Positions 1 through 64,000 of a stretch of 64,000 nucleotides of DNA are shown piece by piece. The stretch's first letter is position 1, and each line of letters begins with the position of its first letter. The position numbers and the translations under genes are program-made. The DNA lies in NCBI RefSeq assembly GCF_008704795.1, contig NZ_CP023690.1:8318501-8382500 (forward strand), in the 5' to 3' direction. The notes beneath the pieces were generated by a model. That model had not been told where the DNA came from and searched no databases. It saw only the letters and a list, made by a program, of their open reading frames with translations. The DNA comes from Streptomyces spectabilis. GTDB lineage: Bacteria; Actinomycetota; Actinomycetes; Streptomycetales; Streptomycetaceae.

Positions 1-1
1 G

Positions 2-142
2 CCGGCCGAAGCCGGCGGTGAGCGGGCGGGCCGCCCGAAGCAGCTCCGCAACCTGGAGGCCTGGGCCAAGGCGGCCCCGATCCGTCTCGCCGGCTACGAG
101 GACGACCTCGCCGAGCCGCACATCCTGCCGGGTATCGACTGA
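2..142 (+). CDS. C-terminal fragment of an unidentified protein
   Basis: This reading frame is open from the left edge and stops at a TGA at 140-142. It encodes the last 46 residues of a protein, ending in an acidic stretch and ILPGID. Codon use is typical of the window, and a perfect terminator hairpin follows within 25 bases, which supports a real gene end. The fragment has no motif I recognise, so no function is given. The start and most of the gene lie outside the window. Confidence 0.6.
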   Translation, partial: PAEAGGERAGRPKQLRNLEAWAKAAPIRLAGYEDDLAEPHILPGID

Positions 143-166
143 CGGTATCCGCCCGCACGCACCACA

Positions 167-200
167 CACCCCGCGCCGTCCCCACGGCGCGGGGTGTTTG
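167..200 (+). terminator. Perfect 13-bp hairpin terminator
   Basis: CACCCCGCGCCGT at 167-179 pairs perfectly with 184-196 around a CCCC loop and is followed by TTTG. It lies just after the stop of the first, truncated gene and ahead of the ArsR/MFS unit, so it separates the two transcripts. Confidence 0.85.
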
Positions 201-274
201 TCGACGCCGCACGTTCCCGGCCGTCTCGGGCCCCGCCCGGGGTCGCGTCCCGGGGCGCGCCCGGGCCGTGCACG

Positions 275-314
275 ACTTTCCCAAAGAAACTCTGCAAAAA
301 CTCTTTTGGAAAGT
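275..314. promoter_or_regulatory. AT-rich palindromic operator of the ArsR/MFS unit
   Basis: Arms ACTTTCCCAAAGA (275-287) and TCTTTTGGAAAGT (302-314) form an inverted repeat matching at 12 of 13 positions across a 14-base spacer. The spacer region also repeats AAACTCT. It is a markedly AT-rich island in a very GC-rich background and ends 25 bases before the ATG at 340. I infer that it is the autoregulatory site of the regulator encoded downstream. Confidence 0.7.
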
Positions 315-339
315 GGCGACGGCGACCTACGCTGCCCAT

Positions 340-1110
340 ATGGCTGACGAAAACCGGGTCCTCGACCCCGAGCGGGACGCCGCCGCCCTCAAGGCCCTCA
401 CCCACCCCCTGCGCATCACTCTGCTCGGCCTGCTGCGCGCGGACGGCCCCGCCACGGCGAGCGAGCTCGCCGTGAAGACCGGTGAGTCGTCCGCCTCCAC
501 CAGCTACCACCTGCGGGTCCTGGCGAAGTACGGGTTCGTGGCCGAGGCCGAGCACCGCGACGGACGCGAGCGGCGCTGGCGCCCGGTGCACGCGGTCACC
601 AGCTGGAACAACGAGGAGATGGACGCCTCGCCGGCGGGCCGCGCCTTCATGAGCCGCATGGCCCGGCGCCAGCTCGACCATCTGCACCGCTCCCTGGCCC
701 GGTACGAGCGGGACCTGGACGCCGGGCGCATCGGGCCCGAGTGGCGCCGGCACGCCGGGATCACCGACCTCATGCCGCGCCTGACGGCCGACTCCCTCGC
801 CGAGCTGTGGCAGGCCTTCGAGGGGAAGCTGGCGGAGCTGACGGAGCGGGACGCCGAGGACCCGCGGGCGGAGCAGGTCGTGGTCTTCGCCGCGACCCTG
901 CCGGTGGCGGCGCGGATGCCGGGGGAGTACGACCCGCTCGCGGCACCCGGCGAAGGCGACGAGCCCGGCGGGGCGGAGCGAAGCACCGCTTCCGGAGGCG
1001 GGCCCGCGGGGCCGGAGGAACCCGGCGCGGACGGACCGGACGGGCCCGGCGTCCCCCACGGCCACGACGGCCCCGGCGGGCACCGCAACGTCAGCTGGGG
1101 TGCGTCGTGA
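340..1110 (+). CDS. ArsR-family (HTH_20-like) transcriptional regulator
   Basis: A 256-residue predicted DNA-binding repressor. A winged helix covers roughly residues 10-85 (LKALTHPLRITLLGLL, then SASTSYHLRVLAKYGFV), the ArsR pattern. The middle is helical and the last 50 residues are a Gly/Pro/Asp-rich tail without motifs. ATG 340 is chosen because it lies just after the palindromic operator; a longer start at 268 would place that operator inside the gene. GTGA overlap couples it to the MFS exporter. Regulator-exporter pairs like this usually sense a drug or metabolite, but no ligand can be named. No metal-binding Cys cluster typical of true ArsR sensors is visible. Confidence 0.85.
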   Translation: MADENRVLDPERDAAALKALTHPLRITLLGLLRADGPATASELAVKTGESSASTSYHLRVLAKYGFVAEAEHRDGRERRWRPVHAVTSWNNEEMDASPAGRAFMSRMARRQLDHLHRSLARYERDLDAGRIGPEWRRHAGITDLMPRLTADSLAELWQAFEGKLAELTERDAEDPRAEQVVVFAATLPVAARMPGEYDPLAAPGEGDEPGGAERSTASGGGPAGPEEPGADGPDGPGVPHGHDGPGGHRNVSWGAS

Positions 1111-2456
1111 CGGTCCGGCAGCCCCTCGCCCCCCGCGTCGCCCGGCGCCGGTACGTGATCGCCAGCGGACTGTTCTGGCTGCCGATGGGCCTCGCCATCG
1201 CCCCCATGGTCCCGCTGATGACCGAGCGGGGACTCGCCCTCGCGGCGGTCGCGGGATGCATAGCCGCACACTCGCTCACCGCCGCGCTGCTCGAACTGCC
1301 CACCGGCGGACTCGCGGACGTCCTCGGCCGCCGGACTGTACTCGCCGCCGCGGGCGCGCTCGACGCGGTGGCGCTCACCCTGCACGCGCTCGGCACCACC
1401 GCCTGGGTGCTCGCCCTCGCCATGGCCCTCAAGGGAGCGGGCCGCGCCCTGTCCAGCGGCCCCGCGGAGGCCTGGTACGTCGACACCGTGCAGGCGAGCG
1501 CGGGACCCGACGCCGAGCTGCGCACCGGCCTGGCGCGCGGCGCCACCGCCACCTCCGTCGCCCTGGCGGTCGGCACCCTCGTCGGCGGCGCGCTGCCCTG
1601 GCTCCTCGGGCTCGGCCCCGACCTCGGCGGCCGCCTCGACGAGGCCACGTCGGGGCTCGTCCTGCCGCTGTCCGTACCGGCGCTGCTCGGCGTGGCCGTC
1701 GCGCTCGCCTTCATCGTGTACGTGCTGACGGCGCTGCCCGAGCCGCCACGGCCCCGCGCCACCCTGCGCGGCGTGCTGCGCGAGGTCCCGGGCGCCATCG
1801 CCGCCGGGATCCGCCTGGGCGGCAGCGACGCCCTGGTGCGCCGGGTCGTGCTCAGCGCGGGCGCGGCGGGCAGCGCCCTGGTCACCGTCGAACTGCTCAC
1901 CCCGGGCCGCGCCGCAGACCTGACCGGCGCGGCGGAGTCGGGCGCGGTGGTCTTCGCGGGACTCGCCTGCGGCGGATTCCTGTGCTCGGCCCTCGGCAGC
2001 CAGCTCGCCCCGCCCGTCGCCCGCCTCGCCGGCGGCGGGGAGCGCGCCGTCCTGCTCTGCCTCGGTGCCGCCGGGGGCGGCCTTCTGCTGCTCGCGGTCA
2101 CGGCGACCGCCACGGGACCGGCCCCCGTGCTCCTCGCGGTCGGCGGCTACGCGCTCGTGTATCTGGGCCTCGGCGCGGCGAACCCCAGCCAGAACGAGCT
2201 GCTGCACCACCGGGTGACGAGCGAGGGCCGGGCCACCGCGCTGTCCGTCCAGTCCCTCGCACTGCAACTGGTCGGCGCCCTCACGGGGTTGGCCGCCGGG
2301 CTCCTGCCGGCCGGGACCGCGCGCTGGCTGCTCGGCGCCGCCGTGCTGCTCGCGGGCGCCGCGCTGTGGGCGCGCCGCACGGAACCGGCCGCCGCTCCCG
2401 GCGCACCCGCGGATCGGTTCCCGCTGGTCAACTCCGATTCGGCGGCGGAACGTTGA
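1107..2456 (+). CDS. MFS transporter
   Basis: A 449-residue polytopic membrane protein with about twelve hydrophobic segments. The classic MFS loop 2-3 signature is present as GGLADVLGRRT at residues 67-77, followed by the second half of the fold. The start is the GTG at 1107, which overlaps the stop of the regulator gene by four bases, so the two are translationally coupled. It probably exports a toxic compound or metabolite under control of its upstream partner. Substrate cannot be told from sequence. Length is normal for the family. Confidence 0.85.
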   Translation: MTVRQPLAPRVARRRYVIASGLFWLPMGLAIAPMVPLMTERGLALAAVAGCIAAHSLTAALLELPTGGLADVLGRRTVLAAAGALDAVALTLHALGTTAWVLALAMALKGAGRALSSGPAEAWYVDTVQASAGPDAELRTGLARGATATSVALAVGTLVGGALPWLLGLGPDLGGRLDEATSGLVLPLSVPALLGVAVALAFIVYVLTALPEPPRPRATLRGVLREVPGAIAAGIRLGGSDALVRRVVLSAGAAGSALVTVELLTPGRAADLTGAAESGAVVFAGLACGGFLCSALGSQLAPPVARLAGGGERAVLLCLGAAGGGLLLLAVTATATGPAPVLLAVGGYALVYLGLGAANPSQNELLHHRVTSEGRATALSVQSLALQLVGALTGLAAGLLPAGTARWLLGAAVLLAGAALWARRTEPAAAPGAPADRFPLVNSDSAAER

Positions 2457-2460
2457 CGTG

Positions 2461-2492
2461 ACGCGGTGGAACCGCGGCGCCGCTCACCGCGT
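2461..2492 (+). terminator. Weak hairpin after the MFS gene
   Basis: ACGCGGTG (2461-2468) and CACCGCGT (2485-2492) are perfect inverted arms around a 16-base GC-rich loop. The site begins 5 bases after the MFS stop and precedes the CHAT gene. There is no T run, so it could also act as an operator. Confidence 0.4.
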
Positions 2493-2533
2493 TACCTGGG
2501 GGGTGAGGTGACGGACGGCGTGAGGGGGACGCG

Positions 2534-5500
2534 GTGCTGGGGCTGACCATGCTGGTGACGTGGGCCAGGTCGATGCACGACCGGTTCGGACCGCAGCCGC
2601 CCGATGTTCCGGGGGCCCGCGGGACCGCGCGGGCGCCGCAGGCGCCGGCGGTCGACCGGGCGGCGGCCGAGGAGCGGCTGCGCGCCCTCGCGGCCCTGCC
2701 GCCCGCGGCCCGCCGCGACGACGTGGCGGAGCGCTCGGCCGACGCGACGACCAGCCTGCTCGCGGACCTCTTCGCGTACGGGGCGACCTGCGAGGACCCC
2801 TGGCGGGTGCGCGCGGAGGCCGGGCTCCTGGCCGACGTGCTCGAAGCGGTCGTTGCCGCGCTCGGAGTCGGCCGCGACCCCCGCCGGAGCGACGCCCGGC
2901 GCGTCGCCCAGATGCTGGCCGCGCAGACCCACCTGGTGCACGGCATCGCCGCCGACGCGATCGGCCACCGGGACGAGGCGCACCGCCACTTCTCGCTCGC
3001 CGCGCACCCGGCCGCCGCCCGGGTCGACGGCGTCGCCTTCGCCCTCGGCACCGTCGGAGCCGCCCTCACCGACGAGGAGGCCGACCGCGACTCCCTCGCC
3101 GAGGTCCCCGAGGCCGCCCGGGACATGCTGGACCCGCTGGAGGAGATGTGCGGGTACGAACTCGCCGTGCTCCGCCGCGCGCTGAGGGTGCGCCGCGCGG
3201 CGTACGACGTGGTGGCCACGGTCGCCGAGGACGGCGACCACGAGGAGGGCAGCCGGGAAGCGGCCCTGAAGCGCTGGCTGGACCGGTGGGGGCCGGGCGC
3301 GGAGGCCGAGCTGTGGATCGCCTGGAGGAACGCGTTCGTCGACAGGCTGTCGGAGAGCGAGAGCGAGAGCGAGAGCGATAGCGGGAGCGAAGAGGGAGAG
3401 CGTGGCGACGAGGCGCTCCTGGAGTGGGCGGCGCTCGGCGACCGGGCGCTCGCGGCCTACCCGGACGCCCCGAGGTTCCGCTGGACGCTCGCCCGCCATC
3501 TGCGGGCCCGGGGCGCGACGGCCCGCGAGATCCGCGTCCTGACGGACCTCGTGGCCGACGACCCCGCGGACCCGCAGGCGGTCCGGCCGCTGGCCAACGC
3601 CTACGCCGAGGCGGGCCGCCTGGACGAGGCCGTCGCGCTGCTGCGCTCCCGGATCTCGGACCCGCCGGTGCCCGACGACGAGCCCTTCGTCGAGCTGATC
3701 GTGCTGCTCCTCGCCGCCAGGCTGCGCCCGGAGGCGGGGGAGTGGGACGAGGAGCTGGCCCGCATCACCGGCGGCCGCCGCATCACCGACGTCCTGCCGA
3801 CGACGGGCAACGCCCCCGCCCCCGCCGCCCGTCCGCCCGTGTACGCGCTGTTCAAGGACGGCGAACTGCTCATCGACCCCAAGAGCGGAAGCGTGCCGCC
3901 GGGCGAGGTCGCCGCCCAGCTGTGGGCCGCGATGATCGCGGGCAGCCCGGAGGGCGCGGACCAGCTCCAGCGCCTCGCCGAGGACGAGCCGGGCCTCGCG
4001 GCCAAGGTGGCGAAGCTCCTCGGCGTCTCCCTGGTGACCCGCGCCCAGCGCGAGGCGTCCGAGCTCATCGGCCGCGGCGAACACCACTTCCACCGCGGTG
4101 AGTACGCCGACGCGGCGACGTACTACCAACGCGCCCTCGACGCCGACCCGGAGAGCTCGCTCGCCCTGCTGATGCTCGGCGACGTGCACTTCGTCCGCCG
4201 CGAGATGGGGCTCGCCCGGGTCTACTTCCAGGAGTCGCTCGCCGTCGAGGAGACGCCGATGGCCTGGCGCTTCCTCGGCGACACCTTCCGCGACGCGCTC
4301 GACGGTGCGGACGAGGCCCGGCGCGCCTACGAACGCGCGCTGGCTCTCGACCCCGGCTACGGCGGCGCCCGGCAGTCCCTCGAAGCGCTGCCGCCCCGGA
4401 CCGCCGTGCCCCCGCCCGCACCCGAACCGGCCGCCGAGGCGACCGTGCCGCAACCCCCGGACGCCGACGCGTCCGCGGCCGGACCTCCGGCGGACGCACC
4501 TGTGACGGCCGAGCCCGCGGCGGCCGAACCCCACGAGCCCGCGCGCTTCGGCGCCCCCTACGGCGGACCCATCGGCCTGCCGGTCTCCGGACCCACCTCG
4601 GGCACCGGGATCAACGCCGCGCTGCCCGCCGAGCTCGAAGCCGCCGTGCGGGAGCGCGAGCCCGCGCTCGGCGAGCTGCTCGCCGCGGCCACCGACGACG
4701 ACCGCTTCGACACCTGGCTGCGCACCGAGGGCGCGGACCACTGGCCCGGCGCCCTCGACACCCTGCGGATGATGGTGTTCCACTGGGCCGCCAAGGCGGG
4801 CGACTTCGAGCGCTCCCTGCTGCTCGCCCGGCGCGGCGTACAGCTCGCGGAGCACCTGGACCAGCAGTGGCCCACCGGCGACCCCGAGGAGCCCGGCCGG
4901 GCACGGCTGCTCGCGGACGCCCTCAAGCAGGCCGCGGCCGTCCTCGACGACATGGGGCGCTACAGCGAGGCGTACGACCTGCTGCGCCAGGCCGAGCGGT
5001 GGCTGGTGACCGACGAGCACGAGCGGGAGCGCGCGGGCCGTGCCCCGTGGCTCGACTTCGGGCAGTTCAGCAGCCTCGACGGCTGGGCGGCGCTGTACCG
5101 CGACCTCGCCCGGGTGGCGCGCCGCTGCGGCGACGCGGCCGCGGCCGAGGACTACCAGCGCAGGCTCGACGAGATCACCGCCGACGTCCCGGCCAGCGAC
5201 CATGAGCGGATCGTGTCGCTCGTCGAACTCGCCATGGCCTGGCACCAGCTGGGGGAGCGGGAGCGCGCTCTGAGCTGGTTCCACGAGGCCCTGCCGCTCG
5301 CCGAGCGGGAGGCGCTGCGCTCCCCGGTGCCGGTCGCGCTCGCCACCGTCCACCACTACCTGGGCGTGGTCCTCGGCGAACAGGGCTTCCCGCGCATGGC
5401 CCTGCACCACCTCGCCGAAGCCCGGATGCGCAACTCCGGCAACGCCGACCGGCTCGCCCAGGACTGGCTCGCCACCGCCGCCGTGCTGCGCCGCTGGCCC

Positions 5501-7258
5501 GACCTCGGCCACGCCGTGCTCGCGTACGAGCAGGTCCTGCAGCTGTCGGGCGTGCCGGGGCAGAAGGGCGACCCGCTGTTCTGGGCGCCCCGGGGCGAGC
5601 CCACGGCGACGCGGGGCCACCGCGTCCTGTCCGCCGAGCGCGCCTGGCCCGCGATCCTGCCCATGGCCCACGCGGCCTGGGAGTACGGCGAGACGTACAC
5701 GGCCACCGACGTGCTCGAACTCGGCGTGGACCTGGCCGACCTGGTGCGCGCGGCCGAACCGGACCCCGAGCGGCGCACCCACCTGACGGACGGCCGGGCC
5801 GAGGCGTACGAACTGCTGACCCGCTACCGCCTGCGGCGCGCGGAGAGCGAGGCCCGCGGCGCGGCGGGCCGGGCCGCGGACCGTCCCGCCCGCGCGGACC
5901 AGGACCCGCGCCACCACGTCGCCGCGGCCTTCACCGCGTCCGAGCGGCTGCGCGCCCGCTCCCTGCTCGACGCCATGAGCACCGCCCAGCTCCGCGCGCC
6001 CGACGGCGTACCGCCCGCCCTCCTGGCCGACGAGGCGGCCCTCATCGGCGAGCGCGCGGCCCTCGCGGCGGGGCCCGCCGTGGACTGGCAGCGCCACTAC
6101 GACCTCACCGCGCGCCTCGACGCCCTGTGGCGCGAGCTCGCCGGGTACGGCCCGCTCGCCGAGGAGTACGTCGCGGTCCGCCGCGCCACCGTCACGGACC
6201 CCGGCGCCGTCTCCCGCGAACTCGCCGGACAGCGCACGGTGGTGGCCTCGTACGCGCTGCTCGACACCGGTGAGATCGCCCTCTTCACGCTGGGCGGCGA
6301 CGGTGACGGTGGCGCCGTGCGCGTCACCCCGGTGGACGCCGACGGCGCGGCGGTGCTGCGCTTCGTCGCGGACAACCTGGGCAGCGCCGGGCGCGTCCGC
6401 GAGATGGCCGAGGACATGCCGGGGCTCTTCCACCGCGTCCTCGACCCGCTCGTGGCCCCGCTGGCCGCGCTCACCCGGCCCGAGGACACCGTCGTCATCT
6501 GCCCCACCGGCGCCCTGCACCACGTGCCCTTCCACGCCCTGTGCCCCGACGCCTCCGGGGCGCTCATCGACCGCAACGCCGTGACGTATCTGCCGACCGT
6601 CTCGCTCCTGCGCACCTTCACCCACCGCACCCCCGTCGCGGGCGGCGGCGCCCTCGTCCTCGGCGACCCCGGCGGCGACCTGCCGCACGCGCGCGGCGAG
6701 GCCGTGGCCCTCGGCGAGCGCCTCGGCCGCGCCCCGCTGCTCGGTGAGCGGGCGACCCGGGAGCGGGTGCTGCGCGGCCTGCCCGACGCGGAGGTGTTCC
6801 ACGCCGCCTGCCACGCCTCCTTCGACGCCGCCGACCCGCTGTCCTCCGGACTCGTGCTCGCCGACGGCGTCCTGACGGCCCGTGACATCCTGCGCCAGGA
6901 CCTGCACGGCGTGCGGCTCGCCGTCCTGTCCGCCTGCGAGACCGGCCTCGGCCGCACCAGCCGCACCGACGACACGCTCGGCCTCAGCTGGTCCCTGCTG
7001 TACGCGGGCGTGCGGTCCCTGGTGATGAGCCTGTGGCGGGTGCCGGACGCCTCCACGGCCGCCCTCATGGGCGACTTCCACGATCTGACCGCCGCGGGCG
7101 AGGCGCCCGGCACCGCGCTGCGCGCCGCCGTGCGCGCCGCCCGCGACCGCCCGGGCGGCGACCGCCTGGAGCGCTGGGCGGCCTTCTGCCTGCTCGGCGA
7201 CTGGCGCGCCCCGCGCCCCGACCTCCGTTCCGCGACCCCAGGGAGCACCCCGTGCTGA
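2534..7258 (+). CDS. Large TPR-CHAT caspase-like protease protein
   Basis: A 1574-residue cytoplasmic protein. TPR-like helical repeats occur from about residue 330, are clear near 514-610 (GEHHFHRGEYADAATYYQRAL) and return at about 760-1130. The C-terminus is a CHAT domain, the caspase/separase-like cysteine protease fold. The conserved dyad is present: His1427 in HAACH and Cys1468 in LSACETG. A Ser/Glu run at about 273-290 comes from a (GAGAGC)4 tandem repeat. The GTG at 2534 follows a GAGGGGG ribosome site; ATG 2549 is an alternative. It overlaps the next gene by 7 bases. CHAT proteins with TPRs usually act in regulated proteolysis or cell-conflict pathways; the target is unknown. Confidence 0.85.
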   Translation: MLGLTMLVTWARSMHDRFGPQPPDVPGARGTARAPQAPAVDRAAAEERLRALAALPPAARRDDVAERSADATTSLLADLFAYGATCEDPWRVRAEAGLLADVLEAVVAALGVGRDPRRSDARRVAQMLAAQTHLVHGIAADAIGHRDEAHRHFSLAAHPAAARVDGVAFALGTVGAALTDEEADRDSLAEVPEAARDMLDPLEEMCGYELAVLRRALRVRRAAYDVVATVAEDGDHEEGSREAALKRWLDRWGPGAEAELWIAWRNAFVDRLSESESESESDSGSEEGERGDEALLEWAALGDRALAAYPDAPRFRWTLARHLRARGATAREIRVLTDLVADDPADPQAVRPLANAYAEAGRLDEAVALLRSRISDPPVPDDEPFVELIVLLLAARLRPEAGEWDEELARITGGRRITDVLPTTGNAPAPAARPPVYALFKDGELLIDPKSGSVPPGEVAAQLWAAMIAGSPEGADQLQRLAEDEPGLAAKVAKLLGVSLVTRAQREASELIGRGEHHFHRGEYADAATYYQRALDADPESSLALLMLGDVHFVRREMGLARVYFQESLAVEETPMAWRFLGDTFRDALDGADEARRAYERALALDPGYGGARQSLEALPPRTAVPPPAPEPAAEATVPQPPDADASAAGPPADAPVTAEPAAAEPHEPARFGAPYGGPIGLPVSGPTSGTGINAALPAELEAAVREREPALGELLAAATDDDRFDTWLRTEGADHWPGALDTLRMMVFHWAAKAGDFERSLLLARRGVQLAEHLDQQWPTGDPEEPGRARLLADALKQAAAVLDDMGRYSEAYDLLRQAERWLVTDEHERERAGRAPWLDFGQFSSLDGWAALYRDLARVARRCGDAAAAEDYQRRLDEITADVPASDHERIVSLVELAMAWHQLGERERALSWFHEALPLAEREALRSPVPVALATVHHYLGVVLGEQGFPRMALHHLAEARMRNSGNADRLAQDWLATAAVLRRWPDLGHAVLAYEQVLQLSGVPGQKGDPLFWAPRGEPTATRGHRVLSAERAWPAILPMAHAAWEYGETYTATDVLELGVDLADLVRAAEPDPERRTHLTDGRAEAYELLTRYRLRRAESEARGAAGRAADRPARADQDPRHHVAAAFTASERLRARSLLDAMSTAQLRAPDGVPPALLADEAALIGERAALAAGPAVDWQRHYDLTARLDALWRELAGYGPLAEEYVAVRRATVTDPGAVSRELAGQRTVVASYALLDTGEIALFTLGGDGDGGAVRVTPVDADGAAVLRFVADNLGSAGRVREMAEDMPGLFHRVLDPLVAPLAALTRPEDTVVICPTGALHHVPFHALCPDASGALIDRNAVTYLPTVSLLRTFTHRTPVAGGGALVLGDPGGDLPHARGEAVALGERLGRAPLLGERATRERVLRGLPDAEVFHAACHASFDAADPLSSGLVLADGVLTARDILRQDLHGVRLAVLSACETGLGRTSRTDDTLGLSWSLLYAGVRSLVMSLWRVPDASTAALMGDFHDLTAAGEAPGTALRAAVRAARDRPGGDRLERWAAFCLLGDWRAPRPDLRSATPGSTPC
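3353..3376 (+). repeat. (GAGAGC)4 hexanucleotide tandem repeat
   Basis: Four perfect GAGAGC units encode Glu-Ser pairs at residues 274-281 of the CHAT protein, followed by degenerate units to about 3388. The unit length is a multiple of three, so copy-number change would alter linker length without breaking the frame. Confidence 0.9.
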
Positions 7259-7935
7259 CCGCCACCGGCCTGCCCGCCGGATACGAGCTGATCGACCTCG
7301 TCACCCCGGCCGTGGAGGAGGACGAGCAGGACCGCGCCCTGGCCCCCGTCGGCGAGACCACGGTCACCCTGCTGCGGCGCGAGACCCGGATCGGGCTCGC
7401 CCGGGGCACCGTGCGGCGCGTGGCCGGCGCGGAGCCGGGCCGCACCGGTCACGACATCCCGCTGATCTGTGTGGTCCAGACGCATCCGGAGACCGATGTG
7501 CGCTGGTCGCGCCTGGTGATCGATCTGTCCCCCTCGCCCGGCGCGGTCGTGGCGGACATGTCGCCCACGCTCGTCGACGGCGAGAGCCCCGTGGAGCTGG
7601 AGACCACGTTGGGCGCGGGCCTCAGCTTCAACGTGGCCGCCTCCGGGCTCGGCGCGCAGCTGTCCCCGCAGGTCACCCGGCGCAAGACGGTGTACTGCCC
7701 GCGCATCACGTCCTCCGGCGTCGGATTCACCACCGCCTACTGGGACTTCAGGACATCCGACCGCGCCTTCCTGCACGTCAACGAGGAGCTGCGGCTGCTC
7801 GTCTCGGCCCCGGCGGACACGCCGGTGGAGGCCGCGGTGACCCTGCGCGCCCGCATCGTCCCCAAGGGCCTCGGCCGGGTGATCCGCCTGACGGGCAAGC
7901 TCGGCGGCGTCGAGGCGCGCTGCCGCCTCGCGTGA
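7252..7935 (+). CDS. Unknown protein coupled to the CHAT gene
   Basis: A 227-residue protein starting at GTG 7252 inside the last codons of the CHAT gene, a 7-base overlap that suggests translational coupling. No signal peptide, membrane segment or known motif is visible. The sequence alternates short hydrophobic and polar stretches (for example HDIPLICVVQTH and SGVGFTTAYWDF), suggesting a beta-rich fold. Because it is coupled to a CHAT protease-like gene it may be its substrate, regulator or effector; this is inference from position only. The LacI regulator converges on it with a 13-base gap. Confidence 0.75.
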   Translation: MLTATGLPAGYELIDLVTPAVEEDEQDRALAPVGETTVTLLRRETRIGLARGTVRRVAGAEPGRTGHDIPLICVVQTHPETDVRWSRLVIDLSPSPGAVVADMSPTLVDGESPVELETTLGAGLSFNVAASGLGAQLSPQVTRRKTVYCPRITSSGVGFTTAYWDFRTSDRAFLHVNEELRLLVSAPADTPVEAAVTLRARIVPKGLGRVIRLTGKLGGVEARCRLA

Positions 7936-7948
7936 CCGCGCGGACGCC

Positions 7949-9007
7949 TCACCCCGCCGCGCGCGCCGCGCCCGTGCTCTCCCGCTCGATCAGCGTCGGC
8001 AGCGGCACCTGCACCGTGCCCGCGGGACCGTCGTCGAGCAGGCCGAGGAGCTCGCGCGCGGCCGTCCGGCCGAACGACACCGTGTCCCGGGACAGGGCGG
8101 TCAGCCACGGGTGCACCATGCGGCACAGGGCCGAGTCCTCCCAGGCCACGACCGACACGTCGGCGGGCACGGCGAAGCCGAGCGAGGCCGCGGCCGCCAC
8201 GCCCGCGACGGCCATCACGTCGTTGTCGTAGACGAGGGCCGTCGGCGGCGCCGCCGAGCGCAGCACCCGGCGGGTCACGGCGGCGCCCTCGGCGTCCGAG
8301 TAGTCGGTGGTGACCGACCGCACCCCGTTCAGGCCCCGGCGCTCGGCCTCGGCCCGCAGCGTGCGTACGCGGCGCTCGGTGTGCGCGAGGCCGGGGAGCC
8401 CGGCGATGTGCACGATGCGGCGGTGCCCGAGCGCGTGCAGATGGCCGACGACGGACGCCATCGCGCCCGCGTCGTCGGCCCACACGGTCGAGAGCCCCGC
8501 GCGCGGCGGCCGGTCGGGGTCGGGCACGCCGCCGGTGACCACCGCGGGAAGGCCCAGCTCCTCGAGGAGCGCGGGCCGCGGGTCGTCGGTGCGCGGGTCC
8601 ACGACGAGGACGCCGTCGACCCGGTGCTCCGCCCACCACCGCCGGTAGGCCGCGCACTCCGCCTCGACGTCCTCCACCACCTGGAAGAGCAGGCCCAGTT
8701 GGCGCTCGGCCAGGACCTCCTGGATGCCCGAGATCAGCTGCAGGAAGAACGAGTCGACGCCGAGCGTGGCGGCGGGTCTCGCCACCACCAGGCCGACCGT
8801 GGCCGCGCCCTCGCCCGACAGGGCGCGCGCCGCCGTGCTGGGCCGCCAGCCCAGCTGCTCGGCGACCCTGCGCACCCGGTCACGGGTGACCTCGGAGACC
8901 CCGGGCCTGTCGTTGAGCGCGAAGGAGACGGCGCTCTCGGAGACCCCCGCACGCCGGGCGATGTCCTTCATGGTCGGCCGGCGAGCCGGTGACCGCTTGC
9001 CTTGCAC
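7949..9007 (-). CDS. LacI-family transcriptional regulator of the glycan locus
   Basis: A 352-residue repressor. The LacI helix-turn-helix is at residues 13-32 (MKDIARRAGVSESAVSFALN), followed by the hinge with its AARALSG motif. A periplasmic-binding-like sugar-sensing domain fills the rest. An internal ATG at residue 13 is a possible alternative start. It is divergent from the ABC binding-protein gene, and two LacI-type half-symmetric sites lie between them at 9061-9098. It is therefore the likely repressor of the uptake and glycosidase genes 9313-17041, relieved by a mannose-containing or related oligosaccharide. The inducer is inferred from the enzymes only. Confidence 0.9.
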   Translation of the reverse strand: MQGKRSPARRPTMKDIARRAGVSESAVSFALNDRPGVSEVTRDRVRRVAEQLGWRPSTAARALSGEGAATVGLVVARPAATLGVDSFFLQLISGIQEVLAERQLGLLFQVVEDVEAECAAYRRWWAEHRVDGVLVVDPRTDDPRPALLEELGLPAVVTGGVPDPDRPPRAGLSTVWADDAGAMASVVGHLHALGHRRIVHIAGLPGLAHTERRVRTLRAEAERRGLNGVRSVTTDYSDAEGAAVTRRVLRSAAPPTALVYDNDVMAVAGVAAAASLGFAVPADVSVVAWEDSALCRMVHPWLTALSRDTVSFGRTAARELLGLLDDGPAGTVQVPLPTLIERESTGAARAAG

Positions 9008-9060
9008 CCGTTGCCCCTTTCCGCGTGCGGAGTGCCCGATGCACCCCGGCCGCGCAGGTA

Positions 9061-9111
9061 CTAATGCGCTTGAGCTAGCACACCCTAAAGCGCATTAGCT
9101 GTTGGTGACAA
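9061..9111. promoter_or_regulatory. LacI operators and divergent promoters
   Basis: Two 14-base LacI-type sites, CTAATGCGCTTGAG (9061-9074) and CTAAAGCGCATTAG (9085-9098), have centres 24 bases apart. Their outer halves form a perfect 11-bp inverted repeat. A plus promoter fits TTGAGC (9070-9075), 17 bases, CATTAG (9093-9098). A minus promoter fits TTGTCA (complement of 9106-9111), 18 bases, TAGGGT (complement of 9082-9087). Repressor bound here would block both. The rest of the 305-base gap (9008-9312) shows no gene. Confidence 0.7.
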
Positions 9112-9312
9112 GGTTTTCAACCAACTGCTCTGACCTGCGAGTTAGCGAGGCGGCACGGCCTCGGAGAAGACGAACCGACACCAATCCATTGACTTTTCAC
9201 CGGAACTCCATGCAGGGTCTGCCTCGGTGCGATTCTGCGACACAAAGTGGTTCGCCACCGCTGCCGGTGGCCCGCGCCGCCATACGCCGGGCCGAGCAAA
9301 GGAGCCGTTCAC

Positions 9313-10617
9313 GTGCGTCATTCCCGGATATTCCGCAGCCCCCGCAGGGCGGTCCCCGCGGCCGCCGCCGTCGCCTCCCTGCTGGCCCTGAGCGCCTGCG
9401 GCGGCGGTGACGACGGCGGCTCGACCGACGCCTCCGGCAAGGTCGAGGGCAAGATCACCTTCCAGACCTGGAACCTGAAGGCGAACTTCAAGTCGTACTT
9501 CGAGGGCCTGGTCGACGACTTCGAGGAGAAGTACCCGGGCACCGAGGTCAAGTGGGTCGACCAGCCCGGCGAGGGCTACGCCGACAAGATCAGCGCGGAC
9601 GCCGCGGGGGGCACCCTGCCCGACGTCGTGAACGTCTCGCCGGACCTGGTGGCACCGCTCGCCAAGGCGGGCATCGCCCTCGACCTCGACCAGGCGGCGG
9701 GCAAGTACGAGAAGGAGTATCTGCCGGGCGCCTGGAAGAGCCACCAGGTCCCGGGCGTGCAGGGCACGTTCGCCTTCCCCTGGTACCTGAACACCGGGCC
9801 GCTGTTCTACAACAAGCGGCTGTTCAAGGAGGCGGGCCTGGACGCGGGCAAGCCGCCGAAGACGTACGACCAGCTCTTCGACGACGCCCTGGAGATCGCG
9901 GACAAGAGCGACGGCGACATCGCCACGCTCGCCAACGTCCCCACCATCGAGGACTTCGGCCGCTACGGCGTCCCGCTGATGAACAAGGAAGGCACCGGCT
10001 TCACCTTCAACGACGCCAAGGGCGTCGAACTGCTCACGAAGTACAAGAAGCTGTACGACGCCAAGGCCCTGGACGGGCAGGCCCTGACCGCGACGCCCGA
10101 GTCGACCGGCAAGAAGTTCCTCACCGAGGCCGTCGCGATGAACCCGGGCAGCGCCCTGGACCTGGAGAAGTTCAAGAAGGACGCCCCGGCCCTCTACAAG
10201 AACATCGGCATCACGCCGCAGATCAGCTCCACCGGCAAGGACAACATGTACGTGATGGGCGTGATGGTGAACAAGCGCACCAAGCAGACGCCCGCCGCCG
10301 TCGCCTTCGCGCACTTCGTCACCGACGCACAGCGCCAGATGTCCTTCGCCAAGAAGGTCGCGATCTTCCCGAGCACCAAGGGCTCCCTGGACGACCCGTA
10401 CTTCACCAAGGCGGACGGCACGGACGAGACGCGCGTGCGCATCGCCGCCGCCAAGTCCCTGAAGACCGCGGTGAACTACACCCCCGTGCTGTTCAGCGAG
10501 CAGATGAAGGTGGCGCTCCGCAACTCCGTCGCCAAGGCGCTGCAGGGCAAGGACAGTCCCGAGGAAGCGCTTGACAACGCTGTCAAGCAGTGTGACCGAC
10601 TGCTCCAGCAGAGCTGA
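9313..10617 (+). CDS. Sugar ABC transporter substrate-binding lipoprotein (CUT1 type)
   Basis: A 434-residue extracellular lipoprotein. A Sec signal ends in the lipobox LSAC with Cys29, then a Gly/Asp linker and a family 1 solute-binding fold beginning KITFQTWNLKANFK. GTG 9313 is preceded by AAGGAG at 9298-9303. It heads an operon with two permeases and two glycosidases under the LacI operators. No ATPase gene is in the cluster; Streptomyces importers of this type commonly share the multi-sugar ATPase MsiK, so that is assumed here. Ligand is probably an oligosaccharide containing mannose, from the downstream GH38 enzyme. Confidence 0.88.
   Translation: MRHSRIFRSPRRAVPAAAAVASLLALSACGGGDDGGSTDASGKVEGKITFQTWNLKANFKSYFEGLVDDFEEKYPGTEVKWVDQPGEGYADKISADAAGGTLPDVVNVSPDLVAPLAKAGIALDLDQAAGKYEKEYLPGAWKSHQVPGVQGTFAFPWYLNTGPLFYNKRLFKEAGLDAGKPPKTYDQLFDDALEIADKSDGDIATLANVPTIEDFGRYGVPLMNKEGTGFTFNDAKGVELLTKYKKLYDAKALDGQALTATPESTGKKFLTEAVAMNPGSALDLEKFKKDAPALYKNIGITPQISSTGKDNMYVMGVMVNKRTKQTPAAVAFAHFVTDAQRQMSFAKKVAIFPSTKGSLDDPYFTKADGTDETRVRIAAAKSLKTAVNYTPVLFSEQMKVALRNSVAKALQGKDSPEEALDNAVKQCDRLLQQS
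10569..10588 (+). promoter_or_regulatory. Perfect hairpin near the 3' end of the binding-protein gene
   Basis: GCTTGACA and TGTCAAGC form a perfect 8-bp stem with a 4-base ACGC loop, 30 bases before the stop codon. Hairpins between a binding-protein gene and its permeases are known to raise the level of binding-protein message over the rest. Here it lies inside coding sequence, so a role is only inferred. Confidence 0.4.
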
Positions 10618-10640
10618 CCCAGCGACCAGGAACGTCAGCC

Positions 10641-11615
10641 ATGACCGCCATGAAGACCCCCAGTCCCGCCACGTCCCCGGCGCCGCCCGCCGGGGGCGCG
10701 CCCAGGGCGACGAAGGCCGCGCGCGCCCCTCGCGCCGGCCGCCGCGTCCGGAGGCAGCTGCCGACCAGCCCCTGGCTGTTCGCTGCCCCCGGCCTCGTGA
10801 TCGTCGGCTGGTTCATCCTCTATCCGTTCGTCAGCACGGTGCTCAACTCCTTCACCGACAAACGGCAGTTGGTCGAGGGTAAGTACGTGGGCCTCGCCAA
10901 CTTCCGCGAGCTGCTGCACGACGACATGTTCTGGATCGGCCTGCGCAACAGCACCCTGTACGTCCTCGTGGTCGTACCCGCGCTCGTCATCCTGCCGCTG
11001 CTGCTCGCGATGCTCGTGCAGAAGCAGATCCCGGGCATCACGTTCTTCCGGTCCGCCTTCTACACGCCGGTGGTCGCCTCCATCGTCGTCGTCGGCCTGA
11101 TCTGGGTGTGGATGCTCGACGAGCGGGGCCTGGTGAACGCCGTCCTGGAGGCGGTCGGCGCGGGCAAGGTCGGCTTCCTCAGCGACCAGTGGCTGCTGCT
11201 GTTCTCCGCCATGGCCGTCACGGTCTGGAAGGGCCTCGGCTACTACATGATCATTTATCTGGCGGCGCTCGCGAACGTCCCGCGCGAACTGCACGAGGCC
11301 GCCGCCGTCGACGGCGCGGGACCGGTCCGCCGCTTCGTCAGCGTCACGATGCCCGCCGTGCGCTCCACCATGGTCCTGGTCGCCGCGCTGTCCTCCGTGG
11401 CCGCGTTCAAGGTCTTCTCCGAGGTGTATCTGATGGCGGGGCCGACCGGCGGGCCCGCGGGTGAGGACACCACGCTCGTGATGCTCGTGCAGCGCACCGG
11501 CACCGGCCTGACCGGCCGCGTCGGCTACGCCTCCGCGATCTCCGTCGTCATCTTCGTCGTCACCGTCGCGCTGATGCTGCTCGTGCTGCGCGCGGACCGG
11601 AAGGAGAACCGATGA
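10641..11615 (+). CDS. Sugar ABC transporter permease 1
   Basis: A 324-residue inner-membrane permease of the MalF/UgpA type. A basic, Pro/Ala-rich N-terminal tail of about 40 residues precedes six membrane segments. The ATPase-contact EAA loop is visible as ELHEAAAVDGAGPVRRFVSVTMP. It lies 23 bases after the binding-protein gene and overlaps permease 2 by four bases (ATGA). With permease 2 it forms the channel for the oligosaccharide delivered by the upstream lipoprotein. ATG 10650 is an alternative start. Confidence 0.88.
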   Translation: MTAMKTPSPATSPAPPAGGAPRATKAARAPRAGRRVRRQLPTSPWLFAAPGLVIVGWFILYPFVSTVLNSFTDKRQLVEGKYVGLANFRELLHDDMFWIGLRNSTLYVLVVVPALVILPLLLAMLVQKQIPGITFFRSAFYTPVVASIVVVGLIWVWMLDERGLVNAVLEAVGAGKVGFLSDQWLLLFSAMAVTVWKGLGYYMIIYLAALANVPRELHEAAAVDGAGPVRRFVSVTMPAVRSTMVLVAALSSVAAFKVFSEVYLMAGPTGGPAGEDTTLVMLVQRTGTGLTGRVGYASAISVVIFVVTVALMLLVLRADRKENR

Positions 11616-12523
11616 CGACCACGACCCCGGACACCGAAGCGGTCCGTGCCGAGGCCCCGCGGCCGCGGAAGTGGCGGCCCACGGACGAGAACGGGCGCCG
11701 CATGCGCGTGTGGGAGCTCGCCCTGCGCTACGTCCTGCTGCTCGCCGTCCTCGCCCTGATGATCGGCCCGTTCCTGTGGCAGCTTTCGACGTCCCTCAAG
11801 GGGCCGCACGAGAACATCTTCAGTTCCCCGCCCAAGTTCCTGCCGTCCGACCCGACCCTGCACAACTACGAACGCGTCGCCGACACCATCCCGGTGTGGG
11901 ACTACGCGTTCAACTCCCTGAAGGTCGCGGCGGCGAACGTCGTCACCAACTGCGTGGGCGCGGCCCTCGCCGGATACGCCCTCGCCCGGCTGCGCTACCG
12001 CGGCCGCAAGGCGGCGACGCTCGTGTTCATCCTGGCCATGCTCGTGCCCGTGGAGGGCATCATCATCGCCCAGTTCACGACGATGCGGGACCTCGGCCTC
12101 AACAACACCCTCGTCGGCGTGCTGCTGCCCGGCTGCGTCTCGGCGCTCAACGTGCTGCTGATGCGCAACGCCTTCCTCAACGTCCCGTACGAGATCGAGG
12201 AGGCCGCGTTCGTCGACGGGGCGAACGTGTGGCAGCGGTTCTTCCGCATCGCGCTGCCCGCCGTGAAGGGCACCCTCGCCGTGGTGGCCATCTTCGCCTT
12301 CATGGGCGCATGGGACGACTTCCTGTGGCCCCTGATCGTCCTGAGCGACCCCGACAAGTTCACCCTGACCATCGGCCTCAACTATCTGCACGGCACCTTC
12401 GCCAACGACGAGCGCCTCGTCGCCGCGGGCACGGTGATCGCCGTGCTGCCGCTGATCGTGCTCTTCGCCTGTCTCCAGCGGTACTTCTTCCGCGGGGTCG
12501 GAGAGGGCGCCGTCAAGGGCTGA
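11612..12523 (+). CDS. Sugar ABC transporter permease 2
   Basis: A 303-residue permease of the MalG type with six membrane segments, following a charged N-terminal tail of about 35 residues. The EAA loop reads EIEEAAFVDGANVWQRFFRIALP. The start overlaps the stop of permease 1 (ATGA), so the two subunits are made together. The next gene starts 50 bases downstream. It is expected to pair with permease 1 and a shared cytoplasmic ATPase. Confidence 0.88.
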   Translation: MTTTTPDTEAVRAEAPRPRKWRPTDENGRRMRVWELALRYVLLLAVLALMIGPFLWQLSTSLKGPHENIFSSPPKFLPSDPTLHNYERVADTIPVWDYAFNSLKVAAANVVTNCVGAALAGYALARLRYRGRKAATLVFILAMLVPVEGIIIAQFTTMRDLGLNNTLVGVLLPGCVSALNVLLMRNAFLNVPYEIEEAAFVDGANVWQRFFRIALPAVKGTLAVVAIFAFMGAWDDFLWPLIVLSDPDKFTLTIGLNYLHGTFANDERLVAAGTVIAVLPLIVLFACLQRYFFRGVGEGAVKG

Positions 12524-12573
12524 CCCCGCCGCGCCGATCACCCGCCCCATCGCCACCAGAACCAGGATCCGCC

Positions 12574-13845
12574 TTGACGTCAGACGACCTGCCCGGCACG
12601 GGCAGCGCCCCCGCCGCGACGCCCCGCTTCGGCGCCAACTACACCCCCAGCGAAGGGTGGTTCCACCACTGGCTCGACTTCGACCTGGACTCCGTACGCC
12701 GTGACCTCGACGCCATCGCCTCGCTCGGCCTCGACCACGTCCGGGTGTTCCCGATCTGGCCGTACTTCCAGCCCAACCGCACCCTGATCCGGCCGCGCGC
12801 CGTCGAGCAGCTCGTCGCGCTCGCCGACGCCGCCGCCGAGCGCGGGCTCGACGTCAACGTCGACGGCCTCCAGGGCCATCTGTCCAGCTTCGACTTCCTG
12901 CCCGCGTGGACGCAGACCTGGCACCGGCGCAACCTCTTCACCGACCCGGACGTGATCTCGGGCCAGCGGGAGTATCTGCGCACCCTCGCCGCCGCGCTCG
13001 CCGACCGGCCCAACTTCATCGGCATGACCATCGGCAACGAGATCAACCAGTTCGCCGCCGGGCCGCACCCCGACCCCGACCGGATCACCCAGGAGCAGGC
13101 CGAGGCCTGGCTGCGGCAGGTCCTCGCCGCGTGCGAGGAGGGGGCGCCCGGACGCCTCCACCTGCACGCCGAGTACGACGCGGCCTGGTACCAGGACGAC
13201 CAGCCGTTCACGCCCGCGCAGGCCGCGCGGCTCGGGTCCGTCACCGCCGTGCACTCGTGGGTGTTCAACGGCACCGCGCAGCGCCACGGGCGCGACGGGG
13301 CCGCGACCGGGCAGCACGCCGCGTACCTCATCGAGCTGTCCAAGGCCTGGGCCGTGGACCCGCACCGGCCCGTCTGGCTCCAGGAGGTCGGCGCGCCCGC
13401 CCCGCTCATCCCGGCGGCGGACGCGGCGGCGTTCACCGAGACGACCGTGACGGCCGCGCTCGACTGCGCTGACGTGTGGGGCGTCACCTGGTGGTGCTCC
13501 CACGACGTCTCGCGCACCCTCGCGGACTTCCCGGAGCTGGAGTACAGCCTGGGGCTGCTGACGAACGAGGGTCGGGTGAAGCCCGCCGGTGCCGCCCTCG
13601 CCCGGCTCGCCAAGGAGCGCTGGGAGGTGCCCGCGGCGCGGAGCACGGCCGTGGTGGTGGACGTCGGGCCCGGCGCGGGGCGGCGGGCCCGGTGCGGGCC
13701 CGGCGGGGACGTCTTCGAGGCCTTCGCCCGGCTTGCCGGGGAAGGGGTGCGGCCCGCGCTGGTACTGGCCGAACGGGTCTCCGACCACGGCCATCTCGCT
13801 GAGCGCGGCATCACGGAGGTGGTCCACCCGTCCGACGTCCTCTGA
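12574..13845 (+). CDS. GH5-like glycoside hydrolase, cytoplasmic
   Basis: A 423-residue TIM-barrel glycosidase. Motifs include a barrel start FGANYTPSEGWFHHWL and an acid/base glutamate in GNEIN (Glu156). A second glutamate in WLQEVG (Glu271) fits the nucleophile of clan GH-A enzymes. No signal peptide is present, so it should act on imported oligosaccharides. TTG 12574 is used because it lies after AGGA and no better in-frame start is seen nearby. The last 60 residues are weakly conserved in character. Context with an importer and a GH38 mannosidase suggests a mannosidase-type activity, but GH5-like proteins have many substrates. Confidence 0.8.
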   Translation: MTSDDLPGTGSAPAATPRFGANYTPSEGWFHHWLDFDLDSVRRDLDAIASLGLDHVRVFPIWPYFQPNRTLIRPRAVEQLVALADAAAERGLDVNVDGLQGHLSSFDFLPAWTQTWHRRNLFTDPDVISGQREYLRTLAAALADRPNFIGMTIGNEINQFAAGPHPDPDRITQEQAEAWLRQVLAACEEGAPGRLHLHAEYDAAWYQDDQPFTPAQAARLGSVTAVHSWVFNGTAQRHGRDGAATGQHAAYLIELSKAWAVDPHRPVWLQEVGAPAPLIPAADAAAFTETTVTAALDCADVWGVTWWCSHDVSRTLADFPELEYSLGLLTNEGRVKPAGAALARLAKERWEVPAARSTAVVVDVGPGAGRRARCGPGGDVFEAFARLAGEGVRPALVLAERVSDHGHLAERGITEVVHPSDVL

Positions 13846-13895
13846 TCGTCCCCGTCCCCCGTCGGCCCTCGTGGGACGCCCCTGACCCGCCCTTT

Positions 13896-13980
13896 CCCGA
13901 ACAAGGGGGCTCCGCCCCCTTGGACCCCGTTTTCGGCGCTCCGCGCCTCGTCCTCAAACGCCGGACGGGCTGAAAGATCG
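13896..13980. repeat. Intergenic repeat with GGGGGC hairpin
   Basis: AAGGGGGC (13903-13910), TCC loop, GCCCCCTT (13914-13921) is a perfect 8-bp hairpin. It is followed by an element rich in GGCGCTCCGCGCC and CAAACGCCGGACGGGCTG. From memory, this combination recurs between genes in many Streptomyces genomes. Here it separates the GH5-like and GH38 genes and may act as a terminator or attenuator. Confidence 0.6.
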
Positions 13981-14023
13981 CCCCTGCCTCAGCCACTCAC
14001 GCGCGACCCATGGAGACACCCTC

Positions 14024-17000
14024 ATGCACGACGACCGCAAGCTCGTAGAAGGCCGGCTCAAGCGCGTGCTCGACGAGCGCATCCGCCCCGCCGTCTACCC
14101 CGAGTCCGTCCCCCTGACCGTGGCCGTCTGGACCGCCCCGGGCGAACCGGTGCCCGTGGCCGAAGGCCTGGCCGCCACCCCCGAGCCCATCGAGGTCGGG
14201 GCGCGCTGGGGCGCCCCCTGGGGCACCAGCTGGTTCCACATCAGCGGGACCGTCCCGGCCGCCTGGGCGGGCCGCACCGTGGAGGCGGTCCTCGACCTCG
14301 GCTTCGACGAGAACATGCCCGGCTTCCAGTGCGAGGGCCTCGTCTACCGCCCGGACGGCACCCCGGTGAAGGGACTCAACCCCCGCAACCAGTGGGTGCG
14401 GATAGCCGCTCCCGCCGAGGGCGGCGAGACCGTGGAGCTGCGCGTGGAGGCCGCGTCCAACCCGGTCCTCCTCGACTACCACCCCTTCCTGCCCACCCAG
14501 CTGGGTGACAAGGAGACCGCGGGCAGCGAGCCGCAGTACCGCCTGGAGCGGATGGACCTCGCCGTGTTCGACGAGACGGTGTGGGGGCTCGTCATGGACC
14601 TGGAGGTCCTGGGCGAGCTGATGCAGGAGCTGCCCGAGGACTCGGGCCGCCGCCACGAGGTCCTGCGGGCGGTCGACCGCGCGCTCGACGCCGTGGACCT
14701 CCAGGACGTGAACGGCACGGCCGCCGCCGCCCGCGCCCGCCTCGAGGGCGTCCTCGCCGCGCCCGCGCACGACTCCGCGCACCGCATCAGCGCCGTCGGG
14801 CACGCCCACATCGACTCGGCGTGGCTGTGGCCGCTGCGCGAGACCGTGCGGAAGGTCGCCAGGACCACGTCCAACATGACGGGCCTGCTCGAGGACGACC
14901 CCGACTTCGTCTTCTCCATGTCGCAGGCGCAGCAGTGGGCGTGGGTGAAGGAGCACCGGCCCGAAGTGTGGGCGCGGGTGAAGAAGGCCGTCGCCGACGG
15001 CCGGTTCGTACCGGCGGGCGGCATGTGGGTGGAGTCCGACACGAACATGCCGGGCTCGGAGGCGATGGCCCGGCAGTTCGTGCACGGCAAGCGCTTCTTC
15101 ATCGAGGAGTTCGGGGTCGAGAACGACGAGGCGTGGCTGCCGGACACCTTCGGCTTCGCCGCGGGCCTGCCGCAGATCATCAAGGCCGCGGGCTCCAAGT
15201 GGCTGCTCACGCAGAAGATCTCGTGGTCGCAGACCAACAAGTTCCCGCACCACACCTTCCAGTGGGAGGGCATCGACGGCACCCGGATCTTCACGCACTT
15301 CCCGCCCGTCGACACCTACAACTGCGCGGTCAAGGGCAGCGAGATCGCGCACGCCGCGCGGAACTTCAAGGACAAGGGCGTGGCCCGGCACTCCCTCGCG
15401 CCGGTCGGCTGGGGCGACGGGGGCGGCGGCACCACCCGCGAGATGATCGCGAAGGTGGCCCGGCTGCGGAACCTGGAGGGCTCGCCGACCGTGCGGTGGG
15501 AGACCCCGACGGAGTTCTTCGAGAAGGCCGAGGCGGAGTATCCGAACGCGCCGGTGTGGGTCGGCGAGCTCTATCTGGAGCTGCACCGCGCGACGCTCAC
15601 CAGCCAGGCCGGCACCAAGCAGGGCAACCGCCGCAGCGAGCACCTGCTGCGCGAGGCCGAGCTGTGGGCGGCGACGGCCGCGGTGCGCGCCGGATTCCCG
15701 TACCCGTACGAGGAGTTGGACCGGATCTGGAAGACGGTGCTGCTCCACCAGTTCCACGACATCCTGCCGGGCTCGTCGATCGCCTGGGTGCACCGCGAGG
15801 CCCGGGCGACGTACGCGGCCGTGGCGGAAGACCTGAACGCGATCGTCGACGCGGCGCAGCGGGCCCTCGCGGGCGAGGGGTCGCGCACCCTCGTGTTCAA
15901 CTCCACCCCGCACGTCCGCGGCGGTGTCCCCGCGGGCGGCGCCCACGCCCCGGTGGCCGAGGGGCAGTCCGCGATCGCCGCGCGCGCCGAGGGCGGCTAC
16001 GTCCTGGACAACGGCCTGCTGCGGGTCGAGGTCGACGCGCGCGGGCTCGTGGTCTCCGCCCGCGACCTGGTGTCCGGCCGGGAGACGGTCGCGCCGGGGC
16101 AGGCCGTGAACCTGCCGCAGCTGCACGCCGACTTCCCGAACATGTGGGACGCCTGGGACGTCGACGAGTTCTACCGCCACACCGTCACGGACCTGACCGA
16201 GGCCACGGAGGTCGCTCCCGGCGAGGGCGCGTCCGTGCGGGTCGAGCGCCGCTTCGGGGACTCGCGGATGACGCAGGTCCTGACGCTCGCCCCGGGGCAG
16301 CGCCGCCTCGACATCGACACCGAGGTGGACTGGCACGAGACGGAGAAGTTCCTCAAGCTGGCCTTCCCGCTGGACGTGCACGCCGAGCGGTACGCGTCCG
16401 AGACGCAGTTCGGGCACTTCCACCGGCCCACCCACACCAACACCAGCTGGGAGGCCGCGAAGTTCGAGGCCTGCAACCACCGCTTCGTGCACTTCGAGGA
16501 GCCCGGCTGGGGCGTCGCCCTCGTCAACGACTCCACGTACGGCCACGACGTGACCCGCACGGTGCGCGACACGGACGCCGGGACGACCACCACGGTGCGT
16601 GTCTCGCTCCTGCGCGCGCCCCGCTTCCCCGACCCCGAGACCGACCAGGGCGTGCACCGCTTCCGGCACGCGCTCGCGCCCGGCGCGGGCATCGTGGACG
16701 CGGTGCGCGAGGGCTATCGGATCAACCTGCCGGAGCGGCGGGTCGCCGGGGCCGGGGCGGACGTCGCGCCGCTGGTGAGCGTCGACGACGACGCCGTGGT
16801 CGTGACGGCCGTCAAGCTCGCCGACGACAACAGCGGCGACGTCGTGATCCGCTTCCACGAGGCGCAGGGCGGCCGGGCCCGCACCACGCTGCGCCTCGGC
16901 TTCGAGGCGGCGGCCGTGGACGTGACCGACCTCCTGGAGCGGCCCCTGGCCGGTGCGGACGCGCCGGAGCGCGACGGGGGCGCGATCGCCGTGTCGCTGC

Positions 17001-17041
17001 GCCCCTTCGAGCTGGTGACGCTGCGGGTGCGGCGCGCCTGA
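14024..17041 (+). CDS. GH38 alpha-mannosidase
   Basis: A 1005-residue cytoplasmic glycosidase. After a 240-residue N-terminal region comes the GH38 metal site GHAHIDSAWLWP (His260, His262, Asp264). The nucleophile motif is LPDTFGF with Asp374. Beta-sandwich domains fill the second half. No signal peptide is present. Family members cleave alpha-linked mannose with a retaining mechanism using a zinc ion. ATG 14024 lies 6 bases after a GGAGA. It is the last gene of the LacI-controlled importer locus, so it probably trims imported mannose-containing oligosaccharides. A perfect terminator follows. Confidence 0.92.
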   Translation: MHDDRKLVEGRLKRVLDERIRPAVYPESVPLTVAVWTAPGEPVPVAEGLAATPEPIEVGARWGAPWGTSWFHISGTVPAAWAGRTVEAVLDLGFDENMPGFQCEGLVYRPDGTPVKGLNPRNQWVRIAAPAEGGETVELRVEAASNPVLLDYHPFLPTQLGDKETAGSEPQYRLERMDLAVFDETVWGLVMDLEVLGELMQELPEDSGRRHEVLRAVDRALDAVDLQDVNGTAAAARARLEGVLAAPAHDSAHRISAVGHAHIDSAWLWPLRETVRKVARTTSNMTGLLEDDPDFVFSMSQAQQWAWVKEHRPEVWARVKKAVADGRFVPAGGMWVESDTNMPGSEAMARQFVHGKRFFIEEFGVENDEAWLPDTFGFAAGLPQIIKAAGSKWLLTQKISWSQTNKFPHHTFQWEGIDGTRIFTHFPPVDTYNCAVKGSEIAHAARNFKDKGVARHSLAPVGWGDGGGGTTREMIAKVARLRNLEGSPTVRWETPTEFFEKAEAEYPNAPVWVGELYLELHRATLTSQAGTKQGNRRSEHLLREAELWAATAAVRAGFPYPYEELDRIWKTVLLHQFHDILPGSSIAWVHREARATYAAVAEDLNAIVDAAQRALAGEGSRTLVFNSTPHVRGGVPAGGAHAPVAEGQSAIAARAEGGYVLDNGLLRVEVDARGLVVSARDLVSGRETVAPGQAVNLPQLHADFPNMWDAWDVDEFYRHTVTDLTEATEVAPGEGASVRVERRFGDSRMTQVLTLAPGQRRLDIDTEVDWHETEKFLKLAFPLDVHAERYASETQFGHFHRPTHTNTSWEAAKFEACNHRFVHFEEPGWGVALVNDSTYGHDVTRTVRDTDAGTTTTVRVSLLRAPRFPDPETDQGVHRFRHALAPGAGIVDAVREGYRINLPERRVAGAGADVAPLVSVDDDAVVVTAVKLADDNSGDVVIRFHEAQGGRARTTLRLGFEAAAVDVTDLLERPLAGADAPERDGGAIAVSLRPFELVTLRVRRA

Positions 17042-17051
17042 CGGGCGGTGC

Positions 17052-17086
17052 TCCTCGCGGCGGCGGTCAGTCCGCCGCCGCGAGGA
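17052..17086. terminator. Perfect 15-bp bidirectional terminator
   Basis: The arms at 17052-17066 and 17072-17086 are perfectly complementary around a TCAGT loop. It sits between the convergent GH38 and hydrolase genes, and the hydrolase stop codon is in the loop. It should terminate both transcripts. Confidence 0.8.
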
Positions 17087-17909
17087 AGTCGCGCAGCAAC
17101 GCGTTGAAGGCCTCGGGGCGTTCCATGTTCGGGTAGTGCGCGGTGCCCGTGACCGTCGCCGTGCGGCCGTCGCGCACCGAGCGGGCCAGGCGCTGGGCCA
17201 TGCCGATGTTGTCGGAGGTGTCCAGGTCCCCGGTGACGGCCAGGAGCGGCAGGGTCAGGCGTGCGGCGCGGGCCCAGGTGTCGGTGACGGGCACGAGGTG
17301 GGAGGCCTCGGCGCCGCTGTGCTTGGCGACGGTCTGCTCCGTCATCTCCCGCAGGCGTCGTACGACGTCCGGGTCGACGTCGCCGAGCGACCGGTGAGGG
17401 CCAGCGGCGAACAGCATGGTGGCGTCGACGAAGGCCGCGGCGTCCCCCGCGGCCGTGGCGCGGGCCCACTCGGCCTGGATGGCGAGCACCCAGGGGTTGG
17501 TGAACTCGGGCTCGCTGGTGCCCGCGCCGCAGACCACGAGGGCGCTGACGAGGTCCGGGTGTTCGAGCGCGGTGTCGACCGCGATGCCCGCGCCCATCGA
17601 CAGGCCGACGACGACCGCGGGGCCGACGTCGAGATGGCGCAGGAGCGCGGCCAGGTCGTCGGTCTGGCGGAACGGTCGGGTCGCGTTCGCGGACCGGCCG
17701 TGGCCGCGCACGTCCGGCGCGATGACCCGGTGGTGGCGGCCGAGGTCATCCGTCTGGTCGTCCCACATGCGGTGGTCGAGGAAGCCGCCGTGGAGCAGGA
17801 CGAGCGGCTCGCCCCAGCCGGTGTCGCGGTAGGCGAGCGTGCCGTCGTCGGTCGCGAACGTGTGCAGGCGGGAGCGGTCCGCCCCGCGCGGAGCAGAAGC
17901 GTCATTCAT
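17067..17909 (-). CDS. Alpha/beta hydrolase
   Basis: A 280-residue cytoplasmic alpha/beta-fold hydrolase. The oxyanion motif LLHGG is at about residues 38-42. The nucleophile elbow is GLSMG with Ser104, and the C-terminal histidine lies in GTAHYPNMERP. These fit the Ser-Asp-His triad of esterases, lactonases and peroxidase-like hydrolases. The ATG at 17909 is embedded in a palindromic operator. It is divergent from the MarR gene with 57 bases between start codons, so it is probably the repressor's target. Substrate unknown. Confidence 0.85.
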   Translation of the reverse strand: MNDASAPRGADRSRLHTFATDDGTLAYRDTGWGEPLVLLHGGFLDHRMWDDQTDDLGRHHRVIAPDVRGHGRSANATRPFRQTDDLAALLRHLDVGPAVVVGLSMGAGIAVDTALEHPDLVSALVVCGAGTSEPEFTNPWVLAIQAEWARATAAGDAAAFVDATMLFAAGPHRSLGDVDPDVVRRLREMTEQTVAKHSGAEASHLVPVTDTWARAARLTLPLLAVTGDLDTSDNIGMAQRLARSVRDGRTATVTGTAHYPNMERPEAFNALLRDFLAAAD

Positions 17910-17957
17910 GACAACCAAGGTGTCATGTGGGCGGCGGGATGGCAACCGAGGTGTCAT
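17907..17957. promoter_or_regulatory. Tandem MarR operator
   Basis: ATGACAACCAAGGTGTCAT (17908-17926) and ATGGCAACCGAGGTGTCAT (17939-17957) are two copies of one near-palindrome, 31 bases centre to centre (about three helical turns). The first overlaps the hydrolase start codon; the second ends 9 bases before the MarR start. Binding would repress both divergent genes. Confidence 0.8.
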
Positions 17958-17966
17958 GATGCGGGG

Positions 17967-18452
17967 GTGAGTGATGAGCAGCGGAACCCCGACGAGCCCC
18001 TCGACCCCGACGCCCTCGCCGACCGTCTCACCGAAGTCTTCGACCTGGTGGGCCCGTTGTACCGGCGTACGCAGCGCAAGGTGGAGCAGGCCGAGTCGAT
18101 CGAGGGTCTGTCCGTCGGGGTGCGCGCGGTCCTCGACCTGCTGCGCGGGCACGGCCCCCTGACCGTGCCGCAGATGGGCCGCGCCCAGTCCCTGAGCCGT
18201 CAGTTCGTCCAGCGCATGGTGAACGACGCGGCCGCGCGCGGCCTGGTCGCGACGGCGCCGAACCCCGCCCACCGGAGGTCGTCCCTGATCCGGCTCACGC
18301 CGGAGGGGGAGTCGGCGATCGCGGCCGCGACCGCGCGCGAGCACGCCGTGATGCGCCAGGTGCGCGGCGACATCACCGATGCCGACGTGACGGCGTGCGT
18401 GCACGTCCTCACGCGGATGCTGGAGCTGTTCGACGACGTCGACGTGGACTGA
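17967..18452 (+). CDS. MarR-family transcriptional regulator
   Basis: A 161-residue winged-helix regulator. The DNA-binding region runs about residues 50-115 (LTVPQMGRAQSLSRQFVQRMVNDAAARGLV then a wing RRSSLIRLT). Helices at both ends fit the MarR dimer. GTG 17967 is used; an ATG ten bases upstream runs into a stop after three codons. Two copies of a palindromic site lie just upstream, overlapping its own promoter region and the hydrolase start, so it most likely represses both. The inducing ligand is unknown, possibly a substrate of the hydrolase. Confidence 0.87.
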   Translation: MSDEQRNPDEPLDPDALADRLTEVFDLVGPLYRRTQRKVEQAESIEGLSVGVRAVLDLLRGHGPLTVPQMGRAQSLSRQFVQRMVNDAAARGLVATAPNPAHRRSSLIRLTPEGESAIAAATAREHAVMRQVRGDITDADVTACVHVLTRMLELFDDVDVD

Positions 18453-18487
18453 GTCCGCGGTGGGGCGAGTTCGCCCGCCGCCTGTGC

Positions 18488-19234
18488 TCAACTCCCGGCT
18501 GTGGCACGGGCGTTGGGCTGCTGCTCGTACTGCCCCCGCAGCCAGGCCTCCACCTCGCCCACGTGGGCGGCCGCCGCCGCCCGTGCCGCCTCCGGGTCGC
18601 GGGCCACCAGCGCCCGGTGGATGCGGTCGTGCTCGCGCCGGGTGCGTTCGAAGGCGCCCTCTTCCTGGTAGCCGCGCCACACCCGGGCCCGGAAGGTGCG
18701 TGACGACAGGCCTTCGAGGATCGCGGCCATCGTGTCGTTGCCCGCCGCCAGGGCGATCGCGCGGTGGAAGGCCAGGTCGTGGGAGAGGATCTCCTCGGGG
18801 TCGTCGGTGGCGTTCATCGCCGCCAAGTGACCCTCCACCTGCGCCAGTTGGGCCGGGGTGATGCGCGCGGCCGCCAGGCTCGTGGCGGTGGACTCCAGGA
18901 CGCGGCGCACTTCGAGCAGCTCCACCAGACGGGGCCCGCGGGTCAGGTCCGCGACCACGCCGAAGGTCTCCAGGAGGTCACCGGCCTCCAGCTGCGTGAC
19001 GTAGATGCCCGAGCCGTGCCGCGCCTCCAGGACGCCAAGCACGGTCAGGGCCCGGATGGCCTCGCGCATGGAGCTGCGCGAGATGCCGAGCTGCGCGGCC
19101 AGGTCCCGCTCGGTGGGCAGGCGCTGGCCCGGCTCCAGGAGCCCTTCCGCGATCATGGTCTTGATCTGCTCGATGGCCCGCTGCGTCACGGTGCCCTTCT
19201 GTGCGGGCGCGGCGCTCTGCGGGGCCTGGTTCAC
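18488..19234 (-). CDS. FadR/GntR-family regulator of the fucose locus
   Basis: A 248-residue repressor. The GntR winged helix covers roughly residues 17-80 (LPTERDLAAQLGISRSSMREAIRAL, then GSGIYV). A helical FCD ligand-binding domain follows at about 95-230 with its usual metal-binding histidine pattern (HDLAFHRAI). It is divergent from the sugar-binding gene at 19465. A perfect FadR-subfamily site lies between them, so it should control the importer and catabolic genes 19465-27718. The effector is probably a fucose-pathway intermediate; that is inferred from the enzymes. Confidence 0.88.
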   Translation of the reverse strand: MNQAPQSAAPAQKGTVTQRAIEQIKTMIAEGLLEPGQRLPTERDLAAQLGISRSSMREAIRALTVLGVLEARHGSGIYVTQLEAGDLLETFGVVADLTRGPRLVELLEVRRVLESTATSLAAARITPAQLAQVEGHLAAMNATDDPEEILSHDLAFHRAIALAAGNDTMAAILEGLSSRTFRARVWRGYQEEGAFERTRREHDRIHRALVARDPEAARAAAAAHVGEVEAWLRGQYEQQPNARATAGS

Positions 19235-19280
19235 GTGACGCTCCTTCGCTTGCCGGGTGCCGCGCAGTGTAGCCAGAGAT

Positions 19281-19293
19281 GTGGTCCGACCAC
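19281..19293. promoter_or_regulatory. FadR/GntR operator GTGGTCCGACCAC
   Basis: A perfect 13-base palindrome containing the FadR-subfamily core TGGTnnnACCA, 47 bases upstream of the regulator start. A weaker related site, AGTGGTCTGAT, lies at 19344-19354, nearer to the binding-protein gene. Together they mark the control region of the divergent fucose locus. Confidence 0.75.
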
Positions 19294-19394
19294 TACGGCT
19301 GGAATGCCGGAAAACTTGGCGTCGAGGGGTGTTGTGCGCCGCAAGTGGTCTGATAAATATTCGCCCATCCGCCGCTGAACCGCGGCTGATTCCC

Positions 19395-19450
19395 GCTCGG
19401 CACCGCTCGGCACCGCCCGATACCGCCCGATACCGCTCAGTCTCGCTCGA
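19395..19450 (+). repeat. Tandem decamer repeat before the binding-protein gene
   Basis: Successive 10-base units GCTCGGCACC (twice), GCCCGATACC (twice), GCTCAGTCTC and GCTCGA run up to the ribosome-binding site of the next gene. The 10-base period matches a DNA helical turn, but slippage alone could explain it. Confidence 0.8.
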
Positions 19451-19464
19451 TGAGGAGCCGTCAG

Positions 19465-20577
19465 ATGGTCGGCAGCACAGCGCGGAACACCACTGGAGTG
19501 CGGCACACCACCGGAGTGCGGAACACCACCGGCAGGCCCCGGCGGTCGCGGGCGCTCGGCGCCACCGCCGCGGTGGCCTGCGCCGCCCTCGCCCTCGCGG
19601 CCTGCGGCAGCACCAAGGACACCGGAGGGCCGGGCGGCGGGGGCGAGGGCAAGGTGGGCGTCGTCCTGCCGCTGCTCACCTCGCCGTTCTGGCAGTCGTA
19701 CAACGACTACGTACCGAAGATGGCGAAGGCCGAGGACGTCGACGCGCTCAAGACCGTGAACTCCAACAGCGACCCCTCGCAGCAGATCACCGACATCAAC
19801 AACCAGCTCAACCAAGGCGTGAAGGGCCTCGTCGTGGCCCCGCTGGACAGCGCCGCGGTCTCCGCGGGGCTCGACCAGGCCGAGCGCAAGGGCGTCCCCG
19901 TCGTCGCCGTGGACGTCGCGCCGGAGAAGGGCAGGGTCGCGATGGTCGTCCGCGCCGACAACGTCGCCTACGGCAAGAAGGCCTGCGACTACCTCGGCAA
20001 GAAGGTCCGGAGCGGCAAGGTCGTGCAGATCATGGGCGACCTCGCGTCCGTCAACGGACGCGACCGCTCCAAGGCGTTCCGCGACTGCGCCAAGGACACG
20101 TACCCCGGCCTGAAGGTCCTGGAGATCCCCGCCAAGTGGGAGTCGGACACCGCCGCCTCCAAGCTGGACACGCTGCTGAACTCCCACCCCGACATCAAGG
20201 GCATCTACCTGCAGGCGGGCGGTGTCTACCTCGCGCCGACGCTCCAGACCCTCAAGTCCAAGGGAATGCTCAAGAAGGCGGGCGAGAAGGGCCACATCAC
20301 CGTCGTGTCGAACGACGGGATCCCGCAGGAGTTCGACGCCATCCGCGAGGGCCGGATCGACGCCACCGTCTCGCAGCCCGCCGACGCTTACGCCAAGTAC
20401 GGCATGTACTACATCAAGGCCGCGATGAACGGGAAGAAGTTCGCGCCGGGCCCGACCGACCACGGCTCGACCATCGTGAAGCTGCCCAGCGGCAATCTGG
20501 AGGACCAGCTGCCCGCGCCGCTCGTCACGAAGGCCAACGTGGACGACGCCGAGCTGTGGGGCAACGCGGTCCGATGA
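19465..20577 (+). CDS. Sugar ABC transporter substrate-binding lipoprotein (CUT2 type)
   Basis: A 370-residue lipoprotein of the ribose/xylose-binding type. Before the signal peptide is a repeat NTTGVRHTTGVRNTTG (residues 8-23). The lipobox is LAAC with Cys47. The mature part starts KVGVVLPLLTSPFWQSYNDY and ends with the periplasmic-binding hinge pattern. ATG 19465 follows GAGGAG at 19452-19456; a Met five codons earlier lies upstream of that site. ATGA overlap links it to the ATPase. Its gene neighbours point to L-fucose or a related 6-deoxy sugar as ligand. Confidence 0.88.
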   Translation: MVGSTARNTTGVRHTTGVRNTTGRPRRSRALGATAAVACAALALAACGSTKDTGGPGGGGEGKVGVVLPLLTSPFWQSYNDYVPKMAKAEDVDALKTVNSNSDPSQQITDINNQLNQGVKGLVVAPLDSAAVSAGLDQAERKGVPVVAVDVAPEKGRVAMVVRADNVAYGKKACDYLGKKVRSGKVVQIMGDLASVNGRDRSKAFRDCAKDTYPGLKVLEIPAKWESDTAASKLDTLLNSHPDIKGIYLQAGGVYLAPTLQTLKSKGMLKKAGEKGHITVVSNDGIPQEFDAIREGRIDATVSQPADAYAKYGMYYIKAAMNGKKFAPGPTDHGSTIVKLPSGNLEDQLPAPLVTKANVDDAELWGNAVR

Positions 20578-22121
20578 CGACGCCGAGCCCCGCGATCCCC
20601 GCCCCCGCGGCCCCCGACGCCCCGCCGCTCGTCGAGGCGAGCGGCATCGTCAAGCGGTACGGACCCACCGTCGCCCTCCAGGACGGCCGGCTCACCGTCC
20701 GGGCCGGTGAGTCCCACGCCCTGGTCGGCCGCAACGGCGCGGGCAAGTCCACCCTCGTCTCCCTCCTCACCGGGCTCCAGGCCCCGGACGCGGGCCGCAT
20801 CGCCTTCGACGGCGAGCCCGCGCCGCCGCTCGCCGACCGCGACGCCTGGCGCCGCAAGGTCGCCTGCGTCTACCAGAAGCCCACCGTCGTGCCCGGCCTC
20901 ACCGTCGCCGAGAACCTCTTCATCAACCGGCAGCCGCGCGGCCGCGGCGGACTCATCAGCTGGCGCCGCCTGCGGGCGGAGGCCGCCGACGTGCTGCGCA
21001 CCTGGGACGTGCGCGTCGACCCCGAGGCGCGCACCGCCGACCTCAAGGTCGAGGACCGGCAACTGGTCGAGATCGCCCGCGCGCTCGGCCTCGGCGCCCG
21101 GTTCATCGTCCTCGACGAGCCGACCGCCCAGCTCGACAAGCGCGAGATCGAGCGGCTCTTCACGCGCATGCGCGCGCTCCAGGAGTCGGGCGTCACCTTC
21201 CTGTTCATCTCGCACCATCTGCAAGAGGTGTACGAGGTGTGCCAAACGGTCACCGTGCTGCGCGACGCCCGCTGGATCACCACCGCGCCCGTCGCCGCCC
21301 TGCCGCGCGCCGCCCTGGTGGAGGCCATGGCGGGCGAGGCGCCGACCGGGGGCGCCACCCCGGCCGGGGCCGGGGTGCCCGCGACGGCGCCGGTCCTGCT
21401 CGACGTGCGCGGACTCACCAGCCCCTCGTACGACGGCGTCGACCTCACCGTGCGCCGCGGCGAGGTCGTCGGGCTCGCCGGGTCGAGCGGCAGCGGGAAG
21501 GTCAACCTGGCGGAGTCCTTCGCGGGCCTGCACACCCCGACCGGCGGCAGCGCGACCCTCGACGGTGCCCCGCTGCCCTTCGGCGACGTGCCCGCCGCGC
21601 TGCGCGCCGGGGTCGGCTGCGTGCCCCGCGACCGGCACGGCGAAGGGCTCGTCCCCTCCCTGTCGATCGGCGACAACGCCACCCTGAGCGTCCTCGGCCG
21701 GCTCGGCCGCCGCGGCTTCGTCTCCGCCGACCGCAAGCGGGCCTTCGCCGGTGAGCTCATCGAGCGGCTCGACATCCACGCCGAGGGCCCCGACCAGCCC
21801 GTGTCCGACCTCTCCGGCGGCAACGCGCAGAAGGTCGTCATGGCCCGCGCGCTCGCCTCCGAGCCGCGGCTGCTCGTCCTCATCAACCCCACCGCGGGCG
21901 TCGACGTGAAGTCCAAGGAGTCCCTGCTCGCCCGCGTCGACCGGGCCCGCGACGACGGCACCGCCGTGCTCGTCGTCTCCGACGAACTCGACGACCTGCG
22001 GCGCTGCGACCGCGTCCTGGTCCTCTTCCACGGCCGCGTCGTCGCCGAACACCCCGCCGGCTGGCACGACCACGAGCTGATCGCCTCCATCGAAGGAGTG
22101 GCCCGTGACCAACACGGCTGA
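20574..22121 (+). CDS. Sugar ABC transporter ATP-binding protein (CUT2, two NBDs)
   Basis: A 515-residue cytoplasmic ATPase made of two fused nucleotide-binding domains, as in RbsA/XylG. The first is intact: Walker A GRNGAGKST at residues 52-60 and Walker B with DEPTAQLD. The second is degenerate: GSSGSGKVN (303-311) has Val where Ser/Thr is expected, and Walker B reads LINPTAGVD rather than DEPT. Signature LSGGNAQK is kept. Only the first site is likely to hydrolyse ATP well, as in other importers with one weak site. It overlaps both neighbours. Confidence 0.9.
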   Translation: MTTPSPAIPAPAAPDAPPLVEASGIVKRYGPTVALQDGRLTVRAGESHALVGRNGAGKSTLVSLLTGLQAPDAGRIAFDGEPAPPLADRDAWRRKVACVYQKPTVVPGLTVAENLFINRQPRGRGGLISWRRLRAEAADVLRTWDVRVDPEARTADLKVEDRQLVEIARALGLGARFIVLDEPTAQLDKREIERLFTRMRALQESGVTFLFISHHLQEVYEVCQTVTVLRDARWITTAPVAALPRAALVEAMAGEAPTGGATPAGAGVPATAPVLLDVRGLTSPSYDGVDLTVRRGEVVGLAGSSGSGKVNLAESFAGLHTPTGGSATLDGAPLPFGDVPAALRAGVGCVPRDRHGEGLVPSLSIGDNATLSVLGRLGRRGFVSADRKRAFAGELIERLDIHAEGPDQPVSDLSGGNAQKVVMARALASEPRLLVLINPTAGVDVKSKESLLARVDRARDDGTAVLVVSDELDDLRRCDRVLVLFHGRVVAEHPAGWHDHELIASIEGVARDQHG

Positions 22122-23139
22122 CACCAAGGCACCCCCGCTCGCCCCCCTGCGGGCCGCGGAGCCCCGCGCGGCCAAGGCCGCCCTGCTGCGCCGCGCCCGC
22201 GAACTCGCCCTCGTCCCCGCCCTGTTGCTGCTCATGGTGCTCGGCGCCTTCGTCAACGACTCGTTCCTGACCGAGCGGAACCTCATCTCGATCCTCGGCG
22301 CGTCCGCGGCCCTCGCCATGGTCGTCCTCGCCGAGTCGCTCGTCCTCATCACCGGGAAGTTCGACCTCTCCCTCGAATCGGTCGTCGGCATCGCGCCCGC
22401 CCTGGGCGCGCTGCTCGTGCTGCCCGCCGCACAGGCCGGATTCGGCACCGAACTGCCCACGGCCGCAGGGCTGCTCGCGATCGTCCTGGTGGGCGCGGCG
22501 ATCGGCGCCTTCAACGGCGTCCTCGTGGTGAAGCTGAAGCTCAACGCCTTCATCGTGACCCTGGCCATGCTGATCGTGCTGCGCGGCGTGCTCGTCGGCG
22601 CCACCGAGGGCAAGACGCTCTTCGGCATGCCGGAGCCCTTCTTCACCCTCGCCACCTCCACGTTCCTGACCGTGCCGGTCTCCGTGTGGCTCGCGGCGGC
22701 CGCGTTCGGCGCCACCGGCCTCGTGCTGAAGTACCACCGGGTCGGCCGCGCCCTGTACGCGATCGGCGGCAACGCGGACGCGGCCCGCGCCGCGGGCATC
22801 CGCGTGGAGCGCGTCACGCTCGGCGTGTTCGTCGTCGCCGGTACGCTCGCCGCCGTCGGGGGCCTGATGCAGACCGGCTACGTCGGCGCCATCAACGCCA
22901 ACCAGGGCCAGAACATGATCTTCACGGTGTTCGCCGCGGCGGTCATCGGCGGCATCGGCCTGGACGGCGGCAAGGGCACCATGTTCGGCGCGCTCACCGG
23001 CGTCCTGCTGCTCGGCGTCGTCCAGAACCTGCTGACGCTCGCCCAGGTGCCCTCCTTCTGGATCCAGGCCATCTACGGCGGAATCATCCTCGTCGCCCTG
23101 ATGATCGCCCGCCTCACCACGGGCCGTGCCCAGGACTAG
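22105..23139 (+). CDS. Sugar ABC transporter permease (CUT2)
   Basis: A 344-residue permease of the RbsC/XylH type with about nine membrane segments from residue 35 on. Typical motifs are LITGKFDLSLESVVG and AIGGNADAARAAGI. The start GTG 22105 lies inside the end of the ATPase gene, a 17-base overlap. The last codon is GAC followed by a TAG whose final G is the first base of an inserted inverted-repeat element; without the element the stop would be TAA. It completes the fucose-type importer. Confidence 0.9.
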   Translation: MTNTADTKAPPLAPLRAAEPRAAKAALLRRARELALVPALLLLMVLGAFVNDSFLTERNLISILGASAALAMVVLAESLVLITGKFDLSLESVVGIAPALGALLVLPAAQAGFGTELPTAAGLLAIVLVGAAIGAFNGVLVVKLKLNAFIVTLAMLIVLRGVLVGATEGKTLFGMPEPFFTLATSTFLTVPVSVWLAAAAFGATGLVLKYHRVGRALYAIGGNADAARAAGIRVERVTLGVFVVAGTLAAVGGLMQTGYVGAINANQGQNMIFTVFAAAVIGGIGLDGGKGTMFGALTGVLLLGVVQNLLTLAQVPSFWIQAIYGGIILVALMIARLTTGRAQD

Positions 23140-23300
23140 GGCCTGTCCGGTGGGTCGGCGCGGCGTCGCGACGCCTGGCACGCACGCTCGCGGCGTTGCC
23201 GGGATGCCCTAGTAGCTCCGCTACGAGGACATCCCGGCGCCTTGCGATCGCACGCACCACACGCCGCTCCTTGCTCCACGCCGACCCACCGGACAGGCCC
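23139..23300. mobile_element. MITE-like inverted-repeat element, TA-flanked
   Basis: A 162-base element begins GGGCCTGTCCGG and ends CCGGACAGGCCC. The terminal arms are perfect over 22 bases (23139-23160 and 23279-23300). TA occurs directly outside both ends (23137-23138, 23301-23302), a possible target duplication. The centre is also palindromic (CCGGGATG ... CATCCCGG), so the whole could fold as one long hairpin. It has no transposase. I recall similar sequences scattered in Streptomyces genomes; the source transposon is not known to me. Confidence 0.8.
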
Positions 23301-23340
23301 TAAGCCGTCGCCTCCCGCCTCCCTTCCGGAAAGGCCCTCT

Positions 23341-24681
23341 GTGTCCCCGACTCCCCGCCGCGTCACGGCGGTCGACACCTACGACATACGGTTCCCCACC
23401 TCGCGGGAGCTCGACGGGTCCGACGCGATGAACCCGGACCCCGACTACTCGGCCGCCTACGTCGTCCTGCGCACCGACGCCGAGGACGGCCACGAAGGAC
23501 ACGGCTTCACCTTCACCATCGGACGCGGCAACGACGTCCAGGTCGCCGCCGTCCAGGCGCTGCGCGCCCATGTCGTCGGGCGCCCCCTTGACGCGCTGTG
23601 CGCCGACCCGGGAACGCTCCACCGCGACCTGATCGGAGACAGCCAGCTGCGCTGGCTCGGCCCCGAGAAGGGCGTGATGCACATGGCGATCGGCGCCGTC
23701 GTCAACGCCGTCTGGGACCTGGCGGCCAAGCGCGCCGCCACCCCGCTGTGGAAGCTGCTCGCCGACGCCGACCCGGCCTGGCTCGTCTCCCAGGTCGACT
23801 TCCGCTACATCGCCGACGCGCTCACGCCCGAGGACGCCCTCGCGCTCCTGCGCGCGGGCCGCGACGGCGCGGCCGCCCGCGAGGCCCGGCTGCGCGCGCA
23901 CGGCTACCCCGGCTACACCACCTCGCCCGGCTGGCTCGGCTACAGCGACGAGAAGCTCACCCGCCTCGCCCGCCAGGCCGTCGCCGACGGCTTCACCCAG
24001 ATCAAGCTCAAGGTCGGCGCCGACCTCGCCGACGACCTCCGCCGCTGCCGCGTCGCCCGCGCCGCCATCGGCCCCGGCATCCGCCTCGCCATCGACGCCA
24101 ACCAGCGCTGGAACCGCGACGAGGCCGTGCGCTGGACCCGCGCCCTCGCCGAGTTCGACCCGTACTGGGTGGAGGAGCCCACCAGCCCCGACGACGTCCT
24201 CGCGCACGCCGCGATCCGCGACGCCGTCGCGCCCGTGAAGGTCGCCACCGGCGAACACGTCCAGAACCGCATCGTGTTCAAGCAGCTGCTCCAGGCGGGC
24301 GCCGTCGACGTCCTCCAGATCGACGCGGCCCGCGTCGGCGGCGTCAACGAGAACCTCGCGATCCTGCTGCTCGCCGCCCGCTTCGGCGTCCCGGTGTGCC
24401 CGCACGCGGGCGGTGTCGGCCTGTGCGAACTCGTCCAGCACCTGTCGATGTTCGACTACGTGGCCCTGTCCGGCACCACCGAGGACCGCGTCATCGAGTA
24501 CGTCGACCACCTCCACGAGCACTTCACGGACCCCGTCCGGATGCGCGCGGGGCACTACGCCGCGCCCACCGCCCCCGGATTCTCGGCGACGATGCGCGCC
24601 GAGTCCATCGCCCGGTTCACCTACCCCGACGGCGCGTTCTGGGCCGCCGACCGCGCGCAGCGGAAGGGAGCAGCCGCATGA
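23341..24681 (+). CDS. fucD: L-fuconate dehydratase (enolase superfamily)
   Basis: A 446-residue enolase-superfamily enzyme predicted to dehydrate L-fuconate to 2-keto-3-deoxy-L-fuconate. Catalytic Lys-x-Lys is at 222/224 (IKLKVG), the metal ligands Asp252 (DANQRW), Glu278 (VEEP) and Glu305 (GEHVQ), and the catalytic His355 (CPHAGG). As I remember them, the residues of Xanthomonas FucD are each exactly four lower, which supports the assignment strongly. GTG 23341 follows GGAAAGG. ATGA overlaps the SDR gene. The upstream element may affect how well it is co-transcribed with the importer. Confidence 0.88.
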
Positions 24682-25436
24682 CGGACTTCGAGGGCCTGAC
24701 CGCCCTGGTCACCGGCGGCGCGTCCGGCATCGGCCGGGCCACCGCCGACCTCCTGGCCGCACGCGGCGCCCGGGTCGCCGTGCTCGACCTGGACCCGAGC
24801 GGCGTGGCCGGGCCGCTGCGCGCGTACACCGCCGACGTCACCGACGACACGGCCGTACGGGACGCGGTCGCGGCGGCGGCCGCAGGCCTCGGCGGCCTGG
24901 ACGTCCTCGTCAACAACGCGGGCATCGGCGCCCAGGGCACCGTGGCCGACAACGACGACGCGCAGTGGCACGCCGTCCTCGACGTCAACGTCATCGGCCT
25001 GGTCCGCACGACCCGCGCCGCCCTGCCGCACCTGCGCCGCTCCGCGCACGCGGCGATCGTCAACACCTGCTCCATCGCCGCGACCGCGGGACTGCCACAG
25101 CGCGCGCTGTACTCGGCGTCCAAGGGCGCCGTGCTCTCCCTGACCCTCGCCATGGCGGCCGACCACGTCCGCGAGGGGATCCGGGTGAACTGCGTCAACC
25201 CCGGGACCGTGGACACGCCGTGGGTCGGCCGTCTGCTCGCCGCCGCCCCCGACCCGGCCGCCGAACGCGCCGCCCTGGAGGCGCGCCAGCCCACGGGCCG
25301 CCTGGTCGGCGCCGAGGAAGTCGCGGGCGCCATCGCGTACTTGGCGAGCCCGCTGTCCGGCGCCACCACCGGCACCGCGCTCGCGGTCGACGGCGGCATG
25401 CAGGGCCTGCGCCTCCGGCAGACGGCCCCCCGGTGA
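24678..25436 (+). CDS. SDR oxidoreductase, probable 2-keto-3-deoxy-L-fuconate dehydrogenase
   Basis: A 252-residue classical short-chain dehydrogenase. The nucleotide-binding motif TGGASGIG is at residues 12-19, NNAG at 79-82, and the catalytic Ser132, Tyr145 and Lys149 (YSASK) are all present. An acidic residue after the second beta strand (DLD) suggests NAD rather than NADP. Linked on both sides by four-base overlaps to fucose-pathway genes. Since an aldo-keto reductase here fits L-fucose dehydrogenase, this SDR more likely oxidises 2-keto-3-deoxy-L-fuconate; the reverse assignment is possible. Confidence 0.85.
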
Positions 25437-26443
25437 GCGGCCTACGCCTCCGGCGCCTCGGCCGCGGCCCGGTCGCCGTCACGGAGCTGTCCCTCGGCGG
25501 CGCCGGTCTCGGCAACCTCTACGCGCCCGTCGGAGACGAGGACGCCGCCCGTGCCCTGGACGCGGCCTGGGACGCGGGCCTGCGCTCCTTCGACACGGCC
25601 CCGCACTACGGCCTCGGCCTGTCCGAACGGCGGATCGGCGCGGCCCTGCGCGGGCGCCCCCGGGCCGCGTACACGCTCTCCACCAAGGTGGGGCGGCTCC
25701 TGGAACCGGTCACCGGGCCCGTCCGCGGCGACGACCTGGCCGACGGCGGCTTCGCCGTGCCCGCCGCGCACCGCCGCCGCTGGGACTTCAGCGCGGACGG
25801 GGTGCGCCGCTCCCTGGAGTCGAGCCTGACCCGGCTCGGCCTCGACCGCGTGGACGTCGTCTACCTCCACGACCCGGACGACCACGGCGAACAGGCCTTC
25901 CGCGAGGCCTATCCGGCCCTGGAGCGGCTGCGCGCCGAAGGCGTCGTCGGCGCGATCGGCGCGGGCATGAACCAGGCCGCGATGCTCACGCGCTTCGTCC
26001 GCGACACGGACGTGGACGCCGTGCTGTGCGCGGGCCGCTACACCCTCCTCGACCAGACCGCGCTGCCCGCCCTCCTGCCCGCCGCGCACGAGCGCGGCGT
26101 GTCGGTCGTCATCGGCGGAGTCTTCAATTCCGGGCTCCTCGCCGACCCCCGTGACGGGGCGCGCTTCGACTACGCCCAGGCGCCGCCCGCACTGCTCGAC
26201 CGGGCCCGGCGGCTGCGCGCGCTCGCCGGACGGCACGGCATCGGCCTGCGCGCCGCGGCCCTCGCCTTCCCGTTCGGGCACCCGGCCGTGACGAGCGTGC
26301 TCGTCGGGGTCCACGCCCCGCACCACGTGCGGGACGCGGTGGCGCAGTTCGCCGTGGACGTGCCCGCCGCGTTCTGGACGCAGGCACGGGCCCTGGGCCT
26401 GCTGCCGCCGCACGTGCCCGTACCGGGGGAGGAGACACCATGA
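25433..26443 (+). CDS. Aldo-keto reductase, probable L-fucose (D-threo-aldose) 1-dehydrogenase
   Basis: A 336-residue aldo-keto reductase with the tetrad Asp54, Tyr59, Lys85 and His146 (FDTAPHYG, STKVG, LHDPDD). The sequence style (TELSLGGAGLGNLY, FDTAPHYGLGLSE) matches the D-threo-aldose 1-dehydrogenase group, which oxidises L-fucose at C1 to the lactone. GTG 25433 overlaps the SDR stop. A lactonase lies two genes downstream, consistent with making L-fucono-lactone. Substrate is inferred from the cluster and the subgroup. Confidence 0.87.
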   Translation: MSGLRLRRLGRGPVAVTELSLGGAGLGNLYAPVGDEDAARALDAAWDAGLRSFDTAPHYGLGLSERRIGAALRGRPRAAYTLSTKVGRLLEPVTGPVRGDDLADGGFAVPAAHRRRWDFSADGVRRSLESSLTRLGLDRVDVVYLHDPDDHGEQAFREAYPALERLRAEGVVGAIGAGMNQAAMLTRFVRDTDVDAVLCAGRYTLLDQTALPALLPAAHERGVSVVIGGVFNSGLLADPRDGARFDYAQAPPALLDRARRLRALAGRHGIGLRAAALAFPFGHPAVTSVLVGVHAPHHVRDAVAQFAVDVPAAFWTQARALGLLPPHVPVPGEETP

Positions 26444-26459
26444 GGAAGGAGGGGCCGTC

Positions 26460-26774
26460 GTGAGAGTCGCCCTGCACACCAAGGTCCGCGCGGACCGGAT
26501 CGACGCCTACGAGGCCGCCCACCGGGAGGTCCCCGCCGAGCTGGCCACCGCGATCCACGCGGCGGGCGCCACGTCGTGGACGATCTGGCGCAGCGGGGCC
26601 GATCTGTTCCACGTCGTGGAGTGCGCGGACTACGCGCGCCTGCTCGCGGAGCTGGAGCGGCTGCCGGTGAACACGGCCTGGCAGGCCCGCATGGCCGAGC
26701 TGCTCGACGTGGTCCACGACTACTCCGCCGAGGGCGCGGCCGCGGGCCTCCCCATCGTGTGGGAGCTGCCGTGA
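26460..26774 (+). CDS. L-rhamnose/L-fucose mutarotase family protein
   Basis: A 104-residue dimeric ferredoxin-like alpha/beta barrel protein of the L-rhamnose mutarotase family. Motifs include YEAAHREVPAEL near the N-terminus and NTAWQARMAELLD near the C-terminus. Enzymes of this family interconvert the alpha and beta anomers of 6-deoxy sugars. GTG 26460 follows AAGGAGGGGC, a strong ribosome site, and its stop overlaps the lactonase start. In this locus it most likely supplies the correct L-fucose anomer to the dehydrogenase. Confidence 0.88.
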   Translation: MRVALHTKVRADRIDAYEAAHREVPAELATAIHAAGATSWTIWRSGADLFHVVECADYARLLAELERLPVNTAWQARMAELLDVVHDYSAEGAAAGLPIVWELP

Positions 26775-27718
26775 CGCGGGCGGACGAGGTGCGAACTGCC
26801 GCTACGGAGACGATCGTCGACGCCCACCACCACGTCTGGGACCTCGCCGTGCGCGACCAGGAGTGGATCACCGGTCCCGCGATGGCCCCGATCCGGCGCG
26901 GCTTCTCGCTCGCCGACCTCGCGCCGCACGCCCGCGCGCACGGCGTCACCGCCACCGTCCTCGTGCAGACCGTCACCGTGCCCGAGGAGACCCCGGAACT
27001 CCTCGCCCTCGCGGCCGGCAGCGAGCTGGTCGCCGGGGTGGTCGGCTGGGCCGACCTCACCCGGCCCGGCGTCGCCGACACCCTGGCCGCGCTCCGCGAA
27101 CTCCCCGGCGGGCGCCACCTGGTGGGCATCCGCCACCAGGTGCAGGGCGACCCCGACCCCGAGTGGCTGCTGCGCGCGGACACGCGGCGCGGACTCGCCG
27201 CCGTGGCGGACGCCGGACTCGTGTACGACCTCGTGGTGCGCCCGGACCAGCTGCCGCTGTGCGCCGAGGCGGCCGCGCGCCTGCCCCAGGTCACCTTCGT
27301 CCTCGACCACCTGGGCAAGCCGCCCGTGGCGTCCGGCGCCCTCGCACCCTGGGCGTCGTCGCTGCGCGTCCTGGCGTCCCTGCCGAACACCGTCTGCAAG
27401 CTGTCGGGCCTGGTGACCGAGGCCGACTGGGCGACCTGGACGGTGGCGGACCTGCGGCCCTACGCGGACACGGCCCTGGAGGCCTTCGGCCCCGGAAGGC
27501 TCATGTTCGGCTCGGACTGGCCGGTGTGCGCGCTCGCCGCCTCGTACGGCCAAGTCGTCGACGCGGCACGGGCGTTGGCGGGGGAACTGAGCCCCGCCGA
27601 GCGTACGCAGGTGTTCGCGGGCACGGCCCGGCGCGTGTACGGCCTGCCGGAGCGCGCCCGTGCCCCGGGCGGCCTCAGCTCTCCTGGTCCGGCGGGCCCG
27701 CCGGGACCGAGGGCGTGA
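26771..27718 (+). CDS. Amidohydrolase, probable L-fucono-lactonase
   Basis: A 315-residue TIM-barrel amidohydrolase. The metal-binding start VDAHHHVWD (His19-His21) is typical of the COG3618 lactonase group. LDHLGKPP in the middle and MFGSDWPVC near the end complete the pattern. It should hydrolyse L-fucono-lactone to L-fuconate, between the aldo-keto reductase and FucD steps. It overlaps the mutarotase stop. The 3' end runs 44 bases into the convergent small acidic gene. The last 25 residues are Pro/Gly-rich and lie outside the fold. Confidence 0.88.
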   Translation: MTRADEVRTAATETIVDAHHHVWDLAVRDQEWITGPAMAPIRRGFSLADLAPHARAHGVTATVLVQTVTVPEETPELLALAAGSELVAGVVGWADLTRPGVADTLAALRELPGGRHLVGIRHQVQGDPDPEWLLRADTRRGLAAVADAGLVYDLVVRPDQLPLCAEAAARLPQVTFVLDHLGKPPVASGALAPWASSLRVLASLPNTVCKLSGLVTEADWATWTVADLRPYADTALEAFGPGRLMFGSDWPVCALAASYGQVVDAARALAGELSPAERTQVFAGTARRVYGLPERARAPGGLSSPGPAGPPGPRA

Positions 27719-27893
27719 CCCCGGCGGGACCCTCCGGCGGCAGGGCCTCCTCCTCGGGGAACTCCTCGGCCTTGGGCTTGTGCGTGCCGCGCGGTGCCCC
27801 CGCCCAGACGCCGAGGTCGTCGAGTTCGTCGGGCTCGACAGGGGTGACGGGAACGCGGTCGGCGGGGGTGGACGGTGCGTCAGGATCGGTCAT
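27675..27893 (-). CDS. Small acidic Pro-rich protein, last gene of the CHAT operon
   Basis: A 72-residue, acidic, probably unstructured protein rich in Pro, Glu and Asp (EPDELDDLGVWAGAP, EEFPEEEALPPEGP). ATG 27893 is preceded by GAGGAG on the coding strand, so the upstream in-frame Met at 27926 is not needed. It overlaps the DUF6338 gene by 14 bases and the convergent lactonase by 44 bases. No known motif. Its place in a CHAT operon suggests a substrate, chaperone-like partner or inhibitor, but that is inference. Confidence 0.65.
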   Translation of the reverse strand: MTDPDAPSTPADRVPVTPVEPDELDDLGVWAGAPRGTHKPKAEEFPEEEALPPEGPAGVTPSVPAGPPDQES

Positions 27894-28533
27894 CGGTGTC
27901 TCCTCGGTTCCGGCGGCGCGGTTCATGGATCTCCACGAGGTCCAGGTCGCTCGCTCGTACGTAGAGGCCGCCCGTCTGGGGCAGCCGAGGGCCGAACGAG
28001 CCGTCGGCCTCCATGCGGTACTGGGATTCCAGGAAGAGGTCGCCGGGCTGCGGATAGGCGGAGGCGCGCGAACGCGTTCCGTACCAGCCTCCCGCCCAGC
28101 CGCCGTTCTTGAGGCGCACGCGGACGTAACACGCCCCGCGGTCCTGGAACAGGGCGTCCCACGCCGTGGGGGTGCGCTCGTGCAGGGCCGCGCGCCGTCG
28201 CCGCACCCAGCGGGCCTCGAGCCAGGCGAGCAGGGCGGGACAGACGACGGCGAGCAGCAGCAGACACAGGCCGAACACGCGCGGATGGTCGGCGACGCCC
28301 GCCAGCGGCGTCCTGCCGCCGCCCCGCAGCAGCCGGACGAGCTGGGGTCCGGCGGCGATCAGGTACGCCGTGTCGAGCAGGACACCCACCCCGAGGGCGC
28401 GCAGGATCCGGTTGCCGCTCTCCTGCTCGGCCTCCCGGATGCCGAGGAAGCCCTCCCTGGCGAAGAGGTACGTGGTCCCGGGCAGGACGAGGAGGACCAC
28501 GATCGCCAGTTGCTGGACGGTGCCCGGCGTCAT
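27880..28533 (-). CDS. DUF6338 family membrane protein
   Basis: A 217-residue protein with three hydrophobic segments (about residues 5-22, 40-60 and 80-105). A cytoplasmic domain follows, with TAWDALFQDRGACYVRVRLKNGGWAGGWYG and YPQPGDLFLESQYRMEADGSFG. This second half matches what I recall of DUF6338, a family of unknown function. ATG 28533 overlaps the stop of the TPR gene by four bases. It could anchor the CHAT/TPR proteins at the membrane; I see no catalytic motif. Confidence 0.8.
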   Translation of the reverse strand: MTPGTVQQLAIVVLLVLPGTTYLFAREGFLGIREAEQESGNRILRALGVGVLLDTAYLIAAGPQLVRLLRGGGRTPLAGVADHPRVFGLCLLLLAVVCPALLAWLEARWVRRRRAALHERTPTAWDALFQDRGACYVRVRLKNGGWAGGWYGTRSRASAYPQPGDLFLESQYRMEADGSFGPRLPQTGGLYVRASDLDLVEIHEPRRRNRGDTDDRS

Positions 28534-29627
28534 CCACGCCCCCTTCGCCGTGTCCGTCGGCCACGTCCGCCGCCCCGGCCACCGTCGCCGCGCCGGGCTT
28601 CCCACGCCACACCCTGCGCCAGTGTCAGCAGATCGTCCAGGTCGCCCAGGTGCGCGTGCAGCTTCACCCACTCGCCCTGCGCCCGGCCGACCCGCGACAG
28701 TTCCGCCGCGGCCCGCCCGAGCAGCCCGGCCGTGGCGGCCTCGTTGTCCTGCGCCCGGGCGAGCCGGGCGAGCACCAGCAGGAGGAAGGCGGCGAGCATC
28801 CGCTGCGGTTCCCGGCCGCGCCGCTCCAGGAGGGCGAGCGCGCGCGAGAAGCAGGTCGTCGCGCGGTCGGTCCGCTCCCGCCGCAGGCTCTCCACCCCGT
28901 CGGCGACGAGGGCGTGCACCTCCGACAGCAGACCGGGGCCGAGGGCCGGTGCGCCCGCCCCGCCGGTGAGCTGCCGGTCCGCCTCCCCCAGGAGCCGTAC
29001 CGTCTCGCGCCGCATCGTCCGGGCCCCACCATGCGACTCGGTGAGGGCGAGGACCTGGTCCAGCACGCCGACGGCGTCCGCCGCCCGCCCCCGGTCGACG
29101 AGGGCGGCCCCGAGGAGGCGGCAGGCGCGCGCCGTCTGCGGGCGCAGGCCCGCGGCTTCGAAGACGGAGCGGCAGTCCTGGAGGAAGGCCAGCTCGCGCT
29201 CGCCCGTGGGCTGCCCGGACTCCAGCGCGAGCAAGGCGTTGCCCCCGGCCTTGACCAGCGTCTCCCGCGCGTCGGCCCGGCGGCAGTGCGTCCAGCTCTC
29301 CAGGTGCGCGGCGAGTCCCTGCGCGAGGTCACCGGCCCGGCTGTGGGCCACGCCCAGGTTCAGCCACACGTGCCCGAGGAGGGCCGCGTCGTCCGGGGCC
29401 TGTTCGGTGGCGATCCGCAGGGCCCGCCGACCGGCGCCGACCGCCTCCTCGTAGCGCTCCTCCTCGGCGTAGGCCAGGCAGAGGCAGCCGAGCAGACAGC
29501 CCACGACGTCGGGGGTGGTCGCGTCCCGGAACCCGGGGAGTTCGACGATCTGGAGCCGCGCGATCCGCGCGTACGCGGGCAACCGCTCCAGGGTCGCGAA
29601 GTCCAGTCCGGGAGGTGGCGTCGTCAT
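28530..29627 (-). CDS. TPR-like helical protein of the CHAT operon
   Basis: A 365-residue cytoplasmic, alpha-helical protein. Repeats with a TPR character are visible at about 35-110 (CLCLAYAEEERYEEAVGAGRRAL, WLNLGVAHSRAGDLAQGLAAHLE) and again to about 310. It ends in a highly basic Gly/Arg tail (GDGGRGGGRGRRTRRRGRG), which could bind nucleic acid or acidic partners such as the last protein of this operon. ATG 29627 overlaps the CHAT stop, and its own stop overlaps the DUF6338 start, so the operon is tightly coupled. Confidence 0.82.
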   Translation of the reverse strand: MTTPPPGLDFATLERLPAYARIARLQIVELPGFRDATTPDVVGCLLGCLCLAYAEEERYEEAVGAGRRALRIATEQAPDDAALLGHVWLNLGVAHSRAGDLAQGLAAHLESWTHCRRADARETLVKAGGNALLALESGQPTGERELAFLQDCRSVFEAAGLRPQTARACRLLGAALVDRGRAADAVGVLDQVLALTESHGGARTMRRETVRLLGEADRQLTGGAGAPALGPGLLSEVHALVADGVESLRRERTDRATTCFSRALALLERRGREPQRMLAAFLLLVLARLARAQDNEAATAGLLGRAAAELSRVGRAQGEWVKLHAHLGDLDDLLTLAQGVAWEARRGDGGRGGGRGRRTRRRGRG

Positions 29628-32600
29628 GTGCCCACCAGGGCGAAGGGCGCCCACAAGTAGGGGTGCGCGAAAGGCCGTTCGGGTACGCCGTCGGACGTCA
29701 GCCGGTGGCGGACCTCGGCGGGCAGCTCCTCCAGGGCGAGCAGTTCGGGCACGGTCGCGGACCGCAGCCACAGCTGGGCTCCCCGCAGGGCGCTCGCGGG
29801 AGCGGGCGGTCCGGGCGGTGGCGGCGCGCCGGGGCGCCGCTCGGTGTCGAGGCCGAGCAGCCGCCGGTAGCAGGCGACCATGAGCAGGACGGCGGCGGTG
29901 TCGCGCGCCTCCCACTGCGTGCACACCACCCCGGCCCCGCCCGCGAGCATGATGCCCGTGGGCAGGCCGATCGCCTCGTCGGGCAGCCGGGCGTCCACGA
30001 GCCCCGACTCGCAGGCGGACAGCGTCACGAGCCGGGCGCGCTCCAGCGGCCGGGGCCGGGCGTCGAGCAGATCGGCCAGGGTGACGCGGCCGCCGTCCAG
30101 GTCGAGCCCGGAGGCGAGCGGGTCGTCCGGGTCGTACGCGCCGTGGCAGGCCAGGTGCACGTGGGTGGCGCGGGCGAGCTCGGCGAGCAGGTCCCGGGTC
30201 ACGTGGTGCCCCTCGCCCGCGGCGGCGAACAGGCGGGTCACCGCCCGCGCCTCCTGCGCGGCGAGGATGCCGCTGTCCGCGCCGGAGTCGGACGCCGCGA
30301 CGAGGACGGGGACGGAGGGCGCGGCGGCGGCCCGCCGCCGCGCCGCGAGGAGCAGCCGCACCGACGGGGCGTAGGCCACCGTGTGCGTGGCGAGCAGCGG
30401 TTCACCGGTGGTGGGCAGCGTCGCGGCGTGCAGCGGAAGGTGGGCGAGGGGACCGCAGGCCACCACGACCGCGCCCGTCGCCGCCGGGCCGAGCGCGTCG
30501 GCGAGCGGCGCGACCAGACGGCTGCCGAGCCGGGCGAGCAGGGGACGCAGGCCGCGCCCTGCGGCCCGCGCGGCCCCGGCGACCTCCTGGGCCAGGGCGG
30601 TGGCCTCCTCGGCGGTGAGCGGCGACCGGACGGCTTCGAGCCCCGGCCCCGCGTCGCCCTCGTGCCGGACGATCAGGGACACGCTCCCGGCCGGGGCGCA
30701 GGCGACGAAGCACAGCGGCTCCCCGGGGCGGGCCGCGGCCCGGACGTCGTCCCACGTCGTGTGCCTCAGGAACGTCTCCATGCCGGGGAGCTCCTGGATC
30801 CGGGCGACGGCGGCCGCGAGCCCGGCGCGGGCCTCCTCCAGGAGTCCGCCCACCTCGTACTCGGCGGCCTCGACGCGCCGTCCGTCGCCCGCGGCGGACC
30901 GCGGTCTGCCCAGCTCGCGGTTGCGGGATTCCAGGGCCTGCACGGCCTCGGCGGCCCGCACATACGCGGCGTGCGCCTCGGGGGCCGTCCCGGACACCTC
31001 CTTGAGCTGGGCGTGGTCCGGCGAGAGCGCCAGGTTGAAGGTGCGCGTCCGGCCCCGTTCCAGACACAGCACCGCGTCCTGGAGCCGCCCCGCGCGGGCG
31101 AGCGCGTACGCGGCCCGCTGGTGCAGGTCGCCCGCCGACCTCAGGTGCCGCTCCCGCGAGGCGCTCACCAGGCAGTACCGGAACATCTCGTCGTCGGCCG
31201 ACACTGCCTGCCCGTACGCGGTGCTCGCCCGGCTCCAGTCGCCCCGGGCGGCGACGGCGTCGCCGAGGCCCGTCGACACGTCGCGCAGGATCTCAGGACG
31301 GTCGTGCGCCTGGGCCGCGGCCGTGCCGAGGGCGGTCACCTCCAGCTCCCGCAGCTCGGCGTCCCGGCTCGGGTCGAGCGCCCGGCAGCGCCGGGCGGCG
31401 TCCGCCACCTGGCTGTGGACGAGGGCGAGTTCCGCCGCGGTCGGCAGCCCTGCGTAGGCGTCGACGGCCTCCCGCACCTGGCGCAGACCCTGGTGGGCCG
31501 TCGCCACCGGATCGTCCGTCGCGCCCCGCTCCGCCTGCTGGAGCAGCGCGAAGCCGAGCTTGACCGTGCTGCGGGCCCACAGGAGCGGAGTGGTGCCCCT
31601 GGGGCGGTCCGCGAGCGCGGCCCGGTGCAGGCGCACCTCCTCGTCGTACTCCTCCAGGAGGTGCGCGACCAGGGCGAGTTTGTCGTACGTGCTGGACGCT
31701 TCGCGGCGGTCCCCGACGCGTTCGTAGACGCGGAGCGCCCGCAGCGCGTGCTCGCGGGCGCGCAGGAGGTTGTCCCGCCTGTCCCCGCGGATCCGCTTGC
31801 ACAGCGAGACCGCGAGCCGGGCCTGGGTGTTGGCCCACTGCTCGGGGTCGGTCCGCTCCGACTCGACCTCGTTGAGCCGCTCGTACAGGCGGATGACCTG
31901 TTCCTGGTTCACGGCGGGATCGCCCCGCAGCCGCACGTTGTAGGCCCCCGCGAGGAGGCTCTGGGCGTCGCACCACACGTGCTTGGCGTCGGCGGGGTCC
32001 AGGCGCTCGACGACCGGCTTCAGGAGGCCGATGGCCTCCTCGGTCTCCTCCGGGTCCGACTGGGTGCCCCGCTCGATGAGCACGATCGCCAGCTCGGTCC
32101 GCGCTCGCGCCCACGTCCGCGCGTCCGTCTGCGGATCCACCACTTCGAGGGCGGTGCGCAGATGGCGCATCGCGTGCTCCTGGTCGGCGCGGTGGTCGCC
32201 GACGGGCCGCCTGCCGTAGGCGCGCCCCACTTCGAGGTGCGCGATGGCCCGGGCCGGGGCGTGCTCGTCCCGGGTGAGGCCGCGGGCCGCGCGGAGCAGC
32301 AGGCCGATGCCGCGTTCGACGTCGACCGCCTCGTCGTCGCGGTGCGTCGCGCACAGGGCCTGGCCCAGGCACATCCGGAGGGTGGTCCGCAGTTCGGGAT
32401 GGTCCTCGCCGCCGCCGAGCAGGTCCAGGCCCCGCTCGGCAAGACGGACCAGCTCGTCGCCGGCCGGCCCGTGCGTCACGGACCTGCCGAAGCCGGACGG
32501 CCACCGCGCCATGATCCGGTCGAGGATCCGCAGCGCCTCGGCCGGTGGCGGTCCGCTCCCGGCCTTGGCGGTGAAGGAGCCCGACTCCGGCGCGGGGACG

Positions 32601-33001
32601 CCGTCCGAGACGTACGGGCGCAGGAAGACGGGCGCCGCCTCGAAGGGCAGGGAGACGACGCCGTACTCCTCCGCCTCCTCGGCGCTGACCGGCCCGAGCC
32701 GGTCGAGGAGGGCGTCCACATAGGTCTTCCGGTTCGCCTCGTCGGCGGCGGCCGACGAGTCCTGCGGGCAGAAGAAGAACAGCTGCGGCAGGGAGCGGCT
32801 GCCGTACACGAGCAGCGGCACCCCCTGGCAGGTCCTGGCCGCGCACCCGGGGCACGTGACCGCCGGTATCTCGCCGCTGATCACCTTCTCGACCAGATCG
32901 GGGCGTGCGTCGGCGTCGACGGCCAGGTACGTCTCGTCGTCCGCCGCCGCGCCGCAGTCCTGGCAGTCCCATCGGAACCGCAGGACGGACGAGTAGTCCA
33001 T
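29624..33001 (-). CDS. CpXC-TPR-CHAT caspase-like protein
   Basis: A 1125-residue protein with three parts. The N-terminus is a CpXC-type zinc domain: Cys13-x2-Cys16 and Cys50-x2-Cys53. TPR-like helices fill about 190-700. The C-terminus is a CHAT domain with His953 (LACHGAYDPDDPLASGL) and Cys997 (TLSACESG), both catalytic residues of the caspase-like fold. ATG 33001 is chosen because MDYSSVLRF leads straight into the zinc domain; an upstream Met at 33109 is Pro/Arg-rich. It is the first gene of a four-gene overlapping operon. Confidence 0.88.
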   Translation of the reverse strand: MDYSSVLRFRWDCQDCGAAADDETYLAVDADARPDLVEKVISGEIPAVTCPGCAARTCQGVPLLVYGSRSLPQLFFFCPQDSSAAADEANRKTYVDALLDRLGPVSAEEAEEYGVVSLPFEAAPVFLRPYVSDGVPAPESGSFTAKAGSGPPPAEALRILDRIMARWPSGFGRSVTHGPAGDELVRLAERGLDLLGGGEDHPELRTTLRMCLGQALCATHRDDEAVDVERGIGLLLRAARGLTRDEHAPARAIAHLEVGRAYGRRPVGDHRADQEHAMRHLRTALEVVDPQTDARTWARARTELAIVLIERGTQSDPEETEEAIGLLKPVVERLDPADAKHVWCDAQSLLAGAYNVRLRGDPAVNQEQVIRLYERLNEVESERTDPEQWANTQARLAVSLCKRIRGDRRDNLLRAREHALRALRVYERVGDRREASSTYDKLALVAHLLEEYDEEVRLHRAALADRPRGTTPLLWARSTVKLGFALLQQAERGATDDPVATAHQGLRQVREAVDAYAGLPTAAELALVHSQVADAARRCRALDPSRDAELRELEVTALGTAAAQAHDRPEILRDVSTGLGDAVAARGDWSRASTAYGQAVSADDEMFRYCLVSASRERHLRSAGDLHQRAAYALARAGRLQDAVLCLERGRTRTFNLALSPDHAQLKEVSGTAPEAHAAYVRAAEAVQALESRNRELGRPRSAAGDGRRVEAAEYEVGGLLEEARAGLAAAVARIQELPGMETFLRHTTWDDVRAAARPGEPLCFVACAPAGSVSLIVRHEGDAGPGLEAVRSPLTAEEATALAQEVAGAARAAGRGLRPLLARLGSRLVAPLADALGPAATGAVVVACGPLAHLPLHAATLPTTGEPLLATHTVAYAPSVRLLLAARRRAAAAPSVPVLVAASDSGADSGILAAQEARAVTRLFAAAGEGHHVTRDLLAELARATHVHLACHGAYDPDDPLASGLDLDGGRVTLADLLDARPRPLERARLVTLSACESGLVDARLPDEAIGLPTGIMLAGGAGVVCTQWEARDTAAVLLMVACYRRLLGLDTERRPGAPPPPGPPAPASALRGAQLWLRSATVPELLALEELPAEVRHRLTSDGVPERPFAHPYLWAPFALVGT

Positions 33002-33127
33002 CGTTCCCCCCGGGAGGCGCCCGCCGCGCACCCCCTGGCGCGGGCCCTTCCTCTCCTCTGGAGGGCACGGTAGGGGCCGGGCGCCGAGGGTGTCCACGCC
33101 GCGCGACAAGGCGGGCGTGCCGGAGTA

Positions 33128-34579
33128 CTATCCGCGCTCCTGCTCCCGGCCCCGCACCGCGTCGAGCCGGGTCGGCGGCAGGAACTCCCGTACGTACGTG
33201 CGCTCCCAGCACGCGCCCGTCGCGCGCAGCTCGCGCCACGTCGTGTAGCGGTAGCGGTAGAGGCGGGCCCGCACGTACCGCGGCGGCCGGTCGGGGAAGG
33301 GGCAGCGGCGCAGCAGGCGCAGGGTGTCCCGGTCGCCTTCGAGGAGGCGCTCCACCAGCGGTCCGAACCAGGCGCGCGCGTACGCGGGGGAGAGCCCGGC
33401 GAACCACATCAGCCAGTCGAGCCGCAGATGGTAGGGCGCGAACTGGCGGGGCCAGTGGCGCGGGTCGCCCGGCTTGCCCTTGAACTCGTACTCCCGCCAT
33501 TCGGAGTCCCGCCGGGGCGTGTCGTCCGCGGTGCCCTCGATCACCACCTCCTGGCGCACCCGGCTGACGCTGCCGAACGCGCCGTAGGTGTTGACCAGGT
33601 GCAGCGGGTCGAAGGAGGTGTTCATGACCTGCCGCCGGGACAGCATGTTGCGCGCCGGGCGGTGGCTCAGGCCGAGCAGCGCGACGGTGACGGCGATGAC
33701 CAGGACCTCGTACCAGAGCGGGGCGGCGGCGAGGTGCGTCGGCGGGTTCGCCGCGTCGCCGAGGAACAGGCGGAAGTCGACGGCGGACAGGGCGAGCACG
33801 ACCGTCAGCCAGTTCAGCCAGGAGAAGTTCCCGGAGAGCACCAGCCACAGCTGGGTGACGACCATCAGACAGGCCGCGCCCGTCGCCACCGGCTGCGGGG
33901 TGAAGAGGAGGAACGGGACCGCGAGTTGGGTCACGTGGTTGGCCGCGGCCTCCACGCGGTGCAGCGGGCCCGGGAGCCGGTGGAAGAACCAGCTCAGCGG
34001 CCCCGGCATCGGTTGGGTCTCGTGGTGGAAGTACAGACAGGTGAGCCTGCGCCAGCAGGCGTCCCCGCGCATCTTGATCAGACCCGCCCCGAACTCGACG
34101 CGGAAGAGGACCCACCGCAGCAGGAACAGGACCAGGACCGGTGGCCCGACGTCGTCGCCCGCCAGGAACACGGCGAGGAAGCCGACTTCGAGGAGCAGCG
34201 ACTCCCAGCCGAAGGCGTACCAGGTCTGTCCCACGTTCACGACGGACTGGTACAGCACCCACGGCACCAGCCAGAGCGCCATCGCGGCCCCCAGCGGAAG
34301 CAGGCCGTCCACGCCCGCGAGGAGCGCCGCGGAGACCGCGCAGCCCGCCCAGGCGCAGCCCGCGAAGAACCGGTCCGAGTAGTGCAGCTGGAACAGGCTC
34401 GGCGCCGCGCGGAACGGCACCCGCGCCACGTACCGGGGCACCGGCAGCATGCCGCGCTCGCCGATGAGCGCGCGGAACTGGAGCGCCGCGCCGAGGAAGG
34501 CGACCAGGTAGACCGCGGCGAGCGCCCGCTGGAAGACCAGGCGGCTCAGCCAGTACCCGTCCGCCGTGAACCACTCCAC
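33128..34579 (-). CDS. Lipase maturation factor family membrane protein
   Basis: A 483-residue polytopic membrane protein of the LMF1-like family. About eight membrane segments fill residues 10-310, with family motifs WYAFGWESLLLE, LLRWVLFRVEFGAGLIKMRGD and NTSFDPLHLVNTYGAFGSV. The soluble C-terminal part has WREYEFKGKPGDPRHWPRQFAPYHLRLDWLMWFA. In vertebrates LMF1 helps fold dimeric lipases in the ER; bacterial members have no settled function. ATG 34579. The gene stands alone: the CHAT operon is upstream in a separate unit and the two-component genes precede it with a 45-base gap. Confidence 0.9.
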   Translation of the reverse strand: MEWFTADGYWLSRLVFQRALAAVYLVAFLGAALQFRALIGERGMLPVPRYVARVPFRAAPSLFQLHYSDRFFAGCAWAGCAVSAALLAGVDGLLPLGAAMALWLVPWVLYQSVVNVGQTWYAFGWESLLLEVGFLAVFLAGDDVGPPVLVLFLLRWVLFRVEFGAGLIKMRGDACWRRLTCLYFHHETQPMPGPLSWFFHRLPGPLHRVEAAANHVTQLAVPFLLFTPQPVATGAACLMVVTQLWLVLSGNFSWLNWLTVVLALSAVDFRLFLGDAANPPTHLAAAPLWYEVLVIAVTVALLGLSHRPARNMLSRRQVMNTSFDPLHLVNTYGAFGSVSRVRQEVVIEGTADDTPRRDSEWREYEFKGKPGDPRHWPRQFAPYHLRLDWLMWFAGLSPAYARAWFGPLVERLLEGDRDTLRLLRRCPFPDRPPRYVRARLYRYRYTTWRELRATGACWERTYVREFLPPTRLDAVRGREQERG

Positions 34580-34624
34580 CTCCCCATTGTGACGCTGAGT
34601 GAGCCGTCGGTCCCCTCGGCGGGG

Positions 34625-35287
34625 TCACCGCGACCGTGCCACCAGCCCCGTCTCGTACGCGATGATCACCAGCTGCACCCGGTCGCGGGCGTCGAGCTTG
34701 GCGAGCAGCCGGGTCACGTACGTCTTCGCCGTGGCCACGCTGATGCACAGGCGCTCGGCGATCTCGGTGTTGGACAGGCCGCCGCCGACGAGGGCCAGGA
34801 CTTCCCGCTCCCGGTCGGTGATGCCCCCGATCCGCGGCCGCTCCGGCGCGGGGGCGGCGGCCGGGCGCTCCGCGAACTCCTTGATGAGGCGGCCGGTGAC
34901 GCTCGGCGCGATGAGCCCGTCTCCGGCGGCGACGACGCGCACCGCGCCCAGGATGTCGTCCAGGGCCATGTCCTTGACGAGGAACCCGGACGCCCCGGCG
35001 CGCAGCGCCCCGTACACGTACTCGTCGTCGTCGAACGTCGTCAGGACCACGACCCGGGTGGCGCCCCCGGCGGCGGTGATCCGGCCGGTGGCCTCGATGC
35101 CGTCCACGCCGGGCATGCGGATGTCCATCACCACGACGTCGGGGGCGAGTTCGCCGGTCAGGCGGACGGCCTCGGCGCCGTCCCCGGCCTCGCCGACGAC
35201 TTCGAGGCCTTCCGCCTCGGCGATGACCATGCTCAGGGCCGCCCGCACCAGGGGCTGGTCGTCGACGAGCAGGACGCGGACCGTCAT
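34625..35287 (-). CDS. NarL/LuxR-type response regulator
   Basis: A 220-residue response regulator. The receiver domain has the acidic pocket Asp9-Asp10, the phosphoacceptor Asp55 (VVVMDIRMPG), the Thr of VLTTFDDD and the Lys of FLVKD. A LuxR helix-turn-helix covers about residues 153-212 (LTDREREVLALV pattern, here ITDREREVLALV, and SNTEIAERLCISVATAKTYV). Its start overlaps the histidine kinase stop by four bases, so the pair is made together. The likely target is the divergent ABC transporter at 36631 and the pair itself. Confidence 0.92.
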   Translation of the reverse strand: MTVRVLLVDDQPLVRAALSMVIAEAEGLEVVGEAGDGAEAVRLTGELAPDVVVMDIRMPGVDGIEATGRITAAGGATRVVVLTTFDDDEYVYGALRAGASGFLVKDMALDDILGAVRVVAAGDGLIAPSVTGRLIKEFAERPAAAPAPERPRIGGITDREREVLALVGGGLSNTEIAERLCISVATAKTYVTRLLAKLDARDRVQLVIIAYETGLVARSR

Positions 35288-36495
35288 CGCGCACCCGCCG
35301 GGACCGGAAGCCGCGCCGCGACCCGGAAGCCCCCTCGGGGGCCCGGCCGGGCCGAGAACTCGCCGTGCAGCAGGCTCACCCGCTCCCGCATGCCGAGCAG
35401 CCCGTATCCGGAACCCCTGCTGTCCGCCGTGCCCGTGCCCTTCCCCTCGTCGACCACTTCGATCCGCAGCTCCTTGCTCTGCCGCTCCACGGTCACCCGG
35501 CAGGACCCGGTGCCCGCGTGCCGCACCACGTTGGTGACCGCCTCTTGGATGATCCGGTACGCCGACACGTCGACCTCCGGCGGCAGCGGCCGGGGCGTGC
35601 CGAGCCAGCGCACGTCGACGCGGACCCCGGCGGCCGTCGTGCGGGCGGCGAGCCGGTTGACGTCCGCGAGGCCGGGGCTCGGGTCGAGCGGCGCCGCCTC
35701 GGCGGCCTCGCCGGGCTCGGCCCGCCGCAGCGCGCCGAGCATCCGGCGCAGGCCCGACAGGGTGTCGCGGCTCGCGGTCTCCACCGCGCCGAGGGCGTCG
35801 CGCGCGAGCTCCGGCCGGGTGTCGATGACGCGCCGGGCGGCACCGGCCTGGAGGGCCACGATGCCGATGGTGTGCGCGACCATGTCGTGCAGTTCGCGCG
35901 CGATCCGCAGCCGTTCGGCGGTGACCGCCTGCGCGGCCGCCTGGGCGCGCACCTGCTCGGCGTGCGCCCGGGACTCGTGCGTCGCCCGGCCGAGCAGCCA
36001 GGCGATGACGGCGGTGAGCGCCACGGTCAGCTCGGCGGACGTGCCGACGGGCCAGCCGCTGAGGACCCGCACGGCGAGGTACGCGCCCAGGGTGCCGAGC
36101 GCGAGGGCGAGCGCCGCGGCGCCGGTGCGGCGCGGCCGGGACGCCGCGACGAAGTACAGCGCGACGTCGACCGCGAGGAACTGGAGCAGCGGGATCTCGC
36201 CCACGCTCAGCGGCATCGCCCCCAGGGCGGAACCGGCGAGCAGCAGCGCGAGGCCCCGCAGCGGACGGCGTTCGAGACGGACGCAGCCCGCCAGGGTGAC
36301 GGCGGTGGCGAGGGCGAGGGTCACCATGCCGTCCCACCGGAAGAGCAGCACGCCCGGCCAGACGGACGGTTCCGACTCACCGGGCAGCCGGAACCGGAAG
36401 AGGAAGGTGAGCGCCGAGCCCGCGCACCAGGCGAGCACCATCCAGGTGGCCGGGGAGCGGCGCTCGAACAGGGGTGGAGCCGGTGTCGCGGACAT
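35284..36495 (-). CDS. Histidine kinase of the NarL partner type
   Basis: A 403-residue sensor kinase. The N-terminal half has about five hydrophobic segments (17-165) and no large extracellular domain. The HisKA_3 phosphoacceptor is His203 in ELHDMVAHT. A HATPase_c domain follows, with the N box EAVTNVVRHA and the G box GYGLLGMRERV. This type usually senses membrane stress or drugs and controls a nearby ABC exporter. ATG 36495 is preferred; an in-frame ATG at 36531 would add 12 residues. Confidence 0.88.
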   Translation of the reverse strand: MSATPAPPLFERRSPATWMVLAWCAGSALTFLFRFRLPGESEPSVWPGVLLFRWDGMVTLALATAVTLAGCVRLERRPLRGLALLLAGSALGAMPLSVGEIPLLQFLAVDVALYFVAASRPRRTGAAALALALGTLGAYLAVRVLSGWPVGTSAELTVALTAVIAWLLGRATHESRAHAEQVRAQAAAQAVTAERLRIARELHDMVAHTIGIVALQAGAARRVIDTRPELARDALGAVETASRDTLSGLRRMLGALRRAEPGEAAEAAPLDPSPGLADVNRLAARTTAAGVRVDVRWLGTPRPLPPEVDVSAYRIIQEAVTNVVRHAGTGSCRVTVERQSKELRIEVVDEGKGTGTADSRGSGYGLLGMRERVSLLHGEFSARPGPRGGFRVAARLPVPAGAR

Positions 36496-36533
36496 GCCCG
36501 GAATGGTAGCCAGATGATCGACGACAGGCATCG

Positions 36534-36557
36534 GACCAGGGGTGTACACCCTCGGTC
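36534..36557. promoter_or_regulatory. Palindromic site between kinase and ABC exporter
   Basis: GGGTGTACACCC (36540-36551) is a perfect 12-base palindrome, extended by GACC and GGTC arms at 36534-36537 and 36554-36557. It lies in the divergent gap between the two-component genes and the ABC exporter and is a candidate binding site for the response regulator. If translation began at the upstream ATG 36531 the site would still be noncoding. Confidence 0.55.
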
Positions 36558-36630
36558 GACACCGGCGCACCGCCAAGTGTCAGCCCCGGTCCGATGCCGA
36601 ACGGCCGCTGTCCGCGGCAGCGTTGTCCCC

Positions 36631-37770
36631 ATGATCGAAGCCATGGAGCTGACGAAGCGATACGGCCCCACCACGGCCGTCGAGGACCTGACGTTCAGCG
36701 TGCGCCCCGGCCGCGTCACCGGGTTCCTCGGGCCGAACGGCGCGGGCAAGTCCACCACCCTGCGGATGATCCTCGGCCTGAACGACCCGACGTCGGGCGC
36801 CGTCACCGTCGGCGGCCGCGCCTTCCGCGACCGCCCGCGGGGCCTGCGCCACGTGGGCGCGCTGCTCGACGCGGGGGAGGTGCACGGCGGCCGCACCGCC
36901 GCCGCGCACCTCGCCGTCCTCGCCCGGTCCAACCGCATCCCGCGCCGCCGCGTCGACGAGGTCCTCGCCGACGTCGGCCTCACCGACGCGGCCCGGCGCC
37001 GCGTCGGCGGCTTCTCGCTCGGTATGAAGCAGCGCGTGGGCATCGCCGCCGCGCTCCTCGGCGACCCGCCGGTGCTGCTGTTCGACGAGCCGCTCAACGG
37101 CCTCGACCCGGAGGGCGTGCTGTGGGTGCGCGGGCTGTTCCGGCGCCTGGCCGACGAGGGGCGCACCGTCTTCGTCTCCAGCCATCTGATGTCCGAGATG
37201 GAGCACACCGCCGACGACCTCGTCGTGATCGGGCGCGGGCGGCTCATCGCGGCCGAGAGCCTGGAGCGGTTCGCGGCCCGCGGCACCGGAGCGGGCGTAC
37301 GCGTGCGCACGCCCCGCGCGGCCGACCTCGTGGACGTGCTGACCGCCGCGGGCGCCACCGTGCTGCGGGACGGGCCGCGCCTGACCGTGACCGGCCTCGA
37401 CGCGGGCCGGGTCGGCGACCTGGCCTGCCGCCACGCCCTGCCGCTGCACGAACTGGTGGCGCGCCAGGCCTCCCTGGAGGACGCCTTCATGGAACTCACC
37501 GCGGACAGCGCCGAATTCCGCGCGGGCGAGCCCTTTCCCCGCGCCGGTGAGCCCTCGGCCCGCACGGGCGAACCTCGCTCCCGCACGGGTGAGTCCTCGG
37601 CCCGCACCGGTGAGTGCTCTGCCCGCACGGGCGAGCCTTCTGCCCGCCCCGGTGAACCCCGTTCCCGTGCCGGCGAGCCCCGTTCCCGCAGGTCCGAGCC
37701 CTCGGCCCGCACTGGTGAACCCCGTTCCCGTACCGGCGAAGCCGTTTCCCGCACAGGAGAGTCCCGATGA
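36631..37770 (+). CDS. ABC exporter ATP-binding protein with a 12-unit heptad repeat tail
   Basis: A 379-residue ATPase of the drug/bacitracin-exporter type. Walker A is GPNGAGKST (about residues 33-41), the signature is SLGMKQR and Walker B ends LLFDEPLNGLDP. The normal domain ends near residue 295. Residues 296-379 are twelve perfect-length copies of a 7-residue unit, consensus (S/A)R-T-G-E-P-(R/S). Such a tail is not part of the usual family. ATGA overlaps the permease gene. Likely regulated by the divergent two-component system. Confidence 0.9.
   Translation: MIEAMELTKRYGPTTAVEDLTFSVRPGRVTGFLGPNGAGKSTTLRMILGLNDPTSGAVTVGGRAFRDRPRGLRHVGALLDAGEVHGGRTAAAHLAVLARSNRIPRRRVDEVLADVGLTDAARRRVGGFSLGMKQRVGIAAALLGDPPVLLFDEPLNGLDPEGVLWVRGLFRRLADEGRTVFVSSHLMSEMEHTADDLVVIGRGRLIAAESLERFAARGTGAGVRVRTPRAADLVDVLTAAGATVLRDGPRLTVTGLDAGRVGDLACRHALPLHELVARQASLEDAFMELTADSAEFRAGEPFPRAGEPSARTGEPRSRTGESSARTGECSARTGEPSARPGEPRSRAGEPRSRRSEPSARTGEPRSRTGEAVSRTGESR
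37516..37767 (+). repeat. Twelve 21-base tandem repeats encoding heptads
   Basis: Exactly 252 bases, 12 x 21, fill the 3' end of the ATPase gene up to its stop codon. Each unit encodes seven residues close to ARTGEPS or SRTGEPR. Units vary at single bases, so the array is not recent throughout. Confidence 0.92.
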
Positions 37771-38621
37771 CCGCGCATCTGACCCTGCCCAGCGAGGTCG
37801 CCGCCGAGGCGTCCGCCGAGCCTCCCGCCCGCTTCCGCGACCTGCTCGCCGCCGAGTGGCTCAAGCTGTGGTCGCTGCGCTCCACCCCATGGTCGTACGT
37901 CGTGATCTTCCTCGCCGTCGCGGGCTTCAACGCCGGTACGGCCTACGACACCTACCGCTACTGGACGAGCCGCGACGCGGGGAGCCGGGCCGACTTCATC
38001 CAGGACGGCATGTCGCTCCAGCAGGCCTTCACCGGCAACGCGGCCACGATCCTGCTGCTCGCGGCCGGGGCCGTCGGCGCCGTCACAGTGACCGGCGAGT
38101 ACGGCACCGGCCTGATCCGCACGACGTTCGCGGCCGTGCCCGCGCGCCGCTCCGTGATGGCGGCCAAGGCCGCCGTGCTCGCCGCGGTCATGACCGTGCT
38201 CGGCGCGCTGATCGCGGTGACCTCCTTCGCCGCCACCCAGGCCATCCTGTCCGGGCGCGACCTCGGCGTCCCCTTCGACCACCCCGGTGCCGTCCGCGTC
38301 GTCGCGGCCTCGGCGCTGCTGCTGCCCGTGGGGGCGCTCACCGGCATGGCGATCGGCACGCTGGTACGGCACATGGGCACGACGATCGTCCTGGCCGTCG
38401 GCACGCTCCTGATCCTGCCCGTGGTCTTCAGCTCCGACCGGTACTGGTCCGCCCTGGCGTCGCACACGATGCCGCTGGAGGCCTGGCAGCGCCTCACCCA
38501 GCCGGCCACCTTCGCGACCCCCTTCCCGTGGTCGACGGGCGGCGCGTGGACGGTGTACGCGGTGTGGACCTCGGTGGCGGTGCTGGTCACGGTGGCGGGG
38601 GTGCATCGCAGGGACCAGTGA
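37767..38621 (+). CDS. ABC exporter permease
   Basis: A 284-residue membrane protein of the ABC-2 type. A cytoplasmic N-terminus of about 25 residues leads to FRDLLAAEWLKLWSLRSTPWS, the typical start of these permeases. About six hydrophobic segments follow, with TGEYGTGLIRTTFAAVPAR between the second and third. The start overlaps the ATPase stop (ATGA). With the ATPase it probably exports a lipid-active compound or protein; substrate unknown. It lies downstream of the divergent two-component pair, which may control it. Confidence 0.87.
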   Translation: MTAHLTLPSEVAAEASAEPPARFRDLLAAEWLKLWSLRSTPWSYVVIFLAVAGFNAGTAYDTYRYWTSRDAGSRADFIQDGMSLQQAFTGNAATILLLAAGAVGAVTVTGEYGTGLIRTTFAAVPARRSVMAAKAAVLAAVMTVLGALIAVTSFAATQAILSGRDLGVPFDHPGAVRVVAASALLLPVGALTGMAIGTLVRHMGTTIVLAVGTLLILPVVFSSDRYWSALASHTMPLEAWQRLTQPATFATPFPWSTGGAWTVYAVWTSVAVLVTVAGVHRRDQ

Positions 38622-39138
38622 CCGGGACCGGGGCCCCCGACCGGGGGAGGCAACGGGCGCGGGCACCACGGGACACCCGCGCCCGCCACCCGCACTTCCG
38701 TCCGGCCCGCGCCTCCTGCCCGGCCCGGGCGGGGCACCGCGCGCCGGTCGTGCACGGTTCGTGGCCCTGCTGCTCGCCTGTCCCGTCGTACCTGGTTCTC
38801 CGCCCCGCGTAGGTGCGTGGGTCTTCTTCCGGGGTCCGGTCCCCGCTCCTGGATCCACCCGCCGCGTGCCCTGCTGCCTGCCTGTCCCGTCGTCCCAGGG
38901 CTTCGGCCCGGCTTACGTGGGATTACCTCCGGGGCCTCAAGACGCCGCTCGCGTGCCCTGGCGGCGCAGCCTGCCAGCCCCGTCCTGCTGTCCGGTTCCC
39001 GGCCTTGGGGCCCGCCCGACGCATGGGGCTCCGCCCCGTGCTGCCTGCCCCCCGCCCCCGGGACTCCGCTTGCGGGTCGCCAGAGGGCCGTTCAGACAAT
39101 AGGGGGCCAATCTGCCCGGCGACAGGCGGGAGGCACCT
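38622..39138 (+). other. 517-base noncoding stretch with a direct repeat
   Basis: No convincing gene is seen; several overlapping open frames of poor codon use cross it. It holds two 32-base direct repeats at 38764-38795 and 38868-38899 (both start GCCCTGCTGC and contain CCTGTCCCGTCGT), 104 bases apart. Other GC-rich segments resemble fragments of common intergenic repeats. The promoter of the next gene should lie in the last 100 bases. Confidence 0.6.
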
Positions 39139-40338
39139 GTGGGTGCGACGTTCCGGACCTATGCGACGACCTTCGCGATAGCCGCGGCCCTGGCGGCCGC
39201 GGGCTGCTCAGGAGGTGGCGGCGACGGCACCAAGGACACAGCCGACAGCGGGCGCGAGCTGTTCCTCCAGCCCGTCGCCGCGCAGGGCCCCGCCCCGTTC
39301 ACCGCGTCCACCGCCAGGGCCGCCGCGAGCCCCCCGCCCGTCACCCGTTCGCCGCAGCCCTCGCCGACCGGCTCGGCCTCGCCCACCGACCAGGGCCTGC
39401 GCTCCCTCGCGGGCGGCACGCCCGGCCTCTACGGCGGCACGCACCGGACCGGCAGCTGCGACGTCGGCCGGCAGATCCGCTTTCTGACCGCCGACTCCGC
39501 CAAGGCCCGCGCCTTCGCCGAGGCGTCGGGCATCGCGGATAACGGCATCCCGTCGTACCTGCGCGGCCTCACCCCCGTCGTGCTGCGCGCCGACACCCGG
39601 ATCACCAACCACGGCTACCGCGACGGGCACGCCACCGGCTTCCAGTCCGTGCTCCAGGCGGGCACCGCCGTCCTCGTGGACGACCGCGGCCTGCCCCGGG
39701 TGCGCTGCGCCTGCGGCAACCCGCTGAAGCCGCCCGTCGCCTTCCGGCAGGCCCCGCGCCACAGCGGCGAGCCCTGGAGCGGCTACCGGCCCACCCAGGT
39801 GATCGTCGTGACCCCGGCACCCCGCCCGATCACCCACATCACGATCATCAACATCACCAACAACACCTGGATCGAGCGGCGGACTGGCGACGAGGACGGC
39901 GGCGACGACCGCCCCGTACCGCCCCCGGACCCGACCCCCACCGACCCCACGGACCCGACCACGCCCGACGAGACCACGCCGGACGAGACGACGCCGGACG
40001 AGACGACGCCGGACGAGACCAGTCAGGACCCCGACCCCACCGGCTCGGACGAGAGCCTGGAGCCCAACGGCACCGACGGCACCGACGGCACCGACGAGGG
40101 CACCACCCCCGGCGAGGACACCACGTCCACCGACTGTCCCACGCCCGGCCTGCCGACCCCCGAGGGCGCCGTCCCGTCCCCGCTCCCGCCCGGCTGCCCC
40201 TCGACCGGCGACCCCCTGGAGCCGGACACGGCGCCGCCGCCCGGCCAGGACACCGGGCCCGGCGTCGGCCCCGAGACGGAGCCGGACCTCCCCGGCCTGC
40301 CCGAAGGCCCCACCGGCCCCGACTCCTTCCCCGGGTGA
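39139..40338 (+). CDS. DUF6777-like lipoprotein with Pro/Asp/Thr-rich tail
   Basis: A 399-residue predicted lipoprotein. A short signal ends in AAGC (Cys23), followed by a Gly run. The folded part (about 35-230) begins ELFLQPVAAQGPAPFTAST, the pattern I recall for DUF6777, and contains a single Cys pair CACG. A long disordered tail follows with four TTPDE units (about 275-294) and repeats of GTD. The start is the GTG at 39139. Function is unknown; the extended tail may span the cell wall. Confidence 0.8.
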   Translation: MGATFRTYATTFAIAAALAAAGCSGGGGDGTKDTADSGRELFLQPVAAQGPAPFTASTARAAASPPPVTRSPQPSPTGSASPTDQGLRSLAGGTPGLYGGTHRTGSCDVGRQIRFLTADSAKARAFAEASGIADNGIPSYLRGLTPVVLRADTRITNHGYRDGHATGFQSVLQAGTAVLVDDRGLPRVRCACGNPLKPPVAFRQAPRHSGEPWSGYRPTQVIVVTPAPRPITHITIINITNNTWIERRTGDEDGGDDRPVPPPDPTPTDPTDPTTPDETTPDETTPDETTPDETSQDPDPTGSDESLEPNGTDGTDGTDEGTTPGEDTTSTDCPTPGLPTPEGAVPSPLPPGCPSTGDPLEPDTAPPPGQDTGPGVGPETEPDLPGLPEGPTGPDSFPG

Positions 40339-40422
40339 CCCGCGATGACCCCCGAAGACCGCCCCCACCAGGGACGACGCCGTGCACATGCGGCCGCCCC
40401 CGGGTGCGCCTAGCGTTGGCCC

Positions 40423-42531
40423 ATGGACGCGGGCACGGAAGGTGTCGAGGCGGCCATGCGGCGCTGCTGCGGCGGCTCCGCATCCGCCGCCACCTGCTGT
40501 TTCCTCGCCAAGTACGGTCCCGGACTCGGCATGGGCAGCTTCGACTGGGACCTGGACAGCAGGCTGCTGTACCTGGACGAGCAAGCCCTCGCCCTGTTCG
40601 ACGTACGCCCCGAGGAATTCGACAACCGGCCCGAGAGCCTCGCCGGGCGGGTGCCGCCCGTGGAGGCCCACCGCCTGGACAGCCAGGTCTCGCAGGCCAT
40701 GAAGGACGGCAGCCGCACCTACGGCGCGTACTTCCGCGTCCGCCGCCGCGACGGCACCCTGCGCTGGACCCACACCCAGGGCCACATCCTGCGCGACGCC
40801 ACCGGCCGCCCGCTGCGCATCGTCGGCATCGTGCGCGACGCCACCCGCGAGCTGAGCGAGCGGACGGCCCACCGCGAACGCGTCGAGGCGGAGGCGGACC
40901 GGCGCCGCCGCACGAGCATCGTGCAGAACACCACGGCGGCCCTCGCCCACGCCCGGACCGTCGCCGACGTCATCGACGTCCTGAAGGACAAGCACGGCCT
41001 GGCCAACCTCGGCGCGTCGAACATCGTCATGGGCCTCGTCGAGTCCGGGCGCATCCGCCTCGTCGCCGAGGGCCCTTCGGGCAGCTACGTGGCCGGCACC
41101 CGCGTCACCCGGGTCGACGAGCCGTACCCGATGAGCGAGACCGTGCGCACGCTCTCCCCGCGCTTCATCGAGTCGCCGGACGACTTCGCGTCCTCGTACC
41201 CGATCCTGTGGCCGCACATCGAGCACCTGGGCATCACCGCGGCCGCCTATCTGCCGCTGATCGCACAGGCCCGGCCCATCGGCGCGCTCGGCCTGCTCTA
41301 CCAGGACAGGACCGGCTTCACCGAGGAGGAGCGCAACGTCATCGTGGCGCTCGGCAGCAGCATCGCCCAGAGCCTCCAGCGCGCCATGTTCTACGAACAG
41401 GAGAAGGACCTCGCGCAGGGGCTCCAGCAGGCCATGCTGCCGCGCACCATCCCCGGCGTGCCCGGCGCCGACATCGCCGTGCGCTACCGCAGCGCCGCCC
41501 TCGGCCGCGACGTCGGCGGCGACTGGTACGACGTCATCCCGCTGCCCGGTGGCCGCGTGGGCGCCGTCATCGGCGACGTACAGGGCCACGACACGCACGC
41601 CGCCGCCGTCATGGGCCAACTGCGCATCGTGCTGCGCGCGTACGCCGCCGAGGGCCACACCCCCGCCACCGTCGTGGCCCGCGCCTCCGGCTTCCTGCAC
41701 GAGCTGGACACCGACCGCTTCGCCACCTGTCTGTACGCCGAGGCCGACCTGTCCACCGGCGTGGTGCAGCTCGTGCGCGCCGGGCACATCGACCCGCTGT
41801 GCCGGCTCACCGACGGCACCTGCCGCCGGGTGCCCGTCGACGGTGGCCTGCCGCTCGGCCTCTCCGCCGAGTTCGGGCGGCTCGACTACCCCGTCACGAC
41901 CCACGAACTCGACCCCGGGCAGACCCTGTTGCTCTACACCGACGGCCTCGTCGAGGAGCCGGGGGCCGACCTCGACGACGGCACCCGCGCGCTCGCCGAA
42001 CTGGTCAGCACCGGCCCTCGCGACCTGGAGCGCCTCGCCGACCTGCTGTGCGGCCGCGTCGACGACGGCCGGGGCGACGACGACGCGGCGCTGCTCCTGC
42101 TGCGCCGCGTCGCGGTGGACGCGCCGCGCTCCGGCGGACGGCTCAAGCAGCACGTCGCTCCCGGCGACCCCGAAGGGCTCGCGGAGGCCCGGCACATGAT
42201 CCGCGCGGCCGTCCGCGCCTGGGGCGCGCGGGGCCGGGCCGACGAGATCGAGCTGGCCGCCGACGAGCTGATCACCAACGCCCTCATGCACACCGACGGG
42301 CCCGCCATCGTCACCCTGCGCGTCGTCAGCGGCGCCGACCGGCGCCTGCGCGTGGACGTGGAGGACTCCTCCAGCGCGCTGCCGCGCCTGCGCGAGGCCT
42401 CCGACGACGGCGTCTCGGGGCGCGGCCTGCTGCTCGTGGACCGGCTCGCGGACGTGTGGGGCGTGGACCCGCGGGGGAGCGGCAAGTGCGTGTGGTGCGA
42501 GTTCGTCGTCCCGGTGCGGGGCGCGGCCTGA
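40423..42531 (+). CDS. PAS-GAF-PP2C (SpoIIE)-HATPase signalling phosphatase
   Basis: A 702-residue cytoplasmic regulator. In order: PAS (about 36-140, FRVRRRDGTLRWTHTQGH), GAF (about 165-320), a SpoIIE-type PP2C phosphatase (about 345-560, with GRDVGGDWYDV and VIGDVQGHD metal motifs) and an HATPase_c kinase domain (about 585-700, with ELITNALMH). Such proteins act in anti-sigma/anti-anti-sigma partner switching. A TAGCGT box at 40411-40416 fits a -10 placed for leaderless translation at ATG 40423; ATG 40456 is an alternative. No partner-switch gene is adjacent. Confidence 0.88.
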   Translation: MDAGTEGVEAAMRRCCGGSASAATCCFLAKYGPGLGMGSFDWDLDSRLLYLDEQALALFDVRPEEFDNRPESLAGRVPPVEAHRLDSQVSQAMKDGSRTYGAYFRVRRRDGTLRWTHTQGHILRDATGRPLRIVGIVRDATRELSERTAHRERVEAEADRRRRTSIVQNTTAALAHARTVADVIDVLKDKHGLANLGASNIVMGLVESGRIRLVAEGPSGSYVAGTRVTRVDEPYPMSETVRTLSPRFIESPDDFASSYPILWPHIEHLGITAAAYLPLIAQARPIGALGLLYQDRTGFTEEERNVIVALGSSIAQSLQRAMFYEQEKDLAQGLQQAMLPRTIPGVPGADIAVRYRSAALGRDVGGDWYDVIPLPGGRVGAVIGDVQGHDTHAAAVMGQLRIVLRAYAAEGHTPATVVARASGFLHELDTDRFATCLYAEADLSTGVVQLVRAGHIDPLCRLTDGTCRRVPVDGGLPLGLSAEFGRLDYPVTTHELDPGQTLLLYTDGLVEEPGADLDDGTRALAELVSTGPRDLERLADLLCGRVDDGRGDDDAALLLLRRVAVDAPRSGGRLKQHVAPGDPEGLAEARHMIRAAVRAWGARGRADEIELAADELITNALMHTDGPAIVTLRVVSGADRRLRVDVEDSSSALPRLREASDDGVSGRGLLLVDRLADVWGVDPRGSGKCVWCEFVVPVRGAA

Positions 42532-42564
42532 CCCGCGGGCGTGAAGGAGATCACAGCGCCGCGC

Positions 42565-42592
42565 TGTCACGGTTTCCCGCCGCGCCGTGTCT
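42565..42592 (+). promoter_or_regulatory. Candidate ECF41 autoregulated promoter
   Basis: TGTCAC (42565-42570) and CGTGTC (42586-42591) are separated by 15 bases. ECF41 sigma factors generally recognise a TGTCACA-type -35 and a CGTC-like -10 and drive their own gene. It lies 59 bases before the start of the ECF41 gene. Confidence 0.5.
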
Positions 42593-42650
42593 CGATGGGC
42601 GGTCAGGAAACGAACCGCGCGACCGCGAGGCCGGTCAGGAGAGGAACCGC

Positions 42651-43607
42651 ATGGCCGAGGACGCCTTCACCGCACACCGCCCGCTGCTGTTCACCATCGC
42701 CTACGAGATGCTCGGCAGCGCCGACGACGCCGAGGACGTGCTCCAGGAGAGCTATCTGCGCTGGCGCGCGGTCGACCCCGCGGAGGTCGAGCACCCGCGC
42801 GCCTACCTGGTCCGCGTGGTGACCCGGCAGGCCCTCAACCACCTGCGCTCGGTGCGGGCACGGCGTGAGGACTACGTCGGCCCGTGGCTGCCCGAGCCGA
42901 TCCGCACTGCGCCCGAGGTGAGCGACGACGCGATCCTGGCCGAGTCGGTGTCCATGGCCATGATGCTGGTCCTGGAGACCCTGAACCCCACCGAGCGCGC
43001 GGTGTTCGTCCTGCATGACGTGTTCGGCTACACGCACGGCGAGATCGCCGCCTCGATCGGCAAGACCGAGGCCACCGCCCGGCAGATCGCCCACCGCGCC
43101 CGCCGCCACGTGCACGCGCGGCGGCGCCGCTTCGAACCCGACTCCGCCGCGACCCGCGATGTCGTCGGGCGCTTCCTGCTCGCGACGGCCAGCGGCGAGG
43201 TGCAGCCGCTGATGGACCTCCTCGCGCCCGACGTCGTGGTGCTCTCCGACGGCGGCGGCAAGGTCACCGCGGCCCGCCGCCCGATCACCGGCCGCGAGGA
43301 CGTCGCCCGGTTCGCCCTCGGCGTGGCCCGCGCGGGCACCGACACGACCAGCTTCGAGCACGCCACGTACAACGGCATGCCCGCGGCCCGGTTCGTCGTC
43401 GACGGCGCGCTCGACTGGCTGCTCGCCTTCGAGATCCACGACGGCCGGATCACCGGTCTGTACGGCATGCGCAACCCCGACAAGCTGCACCGCGCCGAGA
43501 CGGTGCGCGCCCTCGACAGGGGAGAGCGGCCGGTCCCGGCCGCGGATGCAGCGAGCCTCCCGGGGCGCGAGGATGCTGACAGGGACGCGCGGCGCGACGA
43601 GAGGTGA
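42651..43607 (+). CDS. sigJ: ECF41-family sigma factor with SnoaL-like C-terminal domain
   Basis: A 318-residue extracytoplasmic-function sigma factor. Region 2 is about residues 5-72 (AYEMLGSADDAEDVLQESYLRW) and region 4 about 110-160. The C-terminal extension is SnoaL-like, carries SDGGGK and ends with RNPDKL, the two hallmarks of the ECF41 group. In that group this extension, not a separate anti-sigma factor, controls activity. ATG 42651 follows AGGAGAGG. A matching promoter lies upstream. It abuts the glycosylase gene by 3 bases and they are probably co-transcribed. Confidence 0.9.
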   Translation: MAEDAFTAHRPLLFTIAYEMLGSADDAEDVLQESYLRWRAVDPAEVEHPRAYLVRVVTRQALNHLRSVRARREDYVGPWLPEPIRTAPEVSDDAILAESVSMAMMLVLETLNPTERAVFVLHDVFGYTHGEIAASIGKTEATARQIAHRARRHVHARRRRFEPDSAATRDVVGRFLLATASGEVQPLMDLLAPDVVVLSDGGGKVTAARRPITGREDVARFALGVARAGTDTTSFEHATYNGMPAARFVVDGALDWLLAFEIHDGRITGLYGMRNPDKLHRAETVRALDRGERPVPAADAASLPGREDADRDARRDER

Positions 43608-43610
43608 GCG

Positions 43611-44471
43611 ATGCCGGAACTGCCGGAGGTCGAGGCGCTGCGGGAGTTCCTCGGCGGCGAGCTGACCGGGCACGAGATCGTCCGCGTGCTGCCCGTCGCG
43701 GTGAGCGTCCTGAAGACGTACGACCCGCCGGTGACGGCACTGGAAGGCCGGACCGTCACCGGTGTGGCCCGCTACGGCAAGTTCCTGGCCGTCGACGCGG
43801 ACGGCCTGTGGCTCGTCACGCATCTGGCGCGGGCGGGCTGGCTGCGCTGGCAGGACCCGCTGCCGAGCGGCGCGCCCCGGCCGGGCAAGGGCCCGCTGGC
43901 CCTGCGCGTGGCCCTGGAGACCGGCGCGGGCTTCGACCTGACGGAGGCGGGCACGCAGAAGAGCCTCGCGGTGTACGTGACGGACGCGCCCGGGGCGCTC
44001 CCCGGCATCGCCCGTCTGGGCCCGGACCCGCTGGCCGCCGACTTCACCGAGGAGCGCCTGGCGGACCTCCTCGCCTCCGCGCCGCGCCAGCTCAAGGGCG
44101 CGCTGCGCGACCAGAGCCTGATCGCGGGCGTCGGCAACGCCTACAGCGACGAGATCCTGCACGCCGCCCGCATGTCCCCCTTCAAGCGCGCGGACCGTCT
44201 CACCGCCGAGGAGACGAGCCGTCTGTACGCCGCCCTGCGCGCCACCCTCACCGAGGCGGTGGCCCGCGCCCACGGCCTGGCCGCCGCCCGGCTGAAGGCG
44301 GAGAAGAAGTCGGGCCTGCGCGTCCACGGCCGCACCGGTGAGCCGTGCCCGGTCTGCGGCGACACCATCCGCGAGGTGTCGTTCGCGGACTCGTCCCTCC
44401 AGTACTGCCCGACGTGCCAGACGGGCGGCAAGCCCCTGGCCGACCGCCGCATGTCGCGGCTCCTGAAGTAG
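43611..44471 (+). CDS. Fpg/Nei-family DNA glycosylase
   Basis: A 286-residue base-excision repair enzyme. The N-terminus MPELPEVE supplies the catalytic Pro2 and Glu3. A helix-two-turn-helix GVGNAYSDEIL and a C-terminal zinc finger (CPVC to CPTC) complete the family pattern. Members remove oxidised bases from DNA and cut the abasic site. It lies three bases after the ECF41 sigma gene, suggesting joint induction, perhaps by oxidative stress. The sequence is nearer to the second Fpg/Nei paralog of actinobacteria than to MutM itself; exact specificity is unclear. Confidence 0.9.
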   Translation: MPELPEVEALREFLGGELTGHEIVRVLPVAVSVLKTYDPPVTALEGRTVTGVARYGKFLAVDADGLWLVTHLARAGWLRWQDPLPSGAPRPGKGPLALRVALETGAGFDLTEAGTQKSLAVYVTDAPGALPGIARLGPDPLAADFTEERLADLLASAPRQLKGALRDQSLIAGVGNAYSDEILHAARMSPFKRADRLTAEETSRLYAALRATLTEAVARAHGLAAARLKAEKKSGLRVHGRTGEPCPVCGDTIREVSFADSSLQYCPTCQTGGKPLADRRMSRLLK

Positions 44472-44501
44472 CCGCAGCGGCCCGGAAGCAGGGGGCGGAG
44501 A

Positions 44502-44532
44502 GGCAACCCCGGTCCCCTGTGCCGGGGTTGCC
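44502..44532. terminator. Perfect 11-bp hairpin terminator
   Basis: GGCAACCCCGG (44502-44512) and CCGGGGTTGCC (44522-44532) pair perfectly around a 9-base loop, between the convergent glycosylase and anti-sigma genes. It ends 5 bases before the next stop codon and can serve both. Confidence 0.8.
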
Positions 44533-44537
44533 CCACG

Positions 44538-45158
44538 TCAGTGGGGGCGGAGGGTGAGCAGCCTGGCTCCGCCCGCGGCGCGTACCTCGAAGTGGTCGAT
44601 GCGGTCGGGGCCGAGCCCCGTGCCGCCGTGCGTCGTCAGCGCCCGCCCCGCGCCGCGCCAGGTCGTCACGGTCTCCTCGGCGCCGTCGACCCCGACGGCG
44701 ACGAGGGCGCAGACGCGCCGCCCCGCCGCGTCCCGCACCCGGAGGTCGACCGCGGTGCCCCAGGCGTACGGGCGGGCGGTGAGGACGGCCGCGAGGTCGC
44801 CGCGCGCGTCGGTCGCGGCGGCGCGCAGCGGGGCGGGATCCGCCGGGTTGAGCACGGCCGCGGTGGGGGCGGCGGCGAGCGCCAGACCGGCCGCCACGGC
44901 GCCGAGCCAGGCCCTGCGCCGGAGGCGCCGCGAGCGCGCGGCCTCGCCGAGCAGGCGGTCGAGCAGCAGCGGGTCGGGGACGGGCGGCAGCTCCCGGCCG
45001 TGGGCGCGCAGCATCCGCGCGGGCAGGGCGAGTTCGTCGACCTCGGCCCGGCAGTGCGGGCAGTCCATGAGGTGGTCCTCGAAGCGGAACGCGTCCGCCC
45101 GGTCGAGGACGCCGAGCGCATAGGCTCCGGCGTCGCGGTGGCGCTCCAGGGACCTCAT
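44538..45158 (-). CDS. Anti-sigma factor-like membrane protein (zf-HC2)
   Basis: A 206-residue protein. Residues 1-40 hold the zinc anti-sigma motif (RHRDAGAYALGVLDRADAFRFEDHLMDCPHC). A single membrane segment lies at about 80-100 (WLGAVAAGLALAAAPTAAVL) and an extracytoplasmic part follows. ATG 45158 is used because it starts just before the HC2 motif. Such proteins bind and inhibit an ECF sigma factor. The nearby ECF41 gene is on the other strand and its group does not need one, so the partner probably lies elsewhere. Confidence 0.78.
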   Translation of the reverse strand: MRSLERHRDAGAYALGVLDRADAFRFEDHLMDCPHCRAEVDELALPARMLRAHGRELPPVPDPLLLDRLLGEAARSRRLRRRAWLGAVAAGLALAAAPTAAVLNPADPAPLRAAATDARGDLAAVLTARPYAWGTAVDLRVRDAAGRRVCALVAVGVDGAEETVTTWRGAGRALTTHGGTGLGPDRIDHFEVRAAGGARLLTLRPH

Positions 45159-45320
45159 GACGTTCCTTGTCGGTGGGGGTGCTCCGTGCCTGCCCTTCCG
45201 TACGGAAGCGGCCACCGAATCACTCAACGGGCCGAACGCCGCACCCGGAGCCGGCCGACCGCGCGCGGCGCGGCGCCGGGGCGGCCGGGACCGGCCCCGC
45301 CGACGCCCGCCGAGCGGCGG

Positions 45321-45839
45321 TCAGAAGAGCTGGATCGCCAAGTGGCCGAGCGGAAGCCCCAGTTGCCATGCCGGGGTCCACACCTTCGGCACGTCGTCCT
45401 CGCCGGGCCCGGCGGGACCGCCGCCGGGCACCGCGTCCAGGTCGGGGGCGAGGAGTTCGGTCTCCTCCAGCCAGCGCCACGCGGCCTCGGCGAGCACGAG
45501 GTCGGGCGCGGGCCCGCGCGCGGCCATCGCGTCCGCCGTGGCCCCGTCCATGCGCTCGCGCACCCAGTCCTGCCACTCCTCGTCGTGGGCCGTCAGGGAC
45601 AGCCATGTCTCCAGCTGCGAGACCACGCGGATGCCGGACAGCTCGCCGCGCGTGTCCGACAGGAAGATCGTGAGCGCGAGCGCGTCGCGCCCCGCCCGGT
45701 ACTCGAACGACGTCGGTGGCATCAGGTCACCGGTGCGCAGCAGTTCGTCCGCGATGTACTCGGCGTACAGCCACGCCATCGGCACCGTCAGCTCGTCTCC
45801 GCTGGGGCCTCCGGTGCCGCCCGTGCTCTCGTGCAGCAT
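45321..45839 (-). CDS. Unknown acidic protein
   Basis: A 172-residue acidic soluble protein with no signal peptide or membrane segment. Helical stretches include ELTVPMAWLYAEYIADELLRTG and LETWLSLTAHDEEWQDWVRERM, and it ends in a hydrophobic LGLPLGHLAIQLF. ATG 45839 follows GGAAGG; the frame stays open to 46064 but its upstream codons lack a ribosome site. I do not recognise a family. It is divergent from the CapA-like gene and 162 bases upstream of the anti-sigma gene on the same strand. Confidence 0.65.
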   Translation of the reverse strand: MLHESTGGTGGPSGDELTVPMAWLYAEYIADELLRTGDLMPPTSFEYRAGRDALALTIFLSDTRGELSGIRVVSQLETWLSLTAHDEEWQDWVRERMDGATADAMAARGPAPDLVLAEAAWRWLEETELLAPDLDAVPGGGPAGPGEDDVPKVWTPAWQLGLPLGHLAIQLF

Positions 45840-46161
45840 CACGCTCCGCCTTCCTAGCTTTCCAGGCTCCGTGTGTGCGTCACCGGCTTCTGGCCCCCCA
45901 ACCCGGAACACGGATGAGCCAAGACGATTACCCAACGGGGGTGCTGAGCAAGGCACTTTGCCGAGCCTTGACCATCCGTGCGGTTTCGTCGCAGGTCGGC
46001 GCCTCTGTGTTTTTCCGCTCAGATCACGCTGCGTTGAGGTCCGTTTCAGTGATATGGGCGGCATTGGTCCTTGACCACCACCTGTCCCACCATCCGTATC
46101 TGTTTATCTGATTTCCCCTCATATGTTCCCCCTATGTTCCCCTCGGATGGAAGACAGGCCG
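45840..46161. other. 322-base divergent intergenic region
   Basis: Promoters for the acidic protein (minus) and the CapA-like gene (plus) should lie here. A direct repeat TATGTTCCCC occurs at 46122-46131 and 46133-46142, just before the CapA-like ribosome site. The segment 45910-46120 is less GC-rich than its neighbours. I see no gene and no convincing riboswitch. Confidence 0.5.
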
Positions 46162-47385
46162 ATGACACAGCGCATCCGGGCCGCCGCCCGGCACCCGCAC
46201 CCCTCCCACCGGGCCCTGGCCCTCCTCGCGGCCGCGGTGGCCGCCGCCACCGCGGCCTGCGGCGCCCCCGCCGCGCCGGACCACGACGAGCGCCGGGACT
46301 CCCGGCAGCAGCCCGCGCCCGCCCTCTCCGCGGCGGGCGGCAGCACGGGCGCGTCCCGCCCGTTCACGCTCGTCGCCTCCGGCGACGTCCTGCCGCACGC
46401 CTCGATCATCCGCAAGGCCCGGGCGGACGCGGGCGGCGACGGCTACGACTTCGCGCCGATGCTCGCGGGCGCCCGGCGCGTCGTCGCCCCCGCGGACCTG
46501 GCGATCTGTCACATGGAGACGGTGTACGGCGCGAACGGCGACTACACCGGCTACCCCACCTTCAAGTCCCCGCCGCAGGTGGCCACCGGCCTCAAGGCGA
46601 CCGGCTACGACGCCTGCTCCACCGCCTCCAATCACACCCTCGACGCCGGGACCGCCGGCATCCACCGCACCCTCGCGGCGCTCGACAAGGCCGGCATCAA
46701 GCACGCCGGGTCGGGCCGCACCGCCACCGAGGGCCGCTCGCCCGCCTGGCTGCGCGCGGGCGGCGCGAAGGTCGCCCAGCTGGCCTACACGTACGGCACG
46801 AACGACATCCCGCTGCCCCAGGGCAGGCCCTGGTCGGTGAACCTCATCGACCGCGAGCGCATCGTCGCCGACGCCCGCGCCGCCCGGACGGCGGGCGCCG
46901 ACGTGGTCGTCGTCTCGCTGCACTGGGGCTCCGAATGGCAGGACGCGCCCGACCGTCAGCAGCTGCGCCTGGGCCGCCAGCTGACGGCCGCGCGCACGGC
47001 GGGCCGCCCCGACATCGACCTGATCCTCGGCACCCACGCCCACGTGCCGCAGGCGTACGAGAAGGTCAACGGCACCTGGGTCGTCTACGGCATGGGCGAC
47101 CAGATCGCGGGCGACATGATCAACCACGCGGGCGCCCATGACCCGCGCGGCAACCAGGGCACTGTCGGCCGCTTCACCTTCGCCCCGCCCGCGGCACCCG
47201 GCGGCCGCTGGGAGGTGGCGAAGGCCGAGTTCGTCCCCCACTGGTTCGACACCGGGGCCGGACGCGTCGTCAACCTCAACGCGGCCCTGGACCGGGGCGC
47301 CGACGTACGGGACGTGCGCGACCGCATCCGCCGTGTCGTCCTGAGCCGCGGTGCCGCCGAGGACGGTCTGGTGATGGGGAAGTGA
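46162..47385 (+). CDS. CapA-family (PgsA-like) secreted protein
   Basis: A 407-residue exported protein. A signal peptide ends near Cys33 (AATAAC), a weak lipobox. The mature protein has the metallophosphatase-like CapA fold: VASGDVLPHASI, TASNHTLDAGTAGI, SLHWGSEWQDAP and GTHAHVPQAYEK. In Bacillus CapA takes part in polyglutamate capsule synthesis and export; here no other cap genes are nearby, so a different cell-envelope role is likely. ATG 46162 is preferred over an in-frame ATG at 46147, which lacks a ribosome site. A terminator follows. Confidence 0.87.
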   Translation: MTQRIRAAARHPHPSHRALALLAAAVAAATAACGAPAAPDHDERRDSRQQPAPALSAAGGSTGASRPFTLVASGDVLPHASIIRKARADAGGDGYDFAPMLAGARRVVAPADLAICHMETVYGANGDYTGYPTFKSPPQVATGLKATGYDACSTASNHTLDAGTAGIHRTLAALDKAGIKHAGSGRTATEGRSPAWLRAGGAKVAQLAYTYGTNDIPLPQGRPWSVNLIDRERIVADARAARTAGADVVVVSLHWGSEWQDAPDRQQLRLGRQLTAARTAGRPDIDLILGTHAHVPQAYEKVNGTWVVYGMGDQIAGDMINHAGAHDPRGNQGTVGRFTFAPPAAPGGRWEVAKAEFVPHWFDTGAGRVVNLNAALDRGADVRDVRDRIRRVVLSRGAAEDGLVMGK

Positions 47386-47448
47386 GGGCCGCCCCCTGAG
47401 GCCGAAGGGGCGCGGGCCCTCGCCCAGACGTCCCACGATTCCAGCCTC

Positions 47449-47488
47449 GGGGTGGCTTTTCACCGTCAATCACGGGTAAAGCCACCCC
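47449..47488 (+). terminator. 11-bp hairpin terminator after the CapA-like gene
   Basis: GGGGTGGCTTT (47449-47459) and AAAGCCACCCC (47478-47488) pair perfectly around an 18-base loop. It separates the CapA-like gene from the small membrane protein gene. Confidence 0.75.
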
Positions 47489-47572
47489 TTCGGCGCCCCG
47501 CTATGGCTATGCAGGAAGGGTGGGGTGCGTCCGGCGCCGCGCCGGTGCCACGCCTGACGGGAGGCCTGCCGG

Positions 47573-47800
47573 GTGAGCATGTCGATCAACGTGGCGTTCC
47601 TGCTGGCCGTCGTCATCGTGCTGCGCGTGCGCGGCCACGCGCTAACCGGAGGGCGGTCCGGCGACCTGCTGATGGCGGCCGTGGTGCTGCTCTTCGTCGT
47701 GCTCGTCGTCCCGACCGACCTCGGGCAGTGGGTGGTGGACTTCGTGAGCGCCGTCGTCAGCGGGCTCACCGGCGCCGTCGTGGACCTCCTCACCCCCTGA
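47573..47800 (+). CDS. Small two-helix membrane protein
   Basis: A 75-residue protein with two hydrophobic helices (about 7-20 and 32-50) and a third amphipathic segment near the C-terminus. GTG 47573 follows GGGAGG. No family is recognised. A good ribosome site and clean membrane topology support a real gene, but it could be a lineage-specific protein. It converges on the amino acid permease gene with a gap of only 6 bases. Confidence 0.6.
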   Translation: MSMSINVAFLLAVVIVLRVRGHALTGGRSGDLLMAAVVLLFVVLVVPTDLGQWVVDFVSAVVSGLTGAVVDLLTP

Positions 47801-47806
47801 GGGAGC

Positions 47807-49258
47807 TCACGCGGCCGGACCCGGGTCCCGCGGCTCGCCCCGCTCGCTCCGGGCGAGTTCCGACTTGCGGTACGAGTACGCGAAGTACACCACCAGGCCC
47901 ACCGCGAACCACACCGCGAAGCGGACCCAGGTCTGCCACTCCAGGAACGTGATGAGCCAGATCGAGAAGACCACCCCGATCGCGGGCACCACCGGCATGC
48001 CCGGGCAGCGGAAGGTGCGCGGCAGGTCGGGCTGCTTGTAGCGGAGCACGATCACCGCGATGCACACCACGACGAAGGCCAGCAGGATGCCGATGTTGGT
48101 CAGCTCCGCCGCCTCGCCGATCGGCAGGAATCCGGCGATCGCGGCCGAGGCGAACCCGACGATCCACGTCACGCGCGTCGGCACGTGCCGCGTCGGGTGC
48201 GTCTTGGCGAACCACTTCGGCAGGAGCCCGTCGCGGCTCATCGAGAACCACACGCGCGTGCAGCCCAGCATGAACGTGAACATCACCGTGAGGATGCCGA
48301 TGATCGCGCCCACCGCGATCACGTCCGCGAGCCCGCTCAGGCCCACCGCCTTGAACGCCGAGGAGAAGCCGCTCTCCGGGTCGATGTCCTTGTAGTCCTG
48401 CATGCCCGTCAGGACCAGACAGGCGAGGACGTACAGGACCATCGAGATCGCCAGCGAGTACAGGATGGCCTTCGGCATGTGGCGCTGCGCGTCCTTGGAC
48501 TCCTCGGCGGCCGTGCTCATCGCGTCGTACCCGAAGACGGCGAAGAACACCGTGGCCGCGCCCGTGAAGGCGCCGCTGACGCCGAAGGGGAAGAACGGCG
48601 AGTAGTTGCCGGTCTCCACGTGGAAGAAGCCGACGCCGATGACGAGGAGGACGACGAGCACCTTCAGGACCACGACGACCATCTCGAAGCGCGCCGCGTT
48701 CTTGATCCCGAGGGTGAGCATGTACGCGATGAACAGACACAGGACGGCGGCGAACAGGTCCACCTTGTGGCCGTCACCGGTGCCGGGCGCGCCCAGCATC
48801 CAGTTCGGCAGGTCCGCGCCCATCTCGTTCAGCAGGAAGTTGAAGTACCCGGAGATGCCGATCGCGACCACCGCCACGATCGCCGTGTACTCGAGGAGCA
48901 GGTCCCAGCCGATGAACCAGCCGGTGATCTCGCCGAGCACCACGTAGCCGTAGGTGTAGGCCGAGCCCGCCTTGGGGATCAGGCCCGCGAACTCGGCGTA
49001 GGAGAACGCCGCGGCGGCGCTGGCGACGCCCGCGATGAGGAACGAGATGAGGACCGCGGGCCCGGCCTTCTCGTTCGCCACGGTCCCGGCGAGCGTGAAG
49101 ATCCCGGCGCCGATGATGCCGCCCACGCCGATCGCGGTGAGCTGCCACAGGCCGAGGGAGCGGGTGAGCCGCGTGCCACCGCCGCCCGCCTCGGTCTCCT
49201 CGATGTGCTCGATGGGCTTGCGCCGCAGGACGCCCTGCCCCATCCGTAGTCCGGCCAT
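47807..49258 (-). CDS. Amino acid permease (APC superfamily)
   Basis: A 483-residue transporter with twelve membrane segments, beginning near residue 38 (LTAIGVGGIIGAGIFTLAG, the APC first-helix motif with its GxG). The family motif for cationic-type amino acid permeases is present (SYAEFAGLIPKAGSAYTYGYVVLGE). It ends in a charged tail. ATG 49258 is chosen because GAGGTGAGG precedes it; an earlier in-frame Met at 49303 lacks a site. The likely substrates are cationic amino acids (CAT-type), but specificity is not clear. The next gene on this strand is the universal stress protein, 133 bases upstream. Confidence 0.88.
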   Translation of the reverse strand: MAGLRMGQGVLRRKPIEHIEETEAGGGGTRLTRSLGLWQLTAIGVGGIIGAGIFTLAGTVANEKAGPAVLISFLIAGVASAAAAFSYAEFAGLIPKAGSAYTYGYVVLGEITGWFIGWDLLLEYTAIVAVVAIGISGYFNFLLNEMGADLPNWMLGAPGTGDGHKVDLFAAVLCLFIAYMLTLGIKNAARFEMVVVVLKVLVVLLVIGVGFFHVETGNYSPFFPFGVSGAFTGAATVFFAVFGYDAMSTAAEESKDAQRHMPKAILYSLAISMVLYVLACLVLTGMQDYKDIDPESGFSSAFKAVGLSGLADVIAVGAIIGILTVMFTFMLGCTRVWFSMSRDGLLPKWFAKTHPTRHVPTRVTWIVGFASAAIAGFLPIGEAAELTNIGILLAFVVVCIAVIVLRYKQPDLPRTFRCPGMPVVPAIGVVFSIWLITFLEWQTWVRFAVWFAVGLVVYFAYSYRKSELARSERGEPRDPGPAA

Positions 49259-49391
49259 GAGCCTCACCTCTTCGCTGACGGCGGTCGGCTGCTGGCGGAT
49301 CATCCTGGCTCAGGCGCATCCGGCGCGGAAGACACCACGCACCACGCGTCGGCGCGCCCCCTTCGCGCGGGCGAGGTTCCCCCGGTCGGCC

Positions 49392-49865
49392 CTACGGCAC
49401 CACTGTGACCGGCCAGCGCCCGGCCTTCACCAGACGCACGGCCACCGAGCCGACGATGCGGTGGCCCGCCTGCTCGGACGCGCCCACCACGACGGCGTCG
49501 GCCTTCAGCTCGTCGGCGGCCGTGACCAGGCCGTTGTACGGGTCGCCGCGGAAGGTGTGGAACTCCCAGCGCACGTCGAATATGCCCTTCACGCGCTCCG
49601 TGGCGTCCCGGATCTCGGCGATCAGACCCTCGGCGATCTCGTCGGTGGTCTCCGCGACCGGCGCCCCGAGCGCGGCGCCCGCCGCGAGCACCGGCTGGAC
49701 GTACACCACGGCGAGCAGCGCCCGCTGCCGTCGGGCCAGGCCACCGGCATATGCCGCGGCGCGCAGCGAGGAATCCGAGCCGTCGACACCGACGACGATC
49801 ACCTTGGGGCCGTCGGTGCCCCGTTCGAACTGCTGGGACGGCTGCTGAATCGGCTCTTCGGTCAC
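49392..49865 (-). CDS. Universal stress protein
   Basis: A 157-residue cytoplasmic UspA-fold protein. The core begins [20 protein letters not shown] and the ATP-binding loop [30 protein letters not shown] fits the G-2x-G-9x-G-S pattern of ATP-binding members. GTG 49865 follows GGAAG; the reading frame remains open to 49946 without a good start. It is divergent from lysX. Its role is general stress survival; no specific target is known. Confidence 0.88.
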
Positions 49866-49953
49866 GCTTCCGAGGCTATCGGAGGACCCCGTTCCGCGGT
49901 CCGGCGGCCTCACCGCTCCGGGCCTTCGACGGGCGGCGCGCCCCACCTGTTCT

Positions 49954-49969
49954 TACAGTCGTGACCATG
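49954..49969 (+). promoter_or_regulatory. Likely leaderless start of lysX
   Basis: TACAGT (49954-49959) is a good -10 element and the ATG at 49967 is placed where transcription would begin, about 7 bases downstream. No ribosome-binding site precedes the ATG. A GTG at 49961 in frame is an alternative start. Confidence 0.45.
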
Positions 49970-52900
49970 AGTGCCACCGTGCAGGAGCCGGGCGCCGCGG
50001 GCGGCACGCGCCCCGGCGGCCTCCGCGTCAGCGGCCTCAACCGCGTGCCCGAGGTGTTCGCGGCCTTCTTCGGCACCCTCGGCCTGTGCTGCGCGGTGCT
50101 CGCCGTGATCGCGCCGCTGCGGCGGCTGCTGCGGCCCGTGATCCGCTTCCTCGACCAGCTCACCGTGCCGGTCAGCCCGAACCTCGCCTACGCCGTCTTC
50201 CTCTTCCTGCTCGCCGCGGCCATCGCGGCCCGCAAGAAGGTCGCCTGGTGGCTCGTGGTGGTCTATCTGGGCCTCCTCGTCGCCTTCGACGTCCTCGGCT
50301 TCGCCCTCGGCTACTGGGGCGAGTCGCTGCCGTCCTTCGTCGTCTGCGGCGTGGCGCTCGTCGTGCTGATCCTGGCGCGCGCCGAGTTCTACGCCGACTC
50401 GCGCCGCGGCGCCCTGTGGCGGGCCGTCGCCGTGCTCGCCGCCGGGCTCGGCATCGCGGTCCTCCTCGGCTGGGGCCTCGTCGAGCTCTTCCCCGGCACG
50501 CTGCCCCGCGGCGAGCGGCTGCTGTGGGCGGCGAACCGGGTCTGCGGCGGCCTCCTGCAGGGCCACGACTACTTCGACGGCTCACCGCCGCGCCCGCTGT
50601 ACTTCTTCCTCGGCCTGTTCGGCGCCCTCGCGCTGCTGAACGCCGCCGCCACGCTCTTCCGCTCCCAGCGCATGGAAGCCGCCCTGCACGGCGACGAGGA
50701 GCCCCGCATCCGGGCCCTGCTCGGCGCCTACGGCGACCAGGACTCGCTCGGCTACTTCGCCACCCGGCGCGACAAGGCCGTCGTCTTCTCGCCCAGCGGC
50801 AAGGCCGCCGTCACCTACCGCGTCGAGGCCGGCGTCTGCCTGGCGAGCGGCGACCCCGTCGGCGACCGCGAGGCCTGGCCGCACGCCATCGGCGCCTGGC
50901 TCGACGTGGCCCGGCGCTACGCCTGGGCGCCCGCCGTGATGGGCGCGTCCGAGGACGGCGCGACGGCCTTCGCCCGCGCCGGGCTCGGGGCGCTCCAGCT
51001 CGGCGACGAGGCCATCCTGCACGTGCCGGACTTCGACCTGGACGGCCGCGACATGCGCGTCACGCGCCAGGCCGTGAACCGGGTCCGGCGCACCGGCGCC
51101 ACCGCCCGCGTCCGCCGCCACGCCACCCTCACCGACGAGGAGATGGAGGCGATCGTCGACAGGGCGGACGCCTGGCGGGACACCGAGACCGAGCGCGGCT
51201 TCTCCATGGCGCTCGACCGGCTCGGCGACCCCGAGGACGGCGACTGCCTGCTCGTCGAGGCCCTCGATCCCGACGGCAAGCTGCTCGCCCTGCTGTCCTT
51301 CGTGCCCTGGGGCAGGGACGGCATCTCGCTCGACCTGATGCGCCGCGACCGCAGTGCGCCCAACGGCGTCATGGAGTTCATGGTCGCCGAGGTGTGCGCC
51401 GTGGCGCCCAAGCTCGGCGTACGGCGGATCTCGCTGAACTTCGCGGTGTTCCGCTCCGTCTTCGAGGAGGGCGCCCGCATCGGCGCGGGCCCCGTCCTGC
51501 GCCTGTGGCGCAAGCTGCTGCTCTTCTTCTCCAAGTGGTGGCAGCTGGAGGCCCTCTACCGCTCCAACGCCAAGTACCACCCCGAGTGGTACCCGCGGTT
51601 CCTCTGCTACGGCGACACCGGCTCGCTCGCCCGCATCGGCCTGGCCTCCGGCATCGCCGAGGGCTTCGTCTCCGTGCCCTCGCTGCGCAAGCTCTGGGGC
51701 AAGGGCCACAAGCCCCGGGGCGTCACCAAGCCCGCCACCACCGAGGGCCTGCCGTCCATCGCCGCGCTCGGCCTCGGCGGCCGCGCCGACGCCGGGCTCG
51801 ACCCCCTCGACGCGCTGCCCGAGCAGGTCCGCATCCGCCACCGGGCCCTGGAGCGGCTGCGCGCCGAAGGCGTCGACCCCTACCCGGTGGGCATCCCGCC
51901 GCGCACCCACGAACTGGCCGCGATCGGCCCGGACCTGGTGGGGGAGCGGGTCACGGTCGCGGGCCGCGTCATGCTGGTGCGCGACTTCGGCGGCGTCGTC
52001 TTCGCCGTCCTGCGCGACTGGTCCGGCGACCTCCAGCTCGCCCTCACCCGCGACCGCTCGGGCCCCGCCGTCCTGGACGCCTTCACCGCCCGCACCGACA
52101 TCGGCGACCACGTCACCGCCACCGGCGAGGTCGGCCGCAGCGACCGCGGCCAGCTCACCGTCTTCGTCACCTCCTGGCAGCTCACCGGCAAGTGCCTGCG
52201 CCCCCTTCCCGACAAGCGCCGCGGCCTCGCCGACCCCGAGGCCAAGGTGCGCCGCCGCTATCTCGACCTGGTCGCGAGCCCCGCCGCCCGCGACGTCGTG
52301 CGGGCCCGCTCCACCGCCGTCCAGGCGCTCCGCCAGGGCCTGCTCGACCGCGGCTACCTGGAGGTCGAGACGCCGATGCTCCAGCAGATCCACGGCGGCG
52401 CCAACGCCCGGCCCTTCACCACCCACATCAACGCCTACGACCTCGACCTGTATCTGCGCATCGCCCCGGAGCTGTACCTCAAACGGCTGTGCGTGGGCGG
52501 CCTGGAGAAGGTCTTCGAGATGGGCCGCACCTTCCGCAACGAAGGCGTCTCGTACAAGCACAACCCCGAGTTCACGATGCTGGAGGCCTACCAGGCCTTC
52601 GCCGACTACGACGTGATGCTCGACCTCACCCGCGAGCTGATCCAGGGCGCCGCCACCGCCGCCTTCGGCACGCCCGTCGCCCGCAAGGACGGCCAGGAGT
52701 ACGACATCTCAGGGCCCTGGCCCGTCAAGACCGTGCACGGCGCGCTGTCCGAGGCCCTCGGCGAGGAGCTCGACGCCGACACGCCGCTGGAGCGCCTGCA
52801 CCGCCTGTGCGACCGCGCCCACGTGCCGTACACAGCCGACGACGGGCGCGGCGACGTGGTCCTGGAGATGTACGAGCGGCTCGTCGAGGAGCGGACCCAG

Positions 52901-53257
52901 CTGCCCACCTTCTACAAGGACTTCCCCACCGACGTCTCCCCGCTGACCCGCCAGCACCGCGCGGACCCGCGCCTGGCCGAGCGCTGGGACCTCGTCGCCT
53001 TCGGCACCGAACTGGGCACCGCCTACTCGGAGTTGACCGACCCCGTCGAGCAGCGCCGCCGCCTGACCGCGCAGTCGCTGCTCGCCGCCGGGGGCGACCC
53101 GGAGGCCATGGAGCTGGACGAGGACTTCCTCGACGCCCTGGAGTACGCGATGCCGCCCACCGGCGGCCTCGGCATCGGCGTCGACCGGCTCGTCATGTTC
53201 CTCACCGGCCTGACCATTCGCGAGACGCTCCCGTTCCCCCTGGTCCGCCGCCGTTGA
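49967..53257 (+). CDS. lysX: LysX: lysylphosphatidylglycerol synthase fused to lysyl-tRNA synthetase
   Basis: A 1096-residue bifunctional membrane protein. The N-terminal part has six or seven membrane segments (about 28-230) and a DUF2156 transferase domain (about 240-560, with FDLMRRD-like [19 protein letters not shown]). A class II lysyl-tRNA synthetase follows: OB fold (about 650-740), motif 2 [20 protein letters not shown], motif 3 GLGIGVDRL. It charges tRNA with lysine and passes lysine to phosphatidylglycerol, giving resistance to cationic peptides. This fusion is typical of actinobacteria. It probably has its own leaderless transcript; a terminator follows. Confidence 0.95.
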
Positions 53258-53342
53258 CGCTTCGCTGGATTTGCTGCGATGGGCCGTCGGTCGCCTGCCG
53301 GTGCGTCGTGGCTGGTCGCGCCCACGCGGCGGAGCCGCATAT

Positions 53343-53377
53343 GGGCAGAGCCCCGCGCCCCTTCGGGGCGCTGCCCG
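53343..53377 (+). terminator. Hairpin terminator after lysX
   Basis: GCGCCCC (53355-53361) and GGGGCGC (53365-53371) pair around TTC, flanked by GGGCAG and CTGCCC that extend the stem with a bulge. It lies about 90 bases after the lysX stop and before the deacetylase gene. Confidence 0.65.
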
Positions 53378-53458
53378 GGCTGGTCCGATCGGGTGTATTC
53401 GGCCGTCGGCGCAGTGTTGCTGAGAGGCCCGGGGCTTCGGCCGTGCGAGGCATTAGTC

Positions 53459-54295
53459 ATGAAAGACGATCAACTGCCTCCGGGGCGTCGCGCGCTCCTT
53501 CGCGGCGCCGCCGTCGCCGGACTCGCCGCCACCACCGGCTGCGTCGGCGCCGAGCGCGCGGGCGCCCCGGGGCGGACGGCCACCCCCGCCGCGGGGCCGG
53601 GGGCCCTCCGTGCCCGCAAGCCCTCCGCGTACCGGCTGCGGCCCATGACCGGACCCGGGCCGCGGCGCGCCGCGCCCGCCCGCCCCGCCGTGCGCAGGGC
53701 GCCGATCCTGCGGCTTCCGGGCCGCGCCCGCGCCATGGTCCTGACCTTCGACGACGGGCCCGACCCGCGCTACACCCCGGCCATCCTGCGCACCCTGCGG
53801 CGGTACGACGCCCGCGCGATGTTCTTCGTGTGCGGCGAGATGGCGGCGGAAAGCCCGGACCTGCTGCGGCAGATGGCCGACGACGGGCACGTGATCGGCA
53901 ACCACACCTGGAGCCATCCGCTGCTTCCGTCCCTGGGCAGGGCCGCGATCCACGAGCAGATGGAGCGCACCTGCGAGGTGGTGGAGCGCACCGTGGGCAC
54001 GCCCCCGCTGTGGTTCCGCGCCCCCTACGGCGCCTGGAACCGCGCGGCCTTCCACCTCGGCGCCGAGCTCGGCATGGAACCGCTCGCCTGGACCGTCGAC
54101 ACCCTCGACTGGCGCACCCCCGGCACCGGCACCATCGTCCAGCGCGTCCTGAACGGCGCGGGCCCCGGCGTCGTCGTCCTGTCCCACGACGCGGGCGGCG
54201 ACCGCACCCAGAGCGTGCACGCCCTGGACACCTATCTGCCCGAGCTCCTGGACGCCGGATTCCACCTCACGGTGCCGAGCCGCTATCGCGTATGA
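53459..54295 (+). CDS. Exported polysaccharide deacetylase (NodB domain)
   Basis: A 278-residue exported enzyme. The signal has twin arginine RR at residues 10-11 and a possible lipobox at Cys28 (ATTGC), so it may be a Tat-exported lipoprotein. A Pro/Arg-rich linker follows. The NodB domain has the metal triad Asp99, His149 and His153 (TFDDGPD, GNHTWSH). Members remove acetyl groups from peptidoglycan or chitin-like polymers. ATG 53459 is preceded by GCGAGG. Its neighbours are a sortase on the other strand and cell-surface proteins. Confidence 0.9.
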   Translation: MKDDQLPPGRRALLRGAAVAGLAATTGCVGAERAGAPGRTATPAAGPGALRARKPSAYRLRPMTGPGPRRAAPARPAVRRAPILRLPGRARAMVLTFDDGPDPRYTPAILRTLRRYDARAMFFVCGEMAAESPDLLRQMADDGHVIGNHTWSHPLLPSLGRAAIHEQMERTCEVVERTVGTPPLWFRAPYGAWNRAAFHLGAELGMEPLAWTVDTLDWRTPGTGTIVQRVLNGAGPGVVVLSHDAGGDRTQSVHALDTYLPELLDAGFHLTVPSRYRV

Positions 54296-54312
54296 GCACC
54301 GCGCCCCGAGGC

Positions 54313-55011
54313 TCAGCGCACGTCGACCAGGCGGGCGAACACCACCACGTTCCCGTCGTAGCCGCTCTGCTTGGAGAAGCCGCCGCCGCAGGTGATGACG
54401 CGCAGCTCGGGCACGCCCGTGTCGCCGTACACGCGATGGCCGGGGAAGTCGTTCTTGGCGAACACCTCGATGCCGTAGATCTCGAAGACGGCCGTGCGCC
54501 CGTCCTGGCGCCGGACCTCGACGCGGTTGCCCTTCTTGAGCGAGCCGAGGCCGTAGAACACCGCGGGCCCCTGCTGGTTGTCCACGTGCCCGACCAGGAC
54601 GGACGTCCCCTTCTCGCCCGGCGACACCGCGCCCGTGAACCAGCCGGCCAGATTCGGGTCGTCCGGCGGCGGCGCGTCCACCCAGCCCTCCGCGTCGAGC
54701 CCGACCGCCATCACGGGGGCGTCCACGCGGATCGCCTTGACGCGGACGCGGTCCGCCGCCGAGAACGCCAGGGGCGCGGGGGCGCCGTCGGCCTCGGCGG
54801 GCGCGCGGTCCGCCGCCGCGGCCGACGCGGGCTGCGGCGGGCCCACGTCGAACTCGCCGGAGCCGTTGCGGATCAGCGCGAGCCCGGTGAGCAGCACGAG
54901 CGCCATCGCGCCCCACGGCGCGCGCTTGCGCGGCCGCTCCTCCTCGCACTCCTCGAACGTGGCCGTGTCAGCAGACTGCTTCGCGGGCTCGAACGGCTGG
55001 GACGACGACAT
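54313..55011 (-). CDS. Class F sortase
   Basis: A 232-residue cell-surface transpeptidase. One membrane segment (about 31-49) is followed by a linker and the sortase fold. His142 (GHVDNQQG) and Cys208 (VITCGGGF) are the catalytic pair. The usual Arg expected after the cysteine, before the NVVVFA strand, is not seen: the loop reads GFSKQSGYDGN, with Lys214 in the likely place. ATG 55011. Adjacent on the genome are two paralogous exported proteins with anchor-like tails. They are candidate partners, though no LPxTG motif is present. Confidence 0.88.
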   Translation of the reverse strand: MSSSQPFEPAKQSADTATFEECEEERPRKRAPWGAMALVLLTGLALIRNGSGEFDVGPPQPASAAAADRAPAEADGAPAPLAFSAADRVRVKAIRVDAPVMAVGLDAEGWVDAPPPDDPNLAGWFTGAVSPGEKGTSVLVGHVDNQQGPAVFYGLGSLKKGNRVEVRRQDGRTAVFEIYGIEVFAKNDFPGHRVYGDTGVPELRVITCGGGFSKQSGYDGNVVVFARLVDVR

Positions 55012-55346
55012 TCCCTATCCCCTCTCGACCCGGCGTTCCCGCCGTGTCCGTGGCACGTACGAAAACGCTAAGTGCAGCGCGCGCGGCATGCGAAAGGGCG
55101 GGCGCGAACGGGTGGCGGGACAAGGCGGTCTGCGCCATCCGAGTCGCCGCCCACAGGTTTTTTCTGACGGTCCGTGACCTGCGGTGATGGCCACGCGTAC
55201 GGACACATCCCGGCGTGTCCTCTCACCAGGACGGACGATCCCCGAAATGCGCCTGTACGCACCCCGTCTGAGGGTCTGTCTGAGGGCGCTCTCGCCGAAC
55301 GACCGGGGAAATGGTTTCCCCGGGGTGCCTCTCGCGGAGGAATTCC
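55012..55346. other. 335-base divergent region before the surface-protein gene
   Basis: No gene is seen. On the minus strand a TTAGCGT box (complement of 55067-55073) is a possible -10 for the sortase gene. A T run (GGTTTTTT near 55157) and a direct repeat CTGAGGG near 55268-55290 lie on the way to the plus-strand gene at 55347, which has a strong GGAGG site. Confidence 0.45.
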
Positions 55347-55835
55347 ATGCGTAACTCTCGAGCACTGGCGGCCGTCGTCGCCGCGGGCGCCGTCGTCGGC
55401 CTCGCCGCGCCGACGGCCGCCGCCTGGGCAGGACCCAGCAACATCGTCGCCATGCCCAGCGTGATCGCGCGCGGCGGCCAGCTCACGGTCACCGTCGACG
55501 GCTGCGACCACCCCGGCAGCGTCGAGTCGCCCGCCTTCCCGAAGACCGATCTGAAGCAGATCCCCGGCGGCACCACGTCCAGCGCCACCGTCACCGTGAA
55601 CCACCACGCCCACCCCGGCGCCTACGACATCACCGCGCACTGCCACGGCAAGCCGCCGCTCACCCGCCCGCACGCCTTCACCGTCATCCACGGTGCCGCC
55701 CGCGGCGGCCTCGGCGGCAGTACCACGGCGGGTGCGACCAGCACCGACATCGCGATCGGCGGGGCCCTGGTGGCCGCCGCCGTGGTCGGCGGCGGTGTGT
55801 TCTGGATGCGGCGCCGGTCCGAGAACCGGGTGTGA
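55347..55835 (+). CDS. Exported surface protein A with C-terminal anchor
   Basis: A 162-residue exported protein. The signal peptide ends near AAAWAG (about residue 29). The mature domain begins NIVAMPSVIARGGQLTVTVDGCDH, an Ig-like beta fold, with a Cys pair. A Gly/Ser linker leads to a hydrophobic segment (about 134-153) and a RRR tail. The layout is that of a sortase substrate without LPxTG. Start ATG 55347 has GCGGAGG upstream. A paralog lies convergent at 55925 (minus). Function unknown. Confidence 0.78.
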   Translation: MRNSRALAAVVAAGAVVGLAAPTAAAWAGPSNIVAMPSVIARGGQLTVTVDGCDHPGSVESPAFPKTDLKQIPGGTTSSATVTVNHHAHPGAYDITAHCHGKPPLTRPHAFTVIHGAARGGLGGSTTAGATSTDIAIGGALVAAAVVGGGVFWMRRRSENRV

Positions 55836-55846
55836 ACAGACCACGA

Positions 55847-55882
55847 CCGGCCCGGCGCGTCCCCTTCCGCGCCGGGCCGGTC
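55847..55882. terminator. Perfect 14-bp bidirectional terminator
   Basis: The arms ACCGGCCCGGCGCG (55847-55860) and its complement (55869-55882) flank a TCCCCTTC loop. It lies between the convergent paralogs and should stop transcription from both sides. Confidence 0.85.
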
Positions 55883-55924
55883 GGCCGTGTGTGCCCCGGG
55901 AGTACGGGGCGGTGTGACCGGGGA

Positions 55925-56446
55925 TCAGGTGTGGTCGGCGTCCGTGCGGCGGCGCGTCCAGTAGTACGCCGTGCCGAGCACGCCCGCGATCAGCGCGCCG
56001 CCCACGGCGATCTGGTGCCCGTCGAACCCGCCCGCGCTGCCGCCGACGCCCGCGTGGACGCCCCTGGAGTGGTGCGTGCCGGGGCTGGAGCGGCCGCTGC
56101 CGGTGGCGATGGTGAGGTCGGTCCTGCCCGACTCCTGGCCGCAGGTGAACGTCACCTCGTACATGGCGCCGGGCTTGGCGTCCCAGAAGACGTGCGCGGT
56201 GGCCGACGACTGGCCCTTGGGGATGGTGACGTCGTCGAACACGCCGGAGGTGACCTTGGTGTTGTTCTCACAGCCGTCCACGCTCAGGGTGACCTGCCCG
56301 CCCGCGGCGATCGTGGAGGGCGTGACGCGGAAGCCGAACGAGGTGATGTTCTCGTCGCCCGCGACGGCCGCGCCCGCGGTGGGTGCGGTGAGGGCCAGGG
56401 CGGCGGTGGTGAGCAGGGCGGCCGAGGCGACGCGTATCGCGCGCAT
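55925..56446 (-). CDS. Exported surface protein B, paralog of protein A
   Basis: A 173-residue exported protein. Signal peptide (AALLTTAALALTAPTAGAA), then FRVTPSTIAAGGQVTLSVDGCENN, which matches the start of protein A (xxSxIxxGGQxTxxVDGC). A Gly/Ser linker, membrane segment (about 145-162) and RRR tail also match. ATG 56446 starts just before the signal; the frame extends upstream without a better start. The two paralogs face each other across a terminator. Their proximity to a sortase suggests a shared surface role. Function unknown. Confidence 0.78.
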   Translation of the reverse strand: MRAIRVASAALLTTAALALTAPTAGAAVAGDENITSFGFRVTPSTIAAGGQVTLSVDGCENNTKVTSGVFDDVTIPKGQSSATAHVFWDAKPGAMYEVTFTCGQESGRTDLTIATGSGRSSPGTHHSRGVHAGVGGSAGGFDGHQIAVGGALIAGVLGTAYYWTRRRTDADHT

Positions 56447-56632
56447 GGCGAATCCTCCGGGTCCCCGAGGAGCGGCCGCGGACCTTCTTCCGCCGGCGCC
56501 TGATACGCACCTCGATGCGGTGAACGCTAGGTAGGCCGGAGATGCGCCGCGATCGCTGTCGTGCGAACGGGGCATTCCTGTGGGCCGGACAGGGGAACCA
56601 CGGCGTGGCGCGCTTGGCCCGGACAGCGAGAA

Positions 56633-56680
56633 CCGCCCGGCGCCGTGCCCCTCGCGACGAGGGTCACGGACACCGGGCGG
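56633..56680 (-). terminator. Branched hairpin downstream of the YidB-like gene
   Basis: CCGCCCGG (56633-56640) pairs with CCGGGCGG (56673-56680), and CTCG/CGAG form an inner stem. It lies about 60 bases beyond the minus-strand YidB-like stop and is a likely terminator for it. Confidence 0.5.
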
Positions 56681-56737
56681 CGCGTCGTTCAGCGGATCGG
56701 GATCAGCGGAACAAGGGCATCAGCCGGGCGGTGCGCC

Positions 56738-57052
56738 CTACTGGGTGACGACCTTGCCCTCCGGGCTCAGGGCGTCGAAGGTGACCGGAAGGGCGGCCGC
56801 GGCCTTCTCGGCGACCTCGTCCGCGCCGAGCCCCAGGAGGGCGGCGATGCGGGCGATGTTGTCACCGAGCGCCTTGGTCAGCTCGTCGGCGGCGAGGGGC
56901 TGGTTCTCGCCCGTGCCGACCCAGGAGTCGACCTTGTCGCCGAGGCCGGCCGCGCGCAGCTCCTCGATCGCGGGGGCGATGTGGCCACCGTCGAAGAGGG
57001 TGGTGATGAGGAACAGCTCCAGGGGGGTGGAGGGGGCGTCGATGGCAGCCAT
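56738..57052 (-). CDS. YidB-like protein
   Basis: A 104-residue helical protein. VDSWVGTGENQPLAADELTKALG followed by DEVAEKAAAALPVTFDALSPEGKV matches the core of the YidB family (DUF937-like). The usual longer N-terminal half is missing; only about 20 residues precede the core, so it may be a short variant. ATG 57052 follows AAGGAGATAGAC. YidB-type proteins are common single genes of unknown role. It stands alone between two terminator-like regions. Confidence 0.82.
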   Translation of the reverse strand: MAAIDAPSTPLELFLITTLFDGGHIAPAIEELRAAGLGDKVDSWVGTGENQPLAADELTKALGDNIARIAALLGLGADEVAEKAAAALPVTFDALSPEGKVVTQ

Positions 57053-57310
57053 GTCTATCTCCTTGCAAGCGATAACTGAATCGGTGGTTCCGAGGGCGGG
57101 GCGGCGGACTCACTGCCTCCGCGCTGCCCTCGTGGGACCAGACGTGGCGTAGGTGTTCGAGGGTTGCCCGATCGGGTGAAGGCATACTGAACTTGCCATG
57201 TGGCAGGGCGATTTGACCCGTCAGGAACCGCTATTCCGGATCGTTTTCCGTCAGCGACGTTCCGTTTCCGTCAACGTCGTTCCGGCAGCTGGGAGCGCGG
57301 GCGCACGCGA

Positions 57311-58630
57311 TCACGGCGTGAGGCCCGTGCGGGACGCGATCCAGCCCAGGTGCTCCTGGAGGCCGGGGCGCCACACCTGCCAGCTGTGACCGCCGGGAAG
57401 CTCGACGAGTGCGGCCTTCATCCCCGCCTTCTTCGCGGCCGCGTACGCCTTGAGCGCCTGCGGCCGGTAGGTGGAGTCGTCCTTCCCCGCGACGAAGACG
57501 GCCGAGGTGTCGGGGAAGCGTTCGCGCGCGAGCACGTCGAGCGGGTTGACCTTCTCGAAGGCCTTCTCGTCGCCGCCGAAGGCCGCGTCGACGGTCTTCT
57601 CGCGGCTGCCGAGGGTCGGCTCGTCCTGCCCGGAGATGTCGACGAAGGAGCCGTACCGGCCGGGCGCGTTCACCGCCATCTGGAGCGAGCAGGTCCCGCC
57701 GTTGGACAGGCCGGAGATCGCCCGGTGCGCGCGTCCGGAGGCGACCTGGAGGTGGGTGGCCGCCCAGTGCGGCACGTCCTCTGCGAGGTACGTCTGGACG
57801 TCGCCGAGCCGGGAGTTCATGCACAGCGGGTTGTCGAAGGAGCCGCCGAGCGGGTCCACGACGAGCACGACGGGCGCGAGGCCCGCGTGCGCGGCGGCGA
57901 AGTCGTCCATCATGTCCGGCAGTTGCCCCGAGGTGATCCAGTCCTCCGGCGAGCCCGGCTGCCCCGCCATCAGGACGAGCACGGGCAGCGGCGGCCGCGG
58001 GGACGCCTGGTAGGCGGGCGGCAGATAGACGTACGCGTCCCGGGCGTCGAAGTGCGACCTCGTCCCCGGGATCGGGGTCTTCGACACCGTGCCCTTGGCG
58101 GGCAGGCCGTCCGGGGCCCGCCAGACCTCGGACACCGCCTTGCCCGGCGGCACCTCGACGAGCGGCTCCGCGCGCCCGGCGGCCTCCTTGAAGCCGACGG
58201 TGTCCTGCGGCCCGAGCAGGGTGCGCGGGGTCGGGTAGTTGTCGTAGTGGATGTTGACCTCGCAGAGGCCGAGGAGCACCACGCACGCCCCGGCGGCCAG
58301 CGCCCCGGCCCGGCCGCGCAGGCGCAGCGTCGGCATCCGGAAGAAGGCGAGGCACACGCCGAGGACCGCCACCCCGATCCACACCACCACGTCGGTCGGC
58401 AGCGCGTCGGGGAAGGGCTGCCACCAGTCGTCCACCACCACCGGGACCAGGAACGACAGGAGCGCGGCGAGCACGAGCGCGGCGGGCAGCAGCCGCGTCC
58501 ACCAGCGGCGGTCCCGCGAGAAAAGCAGCACGGCGAGCCCCAGCGCGCCGAGCGCCCGCACCAGGACCGGTACGGTTCCGGCCACCAGCGACCAGTCCAG
58601 CGGCCCCCCGGCCGTCACCACCCGCTCCAC
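57311..58630 (-). CDS. Membrane-anchored esterase (alpha/beta hydrolase, Esterase D-like)
   Basis: A 439-residue protein. Four hydrophobic segments (about 15-37, 46-66, 80-97 and 109-125) anchor a large extracytoplasmic esterase domain. The domain has the elbow GLSNGG with Ser309, an Asp near 384 (AGKDDS) and His415 (GGHSWQVW). The sequence style is that of the antigen 85/Esterase D group. ATG 58630. Related genes are widespread in Streptomyces; the substrate is unknown. The coding region ends in a short tail. Confidence 0.86.
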   Translation of the reverse strand: MERVVTAGGPLDWSLVAGTVPVLVRALGALGLAVLLFSRDRRWWTRLLPAALVLAALLSFLVPVVVDDWWQPFPDALPTDVVVWIGVAVLGVCLAFFRMPTLRLRGRAGALAAGACVVLLGLCEVNIHYDNYPTPRTLLGPQDTVGFKEAAGRAEPLVEVPPGKAVSEVWRAPDGLPAKGTVSKTPIPGTRSHFDARDAYVYLPPAYQASPRPPLPVLVLMAGQPGSPEDWITSGQLPDMMDDFAAAHAGLAPVVLVVDPLGGSFDNPLCMNSRLGDVQTYLAEDVPHWAATHLQVASGRAHRAISGLSNGGTCSLQMAVNAPGRYGSFVDISGQDEPTLGSREKTVDAAFGGDEKAFEKVNPLDVLARERFPDTSAVFVAGKDDSTYRPQALKAYAAAKKAGMKAALVELPGGHSWQVWRPGLQEHLGWIASRTGLTP

Positions 58631-59171
58631 ACGCGCTCGCTTCCTGACGGTTGCCCCGCTCCGGGGCAGGTCTCCCCCTCAGAGTGCGCTGGTCAGGGCG
58701 GTACCGCAGGGCGGGAGCCGCGGGGGCGCGCGGGCTCGGTGCGAGAGGGGGCGCGCGGACGGGGCGCGCGCGGTGGCGCCATCCGGGTCACACGCCGTGT
58801 GCTCGCCGCACCCGAACTGGGGCGGCGCACACACTCCCCGGACCGCACCACGAGGGGGTTCCATAGCGCATATGCCGCACGGATGGGGCACGACGGGGGA
58901 CTGCGGGGGCATCCGTGCGGCGGGGCCACCGGTACTTCCCCTGCGATGCGCCGGTGGCCCGCCGGGCAGCCGGGCGGGATCGGCGTCCATGCCTCCCCAT
59001 GGACGGTCCCGGCCCGGCGCGCACGCACCGCGACGGCCGTCGCCGAGCGGGCGTCCGCAGGTTCCGGTGTGGCTGATTCGCCCTCGTTGATCTTCGCTGC
59101 GAAGACGCCGACGCTTGGTCCATGGCCCCCGAAGGGCAGCGAGGCCGACCGGCGAGAGGTGGCAGGAGACC
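58631..59171. other. 541-base intergenic stretch between divergent genes
   Basis: Open frames here have poor codon use and no ribosome sites; I see no gene. The stretch contains a GC-rich segment with CGCGCGG repeats near 58750 and a hairpin-like operator at 59091-59105. Promoters of the esterase (minus) and methyltransferase (plus) must lie here. Confidence 0.5.
59091..59105. promoter_or_regulatory. Palindrome TCTTCGCTGCGAAGA
   Basis: A perfect 15-base palindrome with 7-base arms, 66 bases before the methyltransferase start. It is a candidate operator for that gene. No matching copy was noticed elsewhere in the window. Confidence 0.5.
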
Positions 59172-60032
59172 ATGAGCGAGGACGTGACCGCAGCGGGCAC
59201 GAGCACGGGCGAGGACGCGACGCGCCGCTACTACGAGACCAGTGACGTCGACGCGTTCTACGACATCGTGTGGGGCGGCGAGGACATTCACACCGGCATC
59301 TACGCGCACGAGCGGGAGCCGATCGCGGACGCCTCCCGGCGTACCGTCCAGGAACTCGCGGACCGGCTCCGGGCCACCGTCGGCCCGGAGCGCACCGTCC
59401 TGGACCTCGGTTCCGGATACGGCGGGACCGCCCGCTACCTGGCCGACCGCTTCGGCTGCCGGGTCGTCGCGCTCAACCTCAGCACCGCCCAGAACGAGCG
59501 GCACCGCGCGGCCAACGCCAAGCGCGGCCTCGGCGACCTCATCGAGGTCGTCACCGGCTCCTTCCACGACGTGCCGTACGCCGACGGCCACTTCGACGCC
59601 GTGTGCTCCCTGGAGGCGTTCTGCCACAGCGGCGACCGGAACCGGGTGCTCAGCGAGGCCGTACGGGTGCTCAAGCCCGGCGGGGCCCTGGCCTTCACCG
59701 ACCTGATGGCCGACGATGCGACGCCCCCCGAGGTCCTGCACGCGGCCGTGTCCCGCCTCGGCGTGGACGCGCTCGCCACCCCGGCCTTCTACCGGGAGCG
59801 GCTCACCGGACTCGGCCTGGACGCGGTCGACTTCGCCGACCACAGCGACCAGGTGGTGCGCCACTACGTCCGCCTCACCGACGAGACGCGCGCCAAGGAG
59901 GCCGAACTGCGCGCCGTCATCAGCCCCGGCTACGTCGACGGACTGCTCGGCAATCTGCCGCTGTGGGTGGACGCGGCCCGCGCCGGGCGCCTGCGCTGGG
60001 GCATCTTCAGCGGCCGCCGCCCCGGGGCGTGA
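59172..60032 (+). CDS. SAM-dependent methyltransferase, SDMT-like
   Basis: A 286-residue methyltransferase. The N-terminus has YYETSDVDAFYDIVWGGEDIHTGIY, the pattern of sarcosine/dimethylglycine N-methyltransferases that make betaine. SAM motif I is VLDLGSGYGG (76-85). The centre has FSL-like SLEAFCHSGDRNRVLSEAVRVLKPGG. ATG 59172 follows GCAGGAG. No glycine/sarcosine partner methyltransferase is adjacent, so it may methylate another amine or act with a gene elsewhere. Its 3' end overlaps the convergent LysR gene by 26 bases. Confidence 0.87.
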   Translation: MSEDVTAAGTSTGEDATRRYYETSDVDAFYDIVWGGEDIHTGIYAHEREPIADASRRTVQELADRLRATVGPERTVLDLGSGYGGTARYLADRFGCRVVALNLSTAQNERHRAANAKRGLGDLIEVVTGSFHDVPYADGHFDAVCSLEAFCHSGDRNRVLSEAVRVLKPGGALAFTDLMADDATPPEVLHAAVSRLGVDALATPAFYRERLTGLGLDAVDFADHSDQVVRHYVRLTDETRAKEAELRAVISPGYVDGLLGNLPLWVDAARAGRLRWGIFSGRRPGA

Positions 60033-60972
60033 GGGCACGCGGCCCCGGCGGGTCGCGGGGCACGGCCGGATCGAGCACCCCGGCCTCGGCCCGCAGCGCC
60101 CGGGCCAACGCCTCCGCGAGGGGATGGCCGTGCCGCCCCGACGCCGTCGCCATGCCGATGCGGCGGGTCAGGGCCGGGGGCAGGACCGGCACGGCTCTCA
60201 CCCCGGGCAGCTCCGGGGCGAGCGCCACCGACGGGACCAGCGAGACGCCGACCCGCGCGGCGACCAGGGAGCGCGCGAAGAAGTAGTCCGTCGTGGTGCC
60301 GCGGATCACCGGCTCGAAACCCGCGAGGGCGGCGTACCGGCGCAGATACGCCTCCGTCTTGAGACAGCCGAGCACCCAGCGCTCGGCGGCGAGTTCCGCG
60401 AGGTCCACCGACGGCCGTGCCGCCAGGGGGTGGTCGTCGGGCAGGACGGCCGACAGCGGGTCGTCGAGCAGCGGCGTCCACACCACACCGGGGCGGCCGT
60501 CCGGGCCGCCGTCGGCCAGGGGCCCGTCGAAGTGGTAGGCGAGCGCCAGGTCCGCCGCGCCCTCGCACACCAGGCGCACGCTGTCCTCCGGCTCCCGTTC
60601 GAGCACCGTGAGGTCCGTCTGCGGATGCTCCGCCGCGAACCGGGTCAGGGCCCCGGGAAGCAGCACCCGGCCGCCGCTGGTGAAGGTGGCCACCGTGAGC
60701 CGGGGCCGGGGCGCCGCGAGCCGGTCCACCCGCGCCCGGGCCCTGGCCAGTTCCGCGGTCACGGCCTCGGCGTCCACCATGACCCGGCCGGGCTCGGTGA
60801 GGGCGACCCCGCGCGTGCTGCGCGTCACGACCGCCGCGCCGAGGCTCCGCTCCAGGGCCGCGACGTGCTGGGACACGGCCGACGGGGTGAGGCGCAGGGC
60901 CGCGGCCGCGCGGTTGAAGCTGCCGTGCTCCGCCACGGCGCGGAGCACGCGGAGCCGCTGCACATCGATCAC
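60007..60972 (-). CDS. LysR-family transcriptional regulator
   Basis: A 321-residue regulator. The LysR helix-turn-helix is at about residues 1-60 (QRLRVLRAVAEHGSFNRAAAALRLTPSAVSQHVAALE). A periplasmic-binding-like effector domain runs from about 90 to 290. It is divergent from the epimerase gene at 61094, with a palindromic element between them at 61030-61051. It therefore probably controls that gene and the aldo-keto reductase behind it. Effector unknown. The last 20 residues are Pro/Arg-rich. Confidence 0.9.
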   Translation of the reverse strand: MIDVQRLRVLRAVAEHGSFNRAAAALRLTPSAVSQHVAALERSLGAAVVTRSTRGVALTEPGRVMVDAEAVTAELARARARVDRLAAPRPRLTVATFTSGGRVLLPGALTRFAAEHPQTDLTVLEREPEDSVRLVCEGAADLALAYHFDGPLADGGPDGRPGVVWTPLLDDPLSAVLPDDHPLAARPSVDLAELAAERWVLGCLKTEAYLRRYAALAGFEPVIRGTTTDYFFARSLVAARVGVSLVPSVALAPELPGVRAVPVLPPALTRRIGMATASGRHGHPLAEALARALRAEAGVLDPAVPRDPPGPRALTPRGGGR

Positions 60973-61029
60973 GAGACACCCTCAGCCGTTCGCCGACCGC
61001 CCCACCCGGGTGCCACGGTCGTCAGTCGT

Positions 61030-61051
61030 ACTTAACACGAGAACAGTAAGT
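61030..61051. promoter_or_regulatory. LysR-type site between the regulator and the epimerase gene
   Basis: ACTTA at 61030-61034 and TAAGT at 61047-61051 are inverted arms around a 12-base AT-richer core. This fits the T-N11-A type of LysR binding site. It lies 43 bases before the epimerase gene. Confidence 0.5.
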
Positions 61052-61093
61052 GACCAGTTCTGCTGCGGTCGATGTCCCGCCAGGGTTGTCCCC

Positions 61094-62038
61094 ATGGCAA
61101 CCATCTGCGTCATCGGCGGCAGCCGGTACTTCGGCGAACTCCTGGTCCGGCGCCTGCGCGCGGACGGCCACGACGTCACCGTGGTCAACCGCGGGGCCAT
61201 GCCCCCGCCTCCCGGCGTCCGGCACCTCGTCGCCGACCGCGACGACGCGGCCGCCCTCGCCGCGGCCCTCGGCTCCCGCACCTTCGTCGTCGTCGTCGAC
61301 CAGGTCTGCTACACGCCCGCCCAGGCCGCCGTCGCCGCCCGTGCCTTCCGCGGCCGCGCCGGGCGGTACGTCATGACCTCGACGATCGAGGTGTACGACC
61401 CGGCCACGGCCGCGTGGCCGCACACCTCGTCCCGTACCCCGGTGCCGGAGACCGCCGTGGACCCGGAGACCTGGCCCGTCCGCCTCGACCTGCCCTGGCA
61501 CGACCCGGAGTTCCGCGCGGCCCACTACGCCGAGGGCAAGCGCCAGGCGGAGGCGGTCCTCGCGCGGGACGGCGGCCTTCCGTTCGCCGCCGTGCGCAGC
61601 GCCCACGTGCTCGGCGGCGGCGCCCGGGAGTTCACGGGCCGCCTCGACCACTACGTGTCACGGATCCTGCGGGGCGCGGAGATCGCCGTGCACCGCGATC
61701 CGCTGCCCACGGTCTTCGTCCACCACCAGGAGATCGCGGCCCTGCTGCGCTGGGCGGCGACCGGCTCGGACTTCACCGGCGCGCTGAACGCCGCCTCGCA
61801 CGGCCCCCTCGACGTCATGGACCTGACGGCGGCGATCGCCGAGCGGACCGGCCGCGCGCCGAGGTACCGCACCGTCGCCACCGGGCAGGACGCGTCGCCG
61901 TTCTCCCTCGACCGCCACTACGCGATGGACAACGCCCGCGCCGGACGGCTCGGCTTCCGCCTCTCCCACACGTCCGACTGGCTGCCCGGCGCCGTCGCGG
62001 AAGCGCTCGCGACCGCGCGTACCGCCGCGGCGGCCTGA
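61094..62038 (+). CDS. NAD-dependent epimerase/dehydratase family protein
   Basis: A 314-residue extended-SDR protein. The NAD-binding loop is GGSRYFG (residues 8-14), and the usual catalytic Tyr-x3-Lys motif is present as YAEGK within RAAHYAEGKRQAE. The first half resembles RNA-binding or dehydratase members of the family (GGSRYFGELLVRRL). ATG 61094. It is followed by an aldo-keto reductase gene 38 bases downstream, and a LysR gene is divergent. The substrate is unknown. Confidence 0.85.
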   Translation: MATICVIGGSRYFGELLVRRLRADGHDVTVVNRGAMPPPPGVRHLVADRDDAAALAAALGSRTFVVVVDQVCYTPAQAAVAARAFRGRAGRYVMTSTIEVYDPATAAWPHTSSRTPVPETAVDPETWPVRLDLPWHDPEFRAAHYAEGKRQAEAVLARDGGLPFAAVRSAHVLGGGAREFTGRLDHYVSRILRGAEIAVHRDPLPTVFVHHQEIAALLRWAATGSDFTGALNAASHGPLDVMDLTAAIAERTGRAPRYRTVATGQDASPFSLDRHYAMDNARAGRLGFRLSHTSDWLPGAVAEALATARTAAAA

Positions 62039-62076
62039 CACGGACCCCGTTCCGAACCACCCTCCAGGAGACACTC

Positions 62077-63063
62077 GTGCAGCACCGCCGCATCGGCGAC
62101 ACCACCGTCAGCGCCATCGGCCTCGGCGCCATGCCCCTGTCCATCGAGGGGCGGCCCGACGAGGACAGGGCCGTCGCCACCGTCCACGCCGCCCTCGACG
62201 CGGGCGTCACGCTGATCGACACCGCCGACTCGTACCACTGGCACGCGGGCGAGAGGGGGCACAACGAAGAACTCGTCGCCCGCGCCCTGGCCCGCTACGG
62301 CGGCGACACCTCCGGGGTGCTCGTCGCCACGAAGGGCGGGCGCGGGCGGCCCGGCGACGGCAGTTGGACGGTCACCGGCACCCCCGGTCATCTGAAGCGC
62401 GCCGCCGAGGGCTCGCTGCGCCGCCTCGGCACCGAGGCGATCGGCCTGTACCAGCTGCACAAGCCGGACCCGGACGTGCCGTGGGCCGAATCCGTCGGCG
62501 CCCTGCGCGCACTGCTCGACGCGGGCACGATCAGGGCGGCCGGGGTCTCCAATGTGACGCCCGGCCAGATCCGGGAGGCCCACGCGATCCTCGGGGCGGG
62601 TCTCGTCTCCGTGCAGAACCAGTACTCGCCCGCCGTCCGGGACAGTGAGGAGGCGCTGCGCCTGGCCACCGAGCTGGGGCTCGCGTTCCTGCCCTGGAGT
62701 CCGCTCGGCGGCATCTCCCGCAGCTCCCTGGACGGGCCTTCGGGCGGGGCGTCGGCCGGTACGGCCTTCCACCGGGTCGCCGCCGCCCGCGGCACGAGCC
62801 CGCAGCAGATCGCGCTCGCCTGGCTCCTGACCCGCTCGCCGGTGCTGATCCCCGTCCCCGGAGCGAGCCGCCCGGCGTCGGTGCGGGACTCCGCGGGAGC
62901 CGCGGACCTCACCCTCACCGAGGAGGAGCTGGCCCTCCTGAACGCGCCGGACGCGGCGGCCCCGGGGGCGGCCGCGTCCGGCGGGACGGCGTGGCGTCAG
63001 CCGTCGATGCCGGGGAAGAGCAGCGCGAAGGGCTCCGCCGTGGCCGCGATGCCGCGGCTGTAA
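62077..63063 (+). CDS. Aldo-keto reductase
   Basis: A 328-residue aldo-keto reductase with the tetrad Asp48 (IDTADSY), Tyr53, Lys86 (ATKGG) and His128 (QLHKPDP). GTG 62077 follows CCAGGAGAC, a good site. The last 45 residues, from about PGAAASGG, are Ser/Gly-rich and extend beyond the family fold. They also overlap the convergent DUF4239 gene by 67 bases, so the true C-terminus may be altered relative to relatives. It is probably co-transcribed with the epimerase. Substrate unknown. Confidence 0.87.
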   Translation: MQHRRIGDTTVSAIGLGAMPLSIEGRPDEDRAVATVHAALDAGVTLIDTADSYHWHAGERGHNEELVARALARYGGDTSGVLVATKGGRGRPGDGSWTVTGTPGHLKRAAEGSLRRLGTEAIGLYQLHKPDPDVPWAESVGALRALLDAGTIRAAGVSNVTPGQIREAHAILGAGLVSVQNQYSPAVRDSEEALRLATELGLAFLPWSPLGGISRSSLDGPSGGASAGTAFHRVAAARGTSPQQIALAWLLTRSPVLIPVPGASRPASVRDSAGAADLTLTEEELALLNAPDAAAPGAAASGGTAWRQPSMPGKSSAKGSAVAAMPRL

Positions 63064-63761
63064 GGGGCGTCGAAGTCCCAGATCAGGAAGAGCAGGAAGG
63101 CGATCAGGGCGGAGAAGAGGCCCGCGAGGACGAGTTCGCGGACGTTGCGGCGGATCTGGAAGGCGAAGATGAGGCCGACGGTCACGAGGCCGCCGGTGAT
63201 CAGGCCGAACCAGACGACCCCCGGCATGGTGGCCTCCGCGCTGTCGCCGCGGGCCCCGCGCGCGTCGTCGGCGAGGGCCACCTGGTCGATGAGGGGCTGG
63301 TAGGCCTGGGCCTCGAAGTCGGACTTGGGTTCGTAGTCGGTGACGTCGTGGCGGAGCGTGGCCAGCAGGGCGGTGCCGCGCGGGGTGAGTTCACCGTTGT
63401 CGGCCATCTGGTCCCACTCCTTCGTCACCACATGGCCGACATACGCCCTTACGTCGTCGCGGATGCGGTCGCGGACCTCGGCGGGGTAGACACGGACCCG
63501 CTCATGCACCTCGTGCAGCGCCTGGGCCTCGGTACGGACGTGGTCCTGGGCGGCGCTGCGGGCCTCCCAGACACCGGCGATGGCCAGGCCGAGGACGATG
63601 GCGTAGACCACGCCGATCATCATCGTCATGTACTCCATCACGTCCGGAGTCTCCGATACGTCAGCGTTTGTGGAGCTCCGCCAGTGCCGCAGCACGACGA
63701 TGAGGAGCACGACGGCGCACGCGGCGGCCATCGCGAGGGTGAGAACAAGCCATTCCGTCAA
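62997..63761 (-). CDS. DUF4239 (bestrophin-like) membrane protein
   Basis: A 254-residue membrane protein with four hydrophobic segments (about 4-24, 44-66, 184-205 and 212-232). The soluble loop between segments two and three is mostly helical (HDVTDYEPKSDFEAQAYQPL). This arrangement fits DUF4239, which is related to bestrophin-like channels. ATG 63761. It overlaps the aldo-keto reductase tail by 67 bases and lies 16 bases from the next gene, so the two minus-strand genes are likely co-transcribed. Function is unknown. Confidence 0.85.
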   Translation of the reverse strand: MTEWLVLTLAMAAACAVVLLIVVLRHWRSSTNADVSETPDVMEYMTMMIGVVYAIVLGLAIAGVWEARSAAQDHVRTEAQALHEVHERVRVYPAEVRDRIRDDVRAYVGHVVTKEWDQMADNGELTPRGTALLATLRHDVTDYEPKSDFEAQAYQPLIDQVALADDARGARGDSAEATMPGVVWFGLITGGLVTVGLIFAFQIRRNVRELVLAGLFSALIAFLLFLIWDFDAPYSRGIAATAEPFALLFPGIDG

Positions 63762-63777
63762 GGGAGTCCTCCGGCGG

Positions 63778-63999
63778 TCAGCGCGGCCGCAGCGCGGCGA
63801 CGGCGAGTACCGCGGGTGCGGTGATGAGCAGGGTGAGATGGACGAGGGAAGGCCCGTCGCGGGGCGGGCTCTTGCGCGGGGCCGTGTGGTACGCGGGGTA
63901 GTGCACGGCCTCCGGCGCGCGGTCCGGGCGCCGTGGTGAGGGCGTGGGCCGGGGCGCGGGGGGCGCGGGCCGGGGCGGAGGCTTGACCGACGGCGCGGG
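63778..63999 (-). CDS. Truncated Pro-rich protein with C-terminal membrane segment
   Basis: The right edge of the window cuts this gene; only its last 73 residues are seen. The visible part is Pro/Arg-rich, then ends in a hydrophobic segment (HLTLLITAPAVLAVAAL) and a short basic tail, like a C-terminally anchored surface protein. It precedes the DUF4239 gene by 16 bases on the same strand. Nothing about its function can be said. Confidence 0.6.
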   Translation of the reverse strand, partial: PAPSVKPPPRPAPPAPRPTPSPRRPDRAPEAVHYPAYHTAPRKSPPRDGPSLVHLTLLITAPAVLAVAALRPR

Positions 64000-64000
64000 A

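Follow-up and report, generated by a model that had tools for sequence, protein, structure and literature searches.

Orphan CHAT proteins are common in multicellular bacteria, and to our knowledge few of their partners are known. In bacterial gasdermin-protease pairs, a protease frees a small membrane-acting protein, and in type IV Thoeris, a TIR protein reportedly acts with a caspase-like protease that is itself the killer. The model that we borrow here is that of type III-E Craspase, in which the TPR-CHAT protease Csx29 cuts Csx30, a partner encoded alongside it (compare PMC10028731 and PMC9729208). Protease-nuclease pairs and canu are presented, in the available part of PMC12799240, as protease-gated effector pairs acquired repeatedly by unrelated immune systems. 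In EACC1- and EACC2-caspase systems, as outlined in the available parts of PMC7159879 and PMC8195603, a small membrane or constant component (one TM helix in EACC1) is encoded beside a caspase gene. In Pseudomonas stutzeri, according to the accessible text of PMC10433244, a predicted operon combines a DUF6338 gene with genes for three small Pro-rich proteins, which are expressed in culture.

The locus analysed here lies in a window of Streptomyces spectabilis DNA (the window being the whole stretch of 64,000 nt under analysis) and comprises four genes on one strand (Table 1). The named proteins most similar to those encoded here are from Streptomyces, the CHAT protein sharing 98% identity with one of S. 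spectabilis. The gene order and overlaps given in the preliminary description were confirmed: the CHAT and TPR genes and the TPR and DUF6338 genes are joined by ATGA overlaps (29624-29627 and 28530-28533, respectively), and the DUF6338 gene and the small gene share 14 bases (27880-27893). Third-position GC is 0.877-0.95 in all four genes, and the codon-position GC pattern fits coding DNA. The codon score of the small gene is low (9.5, computed for the gene alone), and the gene caller omitted it, a likely reason being the 44 bases that it shares with the convergent amidohydrolase gene; its reality is supported by conservation in other genomes. Its product would have 83 residues if translation starts at the in-frame ATG further upstream at 27926. 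A promoter and terminator scan of 27500-33300 gave no match, nor did Rfam and tRNA scans of the whole window.

Table 1. Genes of the cassette and its flanks, in window positions
Feature	Positions	Strand	Remarks
Inserted cassette, approximate extent	27661-33154		~5.5 kb; four genes, nothing else recognisable
Flanking amidohydrolase gene	26771-27718	plus	
Small acidic Pro-rich protein gene	27675-27893	minus	72 aa; no Pfam match
DUF6338 gene (PF19865)	27880-28533	minus	217 aa
TPR protein gene	28530-29627	minus	365 aa
CHAT gene	29624-33001	minus	1125 aa; CpXC, TPR-like middle, CHAT
Flanking LMF1-type gene	33128-34579	minus	

The product of the first gene is, judging by its domains, a CHAT-family (caspase superfamily) protease. 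In particular, Pfam CHAT (PF12770) matches residues 820-1124 (E 1.8e-40, 139.7 bits against a cut-off of 24), and the proposed dyad of His953 and Cys997 is intact and was numbered correctly. A CpXC match at residues 13-90 (E 2.1e-7) bears out the zinc domain claimed earlier, and the claimed TPRs are seen weakly, TPR_12 scoring under its cut-off in this protein. Like Csx29, the window protein combines TPR and CHAT parts with a His/Cys dyad; its CHAT part (residues 821-1036) matches Csx29-type solved structures (8d9g, 7x8a and others) at E ~1.6e-7, and the protein scores 54.3 bits against the Csx29 model NF041237 of NCBIfam, for which the cut-off is 300. Craspase differs in its partners, which in the window are DUF6338 and a GYxP protein, and Pfam gave no Cas or Csx30-like match among the four operon genes. 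With type IV Thoeris the operon shares a caspase-superfamily protease, but it has no TIR match and its protease is CHAT rather than Peptidase_C14; TIR and caspase pairs adjoin DUF6338 on two plasmids (L132 and L135). Caspase loci with TPR genes are described in the accessible part of PMC12799240, and the window likewise pairs a caspase-superfamily protease with a TPR gene; the partner in the protease-nuclease and canu systems is, in the same text, an MBL-fold nuclease, whereas the partners in the window are a membrane protein and a small protein, with no Pfam nuclease match among the four genes. In EACC1 and EACC2 systems the caspase is, in the available descriptions, the constant domain, whereas the protease partner varies in DUF6338 systems; DUF6338 is also unlike EACC1 as described there in having a soluble part in addition to about three hydrophobic segments, as well as a PF19865 match, and no MoxR/vWA or EACC component was matched by Pfam among the four genes. 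The gasdermin-protease pairs follow a logic similar to the one proposed below, and the operon has no gasdermin match. PADLOC models gave only a weak match of BovA to the CHAT part (E 1e-4) and no match for the TPR protein, DUF6338 or the small protein.

The DUF6338 protein matches its Pfam profile over positions 2-203 of 205 (E 1.6e-60, 204.7 bits against a cut-off of 26.5). Simple hydropathy places the hydrophobic segments within the first 107 residues, followed by a conserved soluble C-terminal part, and a PDB profile search returned no meaningful match. The TPR protein (TPR_12, E 6e-11) is matched in the four nearest cassettes (L064-L067, in L066 partly) and has no match in 18 further loci, L046-L063. 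Its basic tail, present in the window and the close relative L064, is absent from L065-L067. The preliminary description proposed that this tail could bind the acidic small protein; we reject that pairing, since neither the tail nor the charge of the small protein is conserved.

Comparison with relatives reveals that the four genes are a ~5.5-kb insertion and form one horizontally mobile cassette. Among the 11 relatives with the best LMF1 matches, eight have an empty site in which the amidohydrolase and LMF1-type genes directly adjoin, two carry another gene (without a Pfam match) at the insertion site, and one has no amidohydrolase gene within the 11.4 kb fetched. Similarity to the relatives ends at 27549-27660 and resumes at 33155-33165. 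Locus L064 has the same surroundings as the window cassette; in L065 and L067, similarity to window positions 18001-43000 is confined to 27717-32938, indicating that the cassette sits at other sites there. Of 56 inverted-repeat pairs, none of the 25 listed brackets the insert with one arm at each border. The seven flanking window genes that were scanned encode sugar and general metabolism, LMF1-type, two-component and ABC functions, with no defence gene among them, and in this respect the surroundings are not a defence island. Of 150 sampled genus genomes, 13 encode a window-like DUF6338 protein, the window's own genome included, a patchy distribution.

The grouping of CHAT, DUF6338 and the small gene is not due to chance. 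We collected the loci of the 13 genus genomes and 66 loci from a contig scan limited to the DUF6338 clade of the window; with seven repeats of earlier loci dropped and two Streptomyces plasmids added, the test set comprised 61 loci. They were searched with a CHAT profile built from 8 seeds and a small-protein profile built from 12 seeds taken from loci outside the test set. In 56 of the 60 loci with enough sequence, the gene behind DUF6338 gives a small-protein match (E<1e-3), against 0/60 on the opposite strand and 0/677 at random places; the loci without a match are L104, L125, L127 and L130. Of the 52 loci that have 5-kb flanks, 48 encode a CHAT domain no more than 5 kb from DUF6338 (the Pfam check raises this to 49); the nine whose flanks are shorter were left out of this count. 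Given the 8 CHAT genes of the 9.8-Mb window genome (9 matches, two of them halves of one gene), a random place has CHAT within 5 kb in ~1% of cases. The test loci are related to each other, so that these counts are not independent events. Our CHAT profile found no CHAT within 5 kb in L104, L122 and L127, and L104 and L127 have neither CHAT nor the small gene by the profiles used; it also missed the divergent CHATs of L059, L061 and L125, which Pfam detected, so that loci counted as CHAT-less may still have one. Specifically, L125 has a gene, sharing 4 bases with DUF6338, whose product begins with a CHAT domain and continues with TPRs. The expectation that DUF6338 and the small gene would be conserved beside CHAT genes elsewhere is thus upheld, and the gene linkage also supports the idea of a regulated protease with a membrane component. 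Counting GYxP by regular expression after DUF6338 (84/109) was discarded in favour of the small-protein profile: the opposite strand gave 30/109 and random places 246/1907, in mostly GC-rich DNA.

The linkage is also seen in a sample unselected for DUF6338. Of 41 family genomes searched for CHAT, 27 have it (the window's own included), and the DUF6338 search, run on these 27 with the 14 CHAT-less genomes left out, found DUF6338 over the cut-off in five, in all five at 241-1103 bp from a CHAT domain. In one of the five, G057, DUF6338 is divergent. Divergent Streptomyces DUF6338 genes adjoin CHAT in L059 and L061 and a Peptidase_C14 caspase in L060, those of L060 and L061 being additional to the five.

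The linked CHAT genes vary in orientation and architecture and keep their dyad. Relative to DUF6338 (n=48), 22 are convergent, 18 on the same strand downstream, 5 on the same strand upstream and 3 divergent. The window type (L064-L067) has CpXC-TPR-CHAT plus a separate TPR gene, and other linked CHAT proteins have ~1,620 aa (convergent), ~1,170 aa (downstream) or ~950 aa. The His is kept in 65 of 65 linked CHAT proteins and the Cys in 64, the sole exception being a truncated remnant. We placed 33 linked CHAT domains and 24 others (of which two come from the same gene) on a quick tree, in which only 12 of 53 inner branches are well supported; on it the linked label changes 9 times, against 18.4 in shuffles, and at least two of the 9 changes are forced by supported branches. 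The label is thus clustered, indicating that part of the linkage is inherited, and its changes indicate that DUF6338 met CHAT more than once or was lost several times. The window clade stands apart from the main linked group.

The small proteins are recognisable by motif rather than by charge. The actinobacterial members (n=69) have 45-84 aa by the starts chosen and ~15% proline, and are probably disordered; their typical order is (R/K)G(Y/F/H)xP, then EPxxxP, then GPAGxS, and the window member, which belongs to a family with the motif (R/K)G(Y/H)xP...EPxxxPxGPAGxS, matches the family HMM at E 9e-9, being one of its training rows. [GTI][YFH]xP occurs in 63 of the 69 (4.8 expected from shuffles) and strict G[YFHW]xP in 46 (3.0 expected). 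Median net charge is -8 (range -14 to +9) in actinobacteria, and -2 to +4 in the eight plasmid and viral members computed; the acidity attributed to the small protein at the outset holds mainly in actinobacteria, and the GYxP motif and the Pro-rich tail persist where acidity varies. On proteobacterial plasmids, the gene after DUF6338 is likewise small and Pro-rich, with one to three GYxP. On viral contigs, one to three GYxP genes come directly after DUF6338 in 32 of 33 cases (opposite-strand control, 2/33), and 31 distinct viral small proteins, selected with a relaxed version of the motif, have 2.6 GYxP each against 0.05 after shuffling. A viral-trained profile matches 33 of the 69 actinobacterial proteins at E<1, compared with 0/129 for random ORFs and 1/69 for shuffled sequences. 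We take the actinobacterial and viral small proteins to be one family by position plus motif, sequence alone being no proof of it. A profile search of 5.8 billion proteins yielded 33 small-protein relatives, none with a Pfam domain. The small proteins of the P. stutzeri operon are stated in the accessible text of PMC10433244 not to be conserved beyond the species, whereas the synteny and GYxP motif found here are widespread, the two being compared by description; that text names no protease in the operon.

On plasmids and viral contigs, DUF6338 keeps varied company. Plasmid searches gave 22 records with DUF6338, and conflict-system genes lie beside it in 10 of the 17 regions viewed: CHAT in L130 and L131 (in L130 the HMM found no small gene); TIR plus caspase genes in L132 and in L135, the latter following tnsE within a Tn7-like element; type I restriction, by annotation, in L133, where the GYxP gene was not found; a DUF4062 gene in L134; MBL/E1/JAB genes in the mutually related L138, L139 and L142 (by annotation in L139 and L142); and a CD-NTase (CBASS) plus a 2TM effector in L145. 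Pfam or PADLOC backs the TIR, caspase, CD-NTase, 2TM, E1/JAB and DUF4062 calls, PADLOC itself leaving the DUF4062 and MBL proteins unmatched. In the other seven regions (L136, L140, L141, L143, L144, L146 and L147), no directly adjoining conflict gene was recognised; a TIR gene lies 3 kb from DUF6338 in L147 and a PemK/MazF gene 0.7 kb away in L136. The DUF6338 profile A1 had no match on viral contigs, and a closer alignment of plasmid-type DUF6338 found the 33 contigs, which are viral or prophage. None of these DUF6338 loci was matched by any of ten immune query proteins, a set without SIR2, indicating that the module can exist without an adjoining protease; in one of the contigs, L205, methylase, ParA-like and SIR2 genes precede DUF6338.

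These observations suggest that what stays constant is DUF6338 with the small protein, and that the protease varies. The preliminary description placed CHAT at the centre; the recurrence of DUF6338-GYxP on viral contigs and plasmids indicates instead a mobile core made of these two genes, to which CHAT is coupled in the window. The module takes in only part of PF19865. Distant DUF6338 genes have no convincing GYxP gene downstream in 13 loci (11 distinct places: L002/L063, L004, L008-L012, L013/L059, L015, L017 and L018; nine further loci without a match to the DUF6338 profile are outside this count), and PF19865 as a whole is therefore not a conflict family. In L059, a small Pro-rich gene lies upstream of DUF6338 instead and may be a variant. 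The surroundings of the distant DUF6338 gene in L063 resemble haem biosynthesis by eye and have no CHAT match. In the open-access literature searched, DUF6338 is named in one paper, PMC10433244, and PF19865 in none; no DUF6338-CHAT link was found in the open-access literature naming DUF6338 (other licences and other names being outside this scope).

We tentatively propose, at a little under an even chance, that the cassette is an abortive-type immune (conflict) system in which DUF6338 and the small GYxP protein form a membrane core under CHAT control. The CpXC and TPR arms, together with the TPR partner, would sense an infection-linked signal, with phage as the presumed trigger, and the sensed signal would switch on the CHAT dyad. 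The active protease would then cut a partner, most simply the small protein, which supposedly binds DUF6338 directly and restrains it; freed DUF6338 would act in the membrane, possibly by damaging it, and cause a growth stop or cell death. A Pro-rich, motif-bearing partner encoded directly behind DUF6338, with a protease gene adjoining, fits a restraining peptide and its remover. The gating proposed parallels that of the protease-gated effectors in the available part of PMC12799240. The conflict role suggested in the preliminary description gains support by association, through the TIR, caspase, CBASS, E1/JAB and DUF4062 genes beside DUF6338 elsewhere.

The same genes could be read with the roles reversed, the DUF6338-small pair being a membrane sensor or anchor, the small protein relaying the signal and CHAT being the effector that cuts cell proteins. 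DUF6338 is the most conserved cassette gene, as a receptor could be (dN/dS against L064 is 0.19, versus 0.40 for CHAT, 0.65 for TPR and 0.69, over 64 codons, for the small gene); a hydrophobic segment in the first 30 residues of 7 of 65 linked CHATs (L048, L056, L081, L084, L088, L090 and L102) would put the protease at the membrane; and in type IV Thoeris the caspase is said to be the killer. Yet the pair occurs without a recognised protease on viral contigs (32/33) and some plasmids, where a pure sensor would have no output, and it also accompanies systems with a signal enzyme of their own (CBASS cyclase, TIR). We consider this reading unlikely, if still a serious one. We give rather less credence to a stand-alone toxin-antitoxin-like or superinfection-exclusion unit that merely settles near defence genes, with CHAT a mere neighbour. 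The 33 viral contigs that carry the module, with one to three small genes in tandem, suit such a unit, as do a 10.5-kb Acinetobacter plasmid and a Klebsiella phage record, in which no immune gene was found in the 5.0 kb and 6.4 kb, respectively, that were viewed; hitch-hiking, however, fails to explain the 48/52 linkage to one protease family in four orientations, the five-of-five result in the CHAT-bearing sample and the clean four-gene insertion.

We consider it improbable that the cassette has no conflict role and encodes simply a regulated protease that acts in envelope stress or development. The metabolic and regulatory neighbourhood in the window, free of defence genes across the seven genes scanned, agrees with it, as do the expression in culture of the P. 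stutzeri DUF6338 operon (accessible text of PMC10433244) and the housekeeping surroundings of some distant DUF6338 genes. Patchy presence in the genus and insertion at sites that are empty in relatives speak against it, as does the occurrence of the module on viral contigs, on plasmids and in a Tn7-like element, with TIR, caspase, CBASS and E1/JAB genes nearby. We regard it as possible, though doubtful, that DUF6338 and the GYxP-repeat proteins are a new membrane effector module that is widespread and brings along the peptide that restrains it. Phages, plasmids and transposons would have spread this module, and immune systems unrelated to one another would have taken it up time and again. Among actinobacteria, it would have become the standard output of caspase-superfamily (CHAT and C14) proteases, with gasdermin-like logic built from unrelated parts.

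The findings provide a concrete two-gene partner for a group of CHAT proteins, marked by the short motif GYxP ... PxGPAGxS, and gene association ties two unannotated families, one of them without a Pfam match, to bacterial immunity. The recurrence of the DUF6338-small pair in phages, on plasmids and beside immune proteases suggests a cell-defence module that has not been described before. Should the small protein hold DUF6338 back and the protease release it, bacteria would have a route from caspase-like protease to membrane besides the gasdermins.

The amidohydrolase frame (26771-27718) and the small gene of the cassette (27675-27893) converge and overlap by 44 bases. Because the likeness of the 315-residue amidohydrolase protein to the proteins of relatives ends at residue 292, its tail was probably altered by insertion of the cassette. 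In two other Streptomyces (loci L237 and L239), different genes fill the site between the amidohydrolase and LMF1-type genes (see table), and the site is a possible insertion hotspot.

Genes at the insertion site and protease genes with their neighbours
Feature	Locus	Coordinates	Strand	Remarks
TPR-CHAT gene, second of window	window	2534-7258	+	1574 aa; CHAT E 3.8e-53 (Pfam)
227-aa gene	window	7252-7935		no Pfam match; overlaps end of TPR-CHAT gene
909-aa gene	L237	7174-9903		no Pfam match; between amidohydrolase and LMF1-type gene
298-aa gene	L239	1738-2634		no Pfam match; between amidohydrolase and LMF1-type gene
Peptidase_C14 caspase gene	L060	10804-11640		adjoins divergent Streptomyces DUF6338 gene
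CHAT-TPR gene	L125	4262-8995		domain order reversed: CHAT N-terminal, TPRs after

The second TPR-CHAT gene of the window has no DUF6338 gene next to it. The CHAT-TPR gene of L125 overlaps its DUF6338 gene by 4 bases. At another DUF6338 locus (L122, around 9001-14004), DUF6338 and a small gene are present and no CHAT was found; the opposite strand carries a gene for an OLD-like nuclease 2.5 kb further downstream. On a Proteus penneri plasmid (L135, 3659-5879), genes for DUF6338, a GYxP protein, TIR, and caspase follow one another in line, with the row beginning immediately after tnsE of a Tn7-like element. A TIR and caspase pair also lies close to a methyltransferase/restriction locus on the E. 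coli ET210 chromosome (L149, 2784-4158), with no DUF6338 annotated within the 8.1 kb around the pair.

Four loci from the survey of viral contigs (L199, L207, L208, and L211) carry two to three small GYxP proteins in tandem after DUF6338. Their sequences differ within one locus, and the tandem proteins look as if they diversify.
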